Positions 1 to 64,000 of a stretch of 64,000 nucleotides of DNA are shown in pieces. Positions within the stretch are counted from its first letter, which is position 1. Each line of letters begins with the position of its first letter. The notes under the pieces were generated by a model. The model saw nothing but the letters and a program-made list of their open reading frames with translations. It had not been told where the DNA came from and did no database searches. The translations under genes were made by a program, and so were the position numbers. The stretch comes from Neoakkermansia glycaniphila (lineage in GTDB: Bacteria; Verrucomicrobiota; Verrucomicrobiia; Verrucomicrobiales; Akkermansiaceae): positions 1-64,000 of the forward strand of contig NZ_LIGX01000035.1 of NCBI RefSeq assembly GCF_001683795.1, given 5' to 3'.

Positions 1-1977
1 GGGCTTATCCTGCACCGTCAGCCGCACCTCGTCGCAATTGGAAAACACCGTCACATCCTTCGGAGAAAACGGCGTCATCGAATGGGCCACATAAACCATC
101 GGCCCTTGCTCGACAGGCCTCTGCGACATGAACGCATAATAGGAAAGCTTCGGCTGGCGGAACGCATCCAGAATACCGCCGTAAAACGTATCGGGATGAT
201 AGCCGCGCTGATGATCGAACGGATGCCAGAGAGTCCCCCCGAAATGGTAATCCGGAGCGCGGTACAGAGTATCCCAGCAGGTATAGGCATAATCGGGATT
301 CAGGTAATGCTTCGCCTGCACCAGCATCGGCACCTCGCCCCACGCGCGGGACACGCGCGATGATGAATTGTGGGACGACCACGAATCCACATTATCGCCG
401 AACTCGCGCGTAAAATACGCACGATCGGGAGACTGCGTCTTCGACGAAATGGCGAACTTCTCTTCGGAAATCTCGGGATGCGAATACAGCACCTCGTAAT
501 GCTCATGGCCCTGGGAAATCGAATCGCACCCCGTATAGCAACCGGGCACGGGATACTCCTCATGTGTCGCATCGTGTGCGCGCTTCGCAAAATCGGCCGG
601 GAAATTCGTCTCATTGAGAATCGGCTCCCACATCAACACGCTCGGATGATTGCGGTCGCGGCGCACCATATTGCGGATATTCTCATACACGCGGCCTTCG
701 AACGGCCCCTTGCCCCAGAACTGCCAGCCCGGAGTCGCCACGATCACGAACAGCCCGAGCCGGTCACAGGCATCCATGAATGCCGGATCCATCGGATAAT
801 GGGCGCAACGGATCACCCTCATACCCGCCTTGCGCAACTTCAACGCATCCATCCACTGCAAATTGTTCGGCACGGCATTGCCCAGCACCGCGAAATCCTG
901 ATGCCTGTTGCCGCCGATCAACTTCTCGGGGAACTTCTCGCCGTTCACAAACAAACCTTCCTTGGAAATCTCCACTGTGCGGATACCCACATCAAGCTGC
1001 ATTGCATCCACCTCCTCCGCCTTGCCTCCAGCCTTGCGGAACACGCCGACATCCAGCTTCGTCAGGCTCGGCCGGTCGGGAGACCACAGCGACTCCTTCG
1101 TCACAGGCACATCCAGCATCACCTCAAGCTGCTTAGCCTCACCCGGCTTCAGCACCAGCGGCAGCACCTTCGACACACCCTTCGCATCAGGCATGGAAAC
1201 CTTCACCTCCCCGGCAAACTCCTTGTCGGACTCATTGCGCACATGCACCTTCACCCCGCATTCCGCCACACCCTTCGCCAGATCGATCTTCTGAGTCCAG
1301 AAAAACAACCCTCCTCCGGCCACGACATTCTCCTCATTCGCATCCGTAATATGCACCTTGTCCGAACCGATCAAATACACATCGCGGTAAATCCCGCCGA
1401 AATAGCAGAAATCAAGCACATCCTGCGGCTTGCCGGGCGCATACGTCGGATCGTCCGAATTATCGGCACGCACGGCGATCACATTCGGCTTGCCGCACTC
1501 CAGAAAATCCGTCACATTCAGCACGATCGGCTGATAGCCGCCGAAATGGTCCGCCACCTTCCTCCCGTTCACCCACACGGAACTCTTCCCCATCACGCCC
1601 TCGAAATACAGCGTCATACGCTTCCCCTGAAGACCCGCAGGCACATCCACATGCTTTCGGTACCAGGCCGGGCCGCGGTAATTCTTGCCGCCGCTCGCCT
1701 CCTCGGGCAGCAGCTCCAGCCCGTGGGGCACATTCACCACCTCCCAGCCGGAATCGTCGAACGACTTCCCGTCCGCGCCCTGCACATCCCCCTGATGGTA
1801 ACGCCAGCCGACATTCATCGAAAAACCGTCGCGCACCCCGCCGGGCAGAGCCCCGGCCATCGTGGAAACCGTCTGCACGGCCGGAAGCTCCGTACCGGAA
1901 GAATCTCCGGCAGGCATACCGGATGCAGCAGCCGCACAAACTGTGGCACAGGCGGATAAAATATGGATAAGCTTCAT
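1..1977 (-). CDS. Secreted glycoside hydrolase family 2 beta-galactosidase-like enzyme (3' end outside window)
   Basis: An open reading frame of 659 codons runs from an ATG at 1977 to the window edge without a stop, so the C-terminus is missing. It starts with a signal peptide (MKLIHILSACATVCAAAASG). A jelly-roll sugar-binding domain follows, with the typical WYRKHVDVP and GKSSVWVNGRKV segments. Next come an immunoglobulin-like domain and the TIM barrel of GH2 enzymes. The barrel contains NHPSVLMWEPILNET, which carries the acid/base Glu in the NE pair, and TREFGDN, which carries the probable nucleophile Glu. GH2 enzymes remove terminal beta-linked sugars; galactose release from mucin-type or dietary glycans in the periplasm or outside the cell is the likely role. 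A TATATATT stretch lies a few bases before the ATG. Exact specificity (galactosidase, mannosidase or glucuronidase) cannot be fixed from this part. Confidence 0.9.
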   Translation of the reverse strand, partial: MKLIHILSACATVCAAAASGMPAGDSSGTELPAVQTVSTMAGALPGGVRDGFSMNVGWRYHQGDVQGADGKSFDDSGWEVVNVPHGLELLPEEASGGKNYRGPAWYRKHVDVPAGLQGKRMTLYFEGVMGKSSVWVNGRKVADHFGGYQPIVLNVTDFLECGKPNVIAVRADNSDDPTYAPGKPQDVLDFCYFGGIYRDVYLIGSDKVHITDANEENVVAGGGLFFWTQKIDLAKGVAECGVKVHVRNESDKEFAGEVKVSMPDAKGVSKVLPLVLKPGEAKQLEVMLDVPVTKESLWSPDRPSLTKLDVGVFRKAGGKAEEVDAMQLDVGIRTVEISKEGLFVNGEKFPEKLIGGNRHQDFAVLGNAVPNNLQWMDALKLRKAGMRVIRCAHYPMDPAFMDACDRLGLFVIVATPGWQFWGKGPFEGRVYENIRNMVRRDRNHPSVLMWEPILNETNFPADFAKRAHDATHEEYPVPGCYTGCDSISQGHEHYEVLYSHPEISEEKFAISSKTQSPDRAYFTREFGDNVDSWSSHNSSSRVSRAWGEVPMLVQAKHYLNPDYAYTCWDTLYRAPDYHFGGTLWHPFDHQRGYHPDTFYGGILDAFRQPKLSYYAFMSQRPVEQGPMVYVAHSMTPFSPKDVTVFSNCDEVRLTVQDKP

Positions 1978-2180
1978 ACAAGGAATATATACCGGATCGT
2001 GTGGAAAAATCTTTCAACCTTCGGAACAAACCACCCCCGAAGACCCACAGCATACCATTCCCGTTGTGCAAATCAAGCACATTCCTCCCGCCTCCGCCAC
2101 CGAACCGGACACCACGCGCGCACCTGCGCGACACGCGCAACAAACCCTCATAAATCAACACCTCAAGACCTACTTTTGAA
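1978..2180. other. Divergent intergenic region between the GH2 gene and mreB
   Basis: This stretch separates the leftward glycosidase gene from the rightward mreB gene. Apart from the AT-rich box next to the glycosidase start and the mreB promoter annotated separately, I see no gene or repeat in it. Short reading frames here lack supporting features. Confidence 0.5.
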
Positions 2181-2209
2181 TTGACACTCCATGCGAAATT
2201 GCCTAGTAT
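2181..2209 (+). promoter_or_regulatory. Sigma-70-type promoter of mreB
   Basis: TTGACA at 2181-2186 and TAGTAT at 2204-2209 are separated by 17 bases, close to the ideal consensus. Transcription should start near 2216, leaving an untranslated leader of about 143 bases before the mreB ATG. Confidence 0.75.
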
Positions 2210-2358
2210 TCGCGCGAGGAGCGTGTAGAGACCGAATTTGTTCTTCCGGATAGCCTACGGTCCACCCATCGCATCCCGTGAAAAGGAACGACGGACCGCC
2301 AACATCCGGCTCTCCCCGCCAACCTCGCCCACTCTTAACCTTTTTCACAAACGAACAC

Positions 2359-3381
<1,023 letters not shown>

Positions 3382-3532
3382 ACCGGATCACCCCCACCCG
3401 ATCAGGGCCCTCCGACTCCACCCACTGCGGAAAGCCGCCCGGCCCCGGGAACCACGCCGGAACCCAGCTCGCAACCTGCGCCCTGCACCCCCGGCGTCTG
3501 GCACACCACCATTCACACCATTGTTTTGTAAA

Positions 3533-5128
3533 ATGTTCAACAAACTGAAGCGCGCCTTCGGATTCGGCACATGCGATCCGAAGGAAGGCACCACCATCGT
3601 CATCAACTCCGAAAAGCTTGAGCGCCGCGTCGCCCTGCTCGAAAACGGAATCCTCGAAGAATACAACATCGAACGCGAAGGCCACGACAACATCGTCGGC
3701 GGCATCTTCAAAGGCCGCGTCAAAAACATCGAACCCGGCCTCAAAGCCATGTTCGTAGACATCGGCTACGAAAAAAACGCCTTCCTCCACTTCTGGGATG
3801 CCCTGCCCGCCGCCCTCGACTCCAGCCTCGAAGAAATCGAACGCGAAGGCCGCCCGAAAAAACAGCAGCGCAAAATCACCTCCAAAGACATCCCCGAAAT
3901 CTACCCCATCGGCTCGGAAATCATGGTTCAGGTCACCAAAGGCCCCATCAGCTCCAAAGGCCCCCGAGTCACCACCAACATCTCCCTCGCCGGACGCTAC
4001 ATCGTCCTCATGCCCTACACCGACCAGTTCGGCATCTCGCGTAAAATCGACGACCCCAAGGAACGCCAGCGCCTCCGCCAGATCGTCCAGAAACTCAACG
4101 TCCCCGAAGGCATGGGCATCATCATGCGCACCGTCGCCCAGGGCCAGCGCTTCCGCCACTTCGTCCGCGACCTCGCCATGCTCCTCGAACAATGGCGCGC
4201 CGTCGAAGAAAAACGCGACTCCCGCCCCGCCCCCGTCAGCGTCTACCGCGAACCCGACCTCATCGAACGCACCGCCCGCGACTTCCTCACCGACAACGTC
4301 GACAACATCATCTGCGACAACCTCGAAACCACCCAGATGATGCAGGACATCGCCGGGAAAATCTCCCGCCGCTCCAAAAGGCACATCCAGCACTTCCAGA
4401 CGCGCAACCCCATCTTCGAAGAACTCGGCATCCAGAAGCAGATCAACGAAGCCTTCCAGCGGCAGGTCCTCCTCCCCTGCGGCGGCTACCTCGTCATCGA
4501 CGAAACCGAAGCCCTCATCGCCATCGACGTCAACACCGGCCGCAACAAAGGCTCCAAAGACCTCGACAAAACCATCCTCGAAACCAACCTCGAATCCGCC
4601 CGCGAAATCGCCCGCCAGCTCCGCCTGCGCAACATCGGCGGCCTCGTCGTCGTCGACTTCATCGACATGCGCCACCGCAAAGACCAGCTCTCCGTCTATA
4701 AAATGATGAAAGACTGCCTCAAACGCGACAAAGCCAAAACGCAGGTCCTCCAAATCTCCCCCATCGGCCTCATGGAAATGACCCGCCAGCGCCTCAACGA
4801 AAGCCTGCGCGACTACGTCAACGACCACTGCCCCTACTGCCACGGCCGCGGGCGCATCAAATCAGTCGTCACCATGAGCGTCGAAATCCAGCGGCAAATC
4901 CATGCCACGCTCAAAAAATACAGCGACACCGTCGGCGACCTCGTCGTCGTCGTCAACAGCGAAGTCCTCTCCCGCTTCAAAAACGAAGACGCGGCTCTCC
5001 TCATGGAACTCGAACGCCAGTGCAACGGGCGACTCCTCTTCCGCAGCGACCCCTCCATCCACCGGGAAGCCTTCGCCATCCTCGACGCGAGGAACGACAG
5101 CAAACCGCTCTACCAGGTCAACATGTAA
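3533..5128 (+). CDS. rng: Ribonuclease E/G family endoribonuclease
   Basis: The 531-residue protein matches the RNase E/G catalytic core. It has an N-terminal S1 RNA-binding domain (IFKGRVKNIEPGLKAMFVDI), a 5'-sensor/RNase H region, a DNase I-like segment with the catalytic motif AIDVNTGRN, and the CPYCHGRG 'zinc-link' motif near the C-terminus. Such enzymes cut single-stranded AU-rich RNA in rRNA maturation and mRNA decay. It lacks the long disordered degradosome scaffold of E. coli RNase E, so it is the G-like size. The start at 3533 (MFNKLKRAF) is chosen because the reading frame upstream overlaps mreB in another frame. The mreB-rng neighbourhood recalls the mreBCD-maf-rng cluster of proteobacteria. 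Confidence 0.94.
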   Translation: MFNKLKRAFGFGTCDPKEGTTIVINSEKLERRVALLENGILEEYNIEREGHDNIVGGIFKGRVKNIEPGLKAMFVDIGYEKNAFLHFWDALPAALDSSLEEIEREGRPKKQQRKITSKDIPEIYPIGSEIMVQVTKGPISSKGPRVTTNISLAGRYIVLMPYTDQFGISRKIDDPKERQRLRQIVQKLNVPEGMGIIMRTVAQGQRFRHFVRDLAMLLEQWRAVEEKRDSRPAPVSVYREPDLIERTARDFLTDNVDNIICDNLETTQMMQDIAGKISRRSKRHIQHFQTRNPIFEELGIQKQINEAFQRQVLLPCGGYLVIDETEALIAIDVNTGRNKGSKDLDKTILETNLESAREIARQLRLRNIGGLVVVDFIDMRHRKDQLSVYKMMKDCLKRDKAKTQVLQISPIGLMEMTRQRLNESLRDYVNDHCPYCHGRGRIKSVVTMSVEIQRQIHATLKKYSDTVGDLVVVVNSEVLSRFKNEDAALLMELERQCNGRLLFRSDPSIHREAFAILDARNDSKPLYQVNM

Positions 5129-5131
5129 CCC

Positions 5132-5836
5132 ATGCCACTGGAAGACGACCAACAAGACATCATCAAGAAAGCCCTCGCCAACCGGGGGCTTTCCCTTGCC
5201 GACCTCCCGGAAAACCCGCAGGCGCTCGACGCCTACCTCCGGCAGCAGCTCGGCATCTCTCCGGAAGCCTGGCGCCGCATCCCGGCCTACGAACCCGCCG
5301 CTGCCCTCCCGCCCGGCCTCGACCGCCACGAAGCGCCCTACCCCTACGGCACCGTCAACATCTGGACGATCGACACCCCGCAGGGCCTCATCGTCGTAGA
5401 CACCGGATGCACCCCGGCCGACCTCCGCGCCGCCATCGGCAACCGCACCGTCCTCGCCATCCTCATCACCCATGAACACGGCGACCACATCGGCGGCCTT
5501 GCCTCCGGCTGGCAGCAATCCCCCGTCTACGGCATCGGCAGCGCAGAACCTCCCGCCTCGCTCGGCGGCTGGGACCTCCGCACCGTCAGCCTCGCGGGCC
5601 ACACCCCTCGCGCGCGCGGATACATACTCCAGCAGGGGAACGACACCCTCCTCTTCACCGGAGACGCCCTCTTCGCCGGATCCATCGGCAAAACACCCGG
5701 CGGCGAAACTCCCGCCGCCCTCGACCGCATCCGCACAGCACTTGCAGCCCTCCCGGAAAACGCCGTCATCTGCCCCGGCCACGGCCCTGCCACCACAACC
5801 GGGCAAGAACTGAAAAACAACCCCTTCCTCGCCTGA
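5132..5836 (+). CDS. Metallo-beta-lactamase-fold hydrolase
   Basis: This 234-residue protein carries the metal-binding THEHGDH motif. It also has downstream ligands in AGHTPRA, the bridging Asp in FTGDALF, and a final His in CPGHGP, in the order of glyoxalase II-like MBL enzymes. About 50 residues at the N-terminus form a helical extension outside the MBL fold. It starts three bases after the rng stop codon and is probably cotranslated with it. The substrate cannot be read from sequence; a hydroxyacylglutathione-hydrolase-like thioesterase or a lactonase are both possible. Confidence 0.85.
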   Translation: MPLEDDQQDIIKKALANRGLSLADLPENPQALDAYLRQQLGISPEAWRRIPAYEPAAALPPGLDRHEAPYPYGTVNIWTIDTPQGLIVVDTGCTPADLRAAIGNRTVLAILITHEHGDHIGGLASGWQQSPVYGIGSAEPPASLGGWDLRTVSLAGHTPRARGYILQQGNDTLLFTGDALFAGSIGKTPGGETPAALDRIRTALAALPENAVICPGHGPATTTGQELKNNPFLA

Positions 5837-5899
5837 GCTCCAAAGGCAACCGCCTCCGGCCACGGCAACGGGCATGACTAACCATGCCGCACCATGCAG

Positions 5900-5928
5900 T
5901 TGACGCGCACCAACCGACAAACTATCAT
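5900..5928 (+). promoter_or_regulatory. Promoter of grpE, leaderless geometry
   Basis: TTGACG at 5900-5905 and TATCAT at 5923-5928 are 17 bases apart. The -10 box ends six bases before the ATG at 5935, so the transcript should begin at or next to the start codon. No heat-shock CIRCE repeat is visible. Confidence 0.7.
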
Positions 5929-5934
5929 CAGGCC

Positions 5935-6501
5935 ATGACCAAAAACAAGCATAAACACCCTGAAGAAGACCTTCCTCAGAACCCGGAAGAAACCGCAGCA
6001 GCGGACACACCGGAACCCGAAACCGCCGTCGACCCGGCAGCCGCCGCAGCCGAAGAACTCCAGAAATGGCGCGACACCGCCCTGCGTACCGCAGCCGAAT
6101 ACGACAACTACCGCAAACGCACCGTCAAGGACCGCGAAGAATTCGCCCGCTACGCCAACCAGGGCCTCCTCGAAGAACTCCTCCCCATCCTCGACAACTT
6201 CGCCATGGGCATGCAAATGGCCAGCGACGACACCAAATCCATGATCTACATCGGCATGAACATGGTACAGAAACAACTCGCCGACTTCCTCCAGAACCAG
6301 GGAGTCGAACTCATCCCCGTCGAAATCGGACAGCCCTTCGACCACAACCTGCAGGAAGCCATCCAGAGCGAAGAATCCGACCAGCCCGAAGGCACCATCC
6401 TCCGCATCATCCGCCCCGGCTACACACTCAAAGGCCGCCTGCTCCGCCCGGCCAACGTCGTCGTGGCGCAACGCGCCGCCGACCCGGCGCCTGAAGCCTG
6501 A
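5935..6501 (+). CDS. grpE: Nucleotide exchange factor GrpE
   Basis: GrpE (188 residues) releases ADP from DnaK so that the chaperone cycle can proceed in the cytoplasm. An acidic, low-complexity N-terminus is followed by the long dimerisation helix ([20 protein letters not shown]). The C-terminal beta domain carries the signature segment [10 protein letters not shown] and ends near [16 protein letters not shown]. The ATG at 5935 is chosen over an in-frame ATG at 5884 because the promoter's -10 box lies between them and would be inside the longer form. dnaJ follows 38 bases downstream; dnaK and hrcA are not in this window. Confidence 0.95.
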
Positions 6502-6539
6502 TCCACCCACCGGAGCGCACCACCTTTAAACCCACACTC

Positions 6540-7694
6540 ATGGCAGATTACTACGAAGTACTCGGAGTAGCCCGCGACGCGACGGACTCCGACATCAAAA
6601 AAGCATATCGCAAACTGGCGATGAAATACCATCCGGACCGCAACCCGGATGACAAAACCGCCGAAGAAAAATTCAAGGAACTCGGAGAAGCCTACGAAGT
6701 CCTCTCCGATGCCGACAAACGCGCCGCCTACGACCGCTACGGCCACGACGCCTTCAAAAACGGAGGCATGGGAGGCGCAGGCGGCCCGGCAGGAGGAGGA
6801 GGATTCCATGACCCCATGGACATCTTCGCCCAAATGTTCGGCGGCATGGGAGGCTTCTCGGAAGCCTTCGGCCGCGGTGGCTCCGGCCAGCGGCGCTCCG
6901 CCAAACGACCGGGAGCCGACCTTCGCTACGACCTCGACATCACCCTCGAAGAAGCCGCCAAAGGCTGCGAAAAAACCCTCGAAATCGAACGCCTCGTCGC
7001 CTGCGACGCCTGCTCCGGCACAGGATCGCGCGCCGGCAAAAGCGGCTTCAAAACCTGCCCCACATGCCACGGCCAGGGCGTCATCACCCAGCAGAACGGC
7101 TTCTTCGTCCAGCAAAGCACCTGCCCCACATGCCGAGGCACCGGAGAAATCGTCTCCGACCCCTGCCCGAAATGCCGGGGGGAAGGCCGCGTACGAAAAG
7201 ACACCCAGATCACCATGCGCATCCCTGCAGGCGTGGACACCGGCACCAAACTCCGCTCCTCGGGCAACGGCGACGCCGGCACCCACGGCGGAGCCACCGG
7301 CGACCTCTACGTCTTCATCGAAGTCAAAAAACACGACATCTTCCAGCGCGAAGGCCAGGACCTCCATGCCACCATGCCCATCCCGCTGAACCTCGCCATC
7401 GCCGGGGGCAAACTCAAAGTCCCCACCCTCGAAGGCCCGGCCAGCATCAAAATCCCCGAAGGCACCCAGTCCGGCACCATCTTCCGCGTCCGGGGCAAAG
7501 GCATCAAATCCCTCAAGGGCGGAGCCACGGGCGACCTCCTCATCGAAATCCACGTCGAAACGCCCTCCGGCCTCAGCCGCGACCAGCAGGCCAAACTCGA
7601 CGAATTCGCCGCTGCGCTCACCCCGGCCAAAAACCAGCCCCAGTATGAGGAATACCTCAGAAAAGCCGCCCGCTTCCTGAAAGACAAAGACTAA
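6540..7694 (+). CDS. dnaJ: Chaperone protein DnaJ
   Basis: This full-length type I DnaJ has 384 residues. The N-terminal J domain carries the HPD tripeptide ([10 protein letters not shown]), which stimulates DnaK ATPase. A Gly-rich linker follows. Four CxxCxGxG zinc-finger repeats are present ([32 protein letters not shown]), then the two C-terminal substrate-binding beta domains. It delivers unfolded clients to DnaK in the cytoplasm. It lies between grpE and rsmE on the same strand with short gaps, so the three genes are probably cotranscribed. Confidence 0.97.
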
Positions 7695-7701
7695 CCCCCG
7701 C

Positions 7702-8439
7702 ATGCCCCGCTTCTACCTGCCGCCTGATGCATGGCAAGCCCCCGCCTGGGAACTCGCGGGGGACGAAGCGAAGCATGCCCTCAAAGTCATGCGCCTCCGC
7801 GAAGGCGACACCTGCACCGTCTTCGACGGCAGGGGCCGCGCCGCGGAAGCGCGCATCACCGCCACCAGAGGCAGCTCCGGCCTCCTCCTCGAACCCGTGG
7901 CCGACCTCCCCCAGCCCCCGCCCGTCGCAGAAATCACCCTCTGCCAGTCCATCCCCAAAGGCGGCAACATGGAACTCATCATCCAGAAAGCCGTCGAACT
8001 CGGAGTCTCCCGCATCATCCCCCTCATCACCGAACGCACCATCGTCCGGCTGAAACCCGGCGAAGCAGAAGCCAAAACCGAAAAATGGCGGCGCACCGTC
8101 CTCGAAGCCTGCAAACAATGCGGTCAGAACACCCTGCCGCAAGTCGAACTCCCGATGGACTACCGCGACTTCCTCACACACGCCGGCCTTCCCCCCCTCA
8201 AAATCCATGCCGCCCTCACGGACACCGCCCAGCCCCTGCGCACCGTCCTTGAACAGGCCCGCACAGCCCACATCCGGCAAGCCGCCATCCTCGTCGGCCC
8301 CGAAGGAGACTTCACCCCTGCGGAAAACGAAGCCGCAGCCGCCCACGGATTCCTCCCCGTCACCCTCGGCCCCATCATCCTGCGCGTCGAAACCGCCACC
8401 TTCTTCGCCATCTCCGCCATCCGCTACGCGCTGGACTGA
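7702..8439 (+). CDS. rsmE: 16S rRNA m3U1498 methyltransferase RsmE
   Basis: This 245-residue SPOUT-class methyltransferase modifies U1498 in helix 44 of 16S rRNA using S-adenosylmethionine. The N-terminal PUA-like RNA-binding part includes EAKHALKVMRLREGD. The C-terminal trefoil-knot part carries the diagnostic segments LVGPEGDFTPAE and LGPIILRVETA. It starts seven bases after dnaJ, an arrangement seen in many bacteria. The next gene is convergent. Confidence 0.94.
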   Translation: MPRFYLPPDAWQAPAWELAGDEAKHALKVMRLREGDTCTVFDGRGRAAEARITATRGSSGLLLEPVADLPQPPPVAEITLCQSIPKGGNMELIIQKAVELGVSRIIPLITERTIVRLKPGEAEAKTEKWRRTVLEACKQCGQNTLPQVELPMDYRDFLTHAGLPPLKIHAALTDTAQPLRTVLEQARTAHIRQAAILVGPEGDFTPAENEAAAAHGFLPVTLGPIILRVETATFFAISAIRYALD

Positions 8440-8471
8440 TCTGATCGGCGCAGGGTCACACCTCGCATGCG

Positions 8472-10256
8472 TCAAAACTCCACACGTACAGCTTTCCAAC
8501 ACGAAAATTTGCCATTGTCTTCAATGAGGCGCCATTCCATACTCTGCCCTGTCTTTCGCTCGACTGACTCTTTCACACCCTGCAGAATTTTTGTTGCCTT
8601 CACTTGTCCATGGCTGCCCACAAGAAAAACGACTCGATCCGCCAACAATGCCACATAAGGATCTCTCATACCGTGGGCTACTAAAAACGATTTATATGCC
8701 GGAGTATAATAAATCCATGCACCACCCACCGGAATCACATTCGTTGTCCTGAATAAATCGCAAGAATAATCCAGCGGAGATTCCGGAAAAAGCATCTCAA
8801 GTGGAGCAGCACACACGAAAATCGTATGAGGATGCGCTTGCACATACTCTCGACACGACACTTGGTCTACAGAAGGAGAGGATTCAGAATCCAACAAGTG
8901 CACCAAACCGTGACGATCATGGCGAAATACAAATAAAGTTCCTGCCCCCATCACGGCAACCAGTAGGTAAAGCTTCCATTTTTCAATCGCATACGCCGCT
9001 TTTCTTGGCAAATACGCCCCCATTCCAATCAAGGCCATCATCACAACCGGAAAATAGACACGATCCAACAATCTGTGTTGTGTTAACAGCAAAAACACAA
9101 TACATGCAACAAACATCCCATATAAAACAGGAACATGCCATGTTCTCTTAGAGACGAATGCATAGAGGAAACCAGCAAGACACAAGCACACCCATAATGA
9201 CAAGGCAACAGGTGATTGTCTTATTTTAGACAATTCATTCCATTCTGGCGACAAAATCCCGCGCTTTGCCAACCAATCCAAACCGAATAGACCACGCATC
9301 CCAACCTGATGGATCGACACGGCTTGATCCATTTGCCCTGATTCCTCCATTTCTGGCACATAAATAAATGCTTTGAACATATCTATTTGCTCGCGTGTAA
9401 TCTTGCAGTCACGAGCATAGCGATCATACTTGTCAATTCCGGAATTATCTGCAATATCCTGAATTGAAATGCGTTTTTTCAAAAAACTCAAAGTTTGAAC
9501 AATCTCTTTATTTTGAACATTCCCTACATAATTGACACCCCATACGCATCCGGCTATTCCCAACAACCCCAATCCGCATATTCCTATCTGTCTCCACATC
9601 TTCTTACCTTTATTGCAAACAATCAGAGCACTCAATACTCCGAAGTAAACCAATCCCACATATAAGGAATCGATCCTGATGCATAAAGCAATAAAACACA
9701 ATATAGCCCCTGCTCCATACCTTTTCCATGCTTTCATCTCTCGGGACGGAAGCAATATAAAGCCCATACCTGCCAGAAGCAACGAGATGGAAACCAAGGT
9801 ATACATAGGCATACCCAAAAGTATTCGAATACAAAAAAATACCAGCAGAATCAAAATAGTACGCGACCACAAATAAAAAGGCTCCTGCTCCCTTGATCTG
9901 GAAAACGCTCTGCTAAAAAACAGAAAACATGATATCCACAGAGAAACGAACAGGAGAATCATATTCGCCAGCATCATCCATGCTGAATGCACAGGTAATA
10001 TCTGTGCTACCATACTCCACCAATATCCCCACAGATACCCGGAATGCAGCAAATATGGAGAATAACCGCACCCTCCGTTCGTCAGTAGAAACTGCAATTG
10101 TATATCGTCATTGTGTAAAATAACAGCACCCTTGCACCAAACGAGCAATCCAGATACTGCACACAACAGGAAGGAACACAGCCACGGATGTCGGGCAATA
10201 TAGGAATAAAATACCTGTACCCCGTGTTTTGCAGCAGAAAAGACATTCCTGTTCAT
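8472..10256 (-). CDS. Large multi-pass membrane protein, GT-C glycosyltransferase-like
   Basis: I do not recognise this 594-residue protein by name. About ten hydrophobic segments are visible, followed by a soluble C-terminal part. After the first membrane helix there is an acidic pair (LHNDDIQ). GT-C glycosyltransferases use an acidic pair at that place to hold a lipid-linked sugar, so a polyisoprenyl-sugar transferase or a cell-surface polymer enzyme is a reasonable guess. The DNA is clearly richer in A and T, with more mixed codon use, than the genes on both sides, which suggests transfer. The start at 10256 (MNRNVFSAAK) is set by a strong promoter whose -10 box lies seven bases upstream; the longer frame to 10292 would begin inside that promoter. 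Confidence 0.65.
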   Translation of the reverse strand: MNRNVFSAAKHGVQVFYSYIARHPWLCSFLLCAVSGLLVWCKGAVILHNDDIQLQFLLTNGGCGYSPYLLHSGYLWGYWWSMVAQILPVHSAWMMLANMILLFVSLWISCFLFFSRAFSRSREQEPFYLWSRTILILLVFFCIRILLGMPMYTLVSISLLLAGMGFILLPSREMKAWKRYGAGAILCFIALCIRIDSLYVGLVYFGVLSALIVCNKGKKMWRQIGICGLGLLGIAGCVWGVNYVGNVQNKEIVQTLSFLKKRISIQDIADNSGIDKYDRYARDCKITREQIDMFKAFIYVPEMEESGQMDQAVSIHQVGMRGLFGLDWLAKRGILSPEWNELSKIRQSPVALSLWVCLCLAGFLYAFVSKRTWHVPVLYGMFVACIVFLLLTQHRLLDRVYFPVVMMALIGMGAYLPRKAAYAIEKWKLYLLVAVMGAGTLFVFRHDRHGLVHLLDSESSPSVDQVSCREYVQAHPHTIFVCAAPLEMLFPESPLDYSCDLFRTTNVIPVGGAWIYYTPAYKSFLVAHGMRDPYVALLADRVVFLVGSHGQVKATKILQGVKESVERKTGQSMEWRLIEDNGKFSCWKAVRVEF

Positions 10257-10263
10257 CCTGCAC

Positions 10264-10292
10264 AAAGTATAAACATCCGACTTCACTGTCAA
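10264..10292 (-). promoter_or_regulatory. Promoter of the 10256 membrane-protein gene
   Basis: On the minus strand, TTGACA (10292-10287) and TACTTT (10269-10264) are 17 bases apart. Seven bases separate the -10 box from the ATG at 10256, so a leaderless transcript is expected. Confidence 0.7.
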
Positions 10293-10364
10293 GAGAATCT
10301 CTACCTTTTCATGAAAATATCGTCACCCAAGCGATCGATCATTATTATCGCTGAGTTTCATCGC

Positions 10365-10403
10365 AAACACAAAAAGCGGGCAATAGTATTACTACTGCCC
10401 GCT
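10365..10403 (-). terminator. Intrinsic terminator after the PEP-CTERM gene
   Basis: Inverted repeat arms AGCGGGCA and TGCCCGCT at 10375-10403 form a stem. On the minus strand it is followed by TTTTTGTG. It lies just past the stop codon of the gene ending at 10427. Confidence 0.7.
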
Positions 10404-10426
10404 GAAGGTTTATATTTTTTGATCTC

Positions 10427-11326
10427 TTAGGCGCAGCGGCGGCGGCGCACAACGAAAGCAAACATGCCGGCCATCCCCAAAACTGCAGTCGAAGGCTCGG
10501 GCACAAGACCGGGATTCGCCACGATATAGTGGGCAACGATACCCTTGTTGCCGCCCTCGTCAAACGTATAATACACCTCGCCAAAATGGCGGGCCAGCTC
10601 ATCCTGATCCGTACTGCCTGCCCATGAAGCGGCTGCCCAGTCGCCCGCGCCGGTCTGCGCATTCAGATTCGTCAGAGCCGCGCCGTTCTCATCCGTAAAG
10701 GAATAGATCTGCGCCTCGCGATTCCATAAATCTCCACTCACCAGCGTACGGCTTTGGATCGCATACCCGGTCGCCAGCGTCGTATCGCGAAGCTTCAGAC
10801 TGCCTGTAATCGTCACCTTGGACGCATTCGTCAAACCCCGATCGTTACCCTGCCCTACCAGCGATCCGGTCAACCCCAAATCCACCACGCCCCCGCCGAA
10901 AGCAAGCCCTGTCGCATTATTCGCGCCATTCCAGTAAATGGCCGACAGCGCGCTTTGCGTCGTCAACCTGTTCCGGAACTTGAAACCGTCGCCGGAACCG
11001 GTCCATGTATAATTTTTGCCGATCGTCACATTGTACCATTGGCTGGCCCACTGCTGCCCCGTCGTTACATTATCTCCGATCACCGCATCGGCATTACCCA
11101 GAAAGATGGAATTCTGACCGATCGTAATCGTCGTATTGTCTCCAATGATAAACCGATTGCCGGACGCATTGAGATCGTTGATGGAACCGGATGCGCCCGC
11201 ACCGTCCCAATGCGCCTGATCGGTAAACGAAGCGCTCGCGCTATTGCCCGATTTCCATGTATAATCGGCAGCAAATACGGACGGCGACAAACCGCAAATA
11301 ATGGCAGTAAACAGAATTTTATTCAT
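10427..11326 (-). CDS. Exported beta-rich PEP-CTERM protein
   Basis: The 299-residue product begins with a signal peptide (MNKILFTAIICGLSPSVFA). It ends in a PEP-CTERM sorting tail: VPEPST, a hydrophobic stretch, then RRRR. The middle is rich in Gly, Asn, Thr and Ser with alternating hydrophobics (for example NNTTITIGQNS-like segments), as in parallel beta-helix or autotransporter-like passenger domains. PEP-CTERM proteins are cleaved and anchored or released by an exosortase, often together with extracellular polysaccharide; no exosortase is in this window. The ATG at 11326 gives the signal peptide; a longer in-frame extension to 11536 has no features. Confidence 0.85.
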   Translation of the reverse strand: MNKILFTAIICGLSPSVFAADYTWKSGNSASASFTDQAHWDGAGASGSINDLNASGNRFIIGDNTTITIGQNSIFLGNADAVIGDNVTTGQQWASQWYNVTIGKNYTWTGSGDGFKFRNRLTTQSALSAIYWNGANNATGLAFGGGVVDLGLTGSLVGQGNDRGLTNASKVTITGSLKLRDTTLATGYAIQSRTLVSGDLWNREAQIYSFTDENGAALTNLNAQTGAGDWAAASWAGSTDQDELARHFGEVYYTFDEGGNKGIVAHYIVANPGLVPEPSTAVLGMAGMFAFVVRRRRCA

Positions 11327-11634
11327 AGAAAGAATGATGGAACGATTATTATTTAACACAATAGCAGCAGGGCGACAAGACTTTTGTATATAACAAAATT
11401 TCGAACACGTCCCGAACCGCCCGGCTACAACCTGCTGACCGTTCACATCCTCCCGATCCGGCGGAAATGCCGGCGCGATTTTGCCATCGCCGCATATGAG
11501 CGGCAGCGATTCCTGACCCACGGCACAAGAATGCACGCCACGGTCAGCAGCACATACAGCACCCAGGCAAACCCCAAAATATCCATCCGACGGTTATACC
11601 TCCCCTTCGACCCCTTGTCAACTGCCGCGCGATT
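11327..11634. other. Intergenic region upstream of the PEP-CTERM gene
   Basis: About 300 bases lie between the PEP-CTERM start and the umuC stop codon. Apart from the promoter annotated at 11350-11378 I see nothing that looks like a gene or repeat. Confidence 0.5.
11350..11378 (-). promoter_or_regulatory. Likely promoter of the PEP-CTERM gene
   Basis: On the minus strand, TTGTCG (11378-11373) and TAAATA (11355-11350) are 17 bases apart, inside an AT-rich stretch about 25 bases before the ATG at 11326. Confidence 0.5.
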
Positions 11635-12885
11635 TCACCGGGCCTCGGGAATATCGCTCCAGCGCGTCGTATAATGGCGGCTCACATACTGCCTGCGCCA
11701 CGGCTGGGAGACCCCTTGATTCGCAAAATGCACCCGGTGCCCGGCCTGATGCAGGGCATCAAGCGTCTGCATCAGCCGATCCGGCACGGAAACCTTCCCC
11801 GCAGAGCCGAACGTAAGCTGCACGCAGTCAGGAGACTGGAACTCACCCAGCACCACGCCGATCTTCTTATAGGAATACCCCGGCTTCCACACGGCATCCA
11901 GCAGAGCAACCGCCGCCGCCGTCAATACCCGCGTATCGTCTCCCGGCACATCGAGGCGCACCGTCGCACCGTTGGAATACATCGCCTGCGGATCATCCGC
12001 AAAATAGCTCGTCCGCAAGAACACCCCCACACTGCCGCACAGCAGCTTCTCCTTCCGCAGGCCGCGAGCCTCCGACTCCACAAAACGGCACAGCACCTCC
12101 CGCAAAGCTTCCTTCTGCCGAATACCATCCTTCAACGAACGGCTGTGAATAATCTGCTTGCGCACATCCCCTTCATCGTCGCCGGAAAAACACGAAACAC
12201 CGTTCAACTCCAGGTGCAGCCTCTCGCCATGCACCCCGAAGCAGGCACGCAGCCAGGCCATATCCGCCCTCGCCAAATCTCCCGCCGAGCGCAGCCCCAG
12301 CGCCCGCATCTTCGGGGCCAGCCTGCGGCCCACGCCCCACAGCTCCCCGGCAGGCACGCCATCCAGAAACGCGAGCCGGCCCTCCTCCGCAGCGAGGGAA
12401 AATACCCCCTGCAAGGATGCATCATGCTTCGCCGTCTCATTTGCCAGCTTGGCCAGCGTCTTCGTCGGGGCAATGCCCACACTCACCGTAATCCCGGTCC
12501 ACCGGGCAATCTTGCGCCGCATGCGCCGTGCAAAATCCAGCCACACCTCCTCCGACCCCTCGCCCACATTCGCAAACGCCTCATCGATACTGTACTGCTC
12601 CATCTCCGGGCATTCCTCCTCCAGCAGCGACATCACGCGGCGAGAAATATCCGAATACAGCGCGAAATTTCCGGAGCAGACAACCACCCCGTTCGCATCC
12701 AGCACCGGCTTCGCCTTGAAATACGGCTCCCCCATCCCGATACCCAGCGCCTTCGCCTGCGCACTCCGCGCCACGATACAGCCATCGTTATTCGACAACA
12801 CAACAAGAGGCTTCCCGCGCCAGTCCGGCCGGAAAATCTGCTCGCAGCTCGCAAAGAAATTATTGCAATCGAAAAGAAGGAACAT
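11635..12885 (-). CDS. umuC: Error-prone DNA polymerase V catalytic subunit UmuC
   Basis: This 416-residue Y-family polymerase copies damaged templates during the SOS response, with UmuD' as partner. The N-terminus FLLFDCNNFFASCEQ contains a metal-binding Asp and the steric-gate region. The palm motif EQYSIDEAFA carries the catalytic Asp-Glu pair. The thumb and little-finger domains follow. The start at 12885 is used because its ATG overlaps the umuD stop codon (TGATG), a hallmark of umuDC operons; the frame extended to 12942 would run back into umuD. Confidence 0.94.
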   Translation of the reverse strand: MFLLFDCNNFFASCEQIFRPDWRGKPLVVLSNNDGCIVARSAQAKALGIGMGEPYFKAKPVLDANGVVVCSGNFALYSDISRRVMSLLEEECPEMEQYSIDEAFANVGEGSEEVWLDFARRMRRKIARWTGITVSVGIAPTKTLAKLANETAKHDASLQGVFSLAAEEGRLAFLDGVPAGELWGVGRRLAPKMRALGLRSAGDLARADMAWLRACFGVHGERLHLELNGVSCFSGDDEGDVRKQIIHSRSLKDGIRQKEALREVLCRFVESEARGLRKEKLLCGSVGVFLRTSYFADDPQAMYSNGATVRLDVPGDDTRVLTAAAVALLDAVWKPGYSYKKIGVVLGEFQSPDCVQLTFGSAGKVSVPDRLMQTLDALHQAGHRVHFANQGVSQPWRRQYVSRHYTTRWSDIPEAR

Positions 12886-13292
12886 CAGGCGGGGCAGCGG
12901 AAAAAGTGAACGACGGAAGTGACGACGCCGAACAGCGAACACTCCACGCCGGGCCGCACCTCGATGGCGGGATAGGCGGGATTCTCCGGCACCAGCCGCA
13001 CACCGCCTCCGGACTTATCCAGCCGCTTCACCGTAAACTCCCCCTCGAACGCCGCAATCACCACATCGCCATCGCGGGCATCGAGCGCACGATCCACCAC
13101 CAGCACATCGCCGTCGTGAATACCCGCACCCAACATCGAATCACCCCGTGCGCGCACAAAATACGTCGCCGCCGGATGCCGCACGCACAGCTCATTCAAA
13201 TCCAGCGTCCGGTCGATGGCATCCTGTGCCGGAGAAGGAAACCCTGCCGCCACGCCTTCCTCGAACAGGGGAATCTGCCCATCATCGCTCAT
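12885..13292 (-). CDS. umuD: SOS mutagenesis protein UmuD (autocleaved peptidase S24)
   Basis: UmuD (135 residues) is cleaved at an Ala-Gly bond after contact with RecA filaments and then activates UmuC. The cleavage site AAGFPSP is seen with Ala16-Gly17. The catalytic Ser is in GDSMLG (about residue 52) and the general-base Lys in FTVKRL (about residue 89). ATG at 13292 is preferred over an in-frame GTG at 13298, since the promoter's -10 box ends six bases before it. The stop codon overlaps the umuC start. Confidence 0.92.
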   Translation of the reverse strand: MSDDGQIPLFEEGVAAGFPSPAQDAIDRTLDLNELCVRHPAATYFVRARGDSMLGAGIHDGDVLVVDRALDARDGDVVIAAFEGEFTVKRLDKSGGGVRLVPENPAYPAIEVRPGVECSLFGVVTSVVHFFRCPA

Positions 13293-13298
13293 GCCCAC

Positions 13299-13327
13299 AG
13301 CATGCCCCTTTTTCCCGGCCCAGTCAA
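13299..13327 (-). promoter_or_regulatory. umuDC promoter with an overlapping dyad
   Basis: On the minus strand, TTGACT (13327-13322) and CATGCT (13304-13299) are 17 bases apart; the -10 is weak. A perfect 5-base dyad, CATGC-N5-GCATG (13290-13304), spans the -10 box and start codon. That position suits a repressor such as LexA, but I cannot confirm the motif. Confidence 0.5.
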
Positions 13328-13377
13328 GATTGAGAGAAGATCAGGACAAACAAGGCGTTAACAAAAGCCAACCCCTT

Positions 13378-13872
13378 TTACTTCAACAGGCGCCCGTCGC
13401 GCTTGATCGCATCCCATCCGCCCTCCAGCACGAACACCGGAGCCTCCAGCCCGTACTGGGCCAGATCATCGGCTATCTCCTGCGAAGACGTGCAATCCTG
13501 CGCACAGAACACGATAATGCACTCCCCCTGAAACCCGGCCTGATGCAGGCGCGGCATCGCCGCCGCCTTCAACTCCTCGAACTCCGCATCCTTGCGGATG
13601 GGGAACGAACGGCCCAGCGCATGCAGCATATACCCGAGATCCCGCTCATGCTCCGCGCTGCGCTTGCTCCGGGCATCCACCCACACGATGCGCTCGCCCC
13701 AGTCCTTCAACGCCGTCTCCAGGCAAATATGCCCCTTCGGCAGGCGCGCCTGATCGCAGGGCGGCACCCTGCCCGGCGCAAACCATGCGTACTCCATATA
13801 GCAGAGCACGACCGCCACACCCAGAATGATGAGGCCGACACGGACAATCTGGCTGAAGGCATCCCTGACCAT
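13378..13872 (-). CDS. Membrane-anchored rhodanese-like protein
   Basis: The 164-residue protein has one N-terminal membrane helix (about residues 10-30) and then a rhodanese fold. That fold includes WVDARSK, the classical early Asp-Ala-Arg motif, and a Cys-containing active-site loop in VFCAQDCTSSQEIA. Rhodaneses move sulfur or carry redox-active Cys residues; a periplasmic orientation is likely, but the substrate is unknown. The ATG at 13872 lies four bases after the DUF1573 gene stop codon, so it is the last gene of the ileS-lspA-DUF1573 operon. A longer start at 13899 would overlap that gene. Confidence 0.78.
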   Translation of the reverse strand: MVRDAFSQIVRVGLIILGVAVVLCYMEYAWFAPGRVPPCDQARLPKGHICLETALKDWGERIVWVDARSKRSAEHERDLGYMLHALGRSFPIRKDAEFEELKAAAMPRLHQAGFQGECIIVFCAQDCTSSQEIADDLAQYGLEAPVFVLEGGWDAIKRDGRLLK

Positions 13873-13876
13873 GACT

Positions 13877-14545
13877 TTACTTGCGGGGAGGATTGACACT
13901 CAGGAAAAACGACCGCTTCGCATAGCGAGGGTCCTTCGAATCAGTCTTGATCCACAGCGTATTGAATGCCCCCTTCGCGGTACTCTTCGGAGTCACGACC
14001 ACCCGGTACTTGCGGCCGGGTGCCACCGTCACGGGCTCGTAATCGAAATCGCTCCCCACAAGGCTCACATCCGTCAGCTTCAACGCCACCTTCGGATCAA
14101 TATCGATCGTGAATTCCTGCACCTTCGGCTTCTGCCCGACCGTCCATTGCAAAGCCTTGGGCTGCACCTTCATCAGCTCGGGAATATCCACGCGCAGCGC
14201 GAGCTTCTGCGTCTTGCCGTCCGAAGTCCTCACCTCCACGAACTTCTCGATCTTCCCAGTAAAGGCTCCGAGGCGCATCGTCAGCTCGATCTCGCCCTTC
14301 TCACCGGGGGCATACTCCTTCTTGCCGCCCTTCAGCGAGGCATCCGTGCAATCGCACAGCGGCTTCACACGCGTCACCTTCACGGAGGAGTTCCCCGCAT
14401 TGGAAAAAGAAACGGACGTGCGGATCTCATCCTGCAAAGGCTCCGGGCGCAAATCCAGCGCCTCCTTTTCCAGACGTATTTCCGCATGCAGCGGCAGAAC
14501 CGCCATACAGGCCATTACGGAAATCAGGGAATGCGGAATCGTCAT
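13877..14545 (-). CDS. Exported DUF1573-domain protein
   Basis: The 222-residue product begins with a signal peptide (SLISVMACMAVLPLHAE). It contains an immunoglobulin-like DUF1573 domain with the family's Cys-rich motif (KPLCDCTDASLKGG) after a strand pattern SVSFSNAGNSSVKVTRV. DUF1573 proteins are common in Bacteroidetes and Verrucomicrobia and have no established biochemical role. It lies 29 bases downstream of lspA and just before the rhodanese gene, so export or envelope maintenance is a plausible setting. Confidence 0.82.
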   Translation of the reverse strand: MTIPHSLISVMACMAVLPLHAEIRLEKEALDLRPEPLQDEIRTSVSFSNAGNSSVKVTRVKPLCDCTDASLKGGKKEYAPGEKGEIELTMRLGAFTGKIEKFVEVRTSDGKTQKLALRVDIPELMKVQPKALQWTVGQKPKVQEFTIDIDPKVALKLTDVSLVGSDFDYEPVTVAPGRKYRVVVTPKSTAKGAFNTLWIKTDSKDPRYAKRSFFLSVNPPRK

Positions 14546-14574
14546 GGCAGGATGGAATGAAAGTTGAAGGCAGG

Positions 14575-15267
14575 TTACGGTTCTTCGGGCAGGCGCACGG
14601 CCTCCTCCTTCTCCCGCTTCTTGCGGGCATCAAGAATCAGGCTGCCGATCAGGAACAACCCGGCAGCCGTGCAAATACACGCATCCGCCACATTGAAGGC
14701 CGGCCAATGGTAGCCGCTCGGCCACGACTCGCCCTTGATCCACGGGAAGGAAACATCGAGAAAATCCACAACGTACCCATTCATGAGATTCTGCAGAAAG
14801 GACAAATGTTCACTTCCCGCCAGAAAGAACCCCTGCGTCAGGCGATCCGTCAAATTCCCGAGAATACCCGCCGTGATAAAGGCCCATGCCAGCCGCAGCA
14901 GCTTCGTCTCGAAAAATCCCCGGCGGAACAGCCAGAACAGCCCGATCAACGCCACGACCGGAATCATCAGAAACACATAGCTCGACCATGCCGTACCGTT
15001 CCCCATACCGAACGCCACCCCCGTATTGTGTACGCGGATAATGTTGAAGGTAAACAGCCCGAAGAAATCCTGCACCACGGGAACCTGTTCGATCACCAGC
15101 CCCACGGGAGTGGACAACGGCTCCTTGAAGTCGAACACGATCCACCACTTCGTCGCCTGATCAAGCAGGTACAACACGGCCACGAGAATGACCAGCCCCT
15201 TCGTCAGGGACTGGCGGCCGCCTTTCTTCTGGAGATCTTGCATCTCCGGGGATTGCTGGTCGCTCAT
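14575..15267 (-). CDS. lspA: Lipoprotein signal peptidase (signal peptidase II)
   Basis: This inner-membrane aspartyl protease removes signal peptides from prolipoproteins after diacylglycerol attachment. The protein has 230 residues and four main membrane helices. The conserved blocks NTGVAFGM, GNLTDRL (catalytic Asp) and FNVADACI (second catalytic Asp) are all present. It has an extra charged N-terminus of about 25 residues and is longer than the usual 160-170. The gene lies 34 bases after ileS, the classical ileS-lspA order. Confidence 0.95.
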   Translation of the reverse strand: MSDQQSPEMQDLQKKGGRQSLTKGLVILVAVLYLLDQATKWWIVFDFKEPLSTPVGLVIEQVPVVQDFFGLFTFNIIRVHNTGVAFGMGNGTAWSSYVFLMIPVVALIGLFWLFRRGFFETKLLRLAWAFITAGILGNLTDRLTQGFFLAGSEHLSFLQNLMNGYVVDFLDVSFPWIKGESWPSGYHWPAFNVADACICTAAGLFLIGSLILDARKKREKEEAVRLPEEP

Positions 15268-15301
15268 GCAGTACTTCCGTAAGAGAGTTACACAGGCGGA
15301 T

Positions 15302-18028
15302 TCAAGCCATCACATTGGCGCAGCGTTCGCACACGCCATCGGCATCCGTCGGTTCGTAACGGCGGCAGCGCGGGCACATCTCGAAGGGAGACTTCACGGC
15401 CGTGGCAGCCAGAGCTTCGCCCGTACCTACTTTCAGATCGGCAATGATGAAGAACTCCGTCGCGAAGGCGCGATCCATCAGCAGGGCAACCACATCTTCG
15501 TTCTCGCCGTTCGGCACCGTCAGCTCCACGGCAGCTTCGTTATTCTTGGCAAAGGCCTTGGCCTGCACCTGAGCTTCGATCGCCACCTGAATCACGGACT
15601 TGATCTCCTGCAGGCGGTCGAAAATACCCGTCGCCTCCTGAGACTTGAAATCGGCGAACTCCGCCGGAAAATCCTGCTCGTGCACACTTCCCTCGCGTCC
15701 GGCATGCTCCCATGCCTCATCCGCCGTATAGGCCAGCACCGGAGCCAGCAGCAGGCAGAGGGAGTGGAACACATGGTACATCGCCGTCTGGGTAGCGCGG
15801 CGGCGGCGGGAATCGCGCTCGTCGCAGTACAGGCGATCCTTCGTAATATCCACATACAGAGCGGAAAGATCCGTCGCGCAGAACTGGTTGATAATCGAAA
15901 ACGCCTTGCGGAAATCATAAGCCTCGTAAGCGGCGCGCACGGAGGAAATCACCTCGTTCAGGCGCTCCATGATCCAGCGGTCCAGCAGAGGCATATCGGC
16001 CGGAGCCACGGCATCCGTCGCAAAATCGAAATCGCCGAGATTCGCCAGCAGAATGCGCAGCGTATTGCGGAGGCGGCGGTACGGCTCCGTCACCTGCTTG
16101 AACAGATCTTCGCCGAACGGCACCTCATTCTGCCAGTCCACCGAAGCGGCCCACAGGCGCACGATATCCGCGCCGTACTTATCGTAATAGTACACCGCAT
16201 CGATCGGCTTGCCGCTCTTCGCATCGGACTTCGAAGTCTTCTTGCGCGTATCCTTGTCCACCACGAAACCGTGAGTCATCACCGCCTTGTACGGAGCCTT
16301 GCCGCGCCATGCCACCGAAAGCATCAGCGAACTCTGGAACCAGCCTCGGTGCTGGTCCGTCGCTTCCAGATACAAATCGGCGGGAGCGGGAAGATTCGGG
16401 CGGCTGTCCAGCACCGCCATGTGCGAACTGCCGGAATCGATCCACACATCCAGCGTATCGCGGCACTTGCGGTACGTCGTCGGCAGGCCGAGACGGCTGC
16501 AAAGCTCCTCCTCGGAAAGCTCGAACCAGATATTGGAACCGTGTTCGGCCACCAGATCGGCCACCTTGCGCACGAGAGCGGCATCCAGCACGGCCTTCCC
16601 CGCCTCGTCGAAAAACACCGGCAACGGCACGCCCCATGTACGCTGGCGGGAAATACACCAGTCCGGGCGCGCTTCCACGGTACCGTAAATGCGATTGCGG
16701 CCCCATGCGGGCAGCCACGTCGTACGGTCGATCTCCTCGAGAGCCTTCGGACGCAGATTCTCCATCGAAATGAAAAACTGCTCCACCGCGCGGAAAATGA
16801 TCGGCGTCTTGGAACGCCAGCAGTGCGGATACTGGTGCTTGTACGACTCGGTACCGAGCAGCGCGCCGCGCTCCTGCAGCATCTCGATCACGGCCCCGTT
16901 CGAATCGAACACATGCTTGCCCACGAGGGAAGGCACGCCCACCTCATCCGTATACTTGCCGTCGTCGTCCACCGGGGAAATCACCGGCAGCCCGTACTGG
17001 CGGCCAGCATTATAGTCGTCCGCACCGTGGCCGGGGGCGATATGCACTGCGCCCGTACCCGTATCCGTCGTCACGAAATTGGCCGTGATAATCAGGGAAT
17101 CCCGGTCAAGGAAAGGATGGCGCGCCTTGCGGTTCTCCATCGCATCGCCCCGGAAGGCCTTCAGCTCTTCGGCCATCGCCCAGCCCGTCTTCTCCGTAAA
17201 GGCTCCGACCAGCTCGCGCAGCACAATGAAATTCTTCGTCTCGCCATCCTTCACGAATGCACCGAGCACATACTCAAGCAGCGGATGCAGAGCGATCGCC
17301 ACATTGGCGGGCAGCGTCCAGGGCGTCGTCGTCCAGATCACCATCGAGGCATCCACGCCTTCCACCTGCTCCACCAGCGGGAACGCCACGAACACCGTCG
17401 TACTCGTCTTCTCCTGATACTCCACTTCAGCCTCGGCAAGAGCCGTATGCGCACCGTAGGACCACTGCACCGGCTTGCGGCTCTGGTACACCGCGCCGTC
17501 TTCCACCAGCTTCGCGAACAGCCGCAGGATATTGGCCTCGTAACCGGGATTCATCGTCAGGTACGGATTCCTCCACTCGCCGAACACGCCCAGGCGGCGG
17601 AAAGAATTGCGCTGAATATCGATATACTTCTTCGCGAACTCCGTACAGCGGCGGCGAATCTCCGCCGGCTCCAGATCGCGGGCCTCCTGCACCACCTTGA
17701 ACTCGATCGGCAGCCCGTGGCAATCCCACCCCGGCACATAGGGAGCGGCGAACCCGGCCATCGTCTTCGTCTTCAGCACGAGATCCTTCAGAATCTTATT
17801 CAGAGCCGTGCCCATATGCACATCGCCATTGGCGAAGGGAGGCCCGTCGTGCAGCACGAAAAGCGGCGCACCCTGATCCATACGGCGCTTCAGAATACGT
17901 TCATAGAGCTTGCCTTCCTCCCACTTCTGCAGCCGTACCGGCTCATTCTTCGTCAGGTCCCCGCGCATCGGGAACGTCGTATCGGGAAGGAAAATCGTAT
18001 CCTTATAGCTCTTCGCGGGCGTGCTCAT
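15302..18028 (-). CDS. ileS: Isoleucyl-tRNA synthetase
   Basis: This 908-residue class I synthetase charges tRNA-Ile with isoleucine and edits misactivated valine. The HIGH-like motif is in [11 protein letters not shown] and the KMSKS-like motif in [11 protein letters not shown]. The editing (CP1) domain between them has [15 protein letters not shown]-terminal zinc finger (CPRCRRY and CERC) closes the protein. The ATG at 18028 ([10 protein letters not shown]) is used; a strong promoter ends seven bases upstream, so the frame extended to 18124 cannot be the true start. Confidence 0.97.
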
Positions 18029-18035
18029 GCGCGGG

Positions 18036-18064
18036 ATGCTAGCACAGCAACACCCATAAGTCAA
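18036..18064 (-). promoter_or_regulatory. Promoter of ileS, leaderless geometry
   Basis: On the minus strand, TTGACT (18064-18059) and TAGCAT (18041-18036) are 17 bases apart, with seven bases between the -10 box and the ATG. No T-box leader is present, unlike many ileS genes of Firmicutes. Confidence 0.75.
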
Positions 18065-18144
18065 TACGTGGAAACGGCCTGACAAACCTCCGCAAGCAAA
18101 ACGAACCCAGCTCCGCACGCACACCGCACCACCCTCGCCGCCAA

Positions 18145-18179
18145 TGAAAAAGCAGGACTCCCCACACGGGAAATCCTGC
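18145..18179 (-). terminator. Intrinsic terminator of the PEP-CTERM pair
   Basis: GCAGGA (18152-18157) and TCCTGC (18174-18179) form the base of a stem extended by GGGGA/TCCC pairs. On the minus strand it is followed by TTTTT. It ends transcription from the gene stopping at 18203, before the ileS promoter. Confidence 0.8.
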
Positions 18180-18202
18180 CCGGAAAATCATACTTTCAGC
18201 CG

Positions 18203-19069
18203 TTACAGGGAACGGCGGCGGCGCAGACCGAAAGCGGCAAAGCCCAGCAGAGCCAGAGAAGCCGTGGCAGGCTCAGGCAGCAGGGCATTCGTACCGTTAT
18301 TGGCCAGCCATGCAGCATCGTCGGCAGTCAGAGACTTATTCCAGATCGCGAAATCGGAAAACTGCCCGTCGCCGCGCGCCGAAGTATTCTCACCGTTGGC
18401 GCCCAGACGGATACTCTTCAGATTGCCGGCCATGCGATTCCATGCCGATGTCGATGTGGCGAACAGGGAACCGTCCACATACAGGGACACGATGCCCGTG
18501 GAAGCCACGCTCACCACCAGAGACTGCCACGGAGCGGAATCCAGAGACGAGAGATCGCCAATCGTCGCTCCCGTATGTGCCGTAATGCTCTTCCGGTCGG
18601 ATGCATACGTCCAGCTCCCGCCGTAGCCCGGAGTCGACACCGTATTGCCCGTAAACAGGAACGAAGCATCCCCCTGCGTACTGCCGGCAAAATAGCTGCA
18701 AAGCGACACACCTGCAGTCCCCATATCGCGCACCTTCACGGAAAAAGCCATACCCTGCGACGCATAATTGATACCCGCGCCCTGCAGATTCTCACAGGAG
18801 GGAGAATAGAAATTGGCGGCATTGGACACCAGATAACCCTTCCCCTTGTAACCGCCCGTCGCGGAAAACACATTGGCATTCCCCAAACACGGGTTGAACT
18901 GGGAACCCGAAGGAGCGATCACCGCACCCAGACGGGCGGTCGCCCCCGAACCGTTCACGACCGTAAAATCGTAATAAACGGATATATCATCCTTGGACAA
19001 GGAAGGAGCTGCCGTTGCCACTCCGCCCAGCAGAGTACCGCACAACAGAATATGATTGATGGTTTTCAT
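18203..19069 (-). CDS. Exported LamG-like PEP-CTERM protein
   Basis: The 288-residue protein has a signal peptide (MKTINHILLCGTLLGGVATAA) and a concanavalin A/LamG-like beta-sandwich. Supporting segments are SVKVRDMGTAG, WQSLVVSVASTGIVSLYVDG and SDFAIWNKSLTADDAAWL, the usual closing pattern of LamG domains. It ends in a PEP-CTERM tail (LLPEPATASLALLGF, then RRRR). A carbohydrate- or matrix-binding role outside the cell is likely. It starts 36 bases after the stop codon of another PEP-CTERM gene and probably shares its promoter. The ATG at 19069 gives the signal peptide; upstream in-frame codons do not. Confidence 0.85.
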   Translation of the reverse strand: MKTINHILLCGTLLGGVATAAPSLSKDDISVYYDFTVVNGSGATARLGAVIAPSGSQFNPCLGNANVFSATGGYKGKGYLVSNAANFYSPSCENLQGAGINYASQGMAFSVKVRDMGTAGVSLCSYFAGSTQGDASFLFTGNTVSTPGYGGSWTYASDRKSITAHTGATIGDLSSLDSAPWQSLVVSVASTGIVSLYVDGSLFATSTSAWNRMAGNLKSIRLGANGENTSARGDGQFSDFAIWNKSLTADDAAWLANNGTNALLPEPATASLALLGFAAFGLRRRRSL

Positions 19070-19105
19070 GGTATAATTATATTGAGAGAATTGTTTAAAC
19101 GGCAT

Positions 19106-19909
19106 TTACCGAATGCGTCGACGGCGAAAGCCCAATGCGGCAAACCCCAGAACGGCCAAAGCTGCCGCCGCCGGTTCCGGAATGCCCATGGCCGCCTTCA
19201 CATCATCGAGACTGTCGGAAGCGGCAAACGAATATACATTGAGATTGCCGACCGTGAGATCGTTCGAACTGCTGATGCCATTGGTTCCTCCCGGACCGAA
19301 GCCCAGCATGAACCCGCCGAGCACAGCCTGTCCGCTCGAAAGCCCGGTCTCGGCCACCGTCAGAAAATCCCTGCCGTTGCCGAAAGAAAGCTGCTGATCG
19401 CCGGCGAACATGTAAATATTGCCACCCCTGTTGACAATGGACAGCTTGAGAAAATCCGCCGTACTCTGCAGGTTGGATGTCGCCGCACGAGTCGTGCTGC
19501 TGTATCCGTTCCACCCGTTGCCGGAACAGAGAGCGAACGTATAACCGTCGGCACTATTCGTCGCCGCAAGAGAAAGGCCGTTTGTCGCATTATTGTTCGA
19601 CGCGAAAATCTTGGCGGCAGTACCGGTCGTATTCTGGAACTTGATATCCATCTGCACGGCCCAGTTCGTCGTCAAATTGTAGGGAGCCGCACCGAAATAA
19701 TATCCGCCTGCCTCGGCAACATTGGAGTGGATCACCGCCGCGCCATTGGTATAACTCACGGAGGAAGCCTGGCCTTGCATCGTATAACCGTTCTGCGACG
19801 TCAAATTGCTGTCGAACTTGTACACATCCGTCAGGGAAACGGCTGCATCAGCACTTGTTGCCACCAGCAACAGAACAACTGTAACAATAGACTTCTTAGG
19901 TTTCATCAT
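19106..19909 (-). CDS. Exported PEP-CTERM protein, beta-sandwich type
   Basis: This 267-residue protein starts with MMKPKKSIVTVVLLLVATSADA, a signal peptide, and ends with IPEPAAAALAVLGFAALGF followed by RRRR, a PEP-CTERM tail. The middle resembles a LamG-like beta-sandwich (WAVQMDIKFQNTTG, LKLSIVNRGGNIYMFAG). Two adjacent ATGs (19909, 19906) are possible starts. It is the first gene of a two-gene PEP-CTERM unit with the LamG protein. Surface or matrix location is inferred from the sorting tail; no enzymatic motif is visible. Confidence 0.82.
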   Translation of the reverse strand: MMKPKKSIVTVVLLLVATSADAAVSLTDVYKFDSNLTSQNGYTMQGQASSVSYTNGAAVIHSNVAEAGGYYFGAAPYNLTTNWAVQMDIKFQNTTGTAAKIFASNNNATNGLSLAATNSADGYTFALCSGNGWNGYSSTTRAATSNLQSTADFLKLSIVNRGGNIYMFAGDQQLSFGNGRDFLTVAETGLSSGQAVLGGFMLGFGPGGTNGISSSNDLTVGNLNVYSFAASDSLDDVKAAMGIPEPAAAALAVLGFAALGFRRRRIR

Positions 19910-19941
19910 TTCATGGGGGGACAGATGCACCTGTCCAACAG

Positions 19942-19971
19942 AAAATACACGGATTTCATATCCTGTGTCAA
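19942..19971 (-). promoter_or_regulatory. Promoter of the PEP-CTERM pair
   Basis: On the minus strand, TTGACA (19971-19966) and TATTTT (19947-19942) are 18 bases apart. The spacer holds a palindrome-like GGATATGAAATCC, close to the 17-base palindrome found elsewhere in the window, so it may be a regulator site. Confidence 0.6.
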
Positions 19972-20077
19972 TCCAAATAAACGATATCTTTGATAATATA
20001 TTTATTATCGCACTGCCTTTTGGTGCGCGCATCCGGAATGCGACGAAATGCCCTCAAACCCTCCTTACTTGTAAAGA

Positions 20078-20105
20078 CGAAAAACAAAGCGGATATGAAA
20101 TCCGC
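20078..20105 (-). terminator. Terminator-like palindrome after the TM2 gene
   Basis: The 17-base palindrome GCGGATATGAAATCCGC (20089-20105) is followed on the minus strand by TTTGTTTTTCG. It sits 80 bases past the stop codon of the small membrane-protein gene. The same palindrome occurs at non-terminator positions elsewhere. Confidence 0.55.
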
Positions 20106-20185
20106 CACCTGCAAATAGTAAAACGAATATTATTTAAAATAAATCGAATAAAAACACAAACTGAGAATCACGCCGAACCCGCCTC

Positions 20186-20407
20186 CTACTCGGTCTTTCG
20201 GGGCAAAACATACGCCTGGACAATGCAAATGATATGCATCAGAAGCGGAATCAGAATCAGAACAAACCAGCCGAACAGCGCATACAGCCCCGTCACCGTC
20301 ACAAACCAGAAGACGGCCCAAAGAAAATACCCCTTGTACAACTGCCCGAGACCGGGAATGACAACACTCAAAATTGCAGCTAAAACGGAACCGCTTTCAG
20401 ATCTCAT
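20186..20407 (-). CDS. Small TM2-like two-helix membrane protein
   Basis: The predicted product has 73 residues and two membrane helices. The first begins with the motif VIPGLGQLYKGYF, close to the 'PGxGxxYxG' turn of TM2-domain proteins. The helices are joined by a short GWF turn, and the tail is basic. TM2 proteins have no agreed function; in bacteria they are often small inner-membrane proteins. ATG at 20407 (MRSESGSVLAA) is preferred over a longer frame to 20494 whose extra residues look random and overlap the promoter of the opposite gene. Confidence 0.65.
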   Translation of the reverse strand: MRSESGSVLAAILSVVIPGLGQLYKGYFLWAVFWFVTVTGLYALFGWFVLILIPLLMHIICIVQAYVLPRKTE

Positions 20408-20486
20408 ACCGAGATGACAAACGTCCCCCCTCCATCGTTCAAAAACAGTTACTCCCCTCATGAGGCAAAAAAACGGGGATAAACGC

Positions 20487-20516
20487 TTGACCATCCGAAC
20501 CCTGCTCTGCTACGCT
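20487..20516 (+). promoter_or_regulatory. Promoter of the alanine symporter gene
   Basis: TTGACC (20487-20492) and TACGCT (20511-20516) are 18 bases apart, with the ATG 13 bases after the -10 box. Confidence 0.5.
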
Positions 20517-20529
20517 CTCCACTCCGACC

Positions 20530-21918
20530 ATGCTTGACCTCCTCGACCACTGGCTCGCCCGCGGCAACCATTACCTGTGGGGCTACCTCCTCCTCTTCGC
20601 CCTCATGGGCACCCACCTGTACCTGACCTGCATCCTCCGCTTCCCCCAGCGGCACCTGCTCACCGCCATGAAACTCTATTTCCGCAAGGAAAACAAAAAA
20701 CATGGCGAAATCTCGCAGTTCAGCTCCCTCATGGTCTCCCTGGCCGCCAACATCGGCACGGGCAACATCATCGGCGTCGCCCTCGCCGTGGCGGAAGGCG
20801 GCCCCGGCGCCGTCTTCTGGTGCTGGCTCACAGGATTCCTCGGCATGTCCACCCGCTTTGCCGAAGGACTCATCGCCATCAAATACCGCCGCATCGCCTC
20901 CAACGGAGAAATCGTCGGCGGCCCCATGTACGCCCTGAAATACGGCCTAAAAAACCGCTGGCTCGCCGGAACCTTCGCCGTACTCACCGCCATCGCCGCC
21001 TTCGGCATCGGCAACATCACGCAGGGCAACGCCGCCGCCAAAGTACTCGAACACTCCTTCTCCCTGCCCACGTGGGGCACCGGCGCCATCCTCACCGTCC
21101 TCACGGCTCTCGTCCTCCTCGGTGGCCTGAAAGGCATCGCCCGGCTCTGCTCCGCCCTCGTCCCCTCCATGGCCCTCATCTACATCCTCGGCTGCGCCTG
21201 CATCCTCTGGATGAACTGGGAATACATCCTCCCCGCCGTCGAACTCATCCTGAGCAGCGCCTTCACCCCGCAGGCGGCGGGCGGCGGCTTCATCGGCTCC
21301 GCCATCATGCTCGCCATGAGCAAAGGAGTCTCTCGCGGCCTCTTCTCCAACGAAGCGGGCATGGGCTCCTCGCCCATCATCTCCGCCCCGGCGCGCACGC
21401 CGAACCCCGTCCAGCAGGCGCTCGTCTCCTCCACCGGCCCCTTCTGGGACACCGTCGTCATCTGCACCCTCACCGGCCTCGTCATCGTCACCAGCATCAT
21501 GGCCCATCCGGACATCTCCTCCATCGACGGCGAAAAACTCACCTACCTCGCCTTCGGCAAAATCGGCGGATTCGGCGCCCACCTCCTCACCATCAGCCTC
21601 ACCACCTTCGTCGTCTCCACACTGCTGGGGTGGTCCTACTTCGGCGAACGCTGCCTTCAATACCTCGGCGGCACGCGCCTCATCACCCCGTACCGCGTCC
21701 TCTGGGTCATCGCCGTCTTCATCGGCTGCGTCACCCCGAAATCGAACATCGTCTGGAACTTCGCAGACTGCGCCAACGGCCTCATGGCCCTGCCGAACCT
21801 CGTCTGCCTCATCGGCCTCACCGGCGTCCTCATCGCGGAAACGCGCCATTACCTCTGGCAGCGCCGCCTCGACGAAGTGGACCGCACCCCCATCCCCAAG
21901 GACGACGACGGCAAGTAA
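20530..21918 (+). CDS. Sodium:alanine symporter (AGCS family)
   Basis: This 462-residue inner-membrane protein has about ten membrane helices. It carries the AGCS signature region GTGNIIGVALAVAEGGPGAV, followed by FWCWLTGFLGMSTRFAEG. The later blocks GLFSNEAGMGSSPI and CTLTGLVIV are also typical. AGCS carriers import alanine or glycine with sodium. It has its own promoter and faces the kinase gene tail to tail. Confidence 0.94.
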   Translation: MLDLLDHWLARGNHYLWGYLLLFALMGTHLYLTCILRFPQRHLLTAMKLYFRKENKKHGEISQFSSLMVSLAANIGTGNIIGVALAVAEGGPGAVFWCWLTGFLGMSTRFAEGLIAIKYRRIASNGEIVGGPMYALKYGLKNRWLAGTFAVLTAIAAFGIGNITQGNAAAKVLEHSFSLPTWGTGAILTVLTALVLLGGLKGIARLCSALVPSMALIYILGCACILWMNWEYILPAVELILSSAFTPQAAGGGFIGSAIMLAMSKGVSRGLFSNEAGMGSSPIISAPARTPNPVQQALVSSTGPFWDTVVICTLTGLVIVTSIMAHPDISSIDGEKLTYLAFGKIGGFGAHLLTISLTTFVVSTLLGWSYFGERCLQYLGGTRLITPYRVLWVIAVFIGCVTPKSNIVWNFADCANGLMALPNLVCLIGLTGVLIAETRHYLWQRRLDEVDRTPIPKDDDGK

Positions 21919-22013
21919 AACATCCCGACCACCCGCCTCCCGTCCAACAAACGGCCACCCTCCTCCACAAAACGGTCGCGGCACCGCCTCCGCCAAACAC
22001 AACAAAACACGGA

Positions 22014-22061
22014 AGCCGCATCATGCGGCTCCGCCAACAACCCGGTCCATCACCGGACCGG
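22014..22061. terminator. Two hairpins between convergent genes
   Basis: An AGCCGCA/TGCGGCT hairpin (22014-22030) and a CCGGTCC/GGACCGG hairpin (22042-22061) lie between the symporter and kinase stop codons. Neither has a clear U-run, so their terminator role is inferred from position. Confidence 0.45.
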
Positions 22062-22073
22062 CAACCCTCCCTC

Positions 22074-23564
22074 CTAGCGCGAACCTCCGCTTGTACGAGG
22101 CTGCGTATAGCCGGCAGGCGCAGGCACGCCCATACCGCCGCCGCCCTTGTAAACGCGCTGCTTCGGCGCAGGTGCGGGAGCGCTCGGCTCAGGCTCGTTA
22201 TTGCGCCCGAAAATCAAATAACCCAGCACGAACACCACCACCAGCACCAAAGCCACCTTTGCCATCATCCATGGCATATCGTTCTGTGGCTTCGCAGCGG
22301 GGGTATAAGCCGGCTTCATTCCGACGCGGGACGGCACACCCTTGGCAGCCGCCGGAGAGGCGGCAGGGGAAGCGCCCGCAGGCGCATTCTGCTGCTGCGC
22401 CGAACGGAAAGACTTCAGGGTAATGCCCTTATTTGTCAACACCGGCTTATCCGGCTTCTCTGATTGATCTGTTGTATCCTTGAACATACGCGGTATATGG
22501 TTGGAACCCAATGAACGTGTAGGCCGCTTCACCCCCTGTCCGGCATGCATCGAAGCAACCATCCGGGCAGACACACCGCTTTGCGGAGCTCTGGTAACGG
22601 CATGAGCCCCCACGCTGGCACGGGCCAAGGCACGGCTCTTGTGGCGCGCACTCAGCGCCGGCATCATGAACACGCCCTGCGGCTTGCCCAGATAATCGAT
22701 CCACGCCCGCGCCGTCGGATAACGATCCCGTATCGACGGAGACAAAGCCTTATCCACCCCCACCAAAAGCGGCTGGGGATACAAATCCTTCAAAGCGGGC
22801 ATCAGCGCCAGCCTCTGCGTACGGTCGCGCATCGACCGCTGATCGCCCGGCTCCGGAATCCTGCCGCTCAACAAACGGTAAAACGTTGCCCCCAGCTCGT
22901 ACAAATCGGTCCACGGACCGATCTCGCGGCGAAAACCGGGATAAAACTCGGGAGGAGAATACCCGGGACTCACCTGCACCGCCCCTGCATGCTGCAACTC
23001 CCGTGAACGCACCGCGCCGAAATCAATCAGCACCGTCTTGCCCTCGGGCGTAATCAGCACATTCCCCGGCTTGATATCGCAATGGTAAATCCCCTGCTTG
23101 TGAACCTTATCCAGAATCTCCAGCAAATTCAGCAAAAGCCCCTTGATCTCCTCCGCCTCGTAATGCTGCCCAAGCTCCGCCCGCACATCCGCAATCTCCT
23201 GAAGAGACTCGCCCTCCACATACTCCATCGCGTAATAAATCGTCCCGCGCTCAAGAAAATGATCGTAAAACTTCACCACGCCGTCCACATCAAGCCGCTG
23301 CAGAGCGCCGATCTCATGATCCGTATTGGCAATACAAGCCGCCAGCACCTGCGCCGACTCACTCGAAACCGGCCTCACATCCCCCTGGGCATCGCGGCAC
23401 ACATGCCCCGTCGGCATACACTCCTTCACCACCACTTGCCTCACTCCCTCTTCATCCCATGCCAGATAGGTAATACCGAACCCTCCCACACCCAACGTAC
23501 GGGAAACAATATAGCGATCGTTCAGACGAACACCGGCCAGCAAAGGTAAAGCCTCTTCATTCAT
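22074..23564 (-). CDS. Membrane-anchored Ser/Thr protein kinase
   Basis: This 496-residue protein has an N-terminal Hanks-type kinase domain. The Gly-rich loop is GVGGFG (about residues 25-30) and the ATP-binding Lys is in VVVKE (about 47). The catalytic loop reads HCDIKPGNV, the metal-binding motif is DFGAVR, and PPEF replaces APE. The HCD in place of HRD makes it a non-RD kinase. A Ser/Ala/Pro-rich linker leads to one membrane helix near residue 435 (VALVLVVVFVLGYLIFG) and a short Pro/Gly-rich tail outside. It probably senses an envelope signal. ATG at 23564 fits the promoter 43 bases upstream. Confidence 0.9.
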   Translation of the reverse strand: MNEEALPLLAGVRLNDRYIVSRTLGVGGFGITYLAWDEEGVRQVVVKECMPTGHVCRDAQGDVRPVSSESAQVLAACIANTDHEIGALQRLDVDGVVKFYDHFLERGTIYYAMEYVEGESLQEIADVRAELGQHYEAEEIKGLLLNLLEILDKVHKQGIYHCDIKPGNVLITPEGKTVLIDFGAVRSRELQHAGAVQVSPGYSPPEFYPGFRREIGPWTDLYELGATFYRLLSGRIPEPGDQRSMRDRTQRLALMPALKDLYPQPLLVGVDKALSPSIRDRYPTARAWIDYLGKPQGVFMMPALSARHKSRALARASVGAHAVTRAPQSGVSARMVASMHAGQGVKRPTRSLGSNHIPRMFKDTTDQSEKPDKPVLTNKGITLKSFRSAQQQNAPAGASPAASPAAAKGVPSRVGMKPAYTPAAKPQNDMPWMMAKVALVLVVVFVLGYLIFGRNNEPEPSAPAPAPKQRVYKGGGGMGVPAPAGYTQPRTSGGSR

Positions 23565-23606
23565 GACATAGAAAGCAGGGCGCAAAAGACATGCGCAACC
23601 GCGATT

Positions 23607-23636
23607 ATTCTACAAAAAAACAACACGAACCGTCAA
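23607..23636 (-). promoter_or_regulatory. Promoter of the Ser/Thr kinase gene
   Basis: On the minus strand, TTGACG (23636-23631) and TAGAAT (23612-23607) are 18 bases apart, giving a leader of about 36 bases. Confidence 0.65.
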
Positions 23637-23686
23637 CAGCAAAGCACGACTGTGCAAAACAAAGCCCGCCTCCTCGGGAAAACGAC

Positions 23687-23716
23687 TTGACAAACACCCC
23701 GGCCGCACCCTGTAAT
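23687..23716 (+). promoter_or_regulatory. Promoter of the Nudix gene, leaderless geometry
   Basis: TTGACA (23687-23692) and TGTAAT (23711-23716) are 18 bases apart. The -10 box ends six bases before the ATG at 23723. Confidence 0.65.
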
Positions 23717-23722
23717 AACGCC

Positions 23723-24325
23723 ATGTCACGCTATCATGGAGAACAGGTACTCGTCGTCCCCCGCACCGCATTCGACGCCGTCGGCAGCTTTCAGGGCGTA
23801 AACCTCGCCCCCGAACAATACCTCCGCGCCTTCCTCCAGCCCGGCATCGCCCACTACATCGACCGCGAACTCGCCGAAAACTCCCCCGAATACAAACAAA
23901 TCATCGCCTACGCCATCTTCCGCCACAACGGCCGCATCCTCGCCTACACACGCGGCGGATCCGGAGGCGAAGCACGCCTGCACGACAAAATATCCGTCGG
24001 CATCGGCGGCCACATCAACCCTGTGGACGGCCTGGCCGACAACCTCGACACCTACATGGCCGGAGTCGAACGAGAAATCCGGGAAGAACTCCGCATCGAA
24101 GGAGCCTACACCCAGAAACTCTTCGCCGCCATCAACGACGACAGCAACCCCGTCGGCTCCGTCCACCTCGGCATCGTCCACTGCTTCGACCTCGAAACGG
24201 ATCAAATCGCCGCCAACGAAACCGCCCTCGCCAACCTCCGTTTCCACACCCTCGAAGAACTCACAGGCCCCTCCTACGAACGCCTCGAAACATGGTCCCA
24301 GCTCTGCGTCGACGCCCTCCGCTGA
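23723..24325 (+). CDS. Nudix-family hydrolase
   Basis: This 200-residue protein has a Nudix box in GGHIN followed by the REIREELRIEG helix, which holds the metal-binding Glu residues; the spacing between the two parts is longer than in typical MutT. Nudix enzymes hydrolyse nucleoside diphosphates linked to another moiety. The N-terminal segment (VLVVPRTAFDAVGSFQGV) and the general layout recall a group of phosphoesterase-like Nudix proteins of unknown substrate. The start at 23723 (MSRYHGEQ) is fixed by the promoter; the frame open to 23591 runs through the promoter and the divergent intergenic region. Confidence 0.8.
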   Translation: MSRYHGEQVLVVPRTAFDAVGSFQGVNLAPEQYLRAFLQPGIAHYIDRELAENSPEYKQIIAYAIFRHNGRILAYTRGGSGGEARLHDKISVGIGGHINPVDGLADNLDTYMAGVEREIREELRIEGAYTQKLFAAINDDSNPVGSVHLGIVHCFDLETDQIAANETALANLRFHTLEELTGPSYERLETWSQLCVDALR

Positions 24326-24408
24326 CACCCCTCACCCTCCGCAAAACCTCCCTTACAACCAAGCCCGCCCTTGTGACGGACTTGTGACACTTCCTGTCCC
24401 CTTGACCC

Positions 24409-24438
24409 TTGTTCGACACGGGGCAACCCCGCTAGACT
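24409..24438 (+). promoter_or_regulatory. Promoter of the first YGS-module gene
   Basis: TTGTTC (24409-24414) and TAGACT (24433-24438) are 18 bases apart; the spacer contains a small CGGGG/CCCCG inverted repeat. The ATG at 24446 follows after seven bases. Confidence 0.45.
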
Positions 24439-24445
24439 GGCAACC

Positions 24446-24775
24446 ATGAAAACATGGCCCCTGCTGCTCTGCACCTGCCTCCTCCTCTCCCACTGCTGGG
24501 AAGAACAATCCACCGCCCCTCAACCGGCGGAACAACTTGACACCCTCCGCCCGGCCATCTTCACCACGGGCATCGCCGCCCAGTGCGAAAACCGCATCCG
24601 AGCCGACCTGGCGGCACTCCCCCGCGAACAGGAACTCGCACTGGACAATGCCTACTACCACCAATGGGCGCAAACCGCCCAACAGTGGGAAACCATCCTC
24701 AAAAAACTGAAACGGCACCAACACCACCAATCCGCCGACCTTCAAGAAATACTTGACTCGCCAGAAACTCCATGA
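24446..24775 (+). CDS. Small exported YGS-module protein, possible lipoprotein
   Basis: The predicted product has 109 residues. The N-terminus MKTWPLLLCTCLLLSHC is a signal peptide ending in a lipobox-like LSHC, with His in the -1 position being unusual. The mature part aligns with the second half of the helical module found in the next eight genes: LPREQELALDNAYYHQW corresponds to their 'PEEEQRRVDALY' helix, and HHQSADLQEIL to their terminal NYYGSQTLKKAL. No known family is recognised. Its TGA lies within a 7-base inverted repeat at 24772-24786, and the next gene starts 28 bases downstream. Confidence 0.65.
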   Translation: MKTWPLLLCTCLLLSHCWEEQSTAPQPAEQLDTLRPAIFTTGIAAQCENRIRADLAALPREQELALDNAYYHQWAQTAQQWETILKKLKRHQHHQSADLQEILDSPETP

Positions 24776-24786
24776 CAGCCTGTCAT
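24772..24786. repeat. Perfect 7-base inverted repeat at a gene junction
   Basis: ATGACAG and CTGTCAT are separated by a single C. The repeat contains the stop codon of the upstream gene and lies 18 bases before the next start codon. It could be a protein-binding site or a small hairpin affecting coupling. Confidence 0.5.
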
Positions 24787-24803
24787 CATAGAAACCAAAC
24801 CCC

Positions 24804-25643
24804 ATGCACACGCCCGCCATCTTCCTCTTCGCCGCTATGGCAACAGCCGCCCAGGCCGCAGAACAACCGTCTCCCGTATCTCCTCCCGCCGCACCTGCCG
24901 GGCAACAGCAGCCCCTGCCCACTTACCTTGATTATTATCACAACCTCTTATCAGGACTCATGGTTCTGAACGGAATTCTGGCTAACGTCAAGGACAAGGA
25001 ATCTGCCGACCAATCTGCCGAATTTGCCTTCGCCATCTATGAAAACATCAACGAAATCCCACGGTCAGCAGCTCTCAAACACACATCCGAAGAAGAACAA
25101 CGCCGTGTGGATGCCCTATATTCCGCAGCAAAACAAGCGTTCACACAAAACTTGCAACAACACATCCGCAACATCGTCCTGCATAAAAACTACTCTTCCG
25201 ACCACATGGGCGAACTCATCGACAAACTCGCGGAAAGCGACTGGGCCGCCGACCATCCGTCCGACTCCTCCGGCCTCCAAACAAACCCCGCCAAATTGCA
25301 AAGCGCCGAACAGGAAATGTCCTCCTTCCTCGACCAAACATTGGAACAAATCGAAAACATCAACACCCTCCTGCAAACCGTACACAACACGGTATCTGCC
25401 GATCTGGCGGCCGAAAAACTGGCCGCGTTCATGCAGCAAACGGAAGCCCGCAGAGATCAGCTCAGTGAAAAACACGCGCAAACTCCCCCCAATATGGTGG
25501 AAAGAATCATACAATCCCGCATGCAACGGATAGAATCCGGCAAGGCAGCCACGAAAGCCGTCCAGAAAAAATTGGAACAGCAAAACTATTACGGTTCCCA
25601 AACTCTGAAAAAAGCCCTTCTGAAATTTGCCTACCGATTCTGA
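24804..25643 (+). CDS. Exported two-module YGS protein
   Basis: This 279-residue protein has a signal peptide (FLFAAMATAAQAAE) and a Pro/Gln-rich linker (PSPVSPPAAPAGQQQPLP). Two helical modules of about 110 residues follow. Each begins with a 'SAD' helix (NVKDKESADQSAEFAF; TVHNTVSADLAAEKLAAF), passes through a second helix, and ends in a Tyr-Ser motif (HKNYSSDHMGELI; QNYYGSQTLKKAL). I do not recognise the family and would not assign a function. It has no Cys for lipidation, so a periplasmic or secreted soluble form is likely. The first 115 bases of its coding region are nearly identical to those of the next gene, while the mature domains have diverged. Confidence 0.75.
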   Translation: MHTPAIFLFAAMATAAQAAEQPSPVSPPAAPAGQQQPLPTYLDYYHNLLSGLMVLNGILANVKDKESADQSAEFAFAIYENINEIPRSAALKHTSEEEQRRVDALYSAAKQAFTQNLQQHIRNIVLHKNYSSDHMGELIDKLAESDWAADHPSDSSGLQTNPAKLQSAEQEMSSFLDQTLEQIENINTLLQTVHNTVSADLAAEKLAAFMQQTEARRDQLSEKHAQTPPNMVERIIQSRMQRIESGKAATKAVQKKLEQQNYYGSQTLKKALLKFAYRF

Positions 25644-25738
25644 CCCGCCTCGCGACTGGGTGCTTCACGCACCTCATCAGAAAAAACACCAGCCACATTC
25701 CCGACACATAATCCCTTCCTCAAAATCCGCATCATCCC

Positions 25739-26578
25739 ATGAACAAACCCGCCATCTTCCTCCTTGCCGCTATGGCAACAGCCGCCCATGCCGCAGAACA
25801 ACCGTCTCCCGTATCTCCTCCCGCCGCACCTGCCGGGCAACAGCAGCCCCTGCCCACCTACGACGAACACTATCGGAACACACTGGCAGCGCTCGACTCC
25901 CTCAACAGCATCCTCGCCACCGTCAAAGACAAAGCCTCTGCCGATCAAGCAGCGGAACAGGCCTTCGCCATCTATGCCGAACTCAACAAAATCCCCCTGC
26001 CGCCCATCATCAAACAGACACCGGAAGAAGAACAACACCGTGTAGAACAGCAATATGCCGATAGAAAAAATGCAACCATGCAACAGTTTCAACAACACAT
26101 CGGCAATATCTCTGTGTATGAGGGCTACACCTCCGACCGCATGTGTGAATTCATCGTCAAACTGCAGGAAGACCACTGGATCGATTACAACCCGCCCGGA
26201 TCCGCCAACACGCAAACAGACCCCGCCAAACTTCAAATCCTTGAACGGGAAATCCCCGCATTCTTCGACACAATGTTCGAAGAAATGGAACACCTCAACA
26301 GCCTCCTGCAAACCGTACAAAACACCGCATCTGCCGACGCGGCAGCAGAAAAACTGACTGCCTTCATGCAAACAATGGAGACTGCCCGTGATCAGATCAT
26401 CGAGAAAAACGGAATGCCGCCCCGCGACATGGGAGACCGCATCATGCAACCCCGCCTGCAACGCATGGAAACCATCACCACCGCCACGGAAACCATCCGA
26501 AAAAAACTGGAACAGAAAAACTACTACGGCTCCGAAACCCTCAAAAACGCCATTCAAAAATTCTCCCGACTCCTCTGA
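25739..26578 (+). CDS. Exported two-module YGS protein, tandem paralog
   Basis: This has the same length (279 residues) and layout as the preceding gene. It starts with a signal peptide (MNKPAIFLLAAMATAAHAAE) and the same Pro-rich linker. Module 1 has TVKDKASADQAAEQAF and ends VYEGYTSDRMCEFI. Module 2 has NTASADAAAEKLTAF and ends KNYYGSETLKNAI. Both are alpha-helical and charged. The DNA of the signal-linker part differs from the neighbour at only about four positions, then identity drops sharply, which suggests gene conversion or cassette exchange. Function unknown. Confidence 0.75.
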   Translation: MNKPAIFLLAAMATAAHAAEQPSPVSPPAAPAGQQQPLPTYDEHYRNTLAALDSLNSILATVKDKASADQAAEQAFAIYAELNKIPLPPIIKQTPEEEQHRVEQQYADRKNATMQQFQQHIGNISVYEGYTSDRMCEFIVKLQEDHWIDYNPPGSANTQTDPAKLQILEREIPAFFDTMFEEMEHLNSLLQTVQNTASADAAAEKLTAFMQTMETARDQIIEKNGMPPRDMGDRIMQPRLQRMETITTATETIRKKLEQKNYYGSETLKNAIQKFSRLL

Positions 26579-26620
26579 TTACGGCCTGCAACCAACTCCT
26601 CCATCCTCCAAAAAACACTT

Positions 26621-26665
26621 TTTTTTTCGGACGACATCCCCTTTCAAACGTTATTCAACATAGAA
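26621..26665 (+). promoter_or_regulatory. Conserved upstream element, copy 1
   Basis: TTTTCGGACGA, then CAAACGTTATTCAACAT 17 bases on, ends about 15 bases before the ATG at 26679. A close copy lies at the same distance before the ATG at 29728. A shared promoter or operator is likely, though the boxes do not match the sigma-70 consensus. Confidence 0.5.
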
Positions 26666-26678
26666 CCCTATCGACCCC

Positions 26679-28037
26679 ATGACCATCCGCCAGCATCTCA
26701 GCCTCATCCCGGCCACCCTTGCACTCGGCCTCTCCCTCCTTGCAACCGCCACCGCCCAATCGGACGGCACACAGGAACCGGGCTGCTCCGAAACAATCAC
26801 CTGTCAGGCACAACTGGAAAACCACCTTCAAGCCATACTGGCCCATTATCAGGAACTGGAAAACCAACTATCCAAAGCCACCACCCAGGCAGGAGCCAAA
26901 GACATCTGGAATATGATACATCGCGAAATGGGAAACGAGCTGCAAAACAGCTCGTTCATCCGCGACGATCTCCAAGGCATACCATTCAAAGAACAAAAAC
27001 GCATTCTGGAGCCTTACAGAGAGAAAATGCAAAGCATCGACAGCAAACTGTCCATACAACTCAAAAGACTCGGCTTCGACAAACGCAGTATCGCTTACTA
27101 CATGGACCAGATAGATCCCATCCATTCATTCATCGAAGCCTGGGAAAGCCTTGTTTATCAATATCCGGAAGAATCCGATGCCGACGAACTATTCCAGCAA
27201 TATCTTGCACGGCTCGACAATCACGACAAACTTCTCTCCTCCATCCGCACACCGAACGACAGGCAACGCGTCGAAGAAACAATCGACACCATCCGAATTT
27301 TGCACGACGAGCTACAAGAAAAGAAGATAACGCGCTTACGACCAAATCATTTTAACAGAATTAAGAATGATGATTGGACAAACGAGCTGCAGGATTTGTT
27401 GCAAAAATTGCCTCCCGAAACACAAAAACGTCTCTATGACAAATACCTCCCCCTGACTCAACCCTTCCTCCATCTCCCCTCCGGAAAAGCTTCCGGACAA
27501 TACCATTACCTCGTCTACCAGTCGGAACCTCTGCTGCAATACCTCTCCCGGCGATACCAAGAACAATACATGCTGCAAAAGGCACAGGAAAACATCACAG
27601 AACAAAAACAAGACAACTTCCCTGTCGGCATGCCCGAAAAAGAAATCCTCATTCGTCAAAACATTGCCCTGACAAACCAACTGAGCAACCTTCTCTCCGA
27701 AATAACAGGCAAAGCGGCAGCAGCCGCTGCAGGACCACATGCTTATGATTTGAAAAACAGATTACTGGAAAACAGGGAACTACTCATCTGCTCGGATGAC
27801 GTCTCGCCTGAAGAACAAACCCGCATCGACCGGGCATATGGCGAGCACATGCAACAGGCAACCGACAAACTGAACAGACAAGTACAACGCCTGGCATCGA
27901 AAAAGACCTACCGCAACAATGACCTCTCCGACATCGTAGCAGAACTATCTCCCGAACAGAAACCACAACAGCAAAACAACGCCACCCCCGTCGCAGACCA
28001 AACGGAAAAAGCCCAGCCGGAAACGGACGAAAATTAA
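26679..28037 (+). CDS. Exported three-module YGS-family protein, divergent
   Basis: The 452-residue product starts with a signal peptide (SLIPATLALGLSLLATATAQ). The rest is almost entirely helical and charged. Three diverged copies of the module can be seen. The last is the clearest: SPEEQTRIDRAYGEHMQQA followed by SKKTYRNNDLSDIVAEL, which matches the neighbours' NYYGSxxLxxAL ending. The tail is Gln/Pro-rich. No enzymatic motif or known domain is recognised. It is the longest member and the first gene after the conserved upstream element, so it may head a separate transcript with the two following genes. Confidence 0.72.
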   Translation: MTIRQHLSLIPATLALGLSLLATATAQSDGTQEPGCSETITCQAQLENHLQAILAHYQELENQLSKATTQAGAKDIWNMIHREMGNELQNSSFIRDDLQGIPFKEQKRILEPYREKMQSIDSKLSIQLKRLGFDKRSIAYYMDQIDPIHSFIEAWESLVYQYPEESDADELFQQYLARLDNHDKLLSSIRTPNDRQRVEETIDTIRILHDELQEKKITRLRPNHFNRIKNDDWTNELQDLLQKLPPETQKRLYDKYLPLTQPFLHLPSGKASGQYHYLVYQSEPLLQYLSRRYQEQYMLQKAQENITEQKQDNFPVGMPEKEILIRQNIALTNQLSNLLSEITGKAAAAAAGPHAYDLKNRLLENRELLICSDDVSPEEQTRIDRAYGEHMQQATDKLNRQVQRLASKKTYRNNDLSDIVAELSPEQKPQQQNNATPVADQTEKAQPETDEN

Positions 28038-28049
28038 CCCCGCACCCGC

Positions 28050-28922
28050 ATGAACGCCAACCTCCTCCTCACAGCCTGCCTGCTTGCGGCCAACATCAGT
28101 CATGCGCAGAACACCCCCGGCACGGCACGACAGACGGAACCCGCCACCCCACAAACGGAACGGCAGCGACACGCCAACACCTACGAAACACATGTCCAGG
28201 GAATGATCGCCCATAAAACGGCGCTCGCAAACGCTCTGGCACAAGCCACGGACAAAAACACCGCAGAAACGGCAGCACGGAAAGCCGCGCAAACTTACCG
28301 GCAAATGCACGACTACTTCAGCAGCACCCTGCCCGGCATCAAAACAGCGCTTGAAGAACTCCCCGTCAGCGAAGTCGACGCGATCACCAGCCGCCACCAA
28401 CAAGCCAGAGAGACTGCCGAACAGGCTCTCGACAAAGAAGTCCTCCGCATCAGACTCCATGATGCCTTCGGCAACGAACCGTTGGCACACCTCATCACCG
28501 ACATCATCGCCTCCGGCCTTATCCCCGTGGCAAACCTCCAGCAGGAACTGACCGACCCGGAAGCGCTGCAGAAACTCGAACACGCCATGCGGGCATATTA
28601 CACCCAAATGATCGGCAACCTTCAAACCCTCCTTGCGGAAATACAGTCCATACACGACAAAACCACGGCCGACGCCGCAGCCGCCCGCATACGAACATTC
28701 TTCTCCGAACAGCAAAAAACGGAAGAAACCGCATTCGCCGACATGGTGCATACATACGGAACCCCGCCGGATACCCTCAAACAAAAAATCATGGACGAAT
28801 TCCTCCCTCAACTCCGGCAATGCCAGACAACGAGCGAAGAACTGAAACACAAACTCGAACAAACAAACTTCTACGGCTCACAGGAACTGCAAAAAGCCCT
28901 CAATCAGCAACCTGAAGCCTGA
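28050..28922 (+). CDS. Exported two-module YGS protein
   Basis: The 290-residue protein starts with a signal peptide (MNANLLLTACLLAANISHAQ). Module 1 contains QATDKNTAETAARKAAQTY and ends with a degenerate motif (AFGNEPLAHLI). Module 2 contains SIHDKTTADAAAARIRTFF, a second helix beginning GTPPDTLKQKIM, and the clear ending TNFYGSQELQKAL. It starts 12 bases after the previous stop codon. Function unknown. Confidence 0.72.
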   Translation: MNANLLLTACLLAANISHAQNTPGTARQTEPATPQTERQRHANTYETHVQGMIAHKTALANALAQATDKNTAETAARKAAQTYRQMHDYFSSTLPGIKTALEELPVSEVDAITSRHQQARETAEQALDKEVLRIRLHDAFGNEPLAHLITDIIASGLIPVANLQQELTDPEALQKLEHAMRAYYTQMIGNLQTLLAEIQSIHDKTTADAAAARIRTFFSEQQKTEETAFADMVHTYGTPPDTLKQKIMDEFLPQLRQCQTTSEELKHKLEQTNFYGSQELQKALNQQPEA

Positions 28923-28966
28923 CCTCAACAGACAAACGCCACCTCTTCCCCGCCAACAAAACAACC

Positions 28967-29440
28967 ATGAACAAAACAATCAAACACATACGCGCAGCCC
29001 TCATCCTTGGCACGGCTGCACTCACCCCCGGACTCCTCCAAGCCGCTCCGGACACTCCTTCCGCCGCACCGTCCGCGGAAAAGAAAACCGAACCGGCAAC
29101 TCTCGTCAAACAGATGGAAACGGCATACGACGAAATCAAAACACAACTGAACGGCATCCATGACAGGCCAACCGCAGATGCCGCCGCCGCACAGCTGAAA
29201 AACGCCAAAACAGCACTCTCAGCCATCGGCGCCTCCTTGAACCAAACCATGCTTACCTCGGGGGAAAAACAGCAGTTGCTCGACATAAGCAGCAACATCG
29301 GGAGGCTCCTCGCACAAAACAAGGCCATCCTCGAATCGAACGAATATTACGGATCGGATGAACTCCGGGCAGCCATGCAGGCATTCTTCATCCCCATGAA
29401 AAAGAACGCAGACGGAGCCTACATCCTGCCCATGTCATAA
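28967..29440 (+). CDS. Exported single-module YGS protein
   Basis: This is the simplest complete member, at 157 residues: a signal peptide (ALILGTAALTPGLLQAA), a short Pro/Ala-rich linker, then one module. The module has the first helix GIHDRPTADAAAAQLKNAK, the second helix TSGEKQQLLDISSNIG, and the ending NEYYGSDELRAAMQAFF. It is useful as a reference for module boundaries. It is followed by a strong terminator, so it probably ends the first transcript block. Function unknown. Confidence 0.72.
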   Translation: MNKTIKHIRAALILGTAALTPGLLQAAPDTPSAAPSAEKKTEPATLVKQMETAYDEIKTQLNGIHDRPTADAAAAQLKNAKTALSAIGASLNQTMLTSGEKQQLLDISSNIGRLLAQNKAILESNEYYGSDELRAAMQAFFIPMKKNADGAYILPMS

Positions 29441-29485
29441 AAACGGCTCATTCCGCCTGCCCAGACACCCGGCACCATCCTTTCC

Positions 29486-29524
29486 ATGAGGAAACTCATA
29501 CGTTGAGTTTTCTCATTGTTTTTT
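29486..29524 (+). terminator. Strong intrinsic terminator inside the YGS cluster
   Basis: ATGAGGAAACTCA (29486-29498) pairs with TGAGTTTTCTCAT (29504-29516), with one G-U pair, and is followed by TGTTTTTTG. It separates the genes up to 29440 from those after 29728. Confidence 0.85.
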
Positions 29525-29673
29525 GTCGGACAAATGCGTTTTGCGTGATCGATTGATCTTTTATAGTCAGCACAAAAAAAATATACGAATAAAAACGAAA
29601 ACACGTTAACAAACAAAAAACTAGAAATATAAACAAACAGAAAGCCGACCATTATTTCAACGCAAAACAATGT

Positions 29674-29715
29674 ATATTTTCGGACGAAGCTCATCTCAAA
29701 CGTTATTTAATATAA
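29674..29715 (+). promoter_or_regulatory. Conserved upstream element, copy 2
   Basis: TTTTCGGACGA, then CAAACGTTATTTAATAT 16 bases on, ends about 15 bases before the ATG at 29728. It matches copy 1 at 26621. The surrounding 200 bases are strongly AT-rich and hold no gene. Confidence 0.5.
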
Positions 29716-29727
29716 ACATACAATCAT

Positions 29728-30918
29728 ATGAAAAAACATTCCCATCCCACATCGTGGCCGATCATACTCGGCATCGCCCTCCTCGCAACAGGCACGCAAA
29801 CAGTCAAAGCCGCACAGCCGGAGCCCACACAACAGGCAGCACCCAGCACCGATCCCTCAGCCGACATCAAAGAACTGGAAACCATGCACCTTGCCATCCA
29901 ATCCCGGTTGGCTGCAATCCATGACCGAGGCTCTGCCGATAAAACAGCCGAATGGCTACACGCAAACCGCCTCAAATGGGCCGGACTCGTCGCGTCCCTG
30001 CGTCGAACCCAATTACCCACGGAACTCGAAAAAAGAAAACTCGACATCCAGCATCGTACCGGCCTCCTGCTCCTGCAATATACTTCACAATTCGCAGCTC
30101 CGACAACCCTGATTGTATCGGACAGCGGCGTCACAAATGCCAGATTCCACGGATCGGACAAATTGTTGCACACGCTGTACGCCTGCTTCGCCCCGGTAAA
30201 CGCAGAAGACACGGGCATGTACCACACGCCGCCATTATACAAACAGCTGCTCATTCATTACGGCATGATGCTACGCGCCGCCGAATCCATGTTCGCACAC
30301 ATCACCAACCAAGAATCTGCAGAAAGCACCGCCAAACGATTGTATACGCTCATGCACACCATGCAAACGCTGCAGGCAAGGATGCAAACACTGGCCCCTT
30401 TTCCCCGATGGGAAGACACACCTCCCTTCAATAATATCGGCTACATGCCCCTCATTCGGAAGCACATCCTTCAACTCTCCGAAACTGATTACCATGAATC
30501 GTTGGCTCTGAAACTAATCTGCGAAACCATCTTCCTCCCTCCGTCTGGCCTCTCCGTCCATCAAGAACTGCTCGCACAGCAGGAATGCGACCTCTACACG
30601 GTCATCCAGCAAGAATTGGCCTCCGTCCATGACAAAGATTCCGCCGAAAATACCCTTCTCCTCATTCGGCCATGGTTGCAAAAACTCGACTCTCTTCATA
30701 CACATTTCGCCATCAACTGCCACTCCTCGCAGACGATGCCCGCGCGCTGCCAAAAAATGTGCGAATACGGCTCCGCCTTCACCGACACCTGCTTCCATCT
30801 GATGCAAAACAATTACTATAATGCACCGGACCTGCAAAAAGTCGTCGAATCGCTTATCCGGAACCTCCCAACACATGCCGAACTCTACCGCCACGATATG
30901 AACGACGAAGCTACCTGA
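29728..30918 (+). CDS. Exported three-module YGS protein
   Basis: This 396-residue protein has a signal peptide (IILGIALLATGTQTVKAA) and three modules. Module 1: AIHDRGSADKTAEWL, then FHGSDKLLHTLYACFAP. Module 2: HITNQESAESTAKRLYTL, then DYHESLALKLICETIFLP. Module 3: SVHDKDSAENTLLLIRPWL, then NNYYNAPDLQKVVESLI. The modules are degenerate but in register. It is the close partner of the next gene, which has the same three-module plan and similar inter-module segments. Function unknown. Confidence 0.75.
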   Translation: MKKHSHPTSWPIILGIALLATGTQTVKAAQPEPTQQAAPSTDPSADIKELETMHLAIQSRLAAIHDRGSADKTAEWLHANRLKWAGLVASLRRTQLPTELEKRKLDIQHRTGLLLLQYTSQFAAPTTLIVSDSGVTNARFHGSDKLLHTLYACFAPVNAEDTGMYHTPPLYKQLLIHYGMMLRAAESMFAHITNQESAESTAKRLYTLMHTMQTLQARMQTLAPFPRWEDTPPFNNIGYMPLIRKHILQLSETDYHESLALKLICETIFLPPSGLSVHQELLAQQECDLYTVIQQELASVHDKDSAENTLLLIRPWLQKLDSLHTHFAINCHSSQTMPARCQKMCEYGSAFTDTCFHLMQNNYYNAPDLQKVVESLIRNLPTHAELYRHDMNDEAT

Positions 30919-30980
30919 CAACAAACACCCTCTGAGTCCACACCACAACAACCATCATCTCATCCAAACACATTCATTCC

Positions 30981-32147
30981 ATGCATCCCCTCCGCACATA
31001 TACAACCCATGCCGCGCTCTGTTGCCTCGGCATCGCCCTCTTCGCGGCAAGCACAGGAAAGGTATCGGCCGAACCGGCTGCCGACCTGAAAACCGCCTTG
31101 CAGCAAATAGCACCCGACACCGATCCCGCAGCCAACATCAAAGATATGGAAACCCTGAACCATATCATGCAAGCTCAACTGCAGGGAATCCACGACCAGG
31201 CTACCGCTGACGAAGCCGTAGCCTTATTGCAACAGAGCAGGCTCAAATTGCGCACGATACTTCATCTCCTTTACCAACTCGACCTGCCGCCGGAACTCGA
31301 CCGCCAAAAAATCTCTATTGAAAGCACGATCGGACGCATGCTTTTGACATATCGTGCTGAACTGAAAAATAAAGATTTTTACGGTTCGGACAAGTTGCGG
31401 CATGCCATGCATGACTTTTTCACCCCAGCAAAATACATGACGCTTTCTTATTATGTGTACCCTTCTCAATACACCAGATTGCAGAAAGTCTATGACACAA
31501 CTTTGAAAGACACCATCGCCGCCCTCGCCCAAACGTCCGACAACACCTCAGCAGAAACCACCGCCGAAAACTTGCATTACGCTGCGCGCTCCCTGCGAAG
31601 CCTGCAGGCAAGAATGCAAAATCTGGATATCCAATCCGGTCTCAATCCAAGCTGCCCCACAGGCGATCCCTCCCTCCTCCCACAGATACAAAACCATATA
31701 AAGCAATTGCAAAGCGTAAAATATTACGACTCGCCGGCACTTCAGCAAACCTGCGAAACACTCTTCTCTCCCGTATCCGATCATTTCGAGTACATGGAAA
31801 TACTCGCCCAACAGGAATGCGATCTCTATACAATCATTCTGGACTATCTGTCGATGATCGATGACGACACTTCGGCCGAAGACGCCCTCCTTCACACATG
31901 GCAATGGACCAGAAAACTCAATCAACTCCACACGAACATGGAACAAATTGCACCGCCATCCAACATAGCACAGCATGCCATACTCTCCCAGCGGAGAATC
32001 TCCATGGCACCTCGCTACGATCAAGCACTCTTCCGCCTCATACGCCAAATGGGAAATAAAAAATACTACGGATCGAACGAACTGGAATGCAACATGCAAG
32101 ACCTCCTGCACTCAATCGGCCAAGGCATCGACCCGTCCATTCGTTGA
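30981..32147 (+). CDS. Exported three-module YGS protein, paralog of the previous gene
   Basis: The 388-residue product has a signal peptide (AALCCLGIALFAASTGKVSA). Module 1 reads GIHDQATADEAVALLQQ and ends DFYGSDKLRHAMHDFF. Module 2 reads QTSDNTSAETTAENLHY and ends KYYDSPALQQTCETLF. Module 3 reads MIDDDTSAEDALLHTW and ends KYYGSNELECNMQDLL. The segment QQECDLYT between modules 2 and 3 is identical to one in the previous gene, so these two are recent duplicates. Function unknown. Confidence 0.75.
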   Translation: MHPLRTYTTHAALCCLGIALFAASTGKVSAEPAADLKTALQQIAPDTDPAANIKDMETLNHIMQAQLQGIHDQATADEAVALLQQSRLKLRTILHLLYQLDLPPELDRQKISIESTIGRMLLTYRAELKNKDFYGSDKLRHAMHDFFTPAKYMTLSYYVYPSQYTRLQKVYDTTLKDTIAALAQTSDNTSAETTAENLHYAARSLRSLQARMQNLDIQSGLNPSCPTGDPSLLPQIQNHIKQLQSVKYYDSPALQQTCETLFSPVSDHFEYMEILAQQECDLYTIILDYLSMIDDDTSAEDALLHTWQWTRKLNQLHTNMEQIAPPSNIAQHAILSQRRISMAPRYDQALFRLIRQMGNKKYYGSNELECNMQDLLHSIGQGIDPSIR

Positions 32148-32282
32148 GAGCCTGCCATCCGCAGCCGACAAACCTTCTCTTCCACTGCAGAGGGGAAGGT
32201 TCCTTATTCGAAGCAGAAACGCCACCGCATGGCCCGTACTCCGGAACCATCGTGTAATGCAAGACACCCCCGGCCACCATCC

Positions 32283-32311
32283 TTGACACCCCGACCTACC
32301 CAAGCTATCAT
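32283..32311 (+). promoter_or_regulatory. Promoter of the last YGS gene
   Basis: TTGACA (32283-32288) and TATCAT (32306-32311) are 17 bases apart, with the ATG nine bases after the -10 box. Confidence 0.7.
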
Positions 32312-32320
32312 CTTACCGGA

Positions 32321-32797
32321 ATGATACGCACAATCTCACTGACGCTCCCCGTCTTCGGCATCTTCACCGCCGCCGGACTCGCCGAAACCGCTCCTGCCTC
32401 CGAATCGGCCCAGCCTGAAACTGCCGCCGAACAGACTCCCAACCCCAACCCCGACGACGAACGCATCGAAAAAGCCTATACCGACCTCATCGTCGCCTTC
32501 GGAAAACTCGACGCCATCCTCGAAGGCACCACCAGCAAAGCACAAGCCGACCTCATCGCACCGCTCTTCCTCGCAATGCTGGATCAAATCAAAACCATCT
32601 TCGCCCATGCGGCCCAATTATCGCCATCCCCTGAAATGATGGAACCCATCATGAAAGTCTACGAACCGGCACTGGAAAAATACAATCAAAGCATCGATAC
32701 CCACATCGACCGCATCCTCAACAACAAATGCTACGGCTCCGACGCCATGCAAAAAGCTATCGGAGAATATTTCAAACCTGCCCGAAACAAACCGTAA
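32321..32797 (+). CDS. Exported single-module YGS protein
   Basis: This 158-residue protein has a signal peptide (SLTLPVFGIFTAAGLAE), an acidic Pro-rich linker, then one module. The first helix contains TSKAQADLIAPLFLAM, the second SPEMMEPIMKVYEPAL, and the end is NKCYGSDAMQKAIGEYF. It has its own promoter and is followed by a hairpin terminator, so it is transcribed alone. It closes the nine-gene cluster. Function unknown. Confidence 0.72.
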   Translation: MIRTISLTLPVFGIFTAAGLAETAPASESAQPETAAEQTPNPNPDDERIEKAYTDLIVAFGKLDAILEGTTSKAQADLIAPLFLAMLDQIKTIFAHAAQLSPSPEMMEPIMKVYEPALEKYNQSIDTHIDRILNNKCYGSDAMQKAIGEYFKPARNKP

Positions 32798-32868
32798 CCG
32801 CACCACTGCCGGGCAAATCGCCCTCACACAGCCAGCATCCTAAAACGGATATACCCCCATTGATCAAC

Positions 32869-32900
32869 AAGCCGCGCCATGCAAAATGGCGCGGCTTCTC
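32869..32900 (+). terminator. Hairpin terminator ending the YGS cluster
   Basis: A perfect 12-base stem, AAGCCGCGCCAT/ATGGCGCGGCTT with a GCAAA loop, is followed by CTCC rather than a U-run. The position after 32797 supports termination. Confidence 0.6.
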
Positions 32901-33023
32901 CGCATACGCTCATCCAGCCATACACGTTAGAAAAACAATGCATTCCGAATAACAGTTATTGAACAACCGAACGAACCGCAGGCATCTCACCCGGTGAACG
33001 GAAACCTCCGCACCACTCAAACC

Positions 33024-34565
33024 ATGAAAACCACCGAACCGACCCAAACCTTGAAAAAGGCCATGGCCACGGCTACAGGCACCCTGCTTATTGCCGCATC
33101 TGCCATCGCCTCGGCCTCCCAGGCGCCAGCCTCCGCAGACAACACCGGCACACAGCAGGCCGATCTCCCGAAATACCTCAACACGCGGCAGGGTTTCGAC
33201 GTCCACGCCCTGCCCGAAGACCAGGTAAGCCCCAGCCTGCAAAAAGGCATGCCTGCCCACAAACAGCTCATGAAACGCACCAAAGGCGTCTCCACCCCCG
33301 ACGCAGTCATCCAGCAGAACCGCAAGGACGACTCCGGCAGCCGCCTCGTCTTCTTCCCCTCCACCCCGCCGAAAATGATGCCCTACCTCGACGGCATCTA
33401 CGTCTTCGGCAACACCTGCATCCAGCCGGGAGCCGTCATCAATGAAGACCCGCTCTCCACAGGCGCGCAAATCGTCAAAAACCGCCTGTCCGACGTAGGC
33501 TTCCAGTACTCCTTCAACCACGGCTTCAACTACACCGGCATCACCGGCCCCCGCCCCATCGGCGGCCAGCGCGACTTCACCTCCTACAACGCCTCATTGC
33601 TCGCCAACTGGTTCCTCATGCGCACCCGGGACGGCAGCCAGGGCCTCTTCATCGCCACCGAATGGGACTGGGGTGACGGCATCAACTACAACCAGCGCAA
33701 CGGCGGCCCGAACAAAAGCCTCGGTTCCCTGCAGAACCCCGCGGCCTCCTCGCGCGGCGGCGGCTCCTACCTCGCCAACGTCAGCCTCGGCTACAGCGCG
33801 TTCGACGGCAAACTCGTCCTCATGGTAGGCCAGCTCGACGCCACCAACTACCTCGACCAGAACGCCTACTCCGCCAGCGGCTTCAACAACCTCCTCAACG
33901 AATCCTTCGAATTCAACCAGGCCCTCCCCATCCCCTTCGGCGCCTGGGGCTACCACGTCGCATGGCAGCCGGTCAAATCCTTCTACCTCATGGCCGTCTC
34001 TGCGGGCAACAACTACCAGCTCAACCACAACCCCTTCCAATACATCAACAAAAACGCCTGGACCAACATGATGGAAGCAGGCTTCGTCTCGGACGACTTC
34101 ATGGGCTGGGGGCCCGGCACCATCCGCTTCCAATATGCATGGACCCGCACCGGCAGTGAAAACGGCAACGCCGTCGGCATCAACTGGCAGCAGCAGCTCG
34201 GCAAACACAGCACCCTCGGCTGGTTCGGACGCCTCGGCTGGGCCGACCCCGATGCCGCCGCCATCAACGGAGTCAAATCCGCCGTCACCACCGGCCTCGT
34301 CTGGCAGGCTCCATGGGCTGCTGCAGGCCCCTTCCGCTACGCCAACAACGACCAGCTCGCCCTCGGCTTCCTCTGGCTCACCCCGGCAGACAGCATCAAA
34401 CCCGTCCGCAACAACAACGAATACGGCATCGAACTCGCCTACGTCATGCAAATCACCCCCACCATGACCATTGAGCCGGACATACAAATCACCCGCAACC
34501 CCGTACACGGCAACGGCAAAGACACCAACGTCGTCTTCCAGATCCAGAACACCTGGCACTGGTAA
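33024..34565 (+). CDS. OprB-type carbohydrate porin
   Basis: This 513-residue protein has a signal peptide (MATATGTLLIAASAIASASQ) and an outer-membrane beta-barrel of the OprB family. Diagnostic features are alternating aromatic strands (NASLLANWFLM, LFIATEWDWGDGINYN), the conserved segment PFGAWGYHVAWQPVKSFYL, and a C-terminal strand ending in NTWHW. OprB porins let mono- and oligosaccharides through the outer membrane, which fits a sugar-feeding organism. ATG at 33024 gives a better signal peptide than the in-frame ATG at 32994. No TonB box is seen. Confidence 0.9.
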   Translation: MKTTEPTQTLKKAMATATGTLLIAASAIASASQAPASADNTGTQQADLPKYLNTRQGFDVHALPEDQVSPSLQKGMPAHKQLMKRTKGVSTPDAVIQQNRKDDSGSRLVFFPSTPPKMMPYLDGIYVFGNTCIQPGAVINEDPLSTGAQIVKNRLSDVGFQYSFNHGFNYTGITGPRPIGGQRDFTSYNASLLANWFLMRTRDGSQGLFIATEWDWGDGINYNQRNGGPNKSLGSLQNPAASSRGGGSYLANVSLGYSAFDGKLVLMVGQLDATNYLDQNAYSASGFNNLLNESFEFNQALPIPFGAWGYHVAWQPVKSFYLMAVSAGNNYQLNHNPFQYINKNAWTNMMEAGFVSDDFMGWGPGTIRFQYAWTRTGSENGNAVGINWQQQLGKHSTLGWFGRLGWADPDAAAINGVKSAVTTGLVWQAPWAAAGPFRYANNDQLALGFLWLTPADSIKPVRNNNEYGIELAYVMQITPTMTIEPDIQITRNPVHGNGKDTNVVFQIQNTWHW

Positions 34566-34688
34566 ACCCACGCTGACCGGCACGCCACACGCACGGCGCA
34601 GCGCCCCGCTAAGGAGCGTTGCGCCGCACTGCGTCCCGCCCACAACGAAAATGTGACGCAAAAGTCACAGAAAAGCCCCACTTGGGAC

Positions 34689-34717
34689 TTGATGAAAAAG
34701 AACATCTGACATATCGT
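34689..34717 (+). promoter_or_regulatory. Promoter of the ppx-like/ppk operon
   Basis: TTGATG (34689-34694) and TATCGT (34712-34717) are 17 bases apart; the ATG follows 11 bases after the -10 box. Confidence 0.6.
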
Positions 34718-34728
34718 CTCTCTAGAAC

Positions 34729-36315
34729 ATGACATCCGACTCCGCCACTCCCGACCCTCAAACCGCCGCCGCCCCCGGCGAAGCGGCAGCCCTGCGTGCC
34801 GTCATCTTCCTCGGCGCCAGCTCCATGGACCTCATGATCAGCGAAACGGCAGGAGAAAACGCCCGCATCATCGACGTCCTCACCCAGCCCGTCCCCCTCG
34901 CCCGCGACATCTTCCGCAAAGGCTACATCTCCCGCGCCACCATGGACCGCTGCGTCCAAATCATGGACGACTACATGGCCCTCCTCCGCGAATACGGCAC
35001 CGGAACCACCCTCGACATCAGCTTCCTCGCCACCAACATCGTCCAAGACATGGCCAACATGGACACCTTCATGAACCGCCTCCACATCGCGCACGGCCTC
35101 CGCCTCCGCGTCATCGACGACGGTGAAATGACCCGCCTCATCTACATGAGCGTCCGCGCCGTCCTCCGGAAAAACCCCGACCTCCTCAAAAAACGCGTCC
35201 TCGTCGTCCACGCCGGCCCGGGCAACACCCGCCTCCTCCTCTTCGAAAAAGGCCGCATCACCCGCTACTCCAGCTACCGCCTCGGCACCCACCGCACCGG
35301 AGAAACCATCGGCGACATCGACTACAGTGACGACTCCACCGAAATCACCCTCGTCCGCGAACACATCCGCGGCCAGATCGACCAGATCCAGCACGACTTC
35401 CACAACATCTCCCCGCCCGACACCATCATCATCATCGGCGCGGAAATCCAGAAACTCCTCCCCCTCCTCAACCCCAAAAACAACGCCGCCATCAACGCGG
35501 CGGACATCTCCTCCCTCGCCGAAAACATCGCCAGCAAATCGGTAGAGCAACGCATGATCAAACTCGAGCAGGACTACTCCAGCATCGCCTCCGTCCTCCC
35601 CGCCCTCATCATCAACCTCTCCATCGCCCAGCTCTTCGGCAGCTCCCGCATCATCATCCCCCCCACCAACTACGGCACCGACTTCCTCAACAGCCTCATC
35701 CTCTCCCACACGGACACCATGGCGCTCGAAGACGAAGTCCTCCACTTCGCCGCCCTCCTCTCCGACCGCTACCAAGCGGACCGCGCCCACAGCCGGCAAG
35801 TCGCCAAACTCGGCTGCATGCTCTTCGACGCCCTCCAGAACCTCCACCGCCTCGGCAAACACGACCGCCTCCTCCTCCACGTCGCCGCCATCCTCCACGA
35901 AATCGGCACCTACATCAACCCCAAGCGCCACCACCAGCACTCCCAATACATCATCCTCAACAGCGAACTCTTCGGCCTCAGCCGCTCGGACGTCGAAATC
36001 ATCGCCCTCCTCGCCCGCTACCACCGGCACGGAGCCCCCACCACCGACGAACCCACCTACGCCGAACTCGAACCCCTCGACCGCCTCCGCGTCCAGAAAC
36101 TCGCAGCCATCCTCCGCGTCGCAGACGCCCTCGAACGCTCCCACTCCCAGCGCATCCGCAAACTCGGCGTCCGCATCGCCGACAAACGCCTCGAAATCCT
36201 CGTCGAAGGCCTCAACGACATCACCATCGAAAACATGGCCATGAGCCAGAAAGGCGACCTCTTCACCGACATCTTCGGCTACGAAATCGCCCTCATCCCC
36301 ACCTTCAGCCGCTAA
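34729..36315 (+). CDS. Ppx/GppA-family protein with HD-type C-terminal domain, active site eroded
   Basis: The 528-residue protein has the layout of long exopolyphosphatases: an actin-like Ppx/GppA part (about residues 22-320) and a C-terminal HD-like helical domain (VAAILHEIGTYINPKRHHQHS, much like that of E. coli Ppx). It lies 15 bases upstream of ppk, a usual pairing for polyphosphate turnover. The catalytic region is odd. The phosphate loop DxGSNS at the start reads FLGASSMDL. The second loop, normally DIGGGSTEL, reads HAGPGNTRL (His161 in place of Asp). The general-base Glu in DGEMTRL (about 133) is kept. It may be a regulatory homologue or have another substrate. Confidence 0.85.
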   Translation: MTSDSATPDPQTAAAPGEAAALRAVIFLGASSMDLMISETAGENARIIDVLTQPVPLARDIFRKGYISRATMDRCVQIMDDYMALLREYGTGTTLDISFLATNIVQDMANMDTFMNRLHIAHGLRLRVIDDGEMTRLIYMSVRAVLRKNPDLLKKRVLVVHAGPGNTRLLLFEKGRITRYSSYRLGTHRTGETIGDIDYSDDSTEITLVREHIRGQIDQIQHDFHNISPPDTIIIIGAEIQKLLPLLNPKNNAAINAADISSLAENIASKSVEQRMIKLEQDYSSIASVLPALIINLSIAQLFGSSRIIIPPTNYGTDFLNSLILSHTDTMALEDEVLHFAALLSDRYQADRAHSRQVAKLGCMLFDALQNLHRLGKHDRLLLHVAAILHEIGTYINPKRHHQHSQYIILNSELFGLSRSDVEIIALLARYHRHGAPTTDEPTYAELEPLDRLRVQKLAAILRVADALERSHSQRIRKLGVRIADKRLEILVEGLNDITIENMAMSQKGDLFTDIFGYEIALIPTFSR

Positions 36316-36330
36316 CTGCACCACCCCACC

Positions 36331-38418
36331 ATGAACGAATACATCAACCGCGAACTCTCATGGCTCGAATTCAACCAGCGCGTCCTTGACCAGGCCAAAC
36401 GAACCAACCTCCCCCTGCTGGAACGCATCAAATTCCTCGCCATCACCGCCTCCAACCTCGACGAATTCTTTCAGGTACGCGTCGGCGGCCTCCAAATGCT
36501 CCGCAGCGCAGGCTCCCGCGCCCGCGACATCTCCGGCCTCACCCCCACCAAACAGCTCCAACTCATCCGCAAACGAGTCGGCACCATGATCGCCGACCAG
36601 TACAAACTCATCAACGAGGAAATCCTCCCGCTGATGGAAATAGACAAAATCAGCCCCATCCTCCTCAAACACCTCCGCGAACCCCAGCGCCTCGACCTCG
36701 AACGCCACTTCCTCACCCAGGTCGCCCCCCTCCTCACACCGCTCGACATGGAAGTCGACACCCCTCCCATCCTCCCCTCCCTCAACCTCATCATCGGCGT
36801 CGAACTCATCGACCCCGACACCGGAACAACCCGCTTCTGCGCCGTCACCATCCCGGACAACCTCCCCCGCCGCATCCCCATCCCGGACTCCGAAGAAGAA
36901 GCCTACATCCTCCTCGAAGACCTCATCGGCGCGCACATCTCCTCCCTCTTCCCCGGAGAAACCCTCCTCCACCACACCCTCTTCCGCGTCACCCGCAACG
37001 GAGACATCGCCGTCCAGGAAGAAGACGCCCTCGACCTCGCCGACGAAATGGAAGAAGTCCTCGTCGCCCGCAAATTCTCCGAATGCGTCCGCCTCGAACT
37101 CCCCGCCGGCACCCCCACGCCCCTCGTCCGCCGCATCCAGCAAATCACCGGAGCAGGCAACAACGAAACCTACCTCCTCAAAGGCCCCCTCCGCCTCACC
37201 GACTTCATGGACATGGCCTTCGCCCCCGGCAACGAAAACCTCAAAGTCCCGGCATGGGCTCCCCAGCCCTCCCCGGAAATCGACCCCTCCCTCAGCATCT
37301 TCGACAACATCGCCAACACCGGCGGCATCCTCCTCAACCACCCCTACGAAACCTTCGAACCCGTCCTCCGCCTCGTCGAAGAAGCCGCGGACGACCCCAG
37401 CACCATCGCCATCAAACAAGTCCTCTACCGCACCGCCAAACAATCCCGCATCGTCGCCGCCCTCAAACGCGCCGCCGAAAACGGCAAACAGGTCACCGTC
37501 CTCATCGAACTCAAAGCCCGCTTCGACGAAGCCAAAAACCTCGAAAAAGCCGAAGAACTCCAGCGTGCCGGAGTCCAAATCGTCTACGGAGTCAAAGGCC
37601 TCAAAACCCACGCCAAAATCTGCCTCGTCATCCGCCGGGAAAACGGCCTCCTCCGCCGCTACTGCCACCTCGGCACAGGCAACTACAACGAAACCACCGC
37701 CAAAATCTACACCGACATCTCCTACCTCACCTGCGACGACGACCTCGGGGCCGATGCCTCCCAATTCTTCAACACCGTCACCGGCCGCACCAAACTCACC
37801 CGCTTCCGCAAACTCTACCCCTCCCCCGCCATGATGAAAGCGCGCCTCCTCGAACTCATCGCCGGGGAAGCCGAACGCGCCCGGCAGGGAGAACCCGCCG
37901 AAATACAGGCGAAAATGAACAGCCTCAACGACGTCCAAATCATGGACGCCCTCCAGGAAGCCGCCGATGCCGGCGTACGCATCAGCCTCAACATCCGCGG
38001 CATCTGCTGCTTCAAACCCAACACCCCCAAAGCCGCCAAACACATCCGCATCGTCAGCATCGTCGACCGCTACCTCGAACACGCCCGCATCTTCCACTTC
38101 CGCCACGGCGGCGAACACCGCCTCTACATCGCCAGTGCGGACTGGATGACCCGCAACCTCGACAAACGCGTCGAACTCATGATCCCCATCGACGACCCCC
38201 GGCACATCCGCCGCCTCCGCAACATCCTCGACGCCTGCTTCAAAGACAACACCCAGGCCTCCCTCATCCTCCCGGACGGCACCTCCCAACCCCTCAAACC
38301 CGGCGGCAAAACCAAAACCTTCCGCATGCAGGAACACCTCACCAAAGAAGCCAAACGCCTCGCCAAAAACAAAGAACGCCAAATGCAGCAAATGCTCGAA
38401 CCCTACCGCCCGCAGTAA
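36331..38418 (+). CDS. ppk: Polyphosphate kinase 1
   Basis: The 695-residue enzyme makes long-chain polyphosphate reversibly from ATP at the inner membrane. All four PPK1 domains are visible. The N-terminal helical domain starts INRELSWLEFNQRVLDQA; a head domain follows, then two phospholipase D-like catalytic domains. The autophosphorylated His is in LKTHAKICLV (residue 427); the second catalytic His is in LEHARIFHF (residue 584). RTAKQSRIV and TGNYNETTAKIYTDISYLT are also typical. It is cotranscribed with the Ppx-like gene before it. Confidence 0.96.
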   Translation: MNEYINRELSWLEFNQRVLDQAKRTNLPLLERIKFLAITASNLDEFFQVRVGGLQMLRSAGSRARDISGLTPTKQLQLIRKRVGTMIADQYKLINEEILPLMEIDKISPILLKHLREPQRLDLERHFLTQVAPLLTPLDMEVDTPPILPSLNLIIGVELIDPDTGTTRFCAVTIPDNLPRRIPIPDSEEEAYILLEDLIGAHISSLFPGETLLHHTLFRVTRNGDIAVQEEDALDLADEMEEVLVARKFSECVRLELPAGTPTPLVRRIQQITGAGNNETYLLKGPLRLTDFMDMAFAPGNENLKVPAWAPQPSPEIDPSLSIFDNIANTGGILLNHPYETFEPVLRLVEEAADDPSTIAIKQVLYRTAKQSRIVAALKRAAENGKQVTVLIELKARFDEAKNLEKAEELQRAGVQIVYGVKGLKTHAKICLVIRRENGLLRRYCHLGTGNYNETTAKIYTDISYLTCDDDLGADASQFFNTVTGRTKLTRFRKLYPSPAMMKARLLELIAGEAERARQGEPAEIQAKMNSLNDVQIMDALQEAADAGVRISLNIRGICCFKPNTPKAAKHIRIVSIVDRYLEHARIFHFRHGGEHRLYIASADWMTRNLDKRVELMIPIDDPRHIRRLRNILDACFKDNTQASLILPDGTSQPLKPGGKTKTFRMQEHLTKEAKRLAKNKERQMQQMLEPYRPQ

Positions 38419-38463
38419 CGCGGACCGCACAGCACAAACCTCTCTCTTCCCCTCTCTCTACAC

Positions 38464-39261
38464 ATGCCTGCCGCCGAACCTCTCGAACGAGCCGACGTCT
38501 TCGGATTCCCCGTCGTAGCCGGAACCATGGACCAACTCATCGCCCACCTCATCACCACTGCGGAAACCCTCGACCGCCCAATCCTCATCGCCGCTGCGGA
38601 TGCCCATGTCGTCACCCGCGGCGTACGCCAGCAGGAATACGGCAACCACCTCGACACCTTCGACATCATCTGCCCGGACGGCATGCCCGTCGTCTGGAAA
38701 CTCAAACGCCAACCCACCCGCAACGCCCCCCACCGCCTCAGCGGGCCGGACATCATGAGCGAACTCTGGGACAAAGGCCAGCCCTCCCCCCACATCCGCC
38801 ACTACCTCCTCGGCGGCAGCGAACAAACCCTCGCCACCCTCCGCGAAAAACTCCTCGCCCGCTACCCCGGCGCCCAGCTCGCAGGCAGCTACTCCCCGCC
38901 CTTCGGCACATGGGACGAAACCATCCAGCAAAACATCCTCCAGCGCATCGCCGAAAGCGGAGCCACCTGCATCTGGGTTGGCCTCGGCTGCCCCAAACAG
39001 GAAACATGGCTCGCCTCCATGCGCCACCGCCTCCCAGCCGCCCTCTACTTCGCCGTTGGCGCCGCCTTCGACTTCCACGCCGGAACCGTCCGCCGCGCCC
39101 CCCTCTGGATCCAGAAACGAGGCCTCGAATGGCTCTACCGCCTCTGCCGCGAACCCCGACGCCTCTTCAAACGCTACTTCACCTACAACAGCCTCTTCCT
39201 CTGGTACACCCTCACCGGGCGCAAACACAGCCCCGCCGCCACCCCGCCTCAACCTCACTGA
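38464..39261 (+). CDS. WecG/TagA/CpsF-family glycosyltransferase
   Basis: This 265-residue enzyme belongs to GT26. It shows the family order: AADAHVVTRG with DIICPDGMPVVW, then RLSGPDIM, YLLGGSEQT, WVGLGCPKQE and AVGAAFDFHAGTVRRAP, near the C-terminus. GT26 enzymes add N-acetylmannosaminuronic acid or related sugars to a polyprenyl-linked intermediate for surface polysaccharide. It follows ppk by 45 bases on the same strand. A C-terminal RLFKRYFTYN segment probably touches the membrane. Confidence 0.9.
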   Translation: MPAAEPLERADVFGFPVVAGTMDQLIAHLITTAETLDRPILIAAADAHVVTRGVRQQEYGNHLDTFDIICPDGMPVVWKLKRQPTRNAPHRLSGPDIMSELWDKGQPSPHIRHYLLGGSEQTLATLREKLLARYPGAQLAGSYSPPFGTWDETIQQNILQRIAESGATCIWVGLGCPKQETWLASMRHRLPAALYFAVGAAFDFHAGTVRRAPLWIQKRGLEWLYRLCREPRRLFKRYFTYNSLFLWYTLTGRKHSPAATPPQPH

Positions 39262-39356
39262 CAAACAACACACATACACGGAACACCGCTCCCGCCTCAG
39301 CCCGACCTTCACTCACCCTCTGGAACAAAAACCACAAATCATTCACTATCAACATG

Positions 39357-39384
39357 AATCTGTGAGCATCCGTGAAATCTGTGG
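39357..39384 (+). repeat. Short periodic ATC(T/C)GTG element
   Basis: Three ATC(T/C)GTG heptamers occur with 9-10-base spacing in the gap between the glycosyltransferase and ilvN genes. It resembles the small dispersed repeats with ATCCGTG/ATCTGTGG cores that I recall from other bacterial genomes. Only one copy is seen here. Confidence 0.4.
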
Positions 39385-39438
39385 CTCCCTGTAACACACC
39401 CACATCGCACCGGCACCCCCGCCCCTGCGACAATACCC

Positions 39439-39467
39439 TTGACCTCCCCTCCTCAATCCTGTATCCT
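39439..39467 (+). promoter_or_regulatory. Promoter of ilvN
   Basis: TTGACC (39439-39444) and TATCCT (39462-39467) are 17 bases apart, 23 bases before the ATG. No leader peptide or attenuator hairpin is seen. Confidence 0.6.
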
Positions 39468-39490
39468 CTACAGCTCATTGGACTATTAAC

Positions 39491-39973
39491 ATGACGTTAC
39501 ATACCATATCCGTATTAGTTGAGAACAAGTTCGGCGTCCTCACACGCATCGCCGGACTCTTCAGCGGTCGTGGATACAACATCCACTCCCTGAACGTCGC
39601 CCCGAGTCAGGTTCCCAGCTTCTCCCGCATGACCATCGTCGTCGACGAACAGGAAGAAACGCTGAACCAAATCATCAAGCAACTCAACAAACTAGTCAAT
39701 GTCGTCGAAGTCATCGACTTCCGCAACACCGAAAACGTCTACCGCGAAATCCTCCTCCTCCGCGTCGGAGTCACCAAGGAAAACCGCTCCGAAATCCTCG
39801 AAGTCTGCAACGTCTTCCGCGCCCGAGTCGTGGATGCCACCAAAGACACCCTCACCATCGAAATCTCCGGCTCCGAATTCCGCATCGAACGCTTCGTCTC
39901 CATGATGCAGGAATACGACATCCAGCTCCTCACCCGCAGCGGACGCATCGCCGTCCCCAAACCTGAGAAGTAA
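39491..39973 (+). CDS. ilvN: Acetolactate synthase small (regulatory) subunit
   Basis: This 160-residue subunit activates the catalytic subunit and gives it valine feedback control in branched-chain amino acid synthesis. The N-terminal ACT domain reads TISVLVENKFGVLTRIAGLF with GRGYNIHSLNV, the valine-binding loop. The C-terminal domain reads LLLRVGVTKENRSEILEV. The catalytic subunit gene is not next to it; ilvC lies about 8 kb away on the other strand, beyond the CRISPR locus. Confidence 0.95.
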   Translation: MTLHTISVLVENKFGVLTRIAGLFSGRGYNIHSLNVAPSQVPSFSRMTIVVDEQEETLNQIIKQLNKLVNVVEVIDFRNTENVYREILLLRVGVTKENRSEILEVCNVFRARVVDATKDTLTIEISGSEFRIERFVSMMQEYDIQLLTRSGRIAVPKPEK

Positions 39974-40000
39974 AACCGACCGGAAACTTCACTCCCTTCA

Positions 40001-40030
40001 GGCGTGCCGTTGCAACAACGGCACGCCTTC
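40001..40030 (+). terminator. Intrinsic terminator of ilvN
   Basis: A 12-base stem GGCGTGCCGTTG/CAACGGCACGCC with a short CAA loop is followed by TTCTTC. The stem is strong and the U-run moderate. Confidence 0.75.
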
Positions 40031-40151
40031 TTCATACCCGCCACTCCCGCCAGCCATCCCCTAAAACACAAAACACAAAGCCAACCACACCCACTGCCGC
40101 CGGGCAACCGCCTCCCGCCACATCACCCGGCCAGCCTGCCAGCCTTCGACA

Positions 40152-40180
40152 TTGCCACCCCGCTGCTGCCGTGCTACAAT
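40152..40180 (+). promoter_or_regulatory. Promoter of the phosphatase gene
   Basis: TTGCCA (40152-40157) and TACAAT (40175-40180) are 17 bases apart, 22 bases before the ATG at 40203. Confidence 0.55.
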
Positions 40181-40202
40181 CTCCGCAAACTCCGCCACCG
40201 CC

Positions 40203-40727
40203 ATGACCACCGAACCCGCACCCCCTGCCACCGCCCCGTACCGCGTCCTCTTCGTCTGCCTCGGCAACATCTGCCGCTCCCCCGCCGCCGAAATCGTCTT
40301 CGACAGCCTCATCCGCAAAGCCGGACTCGAACACAAAATCCAGGCAGACTCCGCCGCCACCTCCGACTACCACATCGGCGACAAACCCGACCGCCGCATG
40401 CTCGCCGCCCTCCAACACGAAGGCTACGCCTGGGGCGGCCACCTCGGCCGCCAGCTCACCCGCCGCGACTTTGAAACCTTCGACCTCATCGTCCCCATGG
40501 ACAACGCCAACCTCCGCGACATCCTCGCCCTCGCCGGCAGCGGAGAACACCACGCCCGCATCATGCCCATGTGCAGCTACCTCCGCAACCACCCCGACCG
40601 CGAAATCCCCGACCCCTACTACGGCGGCCCCGAAGGCTTCACCCACGTCATCCGCCTCCTCGAAGACGGCTGTAACAACCTGTTAATAACAACAAAACAT
40701 GCTCTTGAAAATGAGCATCGAAAATAA
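40203..40727 (+). CDS. Low-molecular-weight protein-tyrosine phosphatase
   Basis: The 174-residue protein carries the LMW-PTP active-site P-loop, FVCLGNICRSPAAE (CX5R type), near residue 17, and the general-acid Asp in PDPYYGG near the C-terminus. Such enzymes remove phosphate from tyrosine kinases that control polysaccharide export, or from arginine. No tyrosine kinase is beside it. Start 40203 (MTTEPAPP) fits the promoter; the frame from 40152 begins inside it. The CRISPR array begins 21 bases after the stop codon. Confidence 0.9.
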   Translation: MTTEPAPPATAPYRVLFVCLGNICRSPAAEIVFDSLIRKAGLEHKIQADSAATSDYHIGDKPDRRMLAALQHEGYAWGGHLGRQLTRRDFETFDLIVPMDNANLRDILALAGSGEHHARIMPMCSYLRNHPDREIPDPYYGGPEGFTHVIRLLEDGCNNLLITTKHALENEHRK

Positions 40728-40747
40728 TCTTATCAACATATCATCCG

Positions 40748-41443
40748 CGATTTACTTGAATCCAAAGTAAGGCATGGTACAGTTCGCGATTGAGACAGTG
40801 TCGCCTTCTTTATGTTTTGCCTCGAATCCAAAATCAGGCATGGTACAGTCAAAAAGCGGGTGACGAGGTAGGGAAATTCGTTTTGCCTTGAATCCAAAAT
40901 AAGGCATGGTACAGTAATCGCTCTCGGTACAGGGATACGAGCCGGGTTTTGCCTTGAATCCAAAGTAAGGCATGGTACAGTGAACAAACCCTGCCCCTCA
41001 AACCGGAATACGTTTTGCCTTGAATCCAAAGTAAGGCATGGTACAGTAAGAGTGGCGGCTACGTTGTCAGTCTCAACGTTTTGCCTTGAATCCAAAGTAA
41101 GGCATGGTACAGTAGACCACGGCATCCCCATGGTCATCAAGCAGTTTTGCCTTGAATCCAAAGTAAGGCATGGTACAGTAAGAGTGGCGGCTACGTTGTC
41201 AGTCTCAACGTTTTGCCTTGAATCCAAAGTAAGGCATGGTACAGTTAATTAGCATAGTAAATAGCTGGAATTATTGTTTTGCCTTGAATCCAAAGTAAGG
41301 CATGGTACAGTGAACAAACCCTGCCCCTCAAACCGGAATACGTTTTGCCTTGAATCCAAAGTAAGGCATGGTACAGTCATCTACGGAAACTAATGACCAT
41401 CATGCACGTTTTGCCTTGAATCCAAAGTAAGGCATGGTACAGT
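40748..41443 (+). CRISPR. Type II-C CRISPR array: 11 repeats of 36 bases, 10 spacers of 30 bases
   Basis: Repeats begin GTTTTGCCTTGAATCC and end AAGGCATGGTACAGT. Repeat starts are 40748, 40814, 40880, 40946, 41012, 41078, 41144, 41210, 41276, 41342 and 41408; every spacer is exactly 30 bases. The first repeat is badly eroded in its 5' third, and repeats 2 and 3 each carry changes, so the left end is the oldest and the cas-proximal right end the youngest. Spacer 4 equals spacer 9, and spacer 5 equals spacer 7. Each intact repeat contains TTGAAT-N16-TACAGT with TGG before the -10, a built-in promoter as in Neisseria type II-C arrays. Transcription from these runs left to right, giving crRNAs whose 3' part starts GUUUUGCC and can pair with the predicted tracrRNA. 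Confidence 0.97.
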
Positions 41444-41467
41444 AGATACCATGCCTTACTTTTATAT
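41424..41467 (+). terminator. Hairpin formed by the last repeat and a downstream inverted copy
   Basis: Bases 41424-41439 of the last repeat pair perfectly over 16 bases with 41447-41462, leaving a 7-base loop, and TTATATT follows. It looks like a terminator for transcripts leaving the array. It also resembles a partial anti-repeat, but it lacks the half that would pair with the start of the repeat. Confidence 0.6.
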
Positions 41468-41501
41468 TGAATATCTTAAATAGATTTCCTCGCAACGAGT
41501 C

Positions 41502-41834
41502 CTACCACAAAAGCATCTGTTCAGGCATGGAGATATCCGGTGGAGGCTTCGACTTTCCGTGAAAAATGTAGGTTTTGTCCCACTGGATATTGGTCACGAA
41601 CATGCATCGCACCGAACCGTCAGGAGGCACCATGCTACGCAAGCGCCGGGCATGGGTTTCTATTCGTTCCTGAGTGACACAAGCCCGTGCATACACACTG
41701 TATTGCACCATCAGGTAACCGTCTTCCAACAGGTTTTTCCGAAACTGGATGTACTGTTTTTTGTCCTCCCGCGTGGTGGTCGGGAGATCGAAGAAGACTA
41801 CGAGCCAGCCCATTTTATAGTTGATATTGTCCAT
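41502..41834 (-). CDS. cas2: CRISPR-associated endonuclease Cas2
   Basis: Cas2 bridges two Cas1 dimers in the spacer-integration complex. The 110-residue product has the ferredoxin-like start GWLVVFFDLPTTTREDKK, with the conserved Asp, and LLEDGYLMVQYSVYAR, typical of type II-C Cas2. The start is uncertain: 41834 gives the usual length but overlaps cas1 by 37 bases; 41813 (MGWLVV) overlaps by 16. It is the last gene of the cas9-cas1-cas2 operon and its stop codon is about 40 bases from the array-end hairpin. Confidence 0.93.
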   Translation of the reverse strand: MDNINYKMGWLVVFFDLPTTTREDKKQYIQFRKNLLEDGYLMVQYSVYARACVTQERIETHARRLRSMVPPDGSVRCMFVTNIQWDKTYIFHGKSKPPPDISMPEQMLLW

Positions 41835-42733
41835 GGTTCATAAGGTCCGGACTGGTGAGACAACACCGCCTGCCGGAAGCTTCGGCATACGGCTTCCAGA
41901 GAGGCGCGGATCGTTGTTGTTTTCCCGCGGCAGAAGGTTTCGGCATCCAGTGTGGAGATGATATGCCGCCGGTATTCCCGCGTGATTTCGGAGATGGAAT
42001 CGGGAGACTCATCCTGCTCGAGTCCCCGGCGAATCCAGCGGGCGACATTGGCATCGAATGCCGGACGAAAGGGCTCCATCAGGTCATAAGCAAGCGGTGC
42101 GGCATGTTCCCGTGCCTGATGGAAGATGCCGAAAGCCGGGTCGAGCCCCAAGGCGTAAAGTTTTTGCAGAATGGAGGAGAGGAGTATGGCGTAGGCGTAG
42201 TTGAGCAGAGAATTATAGCCTTCTTCTTTGCGGCCGCGCCGAAAGTTTGCATCGGCAAAAGTATCGGCAAAGATACTCCAGAAGAGCCGCGCCGTGTCTG
42301 CTTCCCGGTTGGGGCGGCGGGATGTTGCCACGGCGCATATTTCTTCGATCTTCGGATGGAGTGGATTCCATGCCGTTGCCAGTTCTGCCTGATTGCCGCA
42401 TTTGGCGGATAGCGTTTTATCCCAGAGGCGTTTTTTCAGATGGGCAGGCATGGTAGCGAGACTGCGGAGGGTAGCTGTGTCCGTAGCCCGGTCTGCCGGC
42501 AGGATGAGAGCCGCCGGTTTGTGGCTGTCGCACAGGATGAAGCCTATGCGACGTTTGGCTGCCTCGATGATGAGGTTGCTGGTCAACGTGGCTTTGAAGG
42601 AACTCACAATAATGGCGCCTACATCTTCGAGTGGTATGCTCTGGCGTCCGCTGTCGCTGATGCAACTAAGCTGCCCTCTTTCGCAGCTCAACTGGCAGGT
42701 ATAAGCGTCGATGCTGAGGATATGATAGGACAT
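41798..42733 (-). CDS. cas1: CRISPR-associated integrase Cas1
   Basis: This 311-residue protein inserts new spacers into the array. The metal-binding set can be seen: Glu in READTARLFW, His in GIFHQAREH, and an acidic residue in YDLMEPFRP. The segment GYNSLLNYAYAILLSSI is the typical helix of Cas1. It starts a few bases after the cas9 stop codon and overlaps cas2, so the three are translated together. No cas4 or csn2 is present, which defines subtype II-C. Confidence 0.96.
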   Translation of the reverse strand: MSYHILSIDAYTCQLSCERGQLSCISDSGRQSIPLEDVGAIIVSSFKATLTSNLIIEAAKRRIGFILCDSHKPAALILPADRATDTATLRSLATMPAHLKKRLWDKTLSAKCGNQAELATAWNPLHPKIEEICAVATSRRPNREADTARLFWSIFADTFADANFRRGRKEEGYNSLLNYAYAILLSSILQKLYALGLDPAFGIFHQAREHAAPLAYDLMEPFRPAFDANVARWIRRGLEQDESPDSISEITREYRRHIISTLDAETFCRGKTTTIRASLEAVCRSFRQAVLSHQSGPYEPWTISTIKWAGS

Positions 42734-42736
42734 AAT

Positions 42737-45700
42737 TTATGGAGTTGTTCCGCAATAAGTGGTAGGTAAGATTTCCATGCCTTGCGAAAGCAGGGCTTTT
42801 ATGCTAACGTTCTTCCAGTTTTCAGTCCTTGTGTCTTCGATCTTTCCGGCGTAGTACGGCCTCTGCAGATTGACTTTCAATCCCGACGATCCTTGATCCT
42901 GAATACTGCGCACTTTCCACATTCCGTTTTTGTCGCCGGATTTCTGATGACTCAACCGAATCAGCATGCCTTTTTTCAAGAGGCGCACATGGCGGCCATG
43001 ATTGAGCTTGCGTAGTTCTTCGAGCCTTTTGTACACATTGTGGTGAGGAATCATGGTCGGTACAGGATCCAGCGCAATGGCAAAATTGTCTTTGATGATG
43101 ATGACGCCGCGAATAGGCTGAAGTTTGGATGTTCCCGTCGGTTTGATGCCGACGAGCTTGCTGGCCTTTTCCGTAATCGGATTGCCTTGTTTATCCGTTT
43201 TCCGCGTTCGGATACGATTACCGTCTTTACCGATGCTGAGGCTTTTCTGCCTGATGACGACTTCCGAATTGTCGTCGATGTGTTGCCCGGGGGCAATGCC
43301 CCAAATGGTTTCTTCCAGTTTTGCGCCGCTCATGTCCGCCGGGATGTGTTGGACGACGCGGCCTTCGGAAAGTTTCGCCGCGATGGAGTTTTTCAATGTG
43401 GTAGGGAGGTCTCGAAGTTCGAGCTTCGATTCCTTCGTGATGGTATAATATCTTTTGCTGACAGCGGATTCTACTTCCTGGCGTACGTTTTCCGGCAGAC
43501 GGCGTGCGGCAAGAGCTTTACGCAGGAGTCCGCTACGGTGTTCGGGAATGAGATGGGGAATCAGCCCCAGCACGCAGGCATCCAGAGCATGGTGCAGATG
43601 TGTCAGCCTGCGCAGGGTTTCCTTGTCCTGAATCCGGTGGGTGACAGGATCAACGGCCTCCGGACAGATTCCGGCAAGACAGCCTGCAACTTTCCATGCT
43701 TTGCGCACGGTTCCGGTGATGGCACCGGGTATCATGTCGACCGTGGCGTGAGGAAAGTTTTTGCGTACTCCCCGGGCCGCAATTTTCATCAGATGTGAGC
43801 TCTGTGTCATCATGCCTTCGGTAAAGTCGAGCTCGCTCTCTCCATTTGTCCCTTGTGAGGAGAGCCGATCCACCATCATGAGTTTTTTCCGCGTTTTCTT
43901 GCGTTTGGCATCGTCTGCATGTCCTTTCGTATCCAGTTTTTCGACAAATGTTTCATACTGTTTGACACTGACAATGTTTTGATTGCGGCCGGGCACCGAT
44001 TGACCTTCACATTCCTTGATGAATTGGTAGGCGGTGCGTTTTCCTTTCATTTTATTGACTGCCAGCCATGTGAGAACGAGCGCGGAGAGGGCATCTGTTT
44101 TACGGTTGGCATAGGGAACGATGTGTTCCCTTTCGAGTTTCGGAAGGTCGTAGGGCATGTAAGTTTGTCCCGTAAAGGGGCATTGCCAATTCATGTCCAT
44201 GGCGATGCGGCATTTGCGGATGAGTCCCGCGCTTGTGGCCATGTCCGGCGCATGCTTGGCGAGATAGGCAACGGCGGATTTGAAATGTTTCATACGCTCA
44301 TTCAACTCGCTCTGGATTTGTTTGGAAGTCATTCCAGAGAATGCGCTCAACTCGCGCCCGACTTCGATGCAGAACCGTTCGACGCGGGAGGGATCGCCAT
44401 CGGCGAATTCCCGGACGAGATCCTGCGTAAGCCGATCGAGAATCAGCATGCGGTGCCGGACAAGATGGTTATTGGTCAAAGCATCGAGCGGGAGCTTGTT
44501 CAGGTACTCGTTTTCTTTGGACGCAGGATCCAGCAGGCCGTACAGACAACCGTGCGAAGGCTTGTCTTCACCGTCCGGATGTTGTTCATCGAGGGCCGGT
44601 CTGGTCGGATCCTCTCCATTCATGATTTCATCAACGGCCTGACGCAGGACGGGACGGGCATAAGGAGCCCGCCCGCTGGCTGTTTTCGGCGCCAGCGGCT
44701 TGTCTTGCCATGCGATGGACGCATCGGCAGAAGCGTCCGTATCGTTTTTACGGGGCCGGGGCGCCTTTCTGCCCTGTTGTTTCGCGATGGCCAGATCAAG
44801 CGCCTGCGTATCTTCTCCGTGGCGAAGCATCATGTCTCGCAGGTAGGCGGGAGTACAGATTTTGCCTCGGCGAAGACGCGTTAGAGCAACTCTCCGTACG
44901 ACAGAAGAAAGAGCATCATACAATCCGGTACGGTGCAGGCATTCCATAGCCGGATCCAGAATGAGTGCCTCTTCGCTATCGGGGTGAAGGTGGAAGTAAT
45001 GATCGATATTGCTTTCTACATCTCCCATGAGGCGCATGATTTCCTTTTTGATTTTTGCGGCAGTCAGTTTTCCTTCCGCCCGGGCAGCTTGCATGAGTTC
45101 ACACCGCACCTCGACAGGAAGGGGCAGACCGTTCGCCCGCAGGTTGTTCAAGATGCGGGCGAAGCGGTAGGCATAGAATTCGGGACAGTCTGCGGTCGGC
45201 ACCTTGGCGACTTTGTCCGCAAGCGCCTGCGCCTCTTTTTCACTCATGCCGCTTGTTTTCGCCTGCTCGAAAGTATGCGCCCAAATAATGGGGCACCGGC
45301 GAATGATGCGATTGTCGAAACGCGGCAGCAACTGCCCGAACAGGAGGCTGCCACGATACCGTCTGGCGAGGCGTATTCCTTTTGCGGCCAGTTCGCTGCG
45401 CTGCTCGGTGGACAAGTCTTCCTGCTGGGCGATGAGTCGGATGATCTCCGGCGTCAATTCCTTGATGTGGGATGCACTGTGACGAAGAATGTCCAGTACT
45501 TCACGCTGGACGACATCGCGAGGAAATGCCGAGTTGAGCGTGCGGTAGGCGGGAGTGGATACGGTCATTGCTGCATCCGGAACATCCATATCCAGCTCCA
45601 TGGCATGGCAGAGAGTGGCGCACATCGTCTCTGCGCCGAACTTCTGCATGAGGTGGCGCGCATTGTTTACTTTTTCCGTATCTTCTTTCGTGGAGACGGT

Positions 45701-46096
45701 CGCCCATGCGGCATTGTTATCATATCCCCGATTGTGGGCATACCAGCGCAGGATGTGCCAGACTTCAAGCGGAGAGAGTTGCCGGATGCCCTGCCACGCT
45801 TGAGCAGCGAGAAAGAACGGGGCCGGATGGCCGGGGGTGGCTTTTTCTTCCGGCGTCAAGATACCGGCCTGTACCAGCAACTTGCCGATTCTTTCAATAC
45901 GGACGCGCCGCGAGCGGATATTGCGGCGCAGCCTTCGGTAATTCCGCCTCTGGAACGCCTGGCAATCGTCGGACGGAAAGAGTACAGTGCCGCAAGCGAC
46001 AATGCCGGGATCTTGTTCCGGCTGTGCAGGAGCCTGCACAACAGCCCAACCGATAGAGGCGTAACCGACATCAAAAGAAAAGGTAATGTTTTGCAT
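42737..46096 (-). CDS. cas9: Type II-C CRISPR effector nuclease Cas9
   Basis: Cas9 (1,119 residues) cuts DNA matched by crRNA with tracrRNA. RuvC-I is FSFDVGYASIGWAVV with Asp9. The Arg-rich bridge helix follows (RRNYRRLRRNIRSRRVRIER, about 50-69). RuvC-II is RFCIEVGRE with Glu578. HNH is LEREHIVPYANRK with His658, and Asn681 is in AVNKMKGK. RuvC-III is LHHALDACVLGL with His835 and Asp838. The HNH residue before His658 is Glu657, where SpCas9 and NmeCas9 have Asp. The compact recognition lobe and the size fit II-C. The last 200 residues should read the PAM, which cannot be predicted here. The ATG lies within 10 bases of the tracrRNA promoter. Confidence 0.98.
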   Translation of the reverse strand: MQNITFSFDVGYASIGWAVVQAPAQPEQDPGIVACGTVLFPSDDCQAFQRRNYRRLRRNIRSRRVRIERIGKLLVQAGILTPEEKATPGHPAPFFLAAQAWQGIRQLSPLEVWHILRWYAHNRGYDNNAAWATVSTKEDTEKVNNARHLMQKFGAETMCATLCHAMELDMDVPDAAMTVSTPAYRTLNSAFPRDVVQREVLDILRHSASHIKELTPEIIRLIAQQEDLSTEQRSELAAKGIRLARRYRGSLLFGQLLPRFDNRIIRRCPIIWAHTFEQAKTSGMSEKEAQALADKVAKVPTADCPEFYAYRFARILNNLRANGLPLPVEVRCELMQAARAEGKLTAAKIKKEIMRLMGDVESNIDHYFHLHPDSEEALILDPAMECLHRTGLYDALSSVVRRVALTRLRRGKICTPAYLRDMMLRHGEDTQALDLAIAKQQGRKAPRPRKNDTDASADASIAWQDKPLAPKTASGRAPYARPVLRQAVDEIMNGEDPTRPALDEQHPDGEDKPSHGCLYGLLDPASKENEYLNKLPLDALTNNHLVRHRMLILDRLTQDLVREFADGDPSRVERFCIEVGRELSAFSGMTSKQIQSELNERMKHFKSAVAYLAKHAPDMATSAGLIRKCRIAMDMNWQCPFTGQTYMPYDLPKLEREHIVPYANRKTDALSALVLTWLAVNKMKGKRTAYQFIKECEGQSVPGRNQNIVSVKQYETFVEKLDTKGHADDAKRKKTRKKLMMVDRLSSQGTNGESELDFTEGMMTQSSHLMKIAARGVRKNFPHATVDMIPGAITGTVRKAWKVAGCLAGICPEAVDPVTHRIQDKETLRRLTHLHHALDACVLGLIPHLIPEHRSGLLRKALAARRLPENVRQEVESAVSKRYYTITKESKLELRDLPTTLKNSIAAKLSEGRVVQHIPADMSGAKLEETIWGIAPGQHIDDNSEVVIRQKSLSIGKDGNRIRTRKTDKQGNPITEKASKLVGIKPTGTSKLQPIRGVIIIKDNFAIALDPVPTMIPHHNVYKRLEELRKLNHGRHVRLLKKGMLIRLSHQKSGDKNGMWKVRSIQDQGSSGLKVNLQRPYYAGKIEDTRTENWKNVSIKALLSQGMEILPTTYCGTTP

Positions 46097-46101
46097 GTTA
46101 G

Positions 46102-46124
46102 ATATTGACTATTGGAGTCAATAT
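46102..46124. promoter_or_regulatory. 9-base dyad between cas9 and tracrRNA
   Basis: ATATTGACT and AGTCAATAT form a perfect inverted repeat with a 5-base centre. It covers the tracrRNA -35 box and most of the cas9 -10 box, so a bound protein would affect both promoters. Confidence 0.6.
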
Positions 46125-46133
46125 ATCTATTAT
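46105..46133 (+). promoter_or_regulatory. Promoter of the tracrRNA
   Basis: TTGACT (46105-46110) and TATTAT (46128-46133) are 17 bases apart. The predicted start, about 46140, coincides with the first base of the anti-repeat. Confidence 0.75.
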
Positions 46134-46147
46134 TCCTGTGGATTCAA
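46120..46147 (-). promoter_or_regulatory. Likely cas9 promoter, overlapping the tracrRNA promoter
   Basis: On the minus strand, TTGAAT (46147-46142) and TATATT (46125-46120) are 16 bases apart, giving a cas9 leader of about 17 bases. The -35 box is the complement of part of the tracrRNA anti-repeat and equals the -35-like box inside each CRISPR repeat. Confidence 0.55.
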
Positions 46148-46244
46148 GACAAAATTTGAAATGCAAACCGATTCCCCGGCTGCAAGCCAGCCACACCGGT
46201 CTTTCAAAGCATTTTCCGGCCCTTCCTTCGGGAAGGGCTTTTTT
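46139..46244 (+). ncRNA. Predicted tracrRNA
   Basis: The 5' end, GGATTCAAGACAAAAT (46140-46155), is complementary to the first 16 bases of the CRISPR repeat with a single C-A mismatch and one G-U pair. Behind it are self-complementary segments (TTTGAAA with TTTCAAA, GGCT with AGCC, CCGG with CCGG) that can form the tracrRNA body. It ends in a perfect hairpin with TTTTTT. A good promoter starts it at the anti-repeat. It lies divergent to cas9, on the same strand as the array transcript. Exact ends need RNA data. Confidence 0.85.
46219..46244 (+). terminator. Terminator of the tracrRNA
   Basis: GCCCTTCC-TTCG-GGAAGGGC, an 8-base stem with a stable UUCG loop, is followed by TTTTTT. It is directional: the other strand has no U-run after the stem. 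Confidence 0.92.
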
Positions 46245-46260
46245 GTGGCTGGAGGCCGAC

Positions 46261-46926
46261 TTATCCTCGAATACTCGCCGTGTCGAAGGCGACGATTTGC
46301 ACGATGATGTTTTCCGCAGCGTCGGCGTGGCGGGAGCGGATGGCTTGCAGGAGATCGTCGTGCAGGGCCATCGCGGAGGGGGTGTATTGCTTTTCCTCGA
46401 GGAGGGTTTCGAGGTTTTGCCGGAGGTGGCCGATGATGATGCGGTAGAGATCGGCCAGTATGGGGTTGTGGGTGGCTTCGGCCACAAGAGCATGGAAGGC
46501 CATATCGTCTTCGATACCGTTGCCGTCCTTCTTCCGGCATTTGGCGAGGGCGGTTTCGAGGCGGGCGAGGTCTTCGTCCGTGCGGTGGGCGGCGGCGAGG
46601 CGGGCGATCTCTTTTTCGAGGGCTAGGCGCGCTTCGAGGATTTTGGAGAGTTCGGCTTCGTGCAGCCGGTTGTTCATGGCGACGGCGAAGCGGTTGTCCG
46701 CGATGACGTAGGTGCCGTCTCCGGGGCGGGCGGCGAGAATACCGGCATGGATGAGGGTCTGGACGGCTTCGCGGATGGTGTTGTGGCTGACGGAGAAGGT
46801 TTTGGCCAGTTCCGGCTCGGAAGGAATGCGGTCGCCGATCTTCCATTTGCCGAGGCGGATCATGTCTTCCATCGCGTCGAGGATCTGGCGGGCGAGGGTG
46901 CGGCGAACGGGTTTTTTGAGTTCCAT
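46261..46926 (-). CDS. GntR/FadR-family transcriptional regulator
   Basis: This 221-residue repressor-type protein has an N-terminal winged helix-turn-helix (GDRIPSEPELAKTFSVSHNT, then IREAVQTLIHAGIL) and a C-terminal all-helical FCD ligand domain. FadR-subfamily regulators respond to organic acids, amino acids or sugars acids. It lies 36 bases downstream of an ABC ATPase gene on the same strand and is probably cotranscribed with it. The ligand cannot be predicted. Its stop codon is just beyond the tracrRNA terminator, with no overlap. Confidence 0.9.
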   Translation of the reverse strand: MELKKPVRRTLARQILDAMEDMIRLGKWKIGDRIPSEPELAKTFSVSHNTIREAVQTLIHAGILAARPGDGTYVIADNRFAVAMNNRLHEAELSKILEARLALEKEIARLAAAHRTDEDLARLETALAKCRKKDGNGIEDDMAFHALVAEATHNPILADLYRIIIGHLRQNLETLLEEKQYTPSAMALHDDLLQAIRSRHADAAENIIVQIVAFDTASIRG

Positions 46927-46962
46927 GGCGGCAAGGCGGCGTGAGAGGTGAAGAATAAGGCG

Positions 46963-47754
46963 TCAGTCGATCACGGTCCAGAGCCGGCCCGTGTCGGTTT
47001 TGATGAGGCGAATGTCGAGGTCGAAGGCGTGGCGAAGGTTCTCTTCGGTGAGAACGGTTTCGCGGCTACCGCTGGCGGCGATTTCCCCGGATTTGAGAAT
47101 CAGGCCGGTGGTGAATTCGGGCAGGATGTCTTCGATGCGCTGGGTGATGAAGATGATGGTGAGGTCGGGGCGGGTGGCGGCGAAGTCCGCAATGGTGCGG
47201 AGGAGGTACTCGCGCCCGGCGATGTCGAGGTAGACGCTGGGTTCGTCGAGAATCATCAGCTCCGGGCTGGTCATCAGGGCGCGGGCGATGAGGATTTTGA
47301 CCTGCTCTCCCGAGGACATGGTGACGACGGTGCGATCCGCCAGATGCTCGGCGCGCAGGGCCTGCATGTGCCTGAGGGCGAGGGCTTCCTCTTCGGGCGT
47401 GGTGTCGCGGAAGAGGCCGATGGTGCCGTCGAGGCCGGAGAGAACGATTTCCCTGCCCGTCCAAGAGCGGTCGCCGAGCCACTGGTGCATGAAGGGGCTG
47501 ACCCACGCGATGCGCTTGCGGTGTTCGACGAGGTTGACATGGCCGAAGGTTTCGCCCAGCGTTTGGATTTTCGCGCCGTAGAGGGGCCATGCGTAGCCCA
47601 TCAGTAGCTTGACGAGGGTGGTTTTACCTGCGCCGTTGGCTCCGAGGATGAAGCAGCGGTCTCCCTGGGCGACCTGCCAGTTGATGTTGCGGAGGATTTC
47701 GCGGCCTCCGAGGAAGACGCGGGCATTTTCGATGTGGACGGCGGGGGTGCTCAT
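46963..47754 (-). CDS. ABC transporter ATP-binding protein, ModF/YbbL-like
   Basis: This 263-residue single ATPase domain has Walker A GANGAGKTTLV, the Q-loop region, the signature MSSGEQVKI, Walker B LMILDEPS and a switch His replaced by Gln (IFITQRIED). It starts at MSTPAVHIENARVFLGG. No permease gene is adjacent, so it may serve a transporter elsewhere or act as a stand-alone ATPase, like the ModF group. The frame extended to 48168 overlaps ilvC and is not credible. Confidence 0.85.
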   Translation of the reverse strand: MSTPAVHIENARVFLGGREILRNINWQVAQGDRCFILGANGAGKTTLVKLLMGYAWPLYGAKIQTLGETFGHVNLVEHRKRIAWVSPFMHQWLGDRSWTGREIVLSGLDGTIGLFRDTTPEEEALALRHMQALRAEHLADRTVVTMSSGEQVKILIARALMTSPELMILDEPSVYLDIAGREYLLRTIADFAATRPDLTIIFITQRIEDILPEFTTGLILKSGEIAASGSRETVLTEENLRHAFDLDIRLIKTDTGRLWTVID

Positions 47755-47861
47755 GGCGCGGCGGCGGGCTGGGTGATGTAGAGAGAGGAAAAGGGGCGGA
47801 AGGAAGACGGGGCGCAGCCGTGTATCCGGCGGCGCCCCGTGCAGATGGGAAAGCAAGCGGT

Positions 47862-48842
47862 TTACTTGCGTTCGAAGAGGCTGCGGATCTTGGCGCCGAC
47901 GATTTCGACGGGGTGCTGTCCGAGTTCTTCGCGCTTGGCCTTGAGGTTGGGGGCTCCCTTGGCGGCTTCTTCGAGCCAGTCCTTGGCGAACTTGCCGCTC
48001 TCGATGCGCTTGAGGGATTCCTTCATTCGTTCCTTGACGTCGGGCGTCAGGATCTGCGGGCCATTGTAGTACTCGCCGAATTCGGCGGTGTTGGAGATCA
48101 CTTCGTTCATGCGCTGGATGCCGCCGGCGTAGATAAGGTCCACGATGAGCTTGGCTTCGTGTACGCATTCGAAGTAGGCCATTTCAGCCGGGTATCCGGC
48201 TTCGATGAGGGTCTCGAAGCCGTACTTCATCAGGTCGACCATGCCGCCGCAGAGGACGTTCTGTTCGCCGAAGAGGTCTTCGTAGGTTTCCTGAGCGAGG
48301 GTGCATTCGAGCACGCCGCCGCGGGTGAGGCCTTCGGCCTTGGCCATGGCGAGAGCCACGTTGCGGGCATTGCCGGAGGGGTTCTGATGCACGGCGATGA
48401 GGCCGGGGCAGCCGAAGCCTTCTTCAAAGACGCGGCGCACTTCGGTGCCGGGTCCCTTGGGGGCGACCATGATCACGTCCACATCGGCGGGCGGTACGAT
48501 GGTGTTGAAGACGTAAGCGAAGCCGTGGGAGCAGCAGAGGGTCTTGCCCGGCTTAAGGTGGGGCTTGATTTCGTTTTCGTAGACGGCGCCGTGGTTTTCG
48601 TCCGGGAGGAGAATGTGGATCACGTCGGCCTTGTCAGCAGCTTCGGCGACGCTCATGACCTGGAAGCCTTCCTGCGTGGCAGCGTCAAAGGATTTGCCGG
48701 GGCGGACGCCGATGATGACGTTGAGGCCGGAGTCGCGCATGCAAAGCGCCTGTGCGCGGCCCTGCGCGCCGTATCCGATCACGGCAACGGTCTTGCCGTT
48801 CATCACGCTGAGGTCAGCGTCGTTGTCATGTATGATATCCAT
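47862..48842 (-). CDS. ilvC: Ketol-acid reductoisomerase
   Basis: IlvC (326 residues) converts acetolactate or acetohydroxybutyrate to dihydroxy acids with NADPH and Mg2+ in valine and isoleucine synthesis. The nucleotide-binding motif GYGAQGRAQ is at residues 23-31. Further class I blocks are APKGPGTEVRRVFEEG, LFGEQNVLCGG and the metal-binding acidic pairs around ETLIEAGYPAEMAYFE. ATG at 48842 (MDIIHDND) is preferred over one at 48878. A partial promoter is seen about 55 bases upstream. Confidence 0.96.
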   Translation of the reverse strand: MDIIHDNDADLSVMNGKTVAVIGYGAQGRAQALCMRDSGLNVIIGVRPGKSFDAATQEGFQVMSVAEAADKADVIHILLPDENHGAVYENEIKPHLKPGKTLCCSHGFAYVFNTIVPPADVDVIMVAPKGPGTEVRRVFEEGFGCPGLIAVHQNPSGNARNVALAMAKAEGLTRGGVLECTLAQETYEDLFGEQNVLCGGMVDLMKYGFETLIEAGYPAEMAYFECVHEAKLIVDLIYAGGIQRMNEVISNTAEFGEYYNGPQILTPDVKERMKESLKRIESGKFAKDWLEEAAKGAPNLKAKREELGQHPVEIVGAKIRSLFERK

Positions 48843-48897
48843 ATGATGATGGTGTGTGATTGGTGAATTTCCAAACATTGGGTGTTTGGGTGGATGG

Positions 48898-48925
48898 AGT
48901 GTAACATGGCTCAGCGAATTTGCAA
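48898..48925 (-). promoter_or_regulatory. Possible ilvC promoter
   Basis: On the minus strand, TTGCAA (48925-48920) and TACACT (48903-48898) are 16 bases apart, giving a leader of about 50 bases. Confidence 0.45.
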
Positions 48926-49029
48926 TGCTTATTTCACAACAGGAAATCGTGAAGAATCAATCTCAGCGAACACATGGTCTTGGGTATCGGCTAGCATGAA
49001 ATCGAAAAAACACGTATTTTTGACAGCCT

Positions 49030-49046
49030 GCGGATTTCAAATCAGC
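49030..49046. repeat. 17-base palindromic repeat
   Basis: GCGGATTTCAAATCAGC matches the pattern GCGGAT-N5-ATCNGC, shared with 20089, 49239 and 55953. Confidence 0.5.
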
Positions 49047-49238
49047 TTATCGCACATGTTATTTAATATTATTTTCATTTTATTCAATTTAAATTACATA
49101 ACAATATATTGATATATTTTTTATCTTTTTATTGTTTTTTGCAATATAATTTCAAATCAAACATTTATAGCCATCTCCTCCCCATTGTATTTGCCATATG
49201 AAGCTTTATGGCAACCGACGACCGAGCAATGCTTGACT

Positions 49239-49255
49239 GCGGATTTGAAATCTGC
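49239..49255. repeat. 17-base palindromic repeat
   Basis: GCGGATTTGAAATCTGC is another copy of the GCGGAT-N5-ATCNGC pattern, set inside a larger stem formed by CGACCGA and TCGGTCG flanks. Confidence 0.5.
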
Positions 49256-49320
49256 TAGAACAGCCTTCGGTCGGATTCGCTTTGTTTCTCATTGACATCT
49301 GACATCAATGCTTTTTGCCC

Positions 49321-50313
49321 ATGAAGAAGATCGCGACATACTGGTGGTCCACACCTTGTGAAGATATGATGAACTTCGGAGACCGCCTGACTCCCTATTT
49401 GCTTGAAAAATTACTGCCTGCCGGAGAGATCGGCTTCTTCCCGGTGACCCACCGGAACCGGGCCCGGCTATTGGTCATCGGTACTCTATTGCAGGATACA
49501 TATCCGAACCGCGCCATGATGCTGCTGGGCACCGGCTTGTTTTATGAAATGACGCGCGTCTTCAAAAACGCCCGGGCATATGCCGTGAGGGGGCCTTTGA
49601 CACGCCGTTGCCTGGGGCTCGGAGAAGAAACGGCTCTTGGTGACATGGGCATTCTGGCAAGAGACGTGTTCGGAGAAGCACCTCGTTCCGGGAAAATCGG
49701 AATTTTGGTTCATCATAGTGAGAGGCATCTTGCAGGACTGCAGAGATTCAAAAATGATCCTGGTTATCTTTACATCGACGTTTGCCGTGACGCTCCTGAA
49801 GTCGTTCGGGAAATCGCATCCTGCTCTGCCATCGTATCAAGTTCCCTGCACGGTCTTGTGATCGCCGACGCCTACCACATTCCCAACAAGTGGCTCAAAC
49901 TTTCCGATTTCCCAGCTTTCAAATATAACGACTACTTTGCATCCATCGGACGCTCCGGAGAAGACTCCTTGTCTTTCTCTCTGGAGGATGTTCCTTCCTT
50001 CGAATGGCAGCCGATCGGATATATCGCCGGAATCGAGTCCTGCAAGGCAGGCTTGCGGGCCGCCGTTACGCGCATGGTTGAGGATATCCGGAACGATGGA
50101 CTCCCCTTCGAATTAGACGATTGTTCCCTTGACCGCCATTTTACACGGTTCCGAAAGTGTAAAAAACAGGCGTATGCGCTCATTTCGCAACTTGCCCCCT
50201 GGCCCGGTCTTCGCAACTGGGGGATTAAAAAGGAAAGAGATATGGAAGCCATCCTGTCTCCGGAACAGCATCGATTACCGGCGTTCCATGGGGAAAACGG
50301 CCATTCTGTCTGA
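49321..50313 (+). CDS. Polysaccharide pyruvyl transferase family protein
   Basis: This 330-residue protein has the pattern of the family. The early segment NFGDRLTPYLLEKL comes first, VIGTLLQD and VRGPLTRRCLG follow in the middle, then ALGDMGILAR. The late block IVSSSLHGLVIADAYHIP is the conserved 'SSLHG' substrate region. These enzymes, relatives of CsaB and WcaK, attach ketal-linked pyruvate to cell-surface sugars using phosphoenolpyruvate. It opens the glycan cluster. ATG at 49321 is preferred over a TTG two codons upstream. Confidence 0.85.
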   Translation: MKKIATYWWSTPCEDMMNFGDRLTPYLLEKLLPAGEIGFFPVTHRNRARLLVIGTLLQDTYPNRAMMLLGTGLFYEMTRVFKNARAYAVRGPLTRRCLGLGEETALGDMGILARDVFGEAPRSGKIGILVHHSERHLAGLQRFKNDPGYLYIDVCRDAPEVVREIASCSAIVSSSLHGLVIADAYHIPNKWLKLSDFPAFKYNDYFASIGRSGEDSLSFSLEDVPSFEWQPIGYIAGIESCKAGLRAAVTRMVEDIRNDGLPFELDDCSLDRHFTRFRKCKKQAYALISQLAPWPGLRNWGIKKERDMEAILSPEQHRLPAFHGENGHSV

Positions 50314-50425
50314 AATTTTTCCTATTTGCTTCTTGCTATGCCGTTTCGCCTCTTGGTATAATTGCTCATGTCCACGGCAGGAGTAACGGCACTCCGTTCC
50401 AAAGACTTACTTTACTCAGGTTGGT

Positions 50426-51574
50426 ATGCAAAAAAAGAAAAGAAAGATCAAGGTCGCTTTGATCATCAATGAGTTTTTCGGCGCGGACGGCACAGCTTTC
50501 GGTGGTTACGGATTTTTGGCCCGAAAATACATTGCCAAGTATATCCCCGACGAAGATATCGAATTGGACGTTCTAGTTGACCAAACCCGCTATAAATTCC
50601 GGAAAACGCAAGTGGATGGCGTCAACCTGTATCGGCTTCCTTCCCGCTTCGGCTTGGCGCGGCTGTGGCTGTGGTGGAAGAATTACGATGTCTATTTGAG
50701 CGTCGAGCTGGTCACAGACTTCTTCCTGCGCCATGAGCCCAGAAAAGACAAGAAACTTGTTCTCTGGATTCAGGATCCTCGCCCATGGTCCGAATGGAGA
50801 GAAATCAATACGGTCGAGAAATTTCCCGAACCGTGCTACTACAATCAGTCATTATACGACTACGCCCATGAATGGTACCGACAGGGGCGTATCCGCTTCG
50901 TCTCGCAGGCGCATTTCCTGAATGAGAAGGCGATCGACCTGTACCGGCTTCCCAACAACGTACCGATCCAATACCTGCCGAATCCAATCGATCTCGATCT
51001 GAAGTTCGATGTGACCACATTTCCCAAAAAGAACCACGTCATCTTTCTGGGTCGCATCGAATCGGTCAAGCGCGGATGGCTGTTCTGCGAAATTGCCAAA
51101 GCGCTTCCTGAATACGAATTCTACATGCTCGGACAGACCTTCCGGGAAGCAGATGAAAATACGGCCATCATGGCTCCCTACAAGAATCTGACCAATCTGC
51201 ATTTTGCCGGGCATGTGGACGGCGAGGTGAAAGAGACATTCCTGAAAGAAGCGAAAGTTCTCGTCAATACATCCATCCACGAAGCTCTGCCGATTTCATT
51301 TCTGGAAGCTCTGGCATATGGTACATTGCTGGTCAGCTGCCGCAATCCGGAGGATCTTACTGCACGTTTCGGCGAATTCGTCGGTACTGTACTAGGCGAT
51401 GGCTACGAACAGGTTCCGCTATTCGTGGATGCAGTCCGCCGCCTGATGGAGGATGAGCCCCGGCGCACCCGCTTGGCGGCAGAAGCCGTAGCCTATATTC
51501 GAGAAGTGCATAATGTACCCCGCTTCGTACGCGATCTCCGCGCAGTACTTCACGAAACCGCACAAAACGCCTGA
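50426..51574 (+). CDS. GT4-family glycosyltransferase
   Basis: This 382-residue GT-B glycosyltransferase (glycosyltransferases group 1) has an N-terminal acceptor domain that includes the loop GTAFGGYGFLARKY. The C-terminal donor domain has VIFLGRIESVKRGWLF, then VNTSIHEALPISFLEALAYG, the E-X7-E motif that holds the nucleotide sugar. It would add one sugar to the growing lipid-linked glycan on the cytoplasmic side. It lies about 110 bases after the pyruvyl transferase on the same strand. Confidence 0.88.
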   Translation: MQKKKRKIKVALIINEFFGADGTAFGGYGFLARKYIAKYIPDEDIELDVLVDQTRYKFRKTQVDGVNLYRLPSRFGLARLWLWWKNYDVYLSVELVTDFFLRHEPRKDKKLVLWIQDPRPWSEWREINTVEKFPEPCYYNQSLYDYAHEWYRQGRIRFVSQAHFLNEKAIDLYRLPNNVPIQYLPNPIDLDLKFDVTTFPKKNHVIFLGRIESVKRGWLFCEIAKALPEYEFYMLGQTFREADENTAIMAPYKNLTNLHFAGHVDGEVKETFLKEAKVLVNTSIHEALPISFLEALAYGTLLVSCRNPEDLTARFGEFVGTVLGDGYEQVPLFVDAVRRLMEDEPRRTRLAAEAVAYIREVHNVPRFVRDLRAVLHETAQNA

Positions 51575-51598
51575 ATCCGGACAGCACCGGGCCACCCT

Positions 51599-52672
51599 CT
51601 ACCGGGTAATCGCCAGAAACGCACGCAGAGAACGAGCAGCCTTCCTGCTGTATTCAGCCTTGCGGGAGAATCTCCGCCGCAAGGAAGGAGGCGATACCTT
51701 GGCACACAATCCAGCCACACCGGCGGCGATGCCATGGACAAACCAACGACCTCTCAACACACCGCGCGCCGGAGCTCCCGCACGTAAGACCGCATAAAAC
51801 GGATTACGACGAGCATATTCCCACCATAACGGAGCGAGAGGCTTGTCCGGATGACTCCACGGCTTCTGATCCCGAATATAATGGACAATCCTGTAAGAGG
51901 CAGGCTCATCCATGATCGTTTGTTCCTGTCGCGACGTTTCTTCGGAAAATTCATAGGGAGCGCATTGATGGTATTGGTAGTTCCATTCGCCGGGAAGGAG
52001 CTGCCACCTGTTCTCACATGCAATATTCAGAACATCCTGATCATGCTGGATAAAACGATTATTCCGAGCAAGATCCAGCAGACGGCGTTCGAGCTTTATT
52101 TCACGGAAAGCTTTCAGATTCATCAGAAGAACGCCTGCATTGAAACTGTGCAAAGGATTTTCGACGCCCTGCTCCACAATGGATTGATGCCATTCCTGAT
52201 GCCACGAAGGATCGATCCAATAAGTAGCGATTTCCTTGACGCCGGCGACGAGGTAACCTTCCAGATCACATCGGTACAACAGAGCCGGATCGTCCATAAC
52301 GAGCAAATCGCAATCCAGATAGAGTACGGAATCGTAATCCTCCAGCAAACTTGAAAGAATCAGGCGATAATAGGTAGCCGAACTCAAATGCCTGTCCACG
52401 AAAAGCTTGTCCAACTCCTCGCGGTACTTCTGCATATCAATATACCGTAACGAAAAATGCTGACTCCCGCTAGGCAGAATGGATGCCAGAGTACGCTTCA
52501 TTTCCGGCAGGATACCACCGTCCAGAATCAGGATATCGTAGTTGAATTCGGACGATGCATGTTCGACAAGAGATTGGAGAGTAACCCCCAAATAGGGAGC
52601 ATACGTCTCATCCGCCGAGAAAACGACGGGAATATTGCGTTCGGTAAAAGCAGGAATGATAGCAGTTGACAT
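51599..52672 (-). CDS. GT8-family glycosyltransferase
   Basis: The 357-residue protein has a GT-A fold of the LgtC/galactosyltransferase type. It starts NIPVVFSADETYAPYLGVTL, has SSATYYRLILSSLL, and the metal-binding DxD is in VLYLDCDLLVMDD. The late His-containing segment VLNIACENRWQLLP also fits. GT8 retaining enzymes add galactose or glucose to lipo- or exopolysaccharide. It is convergent with the GT4 gene; the stop codons are 24 bases apart. Confidence 0.9.
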   Translation of the reverse strand: MSTAIIPAFTERNIPVVFSADETYAPYLGVTLQSLVEHASSEFNYDILILDGGILPEMKRTLASILPSGSQHFSLRYIDMQKYREELDKLFVDRHLSSATYYRLILSSLLEDYDSVLYLDCDLLVMDDPALLYRCDLEGYLVAGVKEIATYWIDPSWHQEWHQSIVEQGVENPLHSFNAGVLLMNLKAFREIKLERRLLDLARNNRFIQHDQDVLNIACENRWQLLPGEWNYQYHQCAPYEFSEETSRQEQTIMDEPASYRIVHYIRDQKPWSHPDKPLAPLWWEYARRNPFYAVLRAGAPARGVLRGRWFVHGIAAGVAGLCAKVSPPSLRRRFSRKAEYSRKAARSLRAFLAITR

Positions 52673-53306
52673 GGAGATGAAGGTTCTATTCCTAGTTTCG
52701 TTTGCCTGGTCGAAGCATCCGGCGAATCAATATTGCAATCGCAACATTTTCAATAATGTTAACAGATTTATTATCCGCTATCTAACTGTTTTCTCTTATT
52801 CCCATGAATTGAACTTATTGTGATGGCGAGTGCATATCAGATGCGATGCAGTAGCCGTTACGGAAAATAGAATATATTGACAAAGAATAAATTGCGCGAA
52901 TGTGTTTGACGCCGGATAATAAATCTGCTCTCCTATCACATCAGACTCGCATGGAATCTCATTCGTTTTATTCACATATAGATGCACTGAACTTCGTCAG
53001 CAACATTACATTTAATTGCAAACCGAATTCGGCCATTCTTCATTATATATTTTCACCACATGCCATGCCCCGCCTCATCACCGCAGTATCCCCCACACAC
53101 CAGATGTGATGGCAGAAGCAAATTACTGCCGTTCCGCCTTCATCGTGTGAGAATTTTACGCTCCCACAAAGAGGAGAAATACCCTTTTCTCCGCTCCGAA
53201 CACCCAAAGAACTTCGAAAATAAAGTTCTTCACAAATATTCGGCTTCCGAAATTTCTCTTGTCGTTGCGGATGATGGATGGAATCACCATACCGACGCAG
53301 TTCTCG
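52673..53306. other. AT-rich intergenic region, no gene seen
   Basis: This is the longest gene-free stretch in the window (634 bases). It contains a TTGACA (52875-52880) but no matching gene, and a few short frames with no signal peptide or known motif. It may be a remnant of a lost gene in the glycan cluster. Confidence 0.5.
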
Positions 53307-55805
53307 TCACGCTTTGCGTTGCCGCAAGAAGGGCAAGTAGGTTCTAAGCTGCTGCTTTATCACCCATTCCCTCCGGCCCAGAGCATGGCGAACAACTGGC
53401 TGAGCCTGCCTGATCTCTCGACGAACAGCTAAAAGAGATTTGGACAGTTGATACACGGCGCTCATTCTTTTGACTCTGTACAACAAGGAAAAACAGGAAC
53501 GCTTTCTTTTCACTTCGCGCGCTAGCCTCTCTTTTTCCATTTGCACCCGGGGAGACGCCTGCTCTTGTAAAACTTTTTGGAGCCAATCAAGAGCATATTG
53601 TTTCAGAGAAGAAATCGTTGCATGAACTCGCCGGTAATCGATAGGCGTCGTCAATAGTTTCTTCGCGACAACCTCATCGACCGAGGATACAAGTCGATCT
53701 TGAAGGCCAAGTTGCTTGAAAAGAGAAAGAAATCGGCCGGCTCCACGTTCGGCATTTCCGATACAGATGAAATCGCGTTGGTAGATGATCGCAAAACATG
53801 CACCATGGAAGGAGTCAGTGATCACATACCGGCTGTGTGCAATATTATGGATGAACTGTTCGACTGTCAGATTTTCTTCAATTCCCGGAAGATCCATCTG
53901 CCGTTTTTTGGAAGTAAAATCAAACTGTGCGTCAAGCATATGTACCGACTGGCACGCCAGCACCGATTGTGCATATTGGAGAACAGCCTTCTTGCCGACA
54001 CTCGGATCCAGAAGGTAGGAAGCCAGATACGTCTGTTCCGTTCTCTGGACCGGAGCAAGCAAAGAAACGGCATCGTATTTCTTCCGGGAACAAAGAAACA
54101 CTGGGTCAAGAATATGTGTACCCTGAATACCGTATTGGCTTCGCAAAATATCAAGAGCCGAATCTTCCCTGACCGAAACCGCATCGTAACATTGAAGCAT
54201 ACCCTTCGCACGCCGCATTTGCTGCGGATTGCGAATATCGTTTGCATGGCCGAATGAAGAAGCGATCGCGATACGCTTTTTCTCCGGGTTTGCAAAACGC
54301 AGCAGGCTGTAATCGTCGATATGCTGCTGACCCTCGTTGTAACCGATGTTCCAGACCTGATCCGATCCGCTGGCAAAGACATCGACCATTTCATTCAACC
54401 GCGCCAAATCCCGCGGATGCGCCATCGGGGGAGTCGTATGAAGCCACCGCTTGGCAAATTGCCGAAAAACCGTCAATGTATCCGTATAACGCAGCATCTT
54501 GCTCCGGGAGCCAGACAGGGGAGCCGTATCGATGAGCACAGCACTATACCCCATCTCGTTGAGCGCAGCCATCGTCGCATACCCGTTCAGGATAGCACCA
54601 TAATTACATGAATACCAGAGACCGACAATACCCACATCATAGCGGGGAAGCAAAGAATCCATGCGCTTCCGAACCAGTTCGGGCAGCGATAGACGGCCGG
54701 ACAGCTCATCCAACATGGCTTGGCGCCCCCGGGGCTCGGGCCATGACCTGAGGAAAGACACATTATCGAACAATGCCTCATCCAACGGTTCGCGGGAAAG
54801 GAAAATACGATCTTTCAATTGGCCGAGCAACTCCTTCCCCTTGTCCGTATGCACGAGGACAAGCGAAGCGCCTTGCCGCAAATCCCATGTGGGATGCAGG
54901 TGCTCAAGCCCCCAGAAATCGCCCAAGGTCAAATCCGAACAATGGGGAAAATCGTTGAACTGGCAGTTATGGCATGTTTCGTTCAGGCACAGATCATTCA
55001 GGAATGCCTGCATGTAGACGTCATCCGCCGGATTGACCGTCTGGGTACTCCCGCCTTCATACGTCAGTTTGACGTGGGAATGCTGCCATCCGGCCCTCTC
55101 CTTGTGGCGAAATGCGATATGCTCGAGTTTTTTGCCTGCCATTTGTTCCCGATGGCTTTTATAGCGGTCCAGCAGATGAATGGAAGGCACGCCATGGCAA
55201 ATCACATCGCACAGGATCAGATTAGGATCATTCCTGCCCAGATAACTTTGCAAGCCCGCCGTTTGGCATGCGGTCCCCGTAAAAAGCACGGGAGTCTTCT
55301 TCTTCAGCTCCTGAGCAATTTCCCTGAAAATCTTGTGATCCAGAAAACTCTGCGTATATTTGGCGCCTCGAAGCGATGCCAGCGACTGCTCATCCCGCAC
55401 CAGAACATGTCGTGCATGGAGCTCTTCATCCAACGCAACCCCTACCACAATCCCGCCAGACTGCAAAATATGGCGGGCCAGCTCCGTAAACATGCCACCG
55501 GAAGAACTCTGCTCCCTTACCGCTGCATCGAGAGACCACGCGGAATACGCCAAGGGAGCAGCCGGCGGAGCCTCCTGTTCCGGGCCATCCTGTAAAATGG
55601 GGCAGACTTTGGCACACTTATTGCAACGAATACATAGTTCTTCTTCGATCAATGAATTATAGAAGCCGTCCGCATTCAGGCGTATGGAAATCGCCGAAGT
55701 CGGGCATATATTGGCGCAAGCGGCACAGCCCGTACATGTATGAGCCGTCGCCAGAACAGGCACATCGGCAACATTCCTTTTCGATCGATATGATTCCTGA
55801 GTCAT
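53307..55805 (-). CDS. Fusion of F420H2-dehydrogenase beta-like iron-sulfur protein and polysaccharide pyruvyl transferase
   Basis: The 832-residue product has two parts. Residues 20-80 form a double 4Fe-4S ferredoxin domain (CTGCAACANICP and CIRCNKCAKVCP). Residues 85-370 match FrhB/FdhB-type proteins (SSSGGMFTELARHIL, GTACQTAGLQSYLG, CDVICHGVPS, SDLTLGDFWG). Residues 395-700 are a pyruvyl transferase (GLWYSCNYGAILNGYATM, then FASGSDQVWN and VITDSFHGACFAIIY). The last 120 residues are basic and helical. The two activities are often encoded by neighbouring genes in polysaccharide loci; here they are one chain. ATG at 55805 or 55817 are both possible. Confidence 0.9.
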   Translation of the reverse strand: MTQESYRSKRNVADVPVLATAHTCTGCAACANICPTSAISIRLNADGFYNSLIEEELCIRCNKCAKVCPILQDGPEQEAPPAAPLAYSAWSLDAAVREQSSSGGMFTELARHILQSGGIVVGVALDEELHARHVLVRDEQSLASLRGAKYTQSFLDHKIFREIAQELKKKTPVLFTGTACQTAGLQSYLGRNDPNLILCDVICHGVPSIHLLDRYKSHREQMAGKKLEHIAFRHKERAGWQHSHVKLTYEGGSTQTVNPADDVYMQAFLNDLCLNETCHNCQFNDFPHCSDLTLGDFWGLEHLHPTWDLRQGASLVLVHTDKGKELLGQLKDRIFLSREPLDEALFDNVSFLRSWPEPRGRQAMLDELSGRLSLPELVRKRMDSLLPRYDVGIVGLWYSCNYGAILNGYATMAALNEMGYSAVLIDTAPLSGSRSKMLRYTDTLTVFRQFAKRWLHTTPPMAHPRDLARLNEMVDVFASGSDQVWNIGYNEGQQHIDDYSLLRFANPEKKRIAIASSFGHANDIRNPQQMRRAKGMLQCYDAVSVREDSALDILRSQYGIQGTHILDPVFLCSRKKYDAVSLLAPVQRTEQTYLASYLLDPSVGKKAVLQYAQSVLACQSVHMLDAQFDFTSKKRQMDLPGIEENLTVEQFIHNIAHSRYVITDSFHGACFAIIYQRDFICIGNAERGAGRFLSLFKQLGLQDRLVSSVDEVVAKKLLTTPIDYRRVHATISSLKQYALDWLQKVLQEQASPRVQMEKERLAREVKRKRSCFSLLYRVKRMSAVYQLSKSLLAVRREIRQAQPVVRHALGRREWVIKQQLRTYLPFLRQRKA

Positions 55806-55952
55806 TCTCGCGGGCATCGTAACAGATTCGATATCCGCACGACAAGCAATTTGTTCGTTCTTATCATTTTATCAAGAAAACCAACCATGAGGCAAAAAAA
55901 CCAAAAAGTATTGACTACTTGATTATCTACCGTTTGATGCAGAAAAAAGCAA

Positions 55953-55969
55953 GCGGATATCGAATCCGC
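55953..55969. repeat. 17-base palindromic repeat
   Basis: GCGGATATCGAATCCGC, extended to an 8-base stem by flanking AA/TT pairs, fits the GCGGAT-N5-ATCNGC pattern. It lies between divergent genes, so it is not a terminator of either. Confidence 0.5.
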
Positions 55970-56159
55970 TTGATTATTCGCAAAAATACCCCCATTCGGC
56001 ACCACCGGACAGGATATGCGCCAAACCGGCAAATGAACATCCCGCTCAACGCAGTGCATGAGTATGCGCATGCGATATTCCGGCACAGGCCGGATTCATG
56101 CGACATCGTCTGCAAATACGCTGCACACATCTGCCCGGCAATGCCTCCACCGTATTTCA

Positions 56160-56188
56160 TTGACTCGAACCGATCAAATTTGTATAGT
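56160..56188 (+). promoter_or_regulatory. Promoter of the GT2 gene pair
   Basis: TTGACT (56160-56165) and TATAGT (56183-56188) are 17 bases apart, and TG directly precedes the -10 box. The ATG is 25 bases further on. Confidence 0.75.
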
Positions 56189-56213
56189 TCCTTCGCGTTC
56201 CCTGACTGACGAT

Positions 56214-57269
56214 ATGCCTCTTGTTTCAATCATTGTGCCTGTTTATAATGTAGCGGCGTATCTCCGGGAAAGCCTGGATAGTATTTGCCGGCAAACACTG
56301 CAGGATATCGAAATCATCTGCATCAACGATGGATCAACCGATGCATCGTTGAATATCCTGCAGGAATACTCTTCCAAAGACTCGCACTTCCGCATTATCT
56401 CCCAACCCAATGGCGGCGTTTCGTCTGCTCGCAACACGGGGCTTCGTGCTTCAACAGGGGAATACATCGGATTTGTAGATCCCGACGATTACATCCATCC
56501 GTACATGTTCGAACGCATGGTATCCATCGCCAAATCGAAAAACGCGGATGTCGTGGAATGCAGCGTCAAATTGATCCATCAGTCGGATCCGGGCCTTTTA
56601 GGCGGAATACTGCAACAATGGCATGACGTACCGACGCAGGACATGCCCGACTTCCGGTACGAAGGCATCCATCAAACGCTTGTTTATCTATGGAACAAAA
56701 TCTACAGGCGGGAGATGCTCGAAAAGAACGACGTCCGCTTTATTGAAGGCATGACCGGCGAAGATCTGGTATTCAATGCATCCGCACTCCCGGCCTGCCG
56801 AGCTCTGTTTCGCATCGATGATGTCCTCTACTACTATCGATACGGCCGCCCGGCATCCATCACGAAAGACTATACCAATCTCAAAAAAGCCGAACAAACC
56901 TATGCTACGCTCTTGCAGCAAATGGTCGCATGCTCCGAGAAATGGCAGCAATTGGGAATTTTCGACCGGGTCGGAAAAAACCTCTTACCCTTGGTTCAAC
57001 ACCTCTTCCAAAACTTTTTCTTCAAACTCCCGGCCTCTGCCCGCAAAACCGGCTTCCATCAAATGCAGAAAATTCTGCTCTTGCATGGCTGGACAACCAT
57101 GTTGCAGTATCCCGAATTCGGCATATTGAGAAACATTGCCGACGGTCGTTATGCAAAAGTCGTTTGGATCGAATTGCTCAAAAGAAAAATCGCACGCTCG
57201 AAACCGGGGTATCTGGCAAGACGGCTTGCGGAACGCGCCGCCATATCCCTCACGATGCATCAAAGGTAA
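56214..57269 (+). CDS. GT2-family glycosyltransferase
   Basis: This 351-residue GT-A enzyme starts PLVSIIVPVYNVAAYLRESL. It has EIICINDGSTDASL (nucleotide-binding Asp), SSARNTGLRASTGEYIGFVD and PDDY as the metal-binding motif. The acceptor segment includes FIEGMTGEDLVFNA. It adds a sugar to the surface glycan. The start at 56214 fits the promoter; the frame from 56058 runs back through it. The next GT2 gene is 73 bases downstream on the same strand. Confidence 0.9.
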   Translation: MPLVSIIVPVYNVAAYLRESLDSICRQTLQDIEIICINDGSTDASLNILQEYSSKDSHFRIISQPNGGVSSARNTGLRASTGEYIGFVDPDDYIHPYMFERMVSIAKSKNADVVECSVKLIHQSDPGLLGGILQQWHDVPTQDMPDFRYEGIHQTLVYLWNKIYRREMLEKNDVRFIEGMTGEDLVFNASALPACRALFRIDDVLYYYRYGRPASITKDYTNLKKAEQTYATLLQQMVACSEKWQQLGIFDRVGKNLLPLVQHLFQNFFFKLPASARKTGFHQMQKILLLHGWTTMLQYPEFGILRNIADGRYAKVVWIELLKRKIARSKPGYLARRLAERAAISLTMHQR

Positions 57270-57342
57270 GGCGGCAACACGCACCATGCGCCTTTTCCGG
57301 TCTTGAGTCCGGCTCAAGGCAATGTTAAGATGCGGGCATACC

Positions 57343-58347
57343 ATGCCTGTTCTCTCTATCATCGTTCCCGTCTGCAACGTCGAGCAATATCTGGCGCAAT
57401 GCCTGGATTCTCTTCTGAATCAATCTTTTCGCGACTTTGAAATCATTTGCATCGACGACGGCTCTACGGACGGCAGCCCGGCGATTCTGGACGCCTATGC
57501 ACAGAGGGATGCCCGCGTGCGCGTCGTACACAAGAAAAATTCGGGATATGGGCATTCCATGAATATCGGCCTATCCATGGCAACAGGCGAATTCGTAGGC
57601 ATCGTGGAATCGGACGACTTCATTGCTCCGGACATGTATGAAGTGTTGATCGAGGCCATCAATCGGTTGCAGGTACCCTATGTCCGCTGCTTGTGGTTCG
57701 ATTACTGGGATGATGGCAATATGCACCCCTCTTCATCCTGCCTGTGCGGAGAACAGACAGAAGAACACAAAGCCTCACCCCTCGCATGCACGGAAATCTT
57801 TCATGAGCATGCCGCTATCTGGGCCGGCATCTACAAACGCTCCTGGCTGGAAGAAAACGACATTCGATTCCTTGAAACGCCCGGAGCATCCTATCAGGAC
57901 TCTTCCTTCTTCTTCAAAGTGCTGGCCCAATGCGGCGAAATGGGCTTCGTCCGGCTCCCTTTGCTGTACTACCGGCAAAGCAACCCGAACGCCTCCATGA
58001 AAAGCCGCCAGAAAGCATTCTGCGCGTTCGACGAAGTGGAGGAAATGGAAAGATACTGTACAGCCCGGCTTCCCGAAAACGGAGAAGCACACGATGTCCT
58101 GTTCCGCCGTGCATTCGCCTTCTTCCACTGGACTTTCTACCGCGTCAGCCGAGAATGGAAACTTCCGGTGCTGCGGCGCGCACGCCCCGTTCTCCGCCGC
58201 CTCCGGGAGCAGGCGCCCCATGCCGGGCAGGATATGCCCCCTCGGGAACTCCTCTTGGCGCAGGCCATGATGCACTCGCCCGCCGTATTCCTGTGGAGAT
58301 ATTACACAGGCAAAGTGAAAGAACGCATCTTCCGCCAGAACGGATAA
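57343..58347 (+). CDS. GT2-family glycosyltransferase
   Basis: The 334-residue product begins PVLSIIVPVCNVEQYLAQCL. It has EIICIDDGSTDGSPAIL, GYGHSMNIGLSMATGEFVGI and the metal motif ESDD, followed by acceptor residues around GASYQDSSFFFKVL. It is a paralogue of the preceding gene and probably adds a different sugar in the same polymer. ATG at 57343 is used because the seven upstream residues are not conserved in family character. Confidence 0.9.
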   Translation: MPVLSIIVPVCNVEQYLAQCLDSLLNQSFRDFEIICIDDGSTDGSPAILDAYAQRDARVRVVHKKNSGYGHSMNIGLSMATGEFVGIVESDDFIAPDMYEVLIEAINRLQVPYVRCLWFDYWDDGNMHPSSSCLCGEQTEEHKASPLACTEIFHEHAAIWAGIYKRSWLEENDIRFLETPGASYQDSSFFFKVLAQCGEMGFVRLPLLYYRQSNPNASMKSRQKAFCAFDEVEEMERYCTARLPENGEAHDVLFRRAFAFFHWTFYRVSREWKLPVLRRARPVLRRLREQAPHAGQDMPPRELLLAQAMMHSPAVFLWRYYTGKVKERIFRQNG

Positions 58348-58356
58348 ACCGCTGCT

Positions 58357-59409
58357 TCAGGACTTCGTGCGAACGAGCCGCGTCCCCGCCGAGAGCAATT
58401 TCCCGTACATCTTCAGGAGACGCGGGCAGCGAATGGCCATGCGAGGGAAAAGCATCAGCATCTTGCCGACACAGGGCCTCGTGCGGTTCGCCACTTCACG
58501 AATCTTCAGAGGTTCATAGGGCACACAGTGCCGCCACGGCGAAACTTTCCATAAATCGAAGAACATGGCTTCCTGCCTATTGCGCGGGCCCACAAGGATA
58601 TTGGGTTTGGCCGTCGCGTAGTGGATCACGGCGGGATGCTGCGCCGCCTCCTTCAACTCCGCTTCGGTATAGGCGCAGCATGCTCCTATATCTTCCAGAT
58701 AGTTGCCGCGCAGAATTCTGTCTTCAAAAAAGGCAATGGAACCGTATTTGTACGGAATGGTTTTGATCCTGCCGTGCATCACGCTGTTGATGATATCCTG
58801 ATCCGGCGCACCCAGCACTTCGGGTGGAACGGAATACACCTTCCCCATCATCCTGTCCTCAATACCGTCCTGCCGGATCCGGTCGAGATCGAGCAACAGC
58901 TGTCCCGCACAATAGTAGGGCGTACCATCATCCGGCACGTCGAACGCCTCGCGATAGGCGTTCAATCCTTCATGGCCTTCGCGAGCAGCGCTGAGTTCTT
59001 GCGTGGCTCCGGCATAGCACTCGCCGAGATCGATTTGGAAAAGCTCTTCCAGATCATCGCAAATCAACACATCGGCATCCGTATAAAAGATTTTGCTGAC
59101 GTGCGGCAGCAAATTGGCCAGGCGCAAGCGGTAGTAGGTGGCTACGGTAAAGCGGAAATTGCTCGGAAGATCGTTAAATTGATTCGACAGATCCCAGTAG
59201 GTGACATCGAAACAGGGGTAATCCGCCTTCAAATCCTCAATCATGGCCTTGCCCTGCTCCGTCACACCGCCGTCGAGCACATGTATATCGAAATGGCGAC
59301 CCGGCTTGGCATGCAGCAAAAGCGAATAAATGGCAATCCCCAAAGGCACGGAGAAATCCTTGTCTGCCGAAAAGGCAATGGAATAGGTTTGTATATTATC
59401 GTTTTCCAT
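58357..59409 (-). CDS. GT8-family glycosyltransferase
   Basis: This 350-residue enzyme resembles the GT8 gene at 51599. It starts IAFSADKDFSVPLGIAIYSL, has TVATYYRLRLANLLPHV, the metal-binding DxD in IFYTDADVLICDDL and GAPDQDIINSVMHG near the C-terminal part. It overlaps the end of the upstream GT2 gene by 14 bases with the ATG at 59409, or by 35 with 59430, which indicates cotranslation. Its stop codon is 10 bases from that of the convergent GT2 gene. Confidence 0.9.
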   Translation of the reverse strand: MENDNIQTYSIAFSADKDFSVPLGIAIYSLLLHAKPGRHFDIHVLDGGVTEQGKAMIEDLKADYPCFDVTYWDLSNQFNDLPSNFRFTVATYYRLRLANLLPHVSKIFYTDADVLICDDLEELFQIDLGECYAGATQELSAAREGHEGLNAYREAFDVPDDGTPYYCAGQLLLDLDRIRQDGIEDRMMGKVYSVPPEVLGAPDQDIINSVMHGRIKTIPYKYGSIAFFEDRILRGNYLEDIGACCAYTEAELKEAAQHPAVIHYATAKPNILVGPRNRQEAMFFDLWKVSPWRHCVPYEPLKIREVANRTRPCVGKMLMLFPRMAIRCPRLLKMYGKLLSAGTRLVRTKS

Positions 59410-60496
59410 GGAATATAGAGAATGTTTCATGCAGTTTGACCTTCAGCTTGCCGGCAACAAGCCTCATATAGCCGGACAGAGTATAGGTTCTCAACACATC
59501 ATCCTTGTATGGATGGATAGCAGGCAACTGGTTTCTGTAGGAATACCAGAGCATGCTCGCCCGCGCCACGGAGCCAAGCCTCCCGCGCTCCAGCAGCGGC
59601 TGGATGAAATGGCGGCGAACGCGCGAAAACAGGTTCAGGTTCGGCCAACCTCCGGCTTGCTCAAGATCGCTCCACATACGGTCGAGATGGCTCGCAAATG
59701 GCCGGATATCCTTATTCCTGATATGGCCGCATGTCTCAAGCAAACGAACCTTGTTCAGCAGATCGACGGTCAGAAACTCGGCAAAATCCCTTTCAGTCCG
59801 CGCCCTTTGAAACAGCACATCCCAATGCTTCCACAGCAACAGCACCATATCGTCCGCCGCCGCCTTCGGAGAATTGGATGAAGCGCCATCGACGCTGAAC
59901 GCAACGAGATCTTCCTCAAAACACCGATACCTCAGCTTGCGGTCAAGAAGGTGGCACATGAAATCGCAATCGGCTGCAATACGGAACGCCTGATCGTCGA
60001 ACCCGCCGATCTCACGCATGATATCGGTTCGGCAAAAAAGCGTCTGATGGCAATAGGGACATGCAATATACGCCTTCTTGACATTCGGCGACCATGATTC
60101 GAGAAACTGCCCGCCGCTCTCCTTGCGCGCACCGCCGAACGCATAATCCGCCCCGCCTTCGAGAATGGGAGACGCCAGCTTGCGGATGGCTCCCGGCAGA
60201 AAACGGTCGTCGGCATTCAAAAACGCGATCACCGTACCGCGGGCAAGCCGGAGAGCCTTATTCATGGCATCGTAAATCCCCTGATCCGGCTCACTCACAT
60301 AGCGCTCGATGCGCCCCGCCTGCAACTGCTCCTCCAGATAGCCGGGAGTACCGTCCGTCGAAGCTCCGTCGACGACCAGATGCTCAATGCTCAGACCGTC
60401 CTGCTTCTGCTCGTACACGGACTGGATGCAGGCGGGCAACTGCTCGCGTGCATTGAAGCATACAGTGACGATAGTAACATCCGGCGCGGTATTCAT
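59396..60496 (-). CDS. GT2-family glycosyltransferase
   Basis: The 366-residue protein starts VTIVTVCFNAREQLPACIQS. It has EHLVVDGASTDGTPGYL, SEPDQGIYDAMNKALRLARG and the metal motif NADD, a pattern typical of colanic-acid WcaA/WcaE-like enzymes. It starts 49 bases downstream of the acyltransferase gene stop codon, on the same strand, and overlaps the GT8 gene downstream. Confidence 0.9.
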   Translation of the reverse strand: MNTAPDVTIVTVCFNAREQLPACIQSVYEQKQDGLSIEHLVVDGASTDGTPGYLEEQLQAGRIERYVSEPDQGIYDAMNKALRLARGTVIAFLNADDRFLPGAIRKLASPILEGGADYAFGGARKESGGQFLESWSPNVKKAYIACPYCHQTLFCRTDIMREIGGFDDQAFRIAADCDFMCHLLDRKLRYRCFEEDLVAFSVDGASSNSPKAAADDMVLLLWKHWDVLFQRARTERDFAEFLTVDLLNKVRLLETCGHIRNKDIRPFASHLDRMWSDLEQAGGWPNLNLFSRVRRHFIQPLLERGRLGSVARASMLWYSYRNQLPAIHPYKDDVLRTYTLSGYMRLVAGKLKVKLHETFSIFHGKR

Positions 60497-60544
60497 GAGA
60501 GAGTACGAAGATTATAATGCTTTTTCGTGCAGTCGCAAGCGTGT

Positions 60545-61587
60545 TTATGCCTGTTTGGTCTCATGCGACGCAAATTTGGCGACGATTTGAACCGATTTCC
60601 GGGCGCAAACATGCAGCAGCCACGCGCTCAAGCAGGAAATAAGGAAAAGAACCAGCAGGAAACACAAAGGCGGCAGATGCGACAGAACGGAAGATTCGAG
60701 TTGCGCGAAAATAAACTCATGCACCAGATAAAGTTCCAGGCTCAACATACCCATCCATGCCAAAAATGACCGAACCGAAGAAAACAGGCGATACTTTGAC
60801 AAAGCGGAGAAAAGCCGAGCCAGTAAATATGTGACGAACGGAATGATGCCCGCCAGAATCACAATAATGTTGACGGGACCCTTGTGGAACTGGGGCGCCC
60901 CGTCCAAAAGGTAAAAGTACGCACCCGAACCTGCAGCAATGATCACAACCTGCCACGGCCATGCCACCATCGCCAGAACATCTCTTTGACGGCTGTACAG
61001 ATACGCCCACACGGCACCAAGAATAAAAGCGGGAGAACGGGTAATCAACTCATGAAAACGGGAAACCCAGCCGGCTGGGAACACATGGCCGGCCAGATCG
61101 GCAGCAAACATCAACACTGCCAGCAGCAGGCACAGCAGAGGAAGCCGCACGCGGTTGGGGGCATGCAACACCCGAATCAACAGCGGCAGCAACAGAATAT
61201 ACACAAAATAGGCTTCGATAAACCAAAGATTGATTCCCAGCAAATAGCGTATATCGTACCATTGAAGCGGAGCCTGCATGATGCAGAGCTTGCAAATACC
61301 GGCGATCAAGGCGGCAGGCAGAACACGCAAAATTCTCCTCTTGTAAAACACCCATGTACCGCTCTTGCAGCAGGAATGGTAGCACCCCAGACCGGAAAGA
61401 AAGAAGAAAAAACCTCCACGCCCCACCACAACACGGCAGGCCCTGCAAAATCGAAAGGAAAGAACGTATAATGCATGCCTTCGAGCTTATCGAAGTGATG
61501 CAGCATGATGCCCAGCATGGCCAGCCCCATCAAGGCAGCTCGATAGGTGGAGAGAAGTTTTTCAGAAGATATTCTCGCTGTGTGCAT
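60545..61587 (-). pseudogene. Acyltransferase 3 family membrane protein interrupted by a one-base frameshift
   Basis: Two overlapping frames together give one complete acyltransferase of about 345 residues with about ten membrane helices. The N-terminal frame (from the ATG at 61587) has ALMGLAMLGIMLHHF, the family's His motif, and reaches WWGVEVF. The other frame then continues FFFFLSGLGCYHSC, the usual 'FFxLSGF' block, and runs to 60545. The break is in a run of six T (minus strand) near 61387-61392; seven T would restore the frame. These enzymes O-acetylate or succinylate surface sugars. The defect may be a true mutation, a phase-variation state, or a sequencing error. Confidence 0.75.
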
Positions 61588-61636
61588 TGGCTAATGAAGC
61601 AACAGCAGGCGCACCCTGCACCTGCCGTTGCCGCCA

Positions 61637-61665
61637 ATAGTAACAAAGCAAACCGATTTTAGCAA
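61637..61665 (-). promoter_or_regulatory. Promoter of the acyltransferase-GT2-GT8 unit
   Basis: On the minus strand, TTGCTA (61665-61660) and TACTAT (61642-61637) are 17 bases apart, 49 bases before the ATG at 61587. Confidence 0.55.
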
Positions 61666-61679
61666 CGGTTTTTCGACAC

Positions 61680-61711
61680 AAAGAAACCCCGCAAGGAAAA
61701 CCTTGCGGGGT
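61680..61711 (-). terminator. Terminator of rpsB-tsf
   Basis: CCCCGCAAGG and CCTTGCGGGG (61687-61710) form a perfect 10-base stem with a 4-base loop. On the minus strand it is followed by TTTCTTTG. Confidence 0.88.
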
Positions 61712-61734
61712 TGAAAATGCAATGGCTGCGATGC

Positions 61735-62607
61735 TTACGCACCAAGCTGGAAACGCTTGAAATCGACGACCGTAATCGTGTCACCGAGTTCCTTGGACTT
61801 CGCGGCAAGGAGAGCTTCCACCGTAGTGGACGGATCCTTGACGAAGCCCTGGTTCACCAAGCAGCTCTGAGCGTACAGGGCCTTGAGCTTGCCCGGAAGA
61901 ATCTTCTCAAGCATGTGCTCGGGCTTGCCTTCCTGCAGAAGCTGGGCCTTGGCGATTTCCTGTTCTTCGGCCACGAAAGCGGGGTCAAGGCTGGAGGAAT
62001 CGACGCTCTTGGGAGCGGCAGCGGCGATGTGCAGGGTGAGATCCTTGGAGAGGGCCTTGAAGGCATCGGACTTGGCGGTTTCTTCCTTGCCGGAGGCAAC
62101 GGAGAGAAGAACGCCGACCTTGCCGCCCATGTGAATGTAGGAGGTAATCGCTCCGTTACCGGCGACGCTGAGGCGTGCGAACTTGCGCAGCATCATGTTC
62201 TCACCGATGGAGGAACACATGGCCTTGATGTACTCTTCAACGCTGCCTTCGCCCATGGAAACCTGAAGGGCTTCTTCAAGCGTCTTGGCTTCGGAGGCCT
62301 TAAGAGTCTTGGCTACTTCGGCCACGAGGCTCTGGAACTTGTCGCCCTTGGCGCAGAAGTCCGTTTCGCAGTTGAGTTCAAGCAAGATACCGTCGCATCC
62401 GCAATCGGAAACGAGGGCGGCGATGATACCCTGATTGGCTTCGCGGTCTGCCTTGGCTGCGGCCTTGGCAATACCCTTTTCACGAAGGAACTTCACGGCG
62501 GCATCCATATCGCCGTCGCATTCAATAAGAGCCTTCTTGCAGTCCATCATGCCCGCGTCGGTCTTGTCGCGGAGGGATTTGACGAGTGCGGCTGTAATTT
62601 CTGCCAT
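61735..62607 (-). CDS. tsf: Translation elongation factor Ts
   Basis: EF-Ts (290 residues) recycles EF-Tu by displacing GDP. The N-terminal UBA-like domain reads TAALVKSLRDKTDAGMMDCK and KKALIECDGDMDAAV. The core includes ELNCETDFCAKGDKF, with the TDF motif that contacts EF-Tu. A late coiled region and the segment EKILPGKLKALYAQSCLV follow. It lies 24 bases after rpsB and is cotranscribed with it. Confidence 0.97.
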   Translation of the reverse strand: MAEITAALVKSLRDKTDAGMMDCKKALIECDGDMDAAVKFLREKGIAKAAAKADREANQGIIAALVSDCGCDGILLELNCETDFCAKGDKFQSLVAEVAKTLKASEAKTLEEALQVSMGEGSVEEYIKAMCSSIGENMMLRKFARLSVAGNGAITSYIHMGGKVGVLLSVASGKEETAKSDAFKALSKDLTLHIAAAAPKSVDSSSLDPAFVAEEQEIAKAQLLQEGKPEHMLEKILPGKLKALYAQSCLVNQGFVKDPSTTVEALLAAKSKELGDTITVVDFKRFQLGA

Positions 62608-62631
62608 ATTCGTATTGATCTGGATGGAAGG

Positions 62632-63315
62632 TTAGGCCTGCTTGGCGCCGTTGATGGCGGCGACGAGGCGGGAAAGGATGAGGCGAATGGAACGCACGGC
62701 GTCGTCATTGCCCGGAATCGGATAATCGACAGCGTCCGGATTGGCATTCGAGTCGGTCAGCACGACAACGGGGATGTTGAGGCGATGAGCTTCGCGAATG
62801 GCGATATCTTCGTGATCGGCGCCGATGGCCACCATGGCATCGGGAGAACCGCCCATATTGCGGATACCCTGAAGGTTGCGGGAAAGCTTGGCGCGTTCGC
62901 GATCGAGAGCGGCGATTTCCTTCTTGGACATGCTCTTGAACTCGGGCTGCTTGTCGAGGTTTTCGAGCCAGTCGAGGCGGGCGATGCTCTTCTTGATCGT
63001 AGCCATGTTGGTCAGCATGCCACCAAGCCAGCGGTGATTGACATAGTACTGTTCCGTGGCTTCTGCCGCTTCCTTGACGGCTTCCTGAGCCTGGCGCTTG
63101 CAGCCGACGAAGAGAATCTTCTTGCCGCGGCGGGAAAGGTCTGCGAGGAATTCGCAAGCTTTATCGAGGCACTTTTCGGTTTCTTCCAAATTGATGATAT
63201 GGATACCGTTCTTGTCTGCCAACAGATATTTCTTCATGTTGGGGTGCCACTTGCGGGTCTGGTGTCCGAAGTGGACGCCAGCTTCTACCATCTCGGTGAT
63301 GAGTTCGTTAATCAT
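62632..63315 (-). CDS. rpsB: 30S ribosomal protein S2
   Basis: Ribosomal protein S2 (227 residues) binds the head-body hinge of the 30S subunit. The start EAGVHFGHQTRKWHPNMKKY, the motif HIINLEETEKCLDKAC and YVNHRWLGGMLTNMATIKKS are typical. The late block IPVVVLTDSNANPDAVDYPI is also conserved. It is the first gene of the rpsB-tsf operon, with a leader of about 100 bases. Confidence 0.98.
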   Translation of the reverse strand: MINELITEMVEAGVHFGHQTRKWHPNMKKYLLADKNGIHIINLEETEKCLDKACEFLADLSRRGKKILFVGCKRQAQEAVKEAAEATEQYYVNHRWLGGMLTNMATIKKSIARLDWLENLDKQPEFKSMSKKEIAALDRERAKLSRNLQGIRNMGGSPDAMVAIGADHEDIAIREAHRLNIPVVVLTDSNANPDAVDYPIPGNDDAVRSIRLILSRLVAAINGAKQA

Positions 63316-63410
63316 ATGTGTGTGAATTGCCCTTCCTTCAAGCAGGTGAGGGCGGGTGGTGGAAAGTGCTGTTCTTGAGCCCTGAGCTTCCCTTTGTTAT
63401 CATAACAGCA

Positions 63411-63773
63411 TCAGCAGGGGCAAGGAATATAGGTTTCCACACGGCATTTGTCAATCAAAATATGGCAGATGCAACAAAGTTTTAGGCCGGTATTCCGGCA
63501 ACCCAACAGTATTGCCCAAGCACCGGCGACCAGGATATTGACTCGACCTACGCACTCCGTGGGAAGTGCGACAAGCCGGGCGTCTCCGCTCTCCTCCTCT
63601 CGTGCGGTTTCAATCCAGCGCGTGATCGAGTGGGCGCGATCCCACGGCACGGAGAAATACCGCTCCATCGTATCGATATCGACGGCAAACACCGTCGCGG
63701 AACTATACGTCCGCGACACCAGCTTCCCGCCATCCTTCTCGCGGCCTACGGCCAGATACAGTTGCGTAATCAT
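63411..63773 (-). CDS. Unrecognised protein, C-terminal part doubtful
   Basis: This 120-residue frame begins MITQLYLAVGREKDGGKLVS and has an ordinary composition up to about residue 95. The last 25 residues are Cys-rich (LCCICHILIDKC and IPCPC) and coincide with the rpsB promoter, which suggests a lost stop codon or frameshift rather than a genuine tail. It starts 30 bases after the upstream partial gene, so the two may be cotranscribed. I recognise no domain. Confidence 0.45.
   Translation of the reverse strand: MITQLYLAVGREKDGGKLVSRTYSSATVFAVDIDTMERYFSVPWDRAHSITRWIETAREEESGDARLVALPTECVGRVNILVAGAWAILLGCRNTGLKLCCICHILIDKCRVETYIPCPC
63426..63454 (-). promoter_or_regulatory. Promoter of rpsB-tsf
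   Basis: On the minus strand, TTGACA (63454-63449) and TATATT (63431-63426) are 17 bases apart. The leader of about 100 bases contains a TGTTAT-G-ATAACA palindrome, a candidate for S2 autoregulation. Confidence 0.8.
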
Positions 63774-63803
63774 ATCAACTACTCCTTCCTTCGCGATAAC
63801 CTA

Positions 63804-64000
63804 TTACTTTGCCGCCCCCGCCAGCTCCTGCAGGAAACGGTGCGTCCCCAGGAAATGCCCCCAGGCATATGCCTCACCCTTCCGCGCCGCCGCCGTGGCC
63901 ACCGCCCGCATCCGCTTCACATAGCGGCCGAAACTGCACGTCTGCAACACCTCGCGGATCACCTCCATGCTCGCCCGGCCCACCTTGTCCTCCCCGGGAT
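63804..64000 (-). CDS. C-terminal end of an unrecognised protein (5' part outside window)
   Basis: The frame enters from the right edge and stops at 63804. The visible 65 residues include GRASMEVIREVLQTCSFGRY, KRMRAVATAAARKGEAYAWG and a final LAGAAK. The codon use is like that of real genes here, and the frame is open throughout. The piece is helical, and I recognise no family. It precedes the 63411 gene by 30 bases. Confidence 0.6.
   Translation of the reverse strand, partial: PGEDKVGRASMEVIREVLQTCSFGRYVKRMRAVATAAARKGEAYAWGHFLGTHRFLQELAGAAK

Follow-up and report, generated by a model that had tools for sequence, protein, structure and literature searches.

A cluster of nine exported proteins built from an uncatalogued, predicted helical module in Neoakkermansia glycaniphila

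Nine adjacent genes share one module

The window analyzed here is the whole stretch of 64,000 nucleotides from position 1 to position 64,000 of contig NZ_LIGX01000035.1 (assembly GCF_001683795.1, Neoakkermansia glycaniphila). Nine adjacent open reading frames (ORFs), g1 to g9 (proteins P0001 to P0009), lie at 24446 to 32797, all on the plus strand. Inspection of the translations revealed an export signal at the start of all nine proteins, and a module alignment showed that one module of about 98 residues was common to all of them, as the first-pass annotation had claimed when it described nine adjacent exported proteins made from a single module.

The g1 protein (24446 to 24775, 109 amino acids [aa]) consists of the export signal and the second half of one module; its match to a profile built solely from modules outside the window (the held-out profile) was confined to residues 53 to 104, which agrees with the earlier reading of this protein as carrying the second half only. 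The g2 protein (24804 to 25643, 279 aa) has a signal peptide, a Pro/Ala linker, and two modules, and two modules each were also found in its sister g3 (25739 to 26578, 279 aa) and in g5 (28050 to 28922, 290 aa). One module is present in g6 (28967 to 29440, 157 aa) and one in g9 (32321 to 32797, 158 aa), the protein for which a structure was predicted, while g7 (29728 to 30918, 396 aa) and g8 (30981 to 32147, 388 aa) carry three each. For g4 (26679 to 28037, 452 aa), we found a weak first module at about residues 53 to 132 and a clear last module at residues 328 to 422, and no profile detected a module in the middle of the protein. The proposed range of one to three modules per protein thus stands overall, with all three numbers represented, but a middle module in g4 does not. 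The profiles supported 16 modules plus the half module in g1, rather than the approximately 18 copies counted at first; among the 16, the first modules of g4 and g7 matched the held-out profile weakly.

A genome pattern search located an upstream element, TTTTCGGACGA-N9/10-CAAACGTTAT, that starts 51 to 55 bases before g4 and g7. The copy before g4, with the N10 spacing, lies at 26624 to 26654 and the second copy, before g7, at 29677 to 29706, both on the plus strand. These were the only 2 sites genome-wide, and a reversed-pattern control gave zero sites in the genome. With both occurrences inside the cluster, a genome-wide regulon acting through this element was rejected. The two genes that carry it, g4 and g7, are not nearest paralogues.

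Profile tests and controls

The held-out profile detected all nine cluster proteins, with E values ranging from 4.6e-4 to 3.6e-32 (g3, 3.6e-32; g8, 3e-26; g5, 7e-24; g2, 7e-22; g7, 3e-18; g9, 1e-17; g4, 9e-15; g6, 3e-12; and g1, 4.6e-4). Full profiles searched against 2597 reversed or shuffled ORFs produced zero matches below an E value of 1e-3, and 12 of the 14 genomes of other genera in the same order, which served as a negative control, gave no match at an E value of 0.01. The similarity among the copies thus goes beyond that of generic helical repeats, and the exported module family of the cluster is real. Profile searches also recovered module copies genome-wide and genus-wide, which the reading of a single stretch could not have shown.

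In the family alignment, conservation was high in the first motif, DxxSADxAA (D, 82%; A, 100%; A, 87%; L, 83%), and in the YGSxxL end (Y, 75%; G, 65%; S, 76%; L, 91%), and outside both motifs mainly a hydrophobic pattern was retained. The two motifs named at first reading are therefore present in the module alignment but are looser than described: the "SAD" positions allow S/T-A-D/E, and none of the YGS residues is invariant. Mean identity between module copies was 20%. The alignment contained no conserved set of catalytic residues, and the modules are probably nonenzymatic.

Searches of catalogues, phage and defense collections, and the literature

When the nine proteins and further members were tested against Pfam and NCBIfam, none reached a curated cutoff. 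Scanning 56 modules singly against Pfam yielded scattered weak matches to unrelated families, with one or two members each, and the best of these (E value = 6e-6) was to an unrelated family and came from one member only. A PDB sequence search by profile returned just designed or other helical proteins, at E values of 0.004 or worse. No family member matched an entry in PHROGs or PADLOC at an E value of 0.001, and a search of phage and plasmid records with the family consensus gave no match; on the basis of these empty searches, a phage, plasmid, or defense origin was rejected.

A literature search found no description of the module family. A study of the outer-membrane proteome of Akkermansia muciniphila reports many exported proteins of the genus that are uncharacterized, and its main text describes no family like the one reported here (PMC4960237). 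The original statement that no named family shows this pattern was upheld by the searches of Pfam, NCBIfam, PHROGs, and PADLOC, and below-cutoff results in the first two place the module in no already characterized domain family. Lineage-specific expansions of small, exported helix-bundle modules are known as a kind; the SAD-YGS family itself is uncatalogued.

Predicted structure of the module

We modeled g9 with AlphaFold2, using 41 family sequences as input. The model had a mean pLDDT of 90.7 and contained helices at residues 22 to 46, 51 to 76, and 82 to 112, a short turn at 114 to 117, and a helix at 119 to 129. The module is thus confidently predicted to fold into three long helices and a short fourth helix, and its helical character, first proposed from the translations, was borne out. 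Judging from the order of the helices (topology), DxxSADxAA would fall in the loop after helix 1, at the start of helix 2, and YGSxxL between the end of helix 3 and the start of helix 4, which would put both motifs at one end of the bundle. Such an arrangement suggests that the conserved motif end either locks the fold or forms a common docking end, with helix sides that vary from copy to copy. S/T-A-D/E and G-S-x-x-L resemble helix caps, and a capping role by itself could account for the conservation of the motifs. In a model of the two-module protein g3 (pTM 0.51), both modules were confident and the linker was not (residues 132 to 139 below 50), indicating that the modules are arranged as beads on a string, with no confidently predicted orientation.

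Comparison of the g9 model with known structures gave a best E value of about 1 with Foldseek and Z values of 6 to 9 (best, 9.0) over about 80 to 118 residues with VIA-align, to FliT, syntaxin Habc, and other three-helix bundles; for such Z values, a level of about 13 would mean more than a common arrangement of helical bundles. The resemblance was judged to be such a common arrangement and did not assign the module to a known fold. FliT, syntaxin Habc, BAG, and spectrin-type repeats (PDB) likewise have three long antiparallel helices, but they share no sequence similarity with the module and have other cellular roles. The cytochrome b562 family (PF07361) likewise forms a small periplasmic helix bundle and matched 2 of the 56 members weakly in Pfam (best E value = 0.062). 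Unlike in cytochrome b562, the fourth helix of the module is short, and membership was ruled out because the family alignment has zero conserved columns of haem-ligating Met or His. The periplasmic chaperones Spy and CpxP are also small exported helical proteins and are a possible working analogue, but their motifs differ, and their Pfam family (LTxxQ) had no match in the nine proteins at E values up to 1.

Distribution within the genome, the genus, and the class

About 43 modules, spread over more than 20 places, were counted in the genome that contains the cluster (3.16 Mb, 41 contigs). Of these, 15 or 16 are inside the cluster, and the others lie at more than 15 further sites, on roughly the same number of contigs. 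Family members in this genome occur as single modules, pairs, lipoproteins, and fusions, the last with the module before another exported domain (L071 and L072) or behind one (L079 and L083). The second exported domain in L071 (5453 to 7354) and L072 (5424 to 7226) carries a GGxGxSxExAIxL-like motif and has no Pfam match. Loci L083 and L084 (G000 C1:48000-58000 and C18:107000-117000) share a stretch in which the genes are identical and run in opposite orientation on the two contigs, which may reflect either a recent long duplication or an effect of assembly or contamination (the genome is rated 5.13% contaminated).

Among genomes assigned to Akkermansia by inference, modules were found in all 40 that were searched, at 2 to 43 per genome, and one further genus genome (G130) had a single module. 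A scan with the porin gave only two named relatives, and the stretches of their DNA that were covered contained no family members. Among 262 genomes of the same class from outside the genus, 12 gave a match, nearly all with one copy. Some of these copies keep the full pattern, such as a lipoprotein with DTASADSAAE...RLEKENFYDSEALKKAL (L111/L124), and others retain the first motif and lack the YGS end. The rare, single copies outside the genus, together with the genus-wide multiples, suggest that an old, rare exported protein multiplied in this genus. A whole class of Akkermansia envelope proteins thus appears to be undescribed. Research on Akkermansia treats it as a beneficial symbiont of the gut, one that meets mucus and host through the proteins it exports. 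That a family present in all species tested, at as many as 43 modules in one genome, has no catalogue entry leaves an obvious gap.

A simple rule assigned an export signal to 122 of the 127 distinct proteins of the family, 13 of these with a lipobox, and the five proteins without a signal look shortened, mis-started, or fused. Most members have soluble SPI-type signals, and the mature proteins are acidic. Both properties would suit general envelope upkeep, in which small periplasmic helical proteins chaperone or buffer exported proteins in the manner of Spy or CpxP and were multiplied later. So would the copies outside the genus, which are single lipoproteins or periplasmic proteins adjoining unrelated housekeeping genes; single copies beside unrelated genes in other bacteria of the class argue for a general envelope role that predates mucin use. 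Weighed against the missing Spy/CpxP match in the nine proteins and against a fixed operon with a gene termed C (see below), which suggests specific partners, upkeep of this kind appears unlikely.

Growth of the cluster and selection

A tree of 58 modules (99 alignment columns) left most deep forks open but resolved several pairs. The second and third modules of g7 and g8 paired with each other (SH-aLRT, 95 and 93), and the first module of g8 paired with g6 (SH-aLRT, 98). The proteins g2 and g3 paired module by module (98 and 93), with the second module of g5 outside (97). When membership in the window was mapped as a label on the tree, 6 changes were needed, compared to 13.4 in shuffles. The paired modules indicate duplication of entire genes in addition to internal duplications of older date. 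The proposal that the cluster grew by both gene and internal duplication is accordingly supported, with gene copying seen in the pairs g2/g3, g7/g8, and g6 with the first module of g8.

Between g2 and g3, DNA identity was 94% over the first 40 codons (signal and linker) and 67 to 71% in the modules, and dS was 0.10 at the start versus 0.67 to 0.80 in the modules. The low dS at the start is a sign of either recent exchange or constraint on this part of the gene. The dN/dS ratio was about 0.5 overall for g2/g3, which indicates purifying selection, and about 0.45 for g7/g8, a pair close to saturation. Positive selection was rejected on these values.

These results bear on whether the modules are host-facing, diversified surface proteins that bind host mucus or immune factors, comparable to the helical surface lipoproteins that have expanded in certain host-associated bacteria. 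The strong expansion in a gut-mucus genus with few copies elsewhere, the species-specific clusters, and the variable helix faces would all fit, but we regard a host-facing role as unlikely, given the g2/g3 ratio, the positive selection that was not seen, and the lipid anchor that is absent from most members. If a tolerant helical scaffold had been amplified in a mostly neutral way, leaving most copies with little function under selection, this could account for a copy number that varies from 2 to 43 between species, for the low identity between copies, and for the half module in g1. Such an origin is nevertheless improbable, since dN values are below dS, which denotes purifying selection, and nearly all copies have intact reading frames and keep the motifs.

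Genomic neighbors and the operon C-B-A

The carbohydrate porin near the cluster had been offered as a hint of function. In three genus genomes with closed or almost closed assemblies, homologues of the porin, Ppx, and NUDIX genes lie far apart. The neighbors of the cluster are therefore not conserved, the porin neighborhood loses its value as a functional clue, and local synteny as a guide to function was rejected. The window cluster has no conserved glycan-related neighbor.

In relatives, we found an operon, C-B-A, made up of a coiled-coil gene, C, followed by two single-module genes, B and A; six loci were read (L164, L165, L166, L167, L168, and L169). C is an exported coiled-coil protein of 430 to 550 residues with no significant match in Pfam or NCBIfam, B carries MRxxWGKVY...RCY, and A carries EFYGSEDLPAAL. 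Gene ends overlap in several of the loci. C was present in 20 of the 24 genus relatives searched, and in all 20 it had module genes on its own strand no more than about 0.7 kb away. The conserved operon offers a small starting point on the role of the family. A search of the window genome for C showed it to be absent, and the cluster of this species may therefore use other partners.

Directly after C-B-A, a GH110-type gene was found in three of the six loci read, one called by Pfam PF23764 (2e-16; GLAA-B domains) and two by 52 to 54% identity to that protein. Family GH110 is known for its alpha-1,3-galactosidases, which act on blood-group B. Other members of the module family adjoin hexosaminidase-, sulfatase-, GH35-, and C11-peptidase-like genes, as judged by eye only. 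Because glycan enzymes abound in Akkermansia genomes, neighbors of this kind may be due to chance.

Rhs-like genes adjoin members at L079, and a peptidase-like gene does so at L076. Members are also small, exported, tandem, and diversified, features that, like these neighbors, might be expected of immunity or inhibitor proteins that each bind one exported toxin or enzyme. We consider this highly improbable: PADLOC and PHROGs are without a match, most copies have no adjoining paired toxin, and the A-B-C operon has been maintained in 20 species, a stability that most immunity genes lack.

Proposed role of the modules

The reading that we favor, tentatively and at somewhat less than an even chance, is that the modules have no enzymatic activity and serve the envelope as scaffold or binding units, conserved at one end and variable along the sides, and that in at least some species they work with C in glycan foraging. 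Such subunits would sit in the cell envelope or at the cell surface, and one to three modules carried on flexible linkers would provide multivalency. From the sequences and models, we infer that the modules bind protein or glycan and that they are located beyond the inner membrane, and a link to foraging is suggested as well, with the modules serving assemblies for mucin-glycan foraging. A more specific version, which we hold to be quite unlikely, is a modular, multivalent binding system of the Akkermansia envelope, made of dozens of diversified modules, some of them encoded in the operon with the C scaffold and a blood-group-type alpha-galactosidase; this system would organize or select mucin glycans differently from the SusD/SusE-type lipoproteins of Bacteroidetes.

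Other features of the window and genome

Elsewhere in the window, about ten repeats with a 66-base spacing were found at 40748 to 41443, followed by a 311-aa ORF in the place of Cas1 (41798 to 42733) and a 1119-aa HNH/RuvC protein identified as Cas9 by Pfam (42737 to 46096); the array and Cas9 likely form a type II CRISPR-Cas locus. A single ORF at 53307 to 55817 combines iron-sulfur, FrhB/FdhB-type, and polysaccharide pyruvyl transferase domains, and its surroundings are likely a surface polysaccharide locus. Long tape-measure-like and tail-like ORFs (L085; G000 C15:64000-83000) suggest a prophage just right of the window. On the minus strand, at 18203 to 20032, two adjacent ORFs have PEP-CTERM-like tails, and the ORF at 18203 matches LamG and PEP-CTERM in Pfam.
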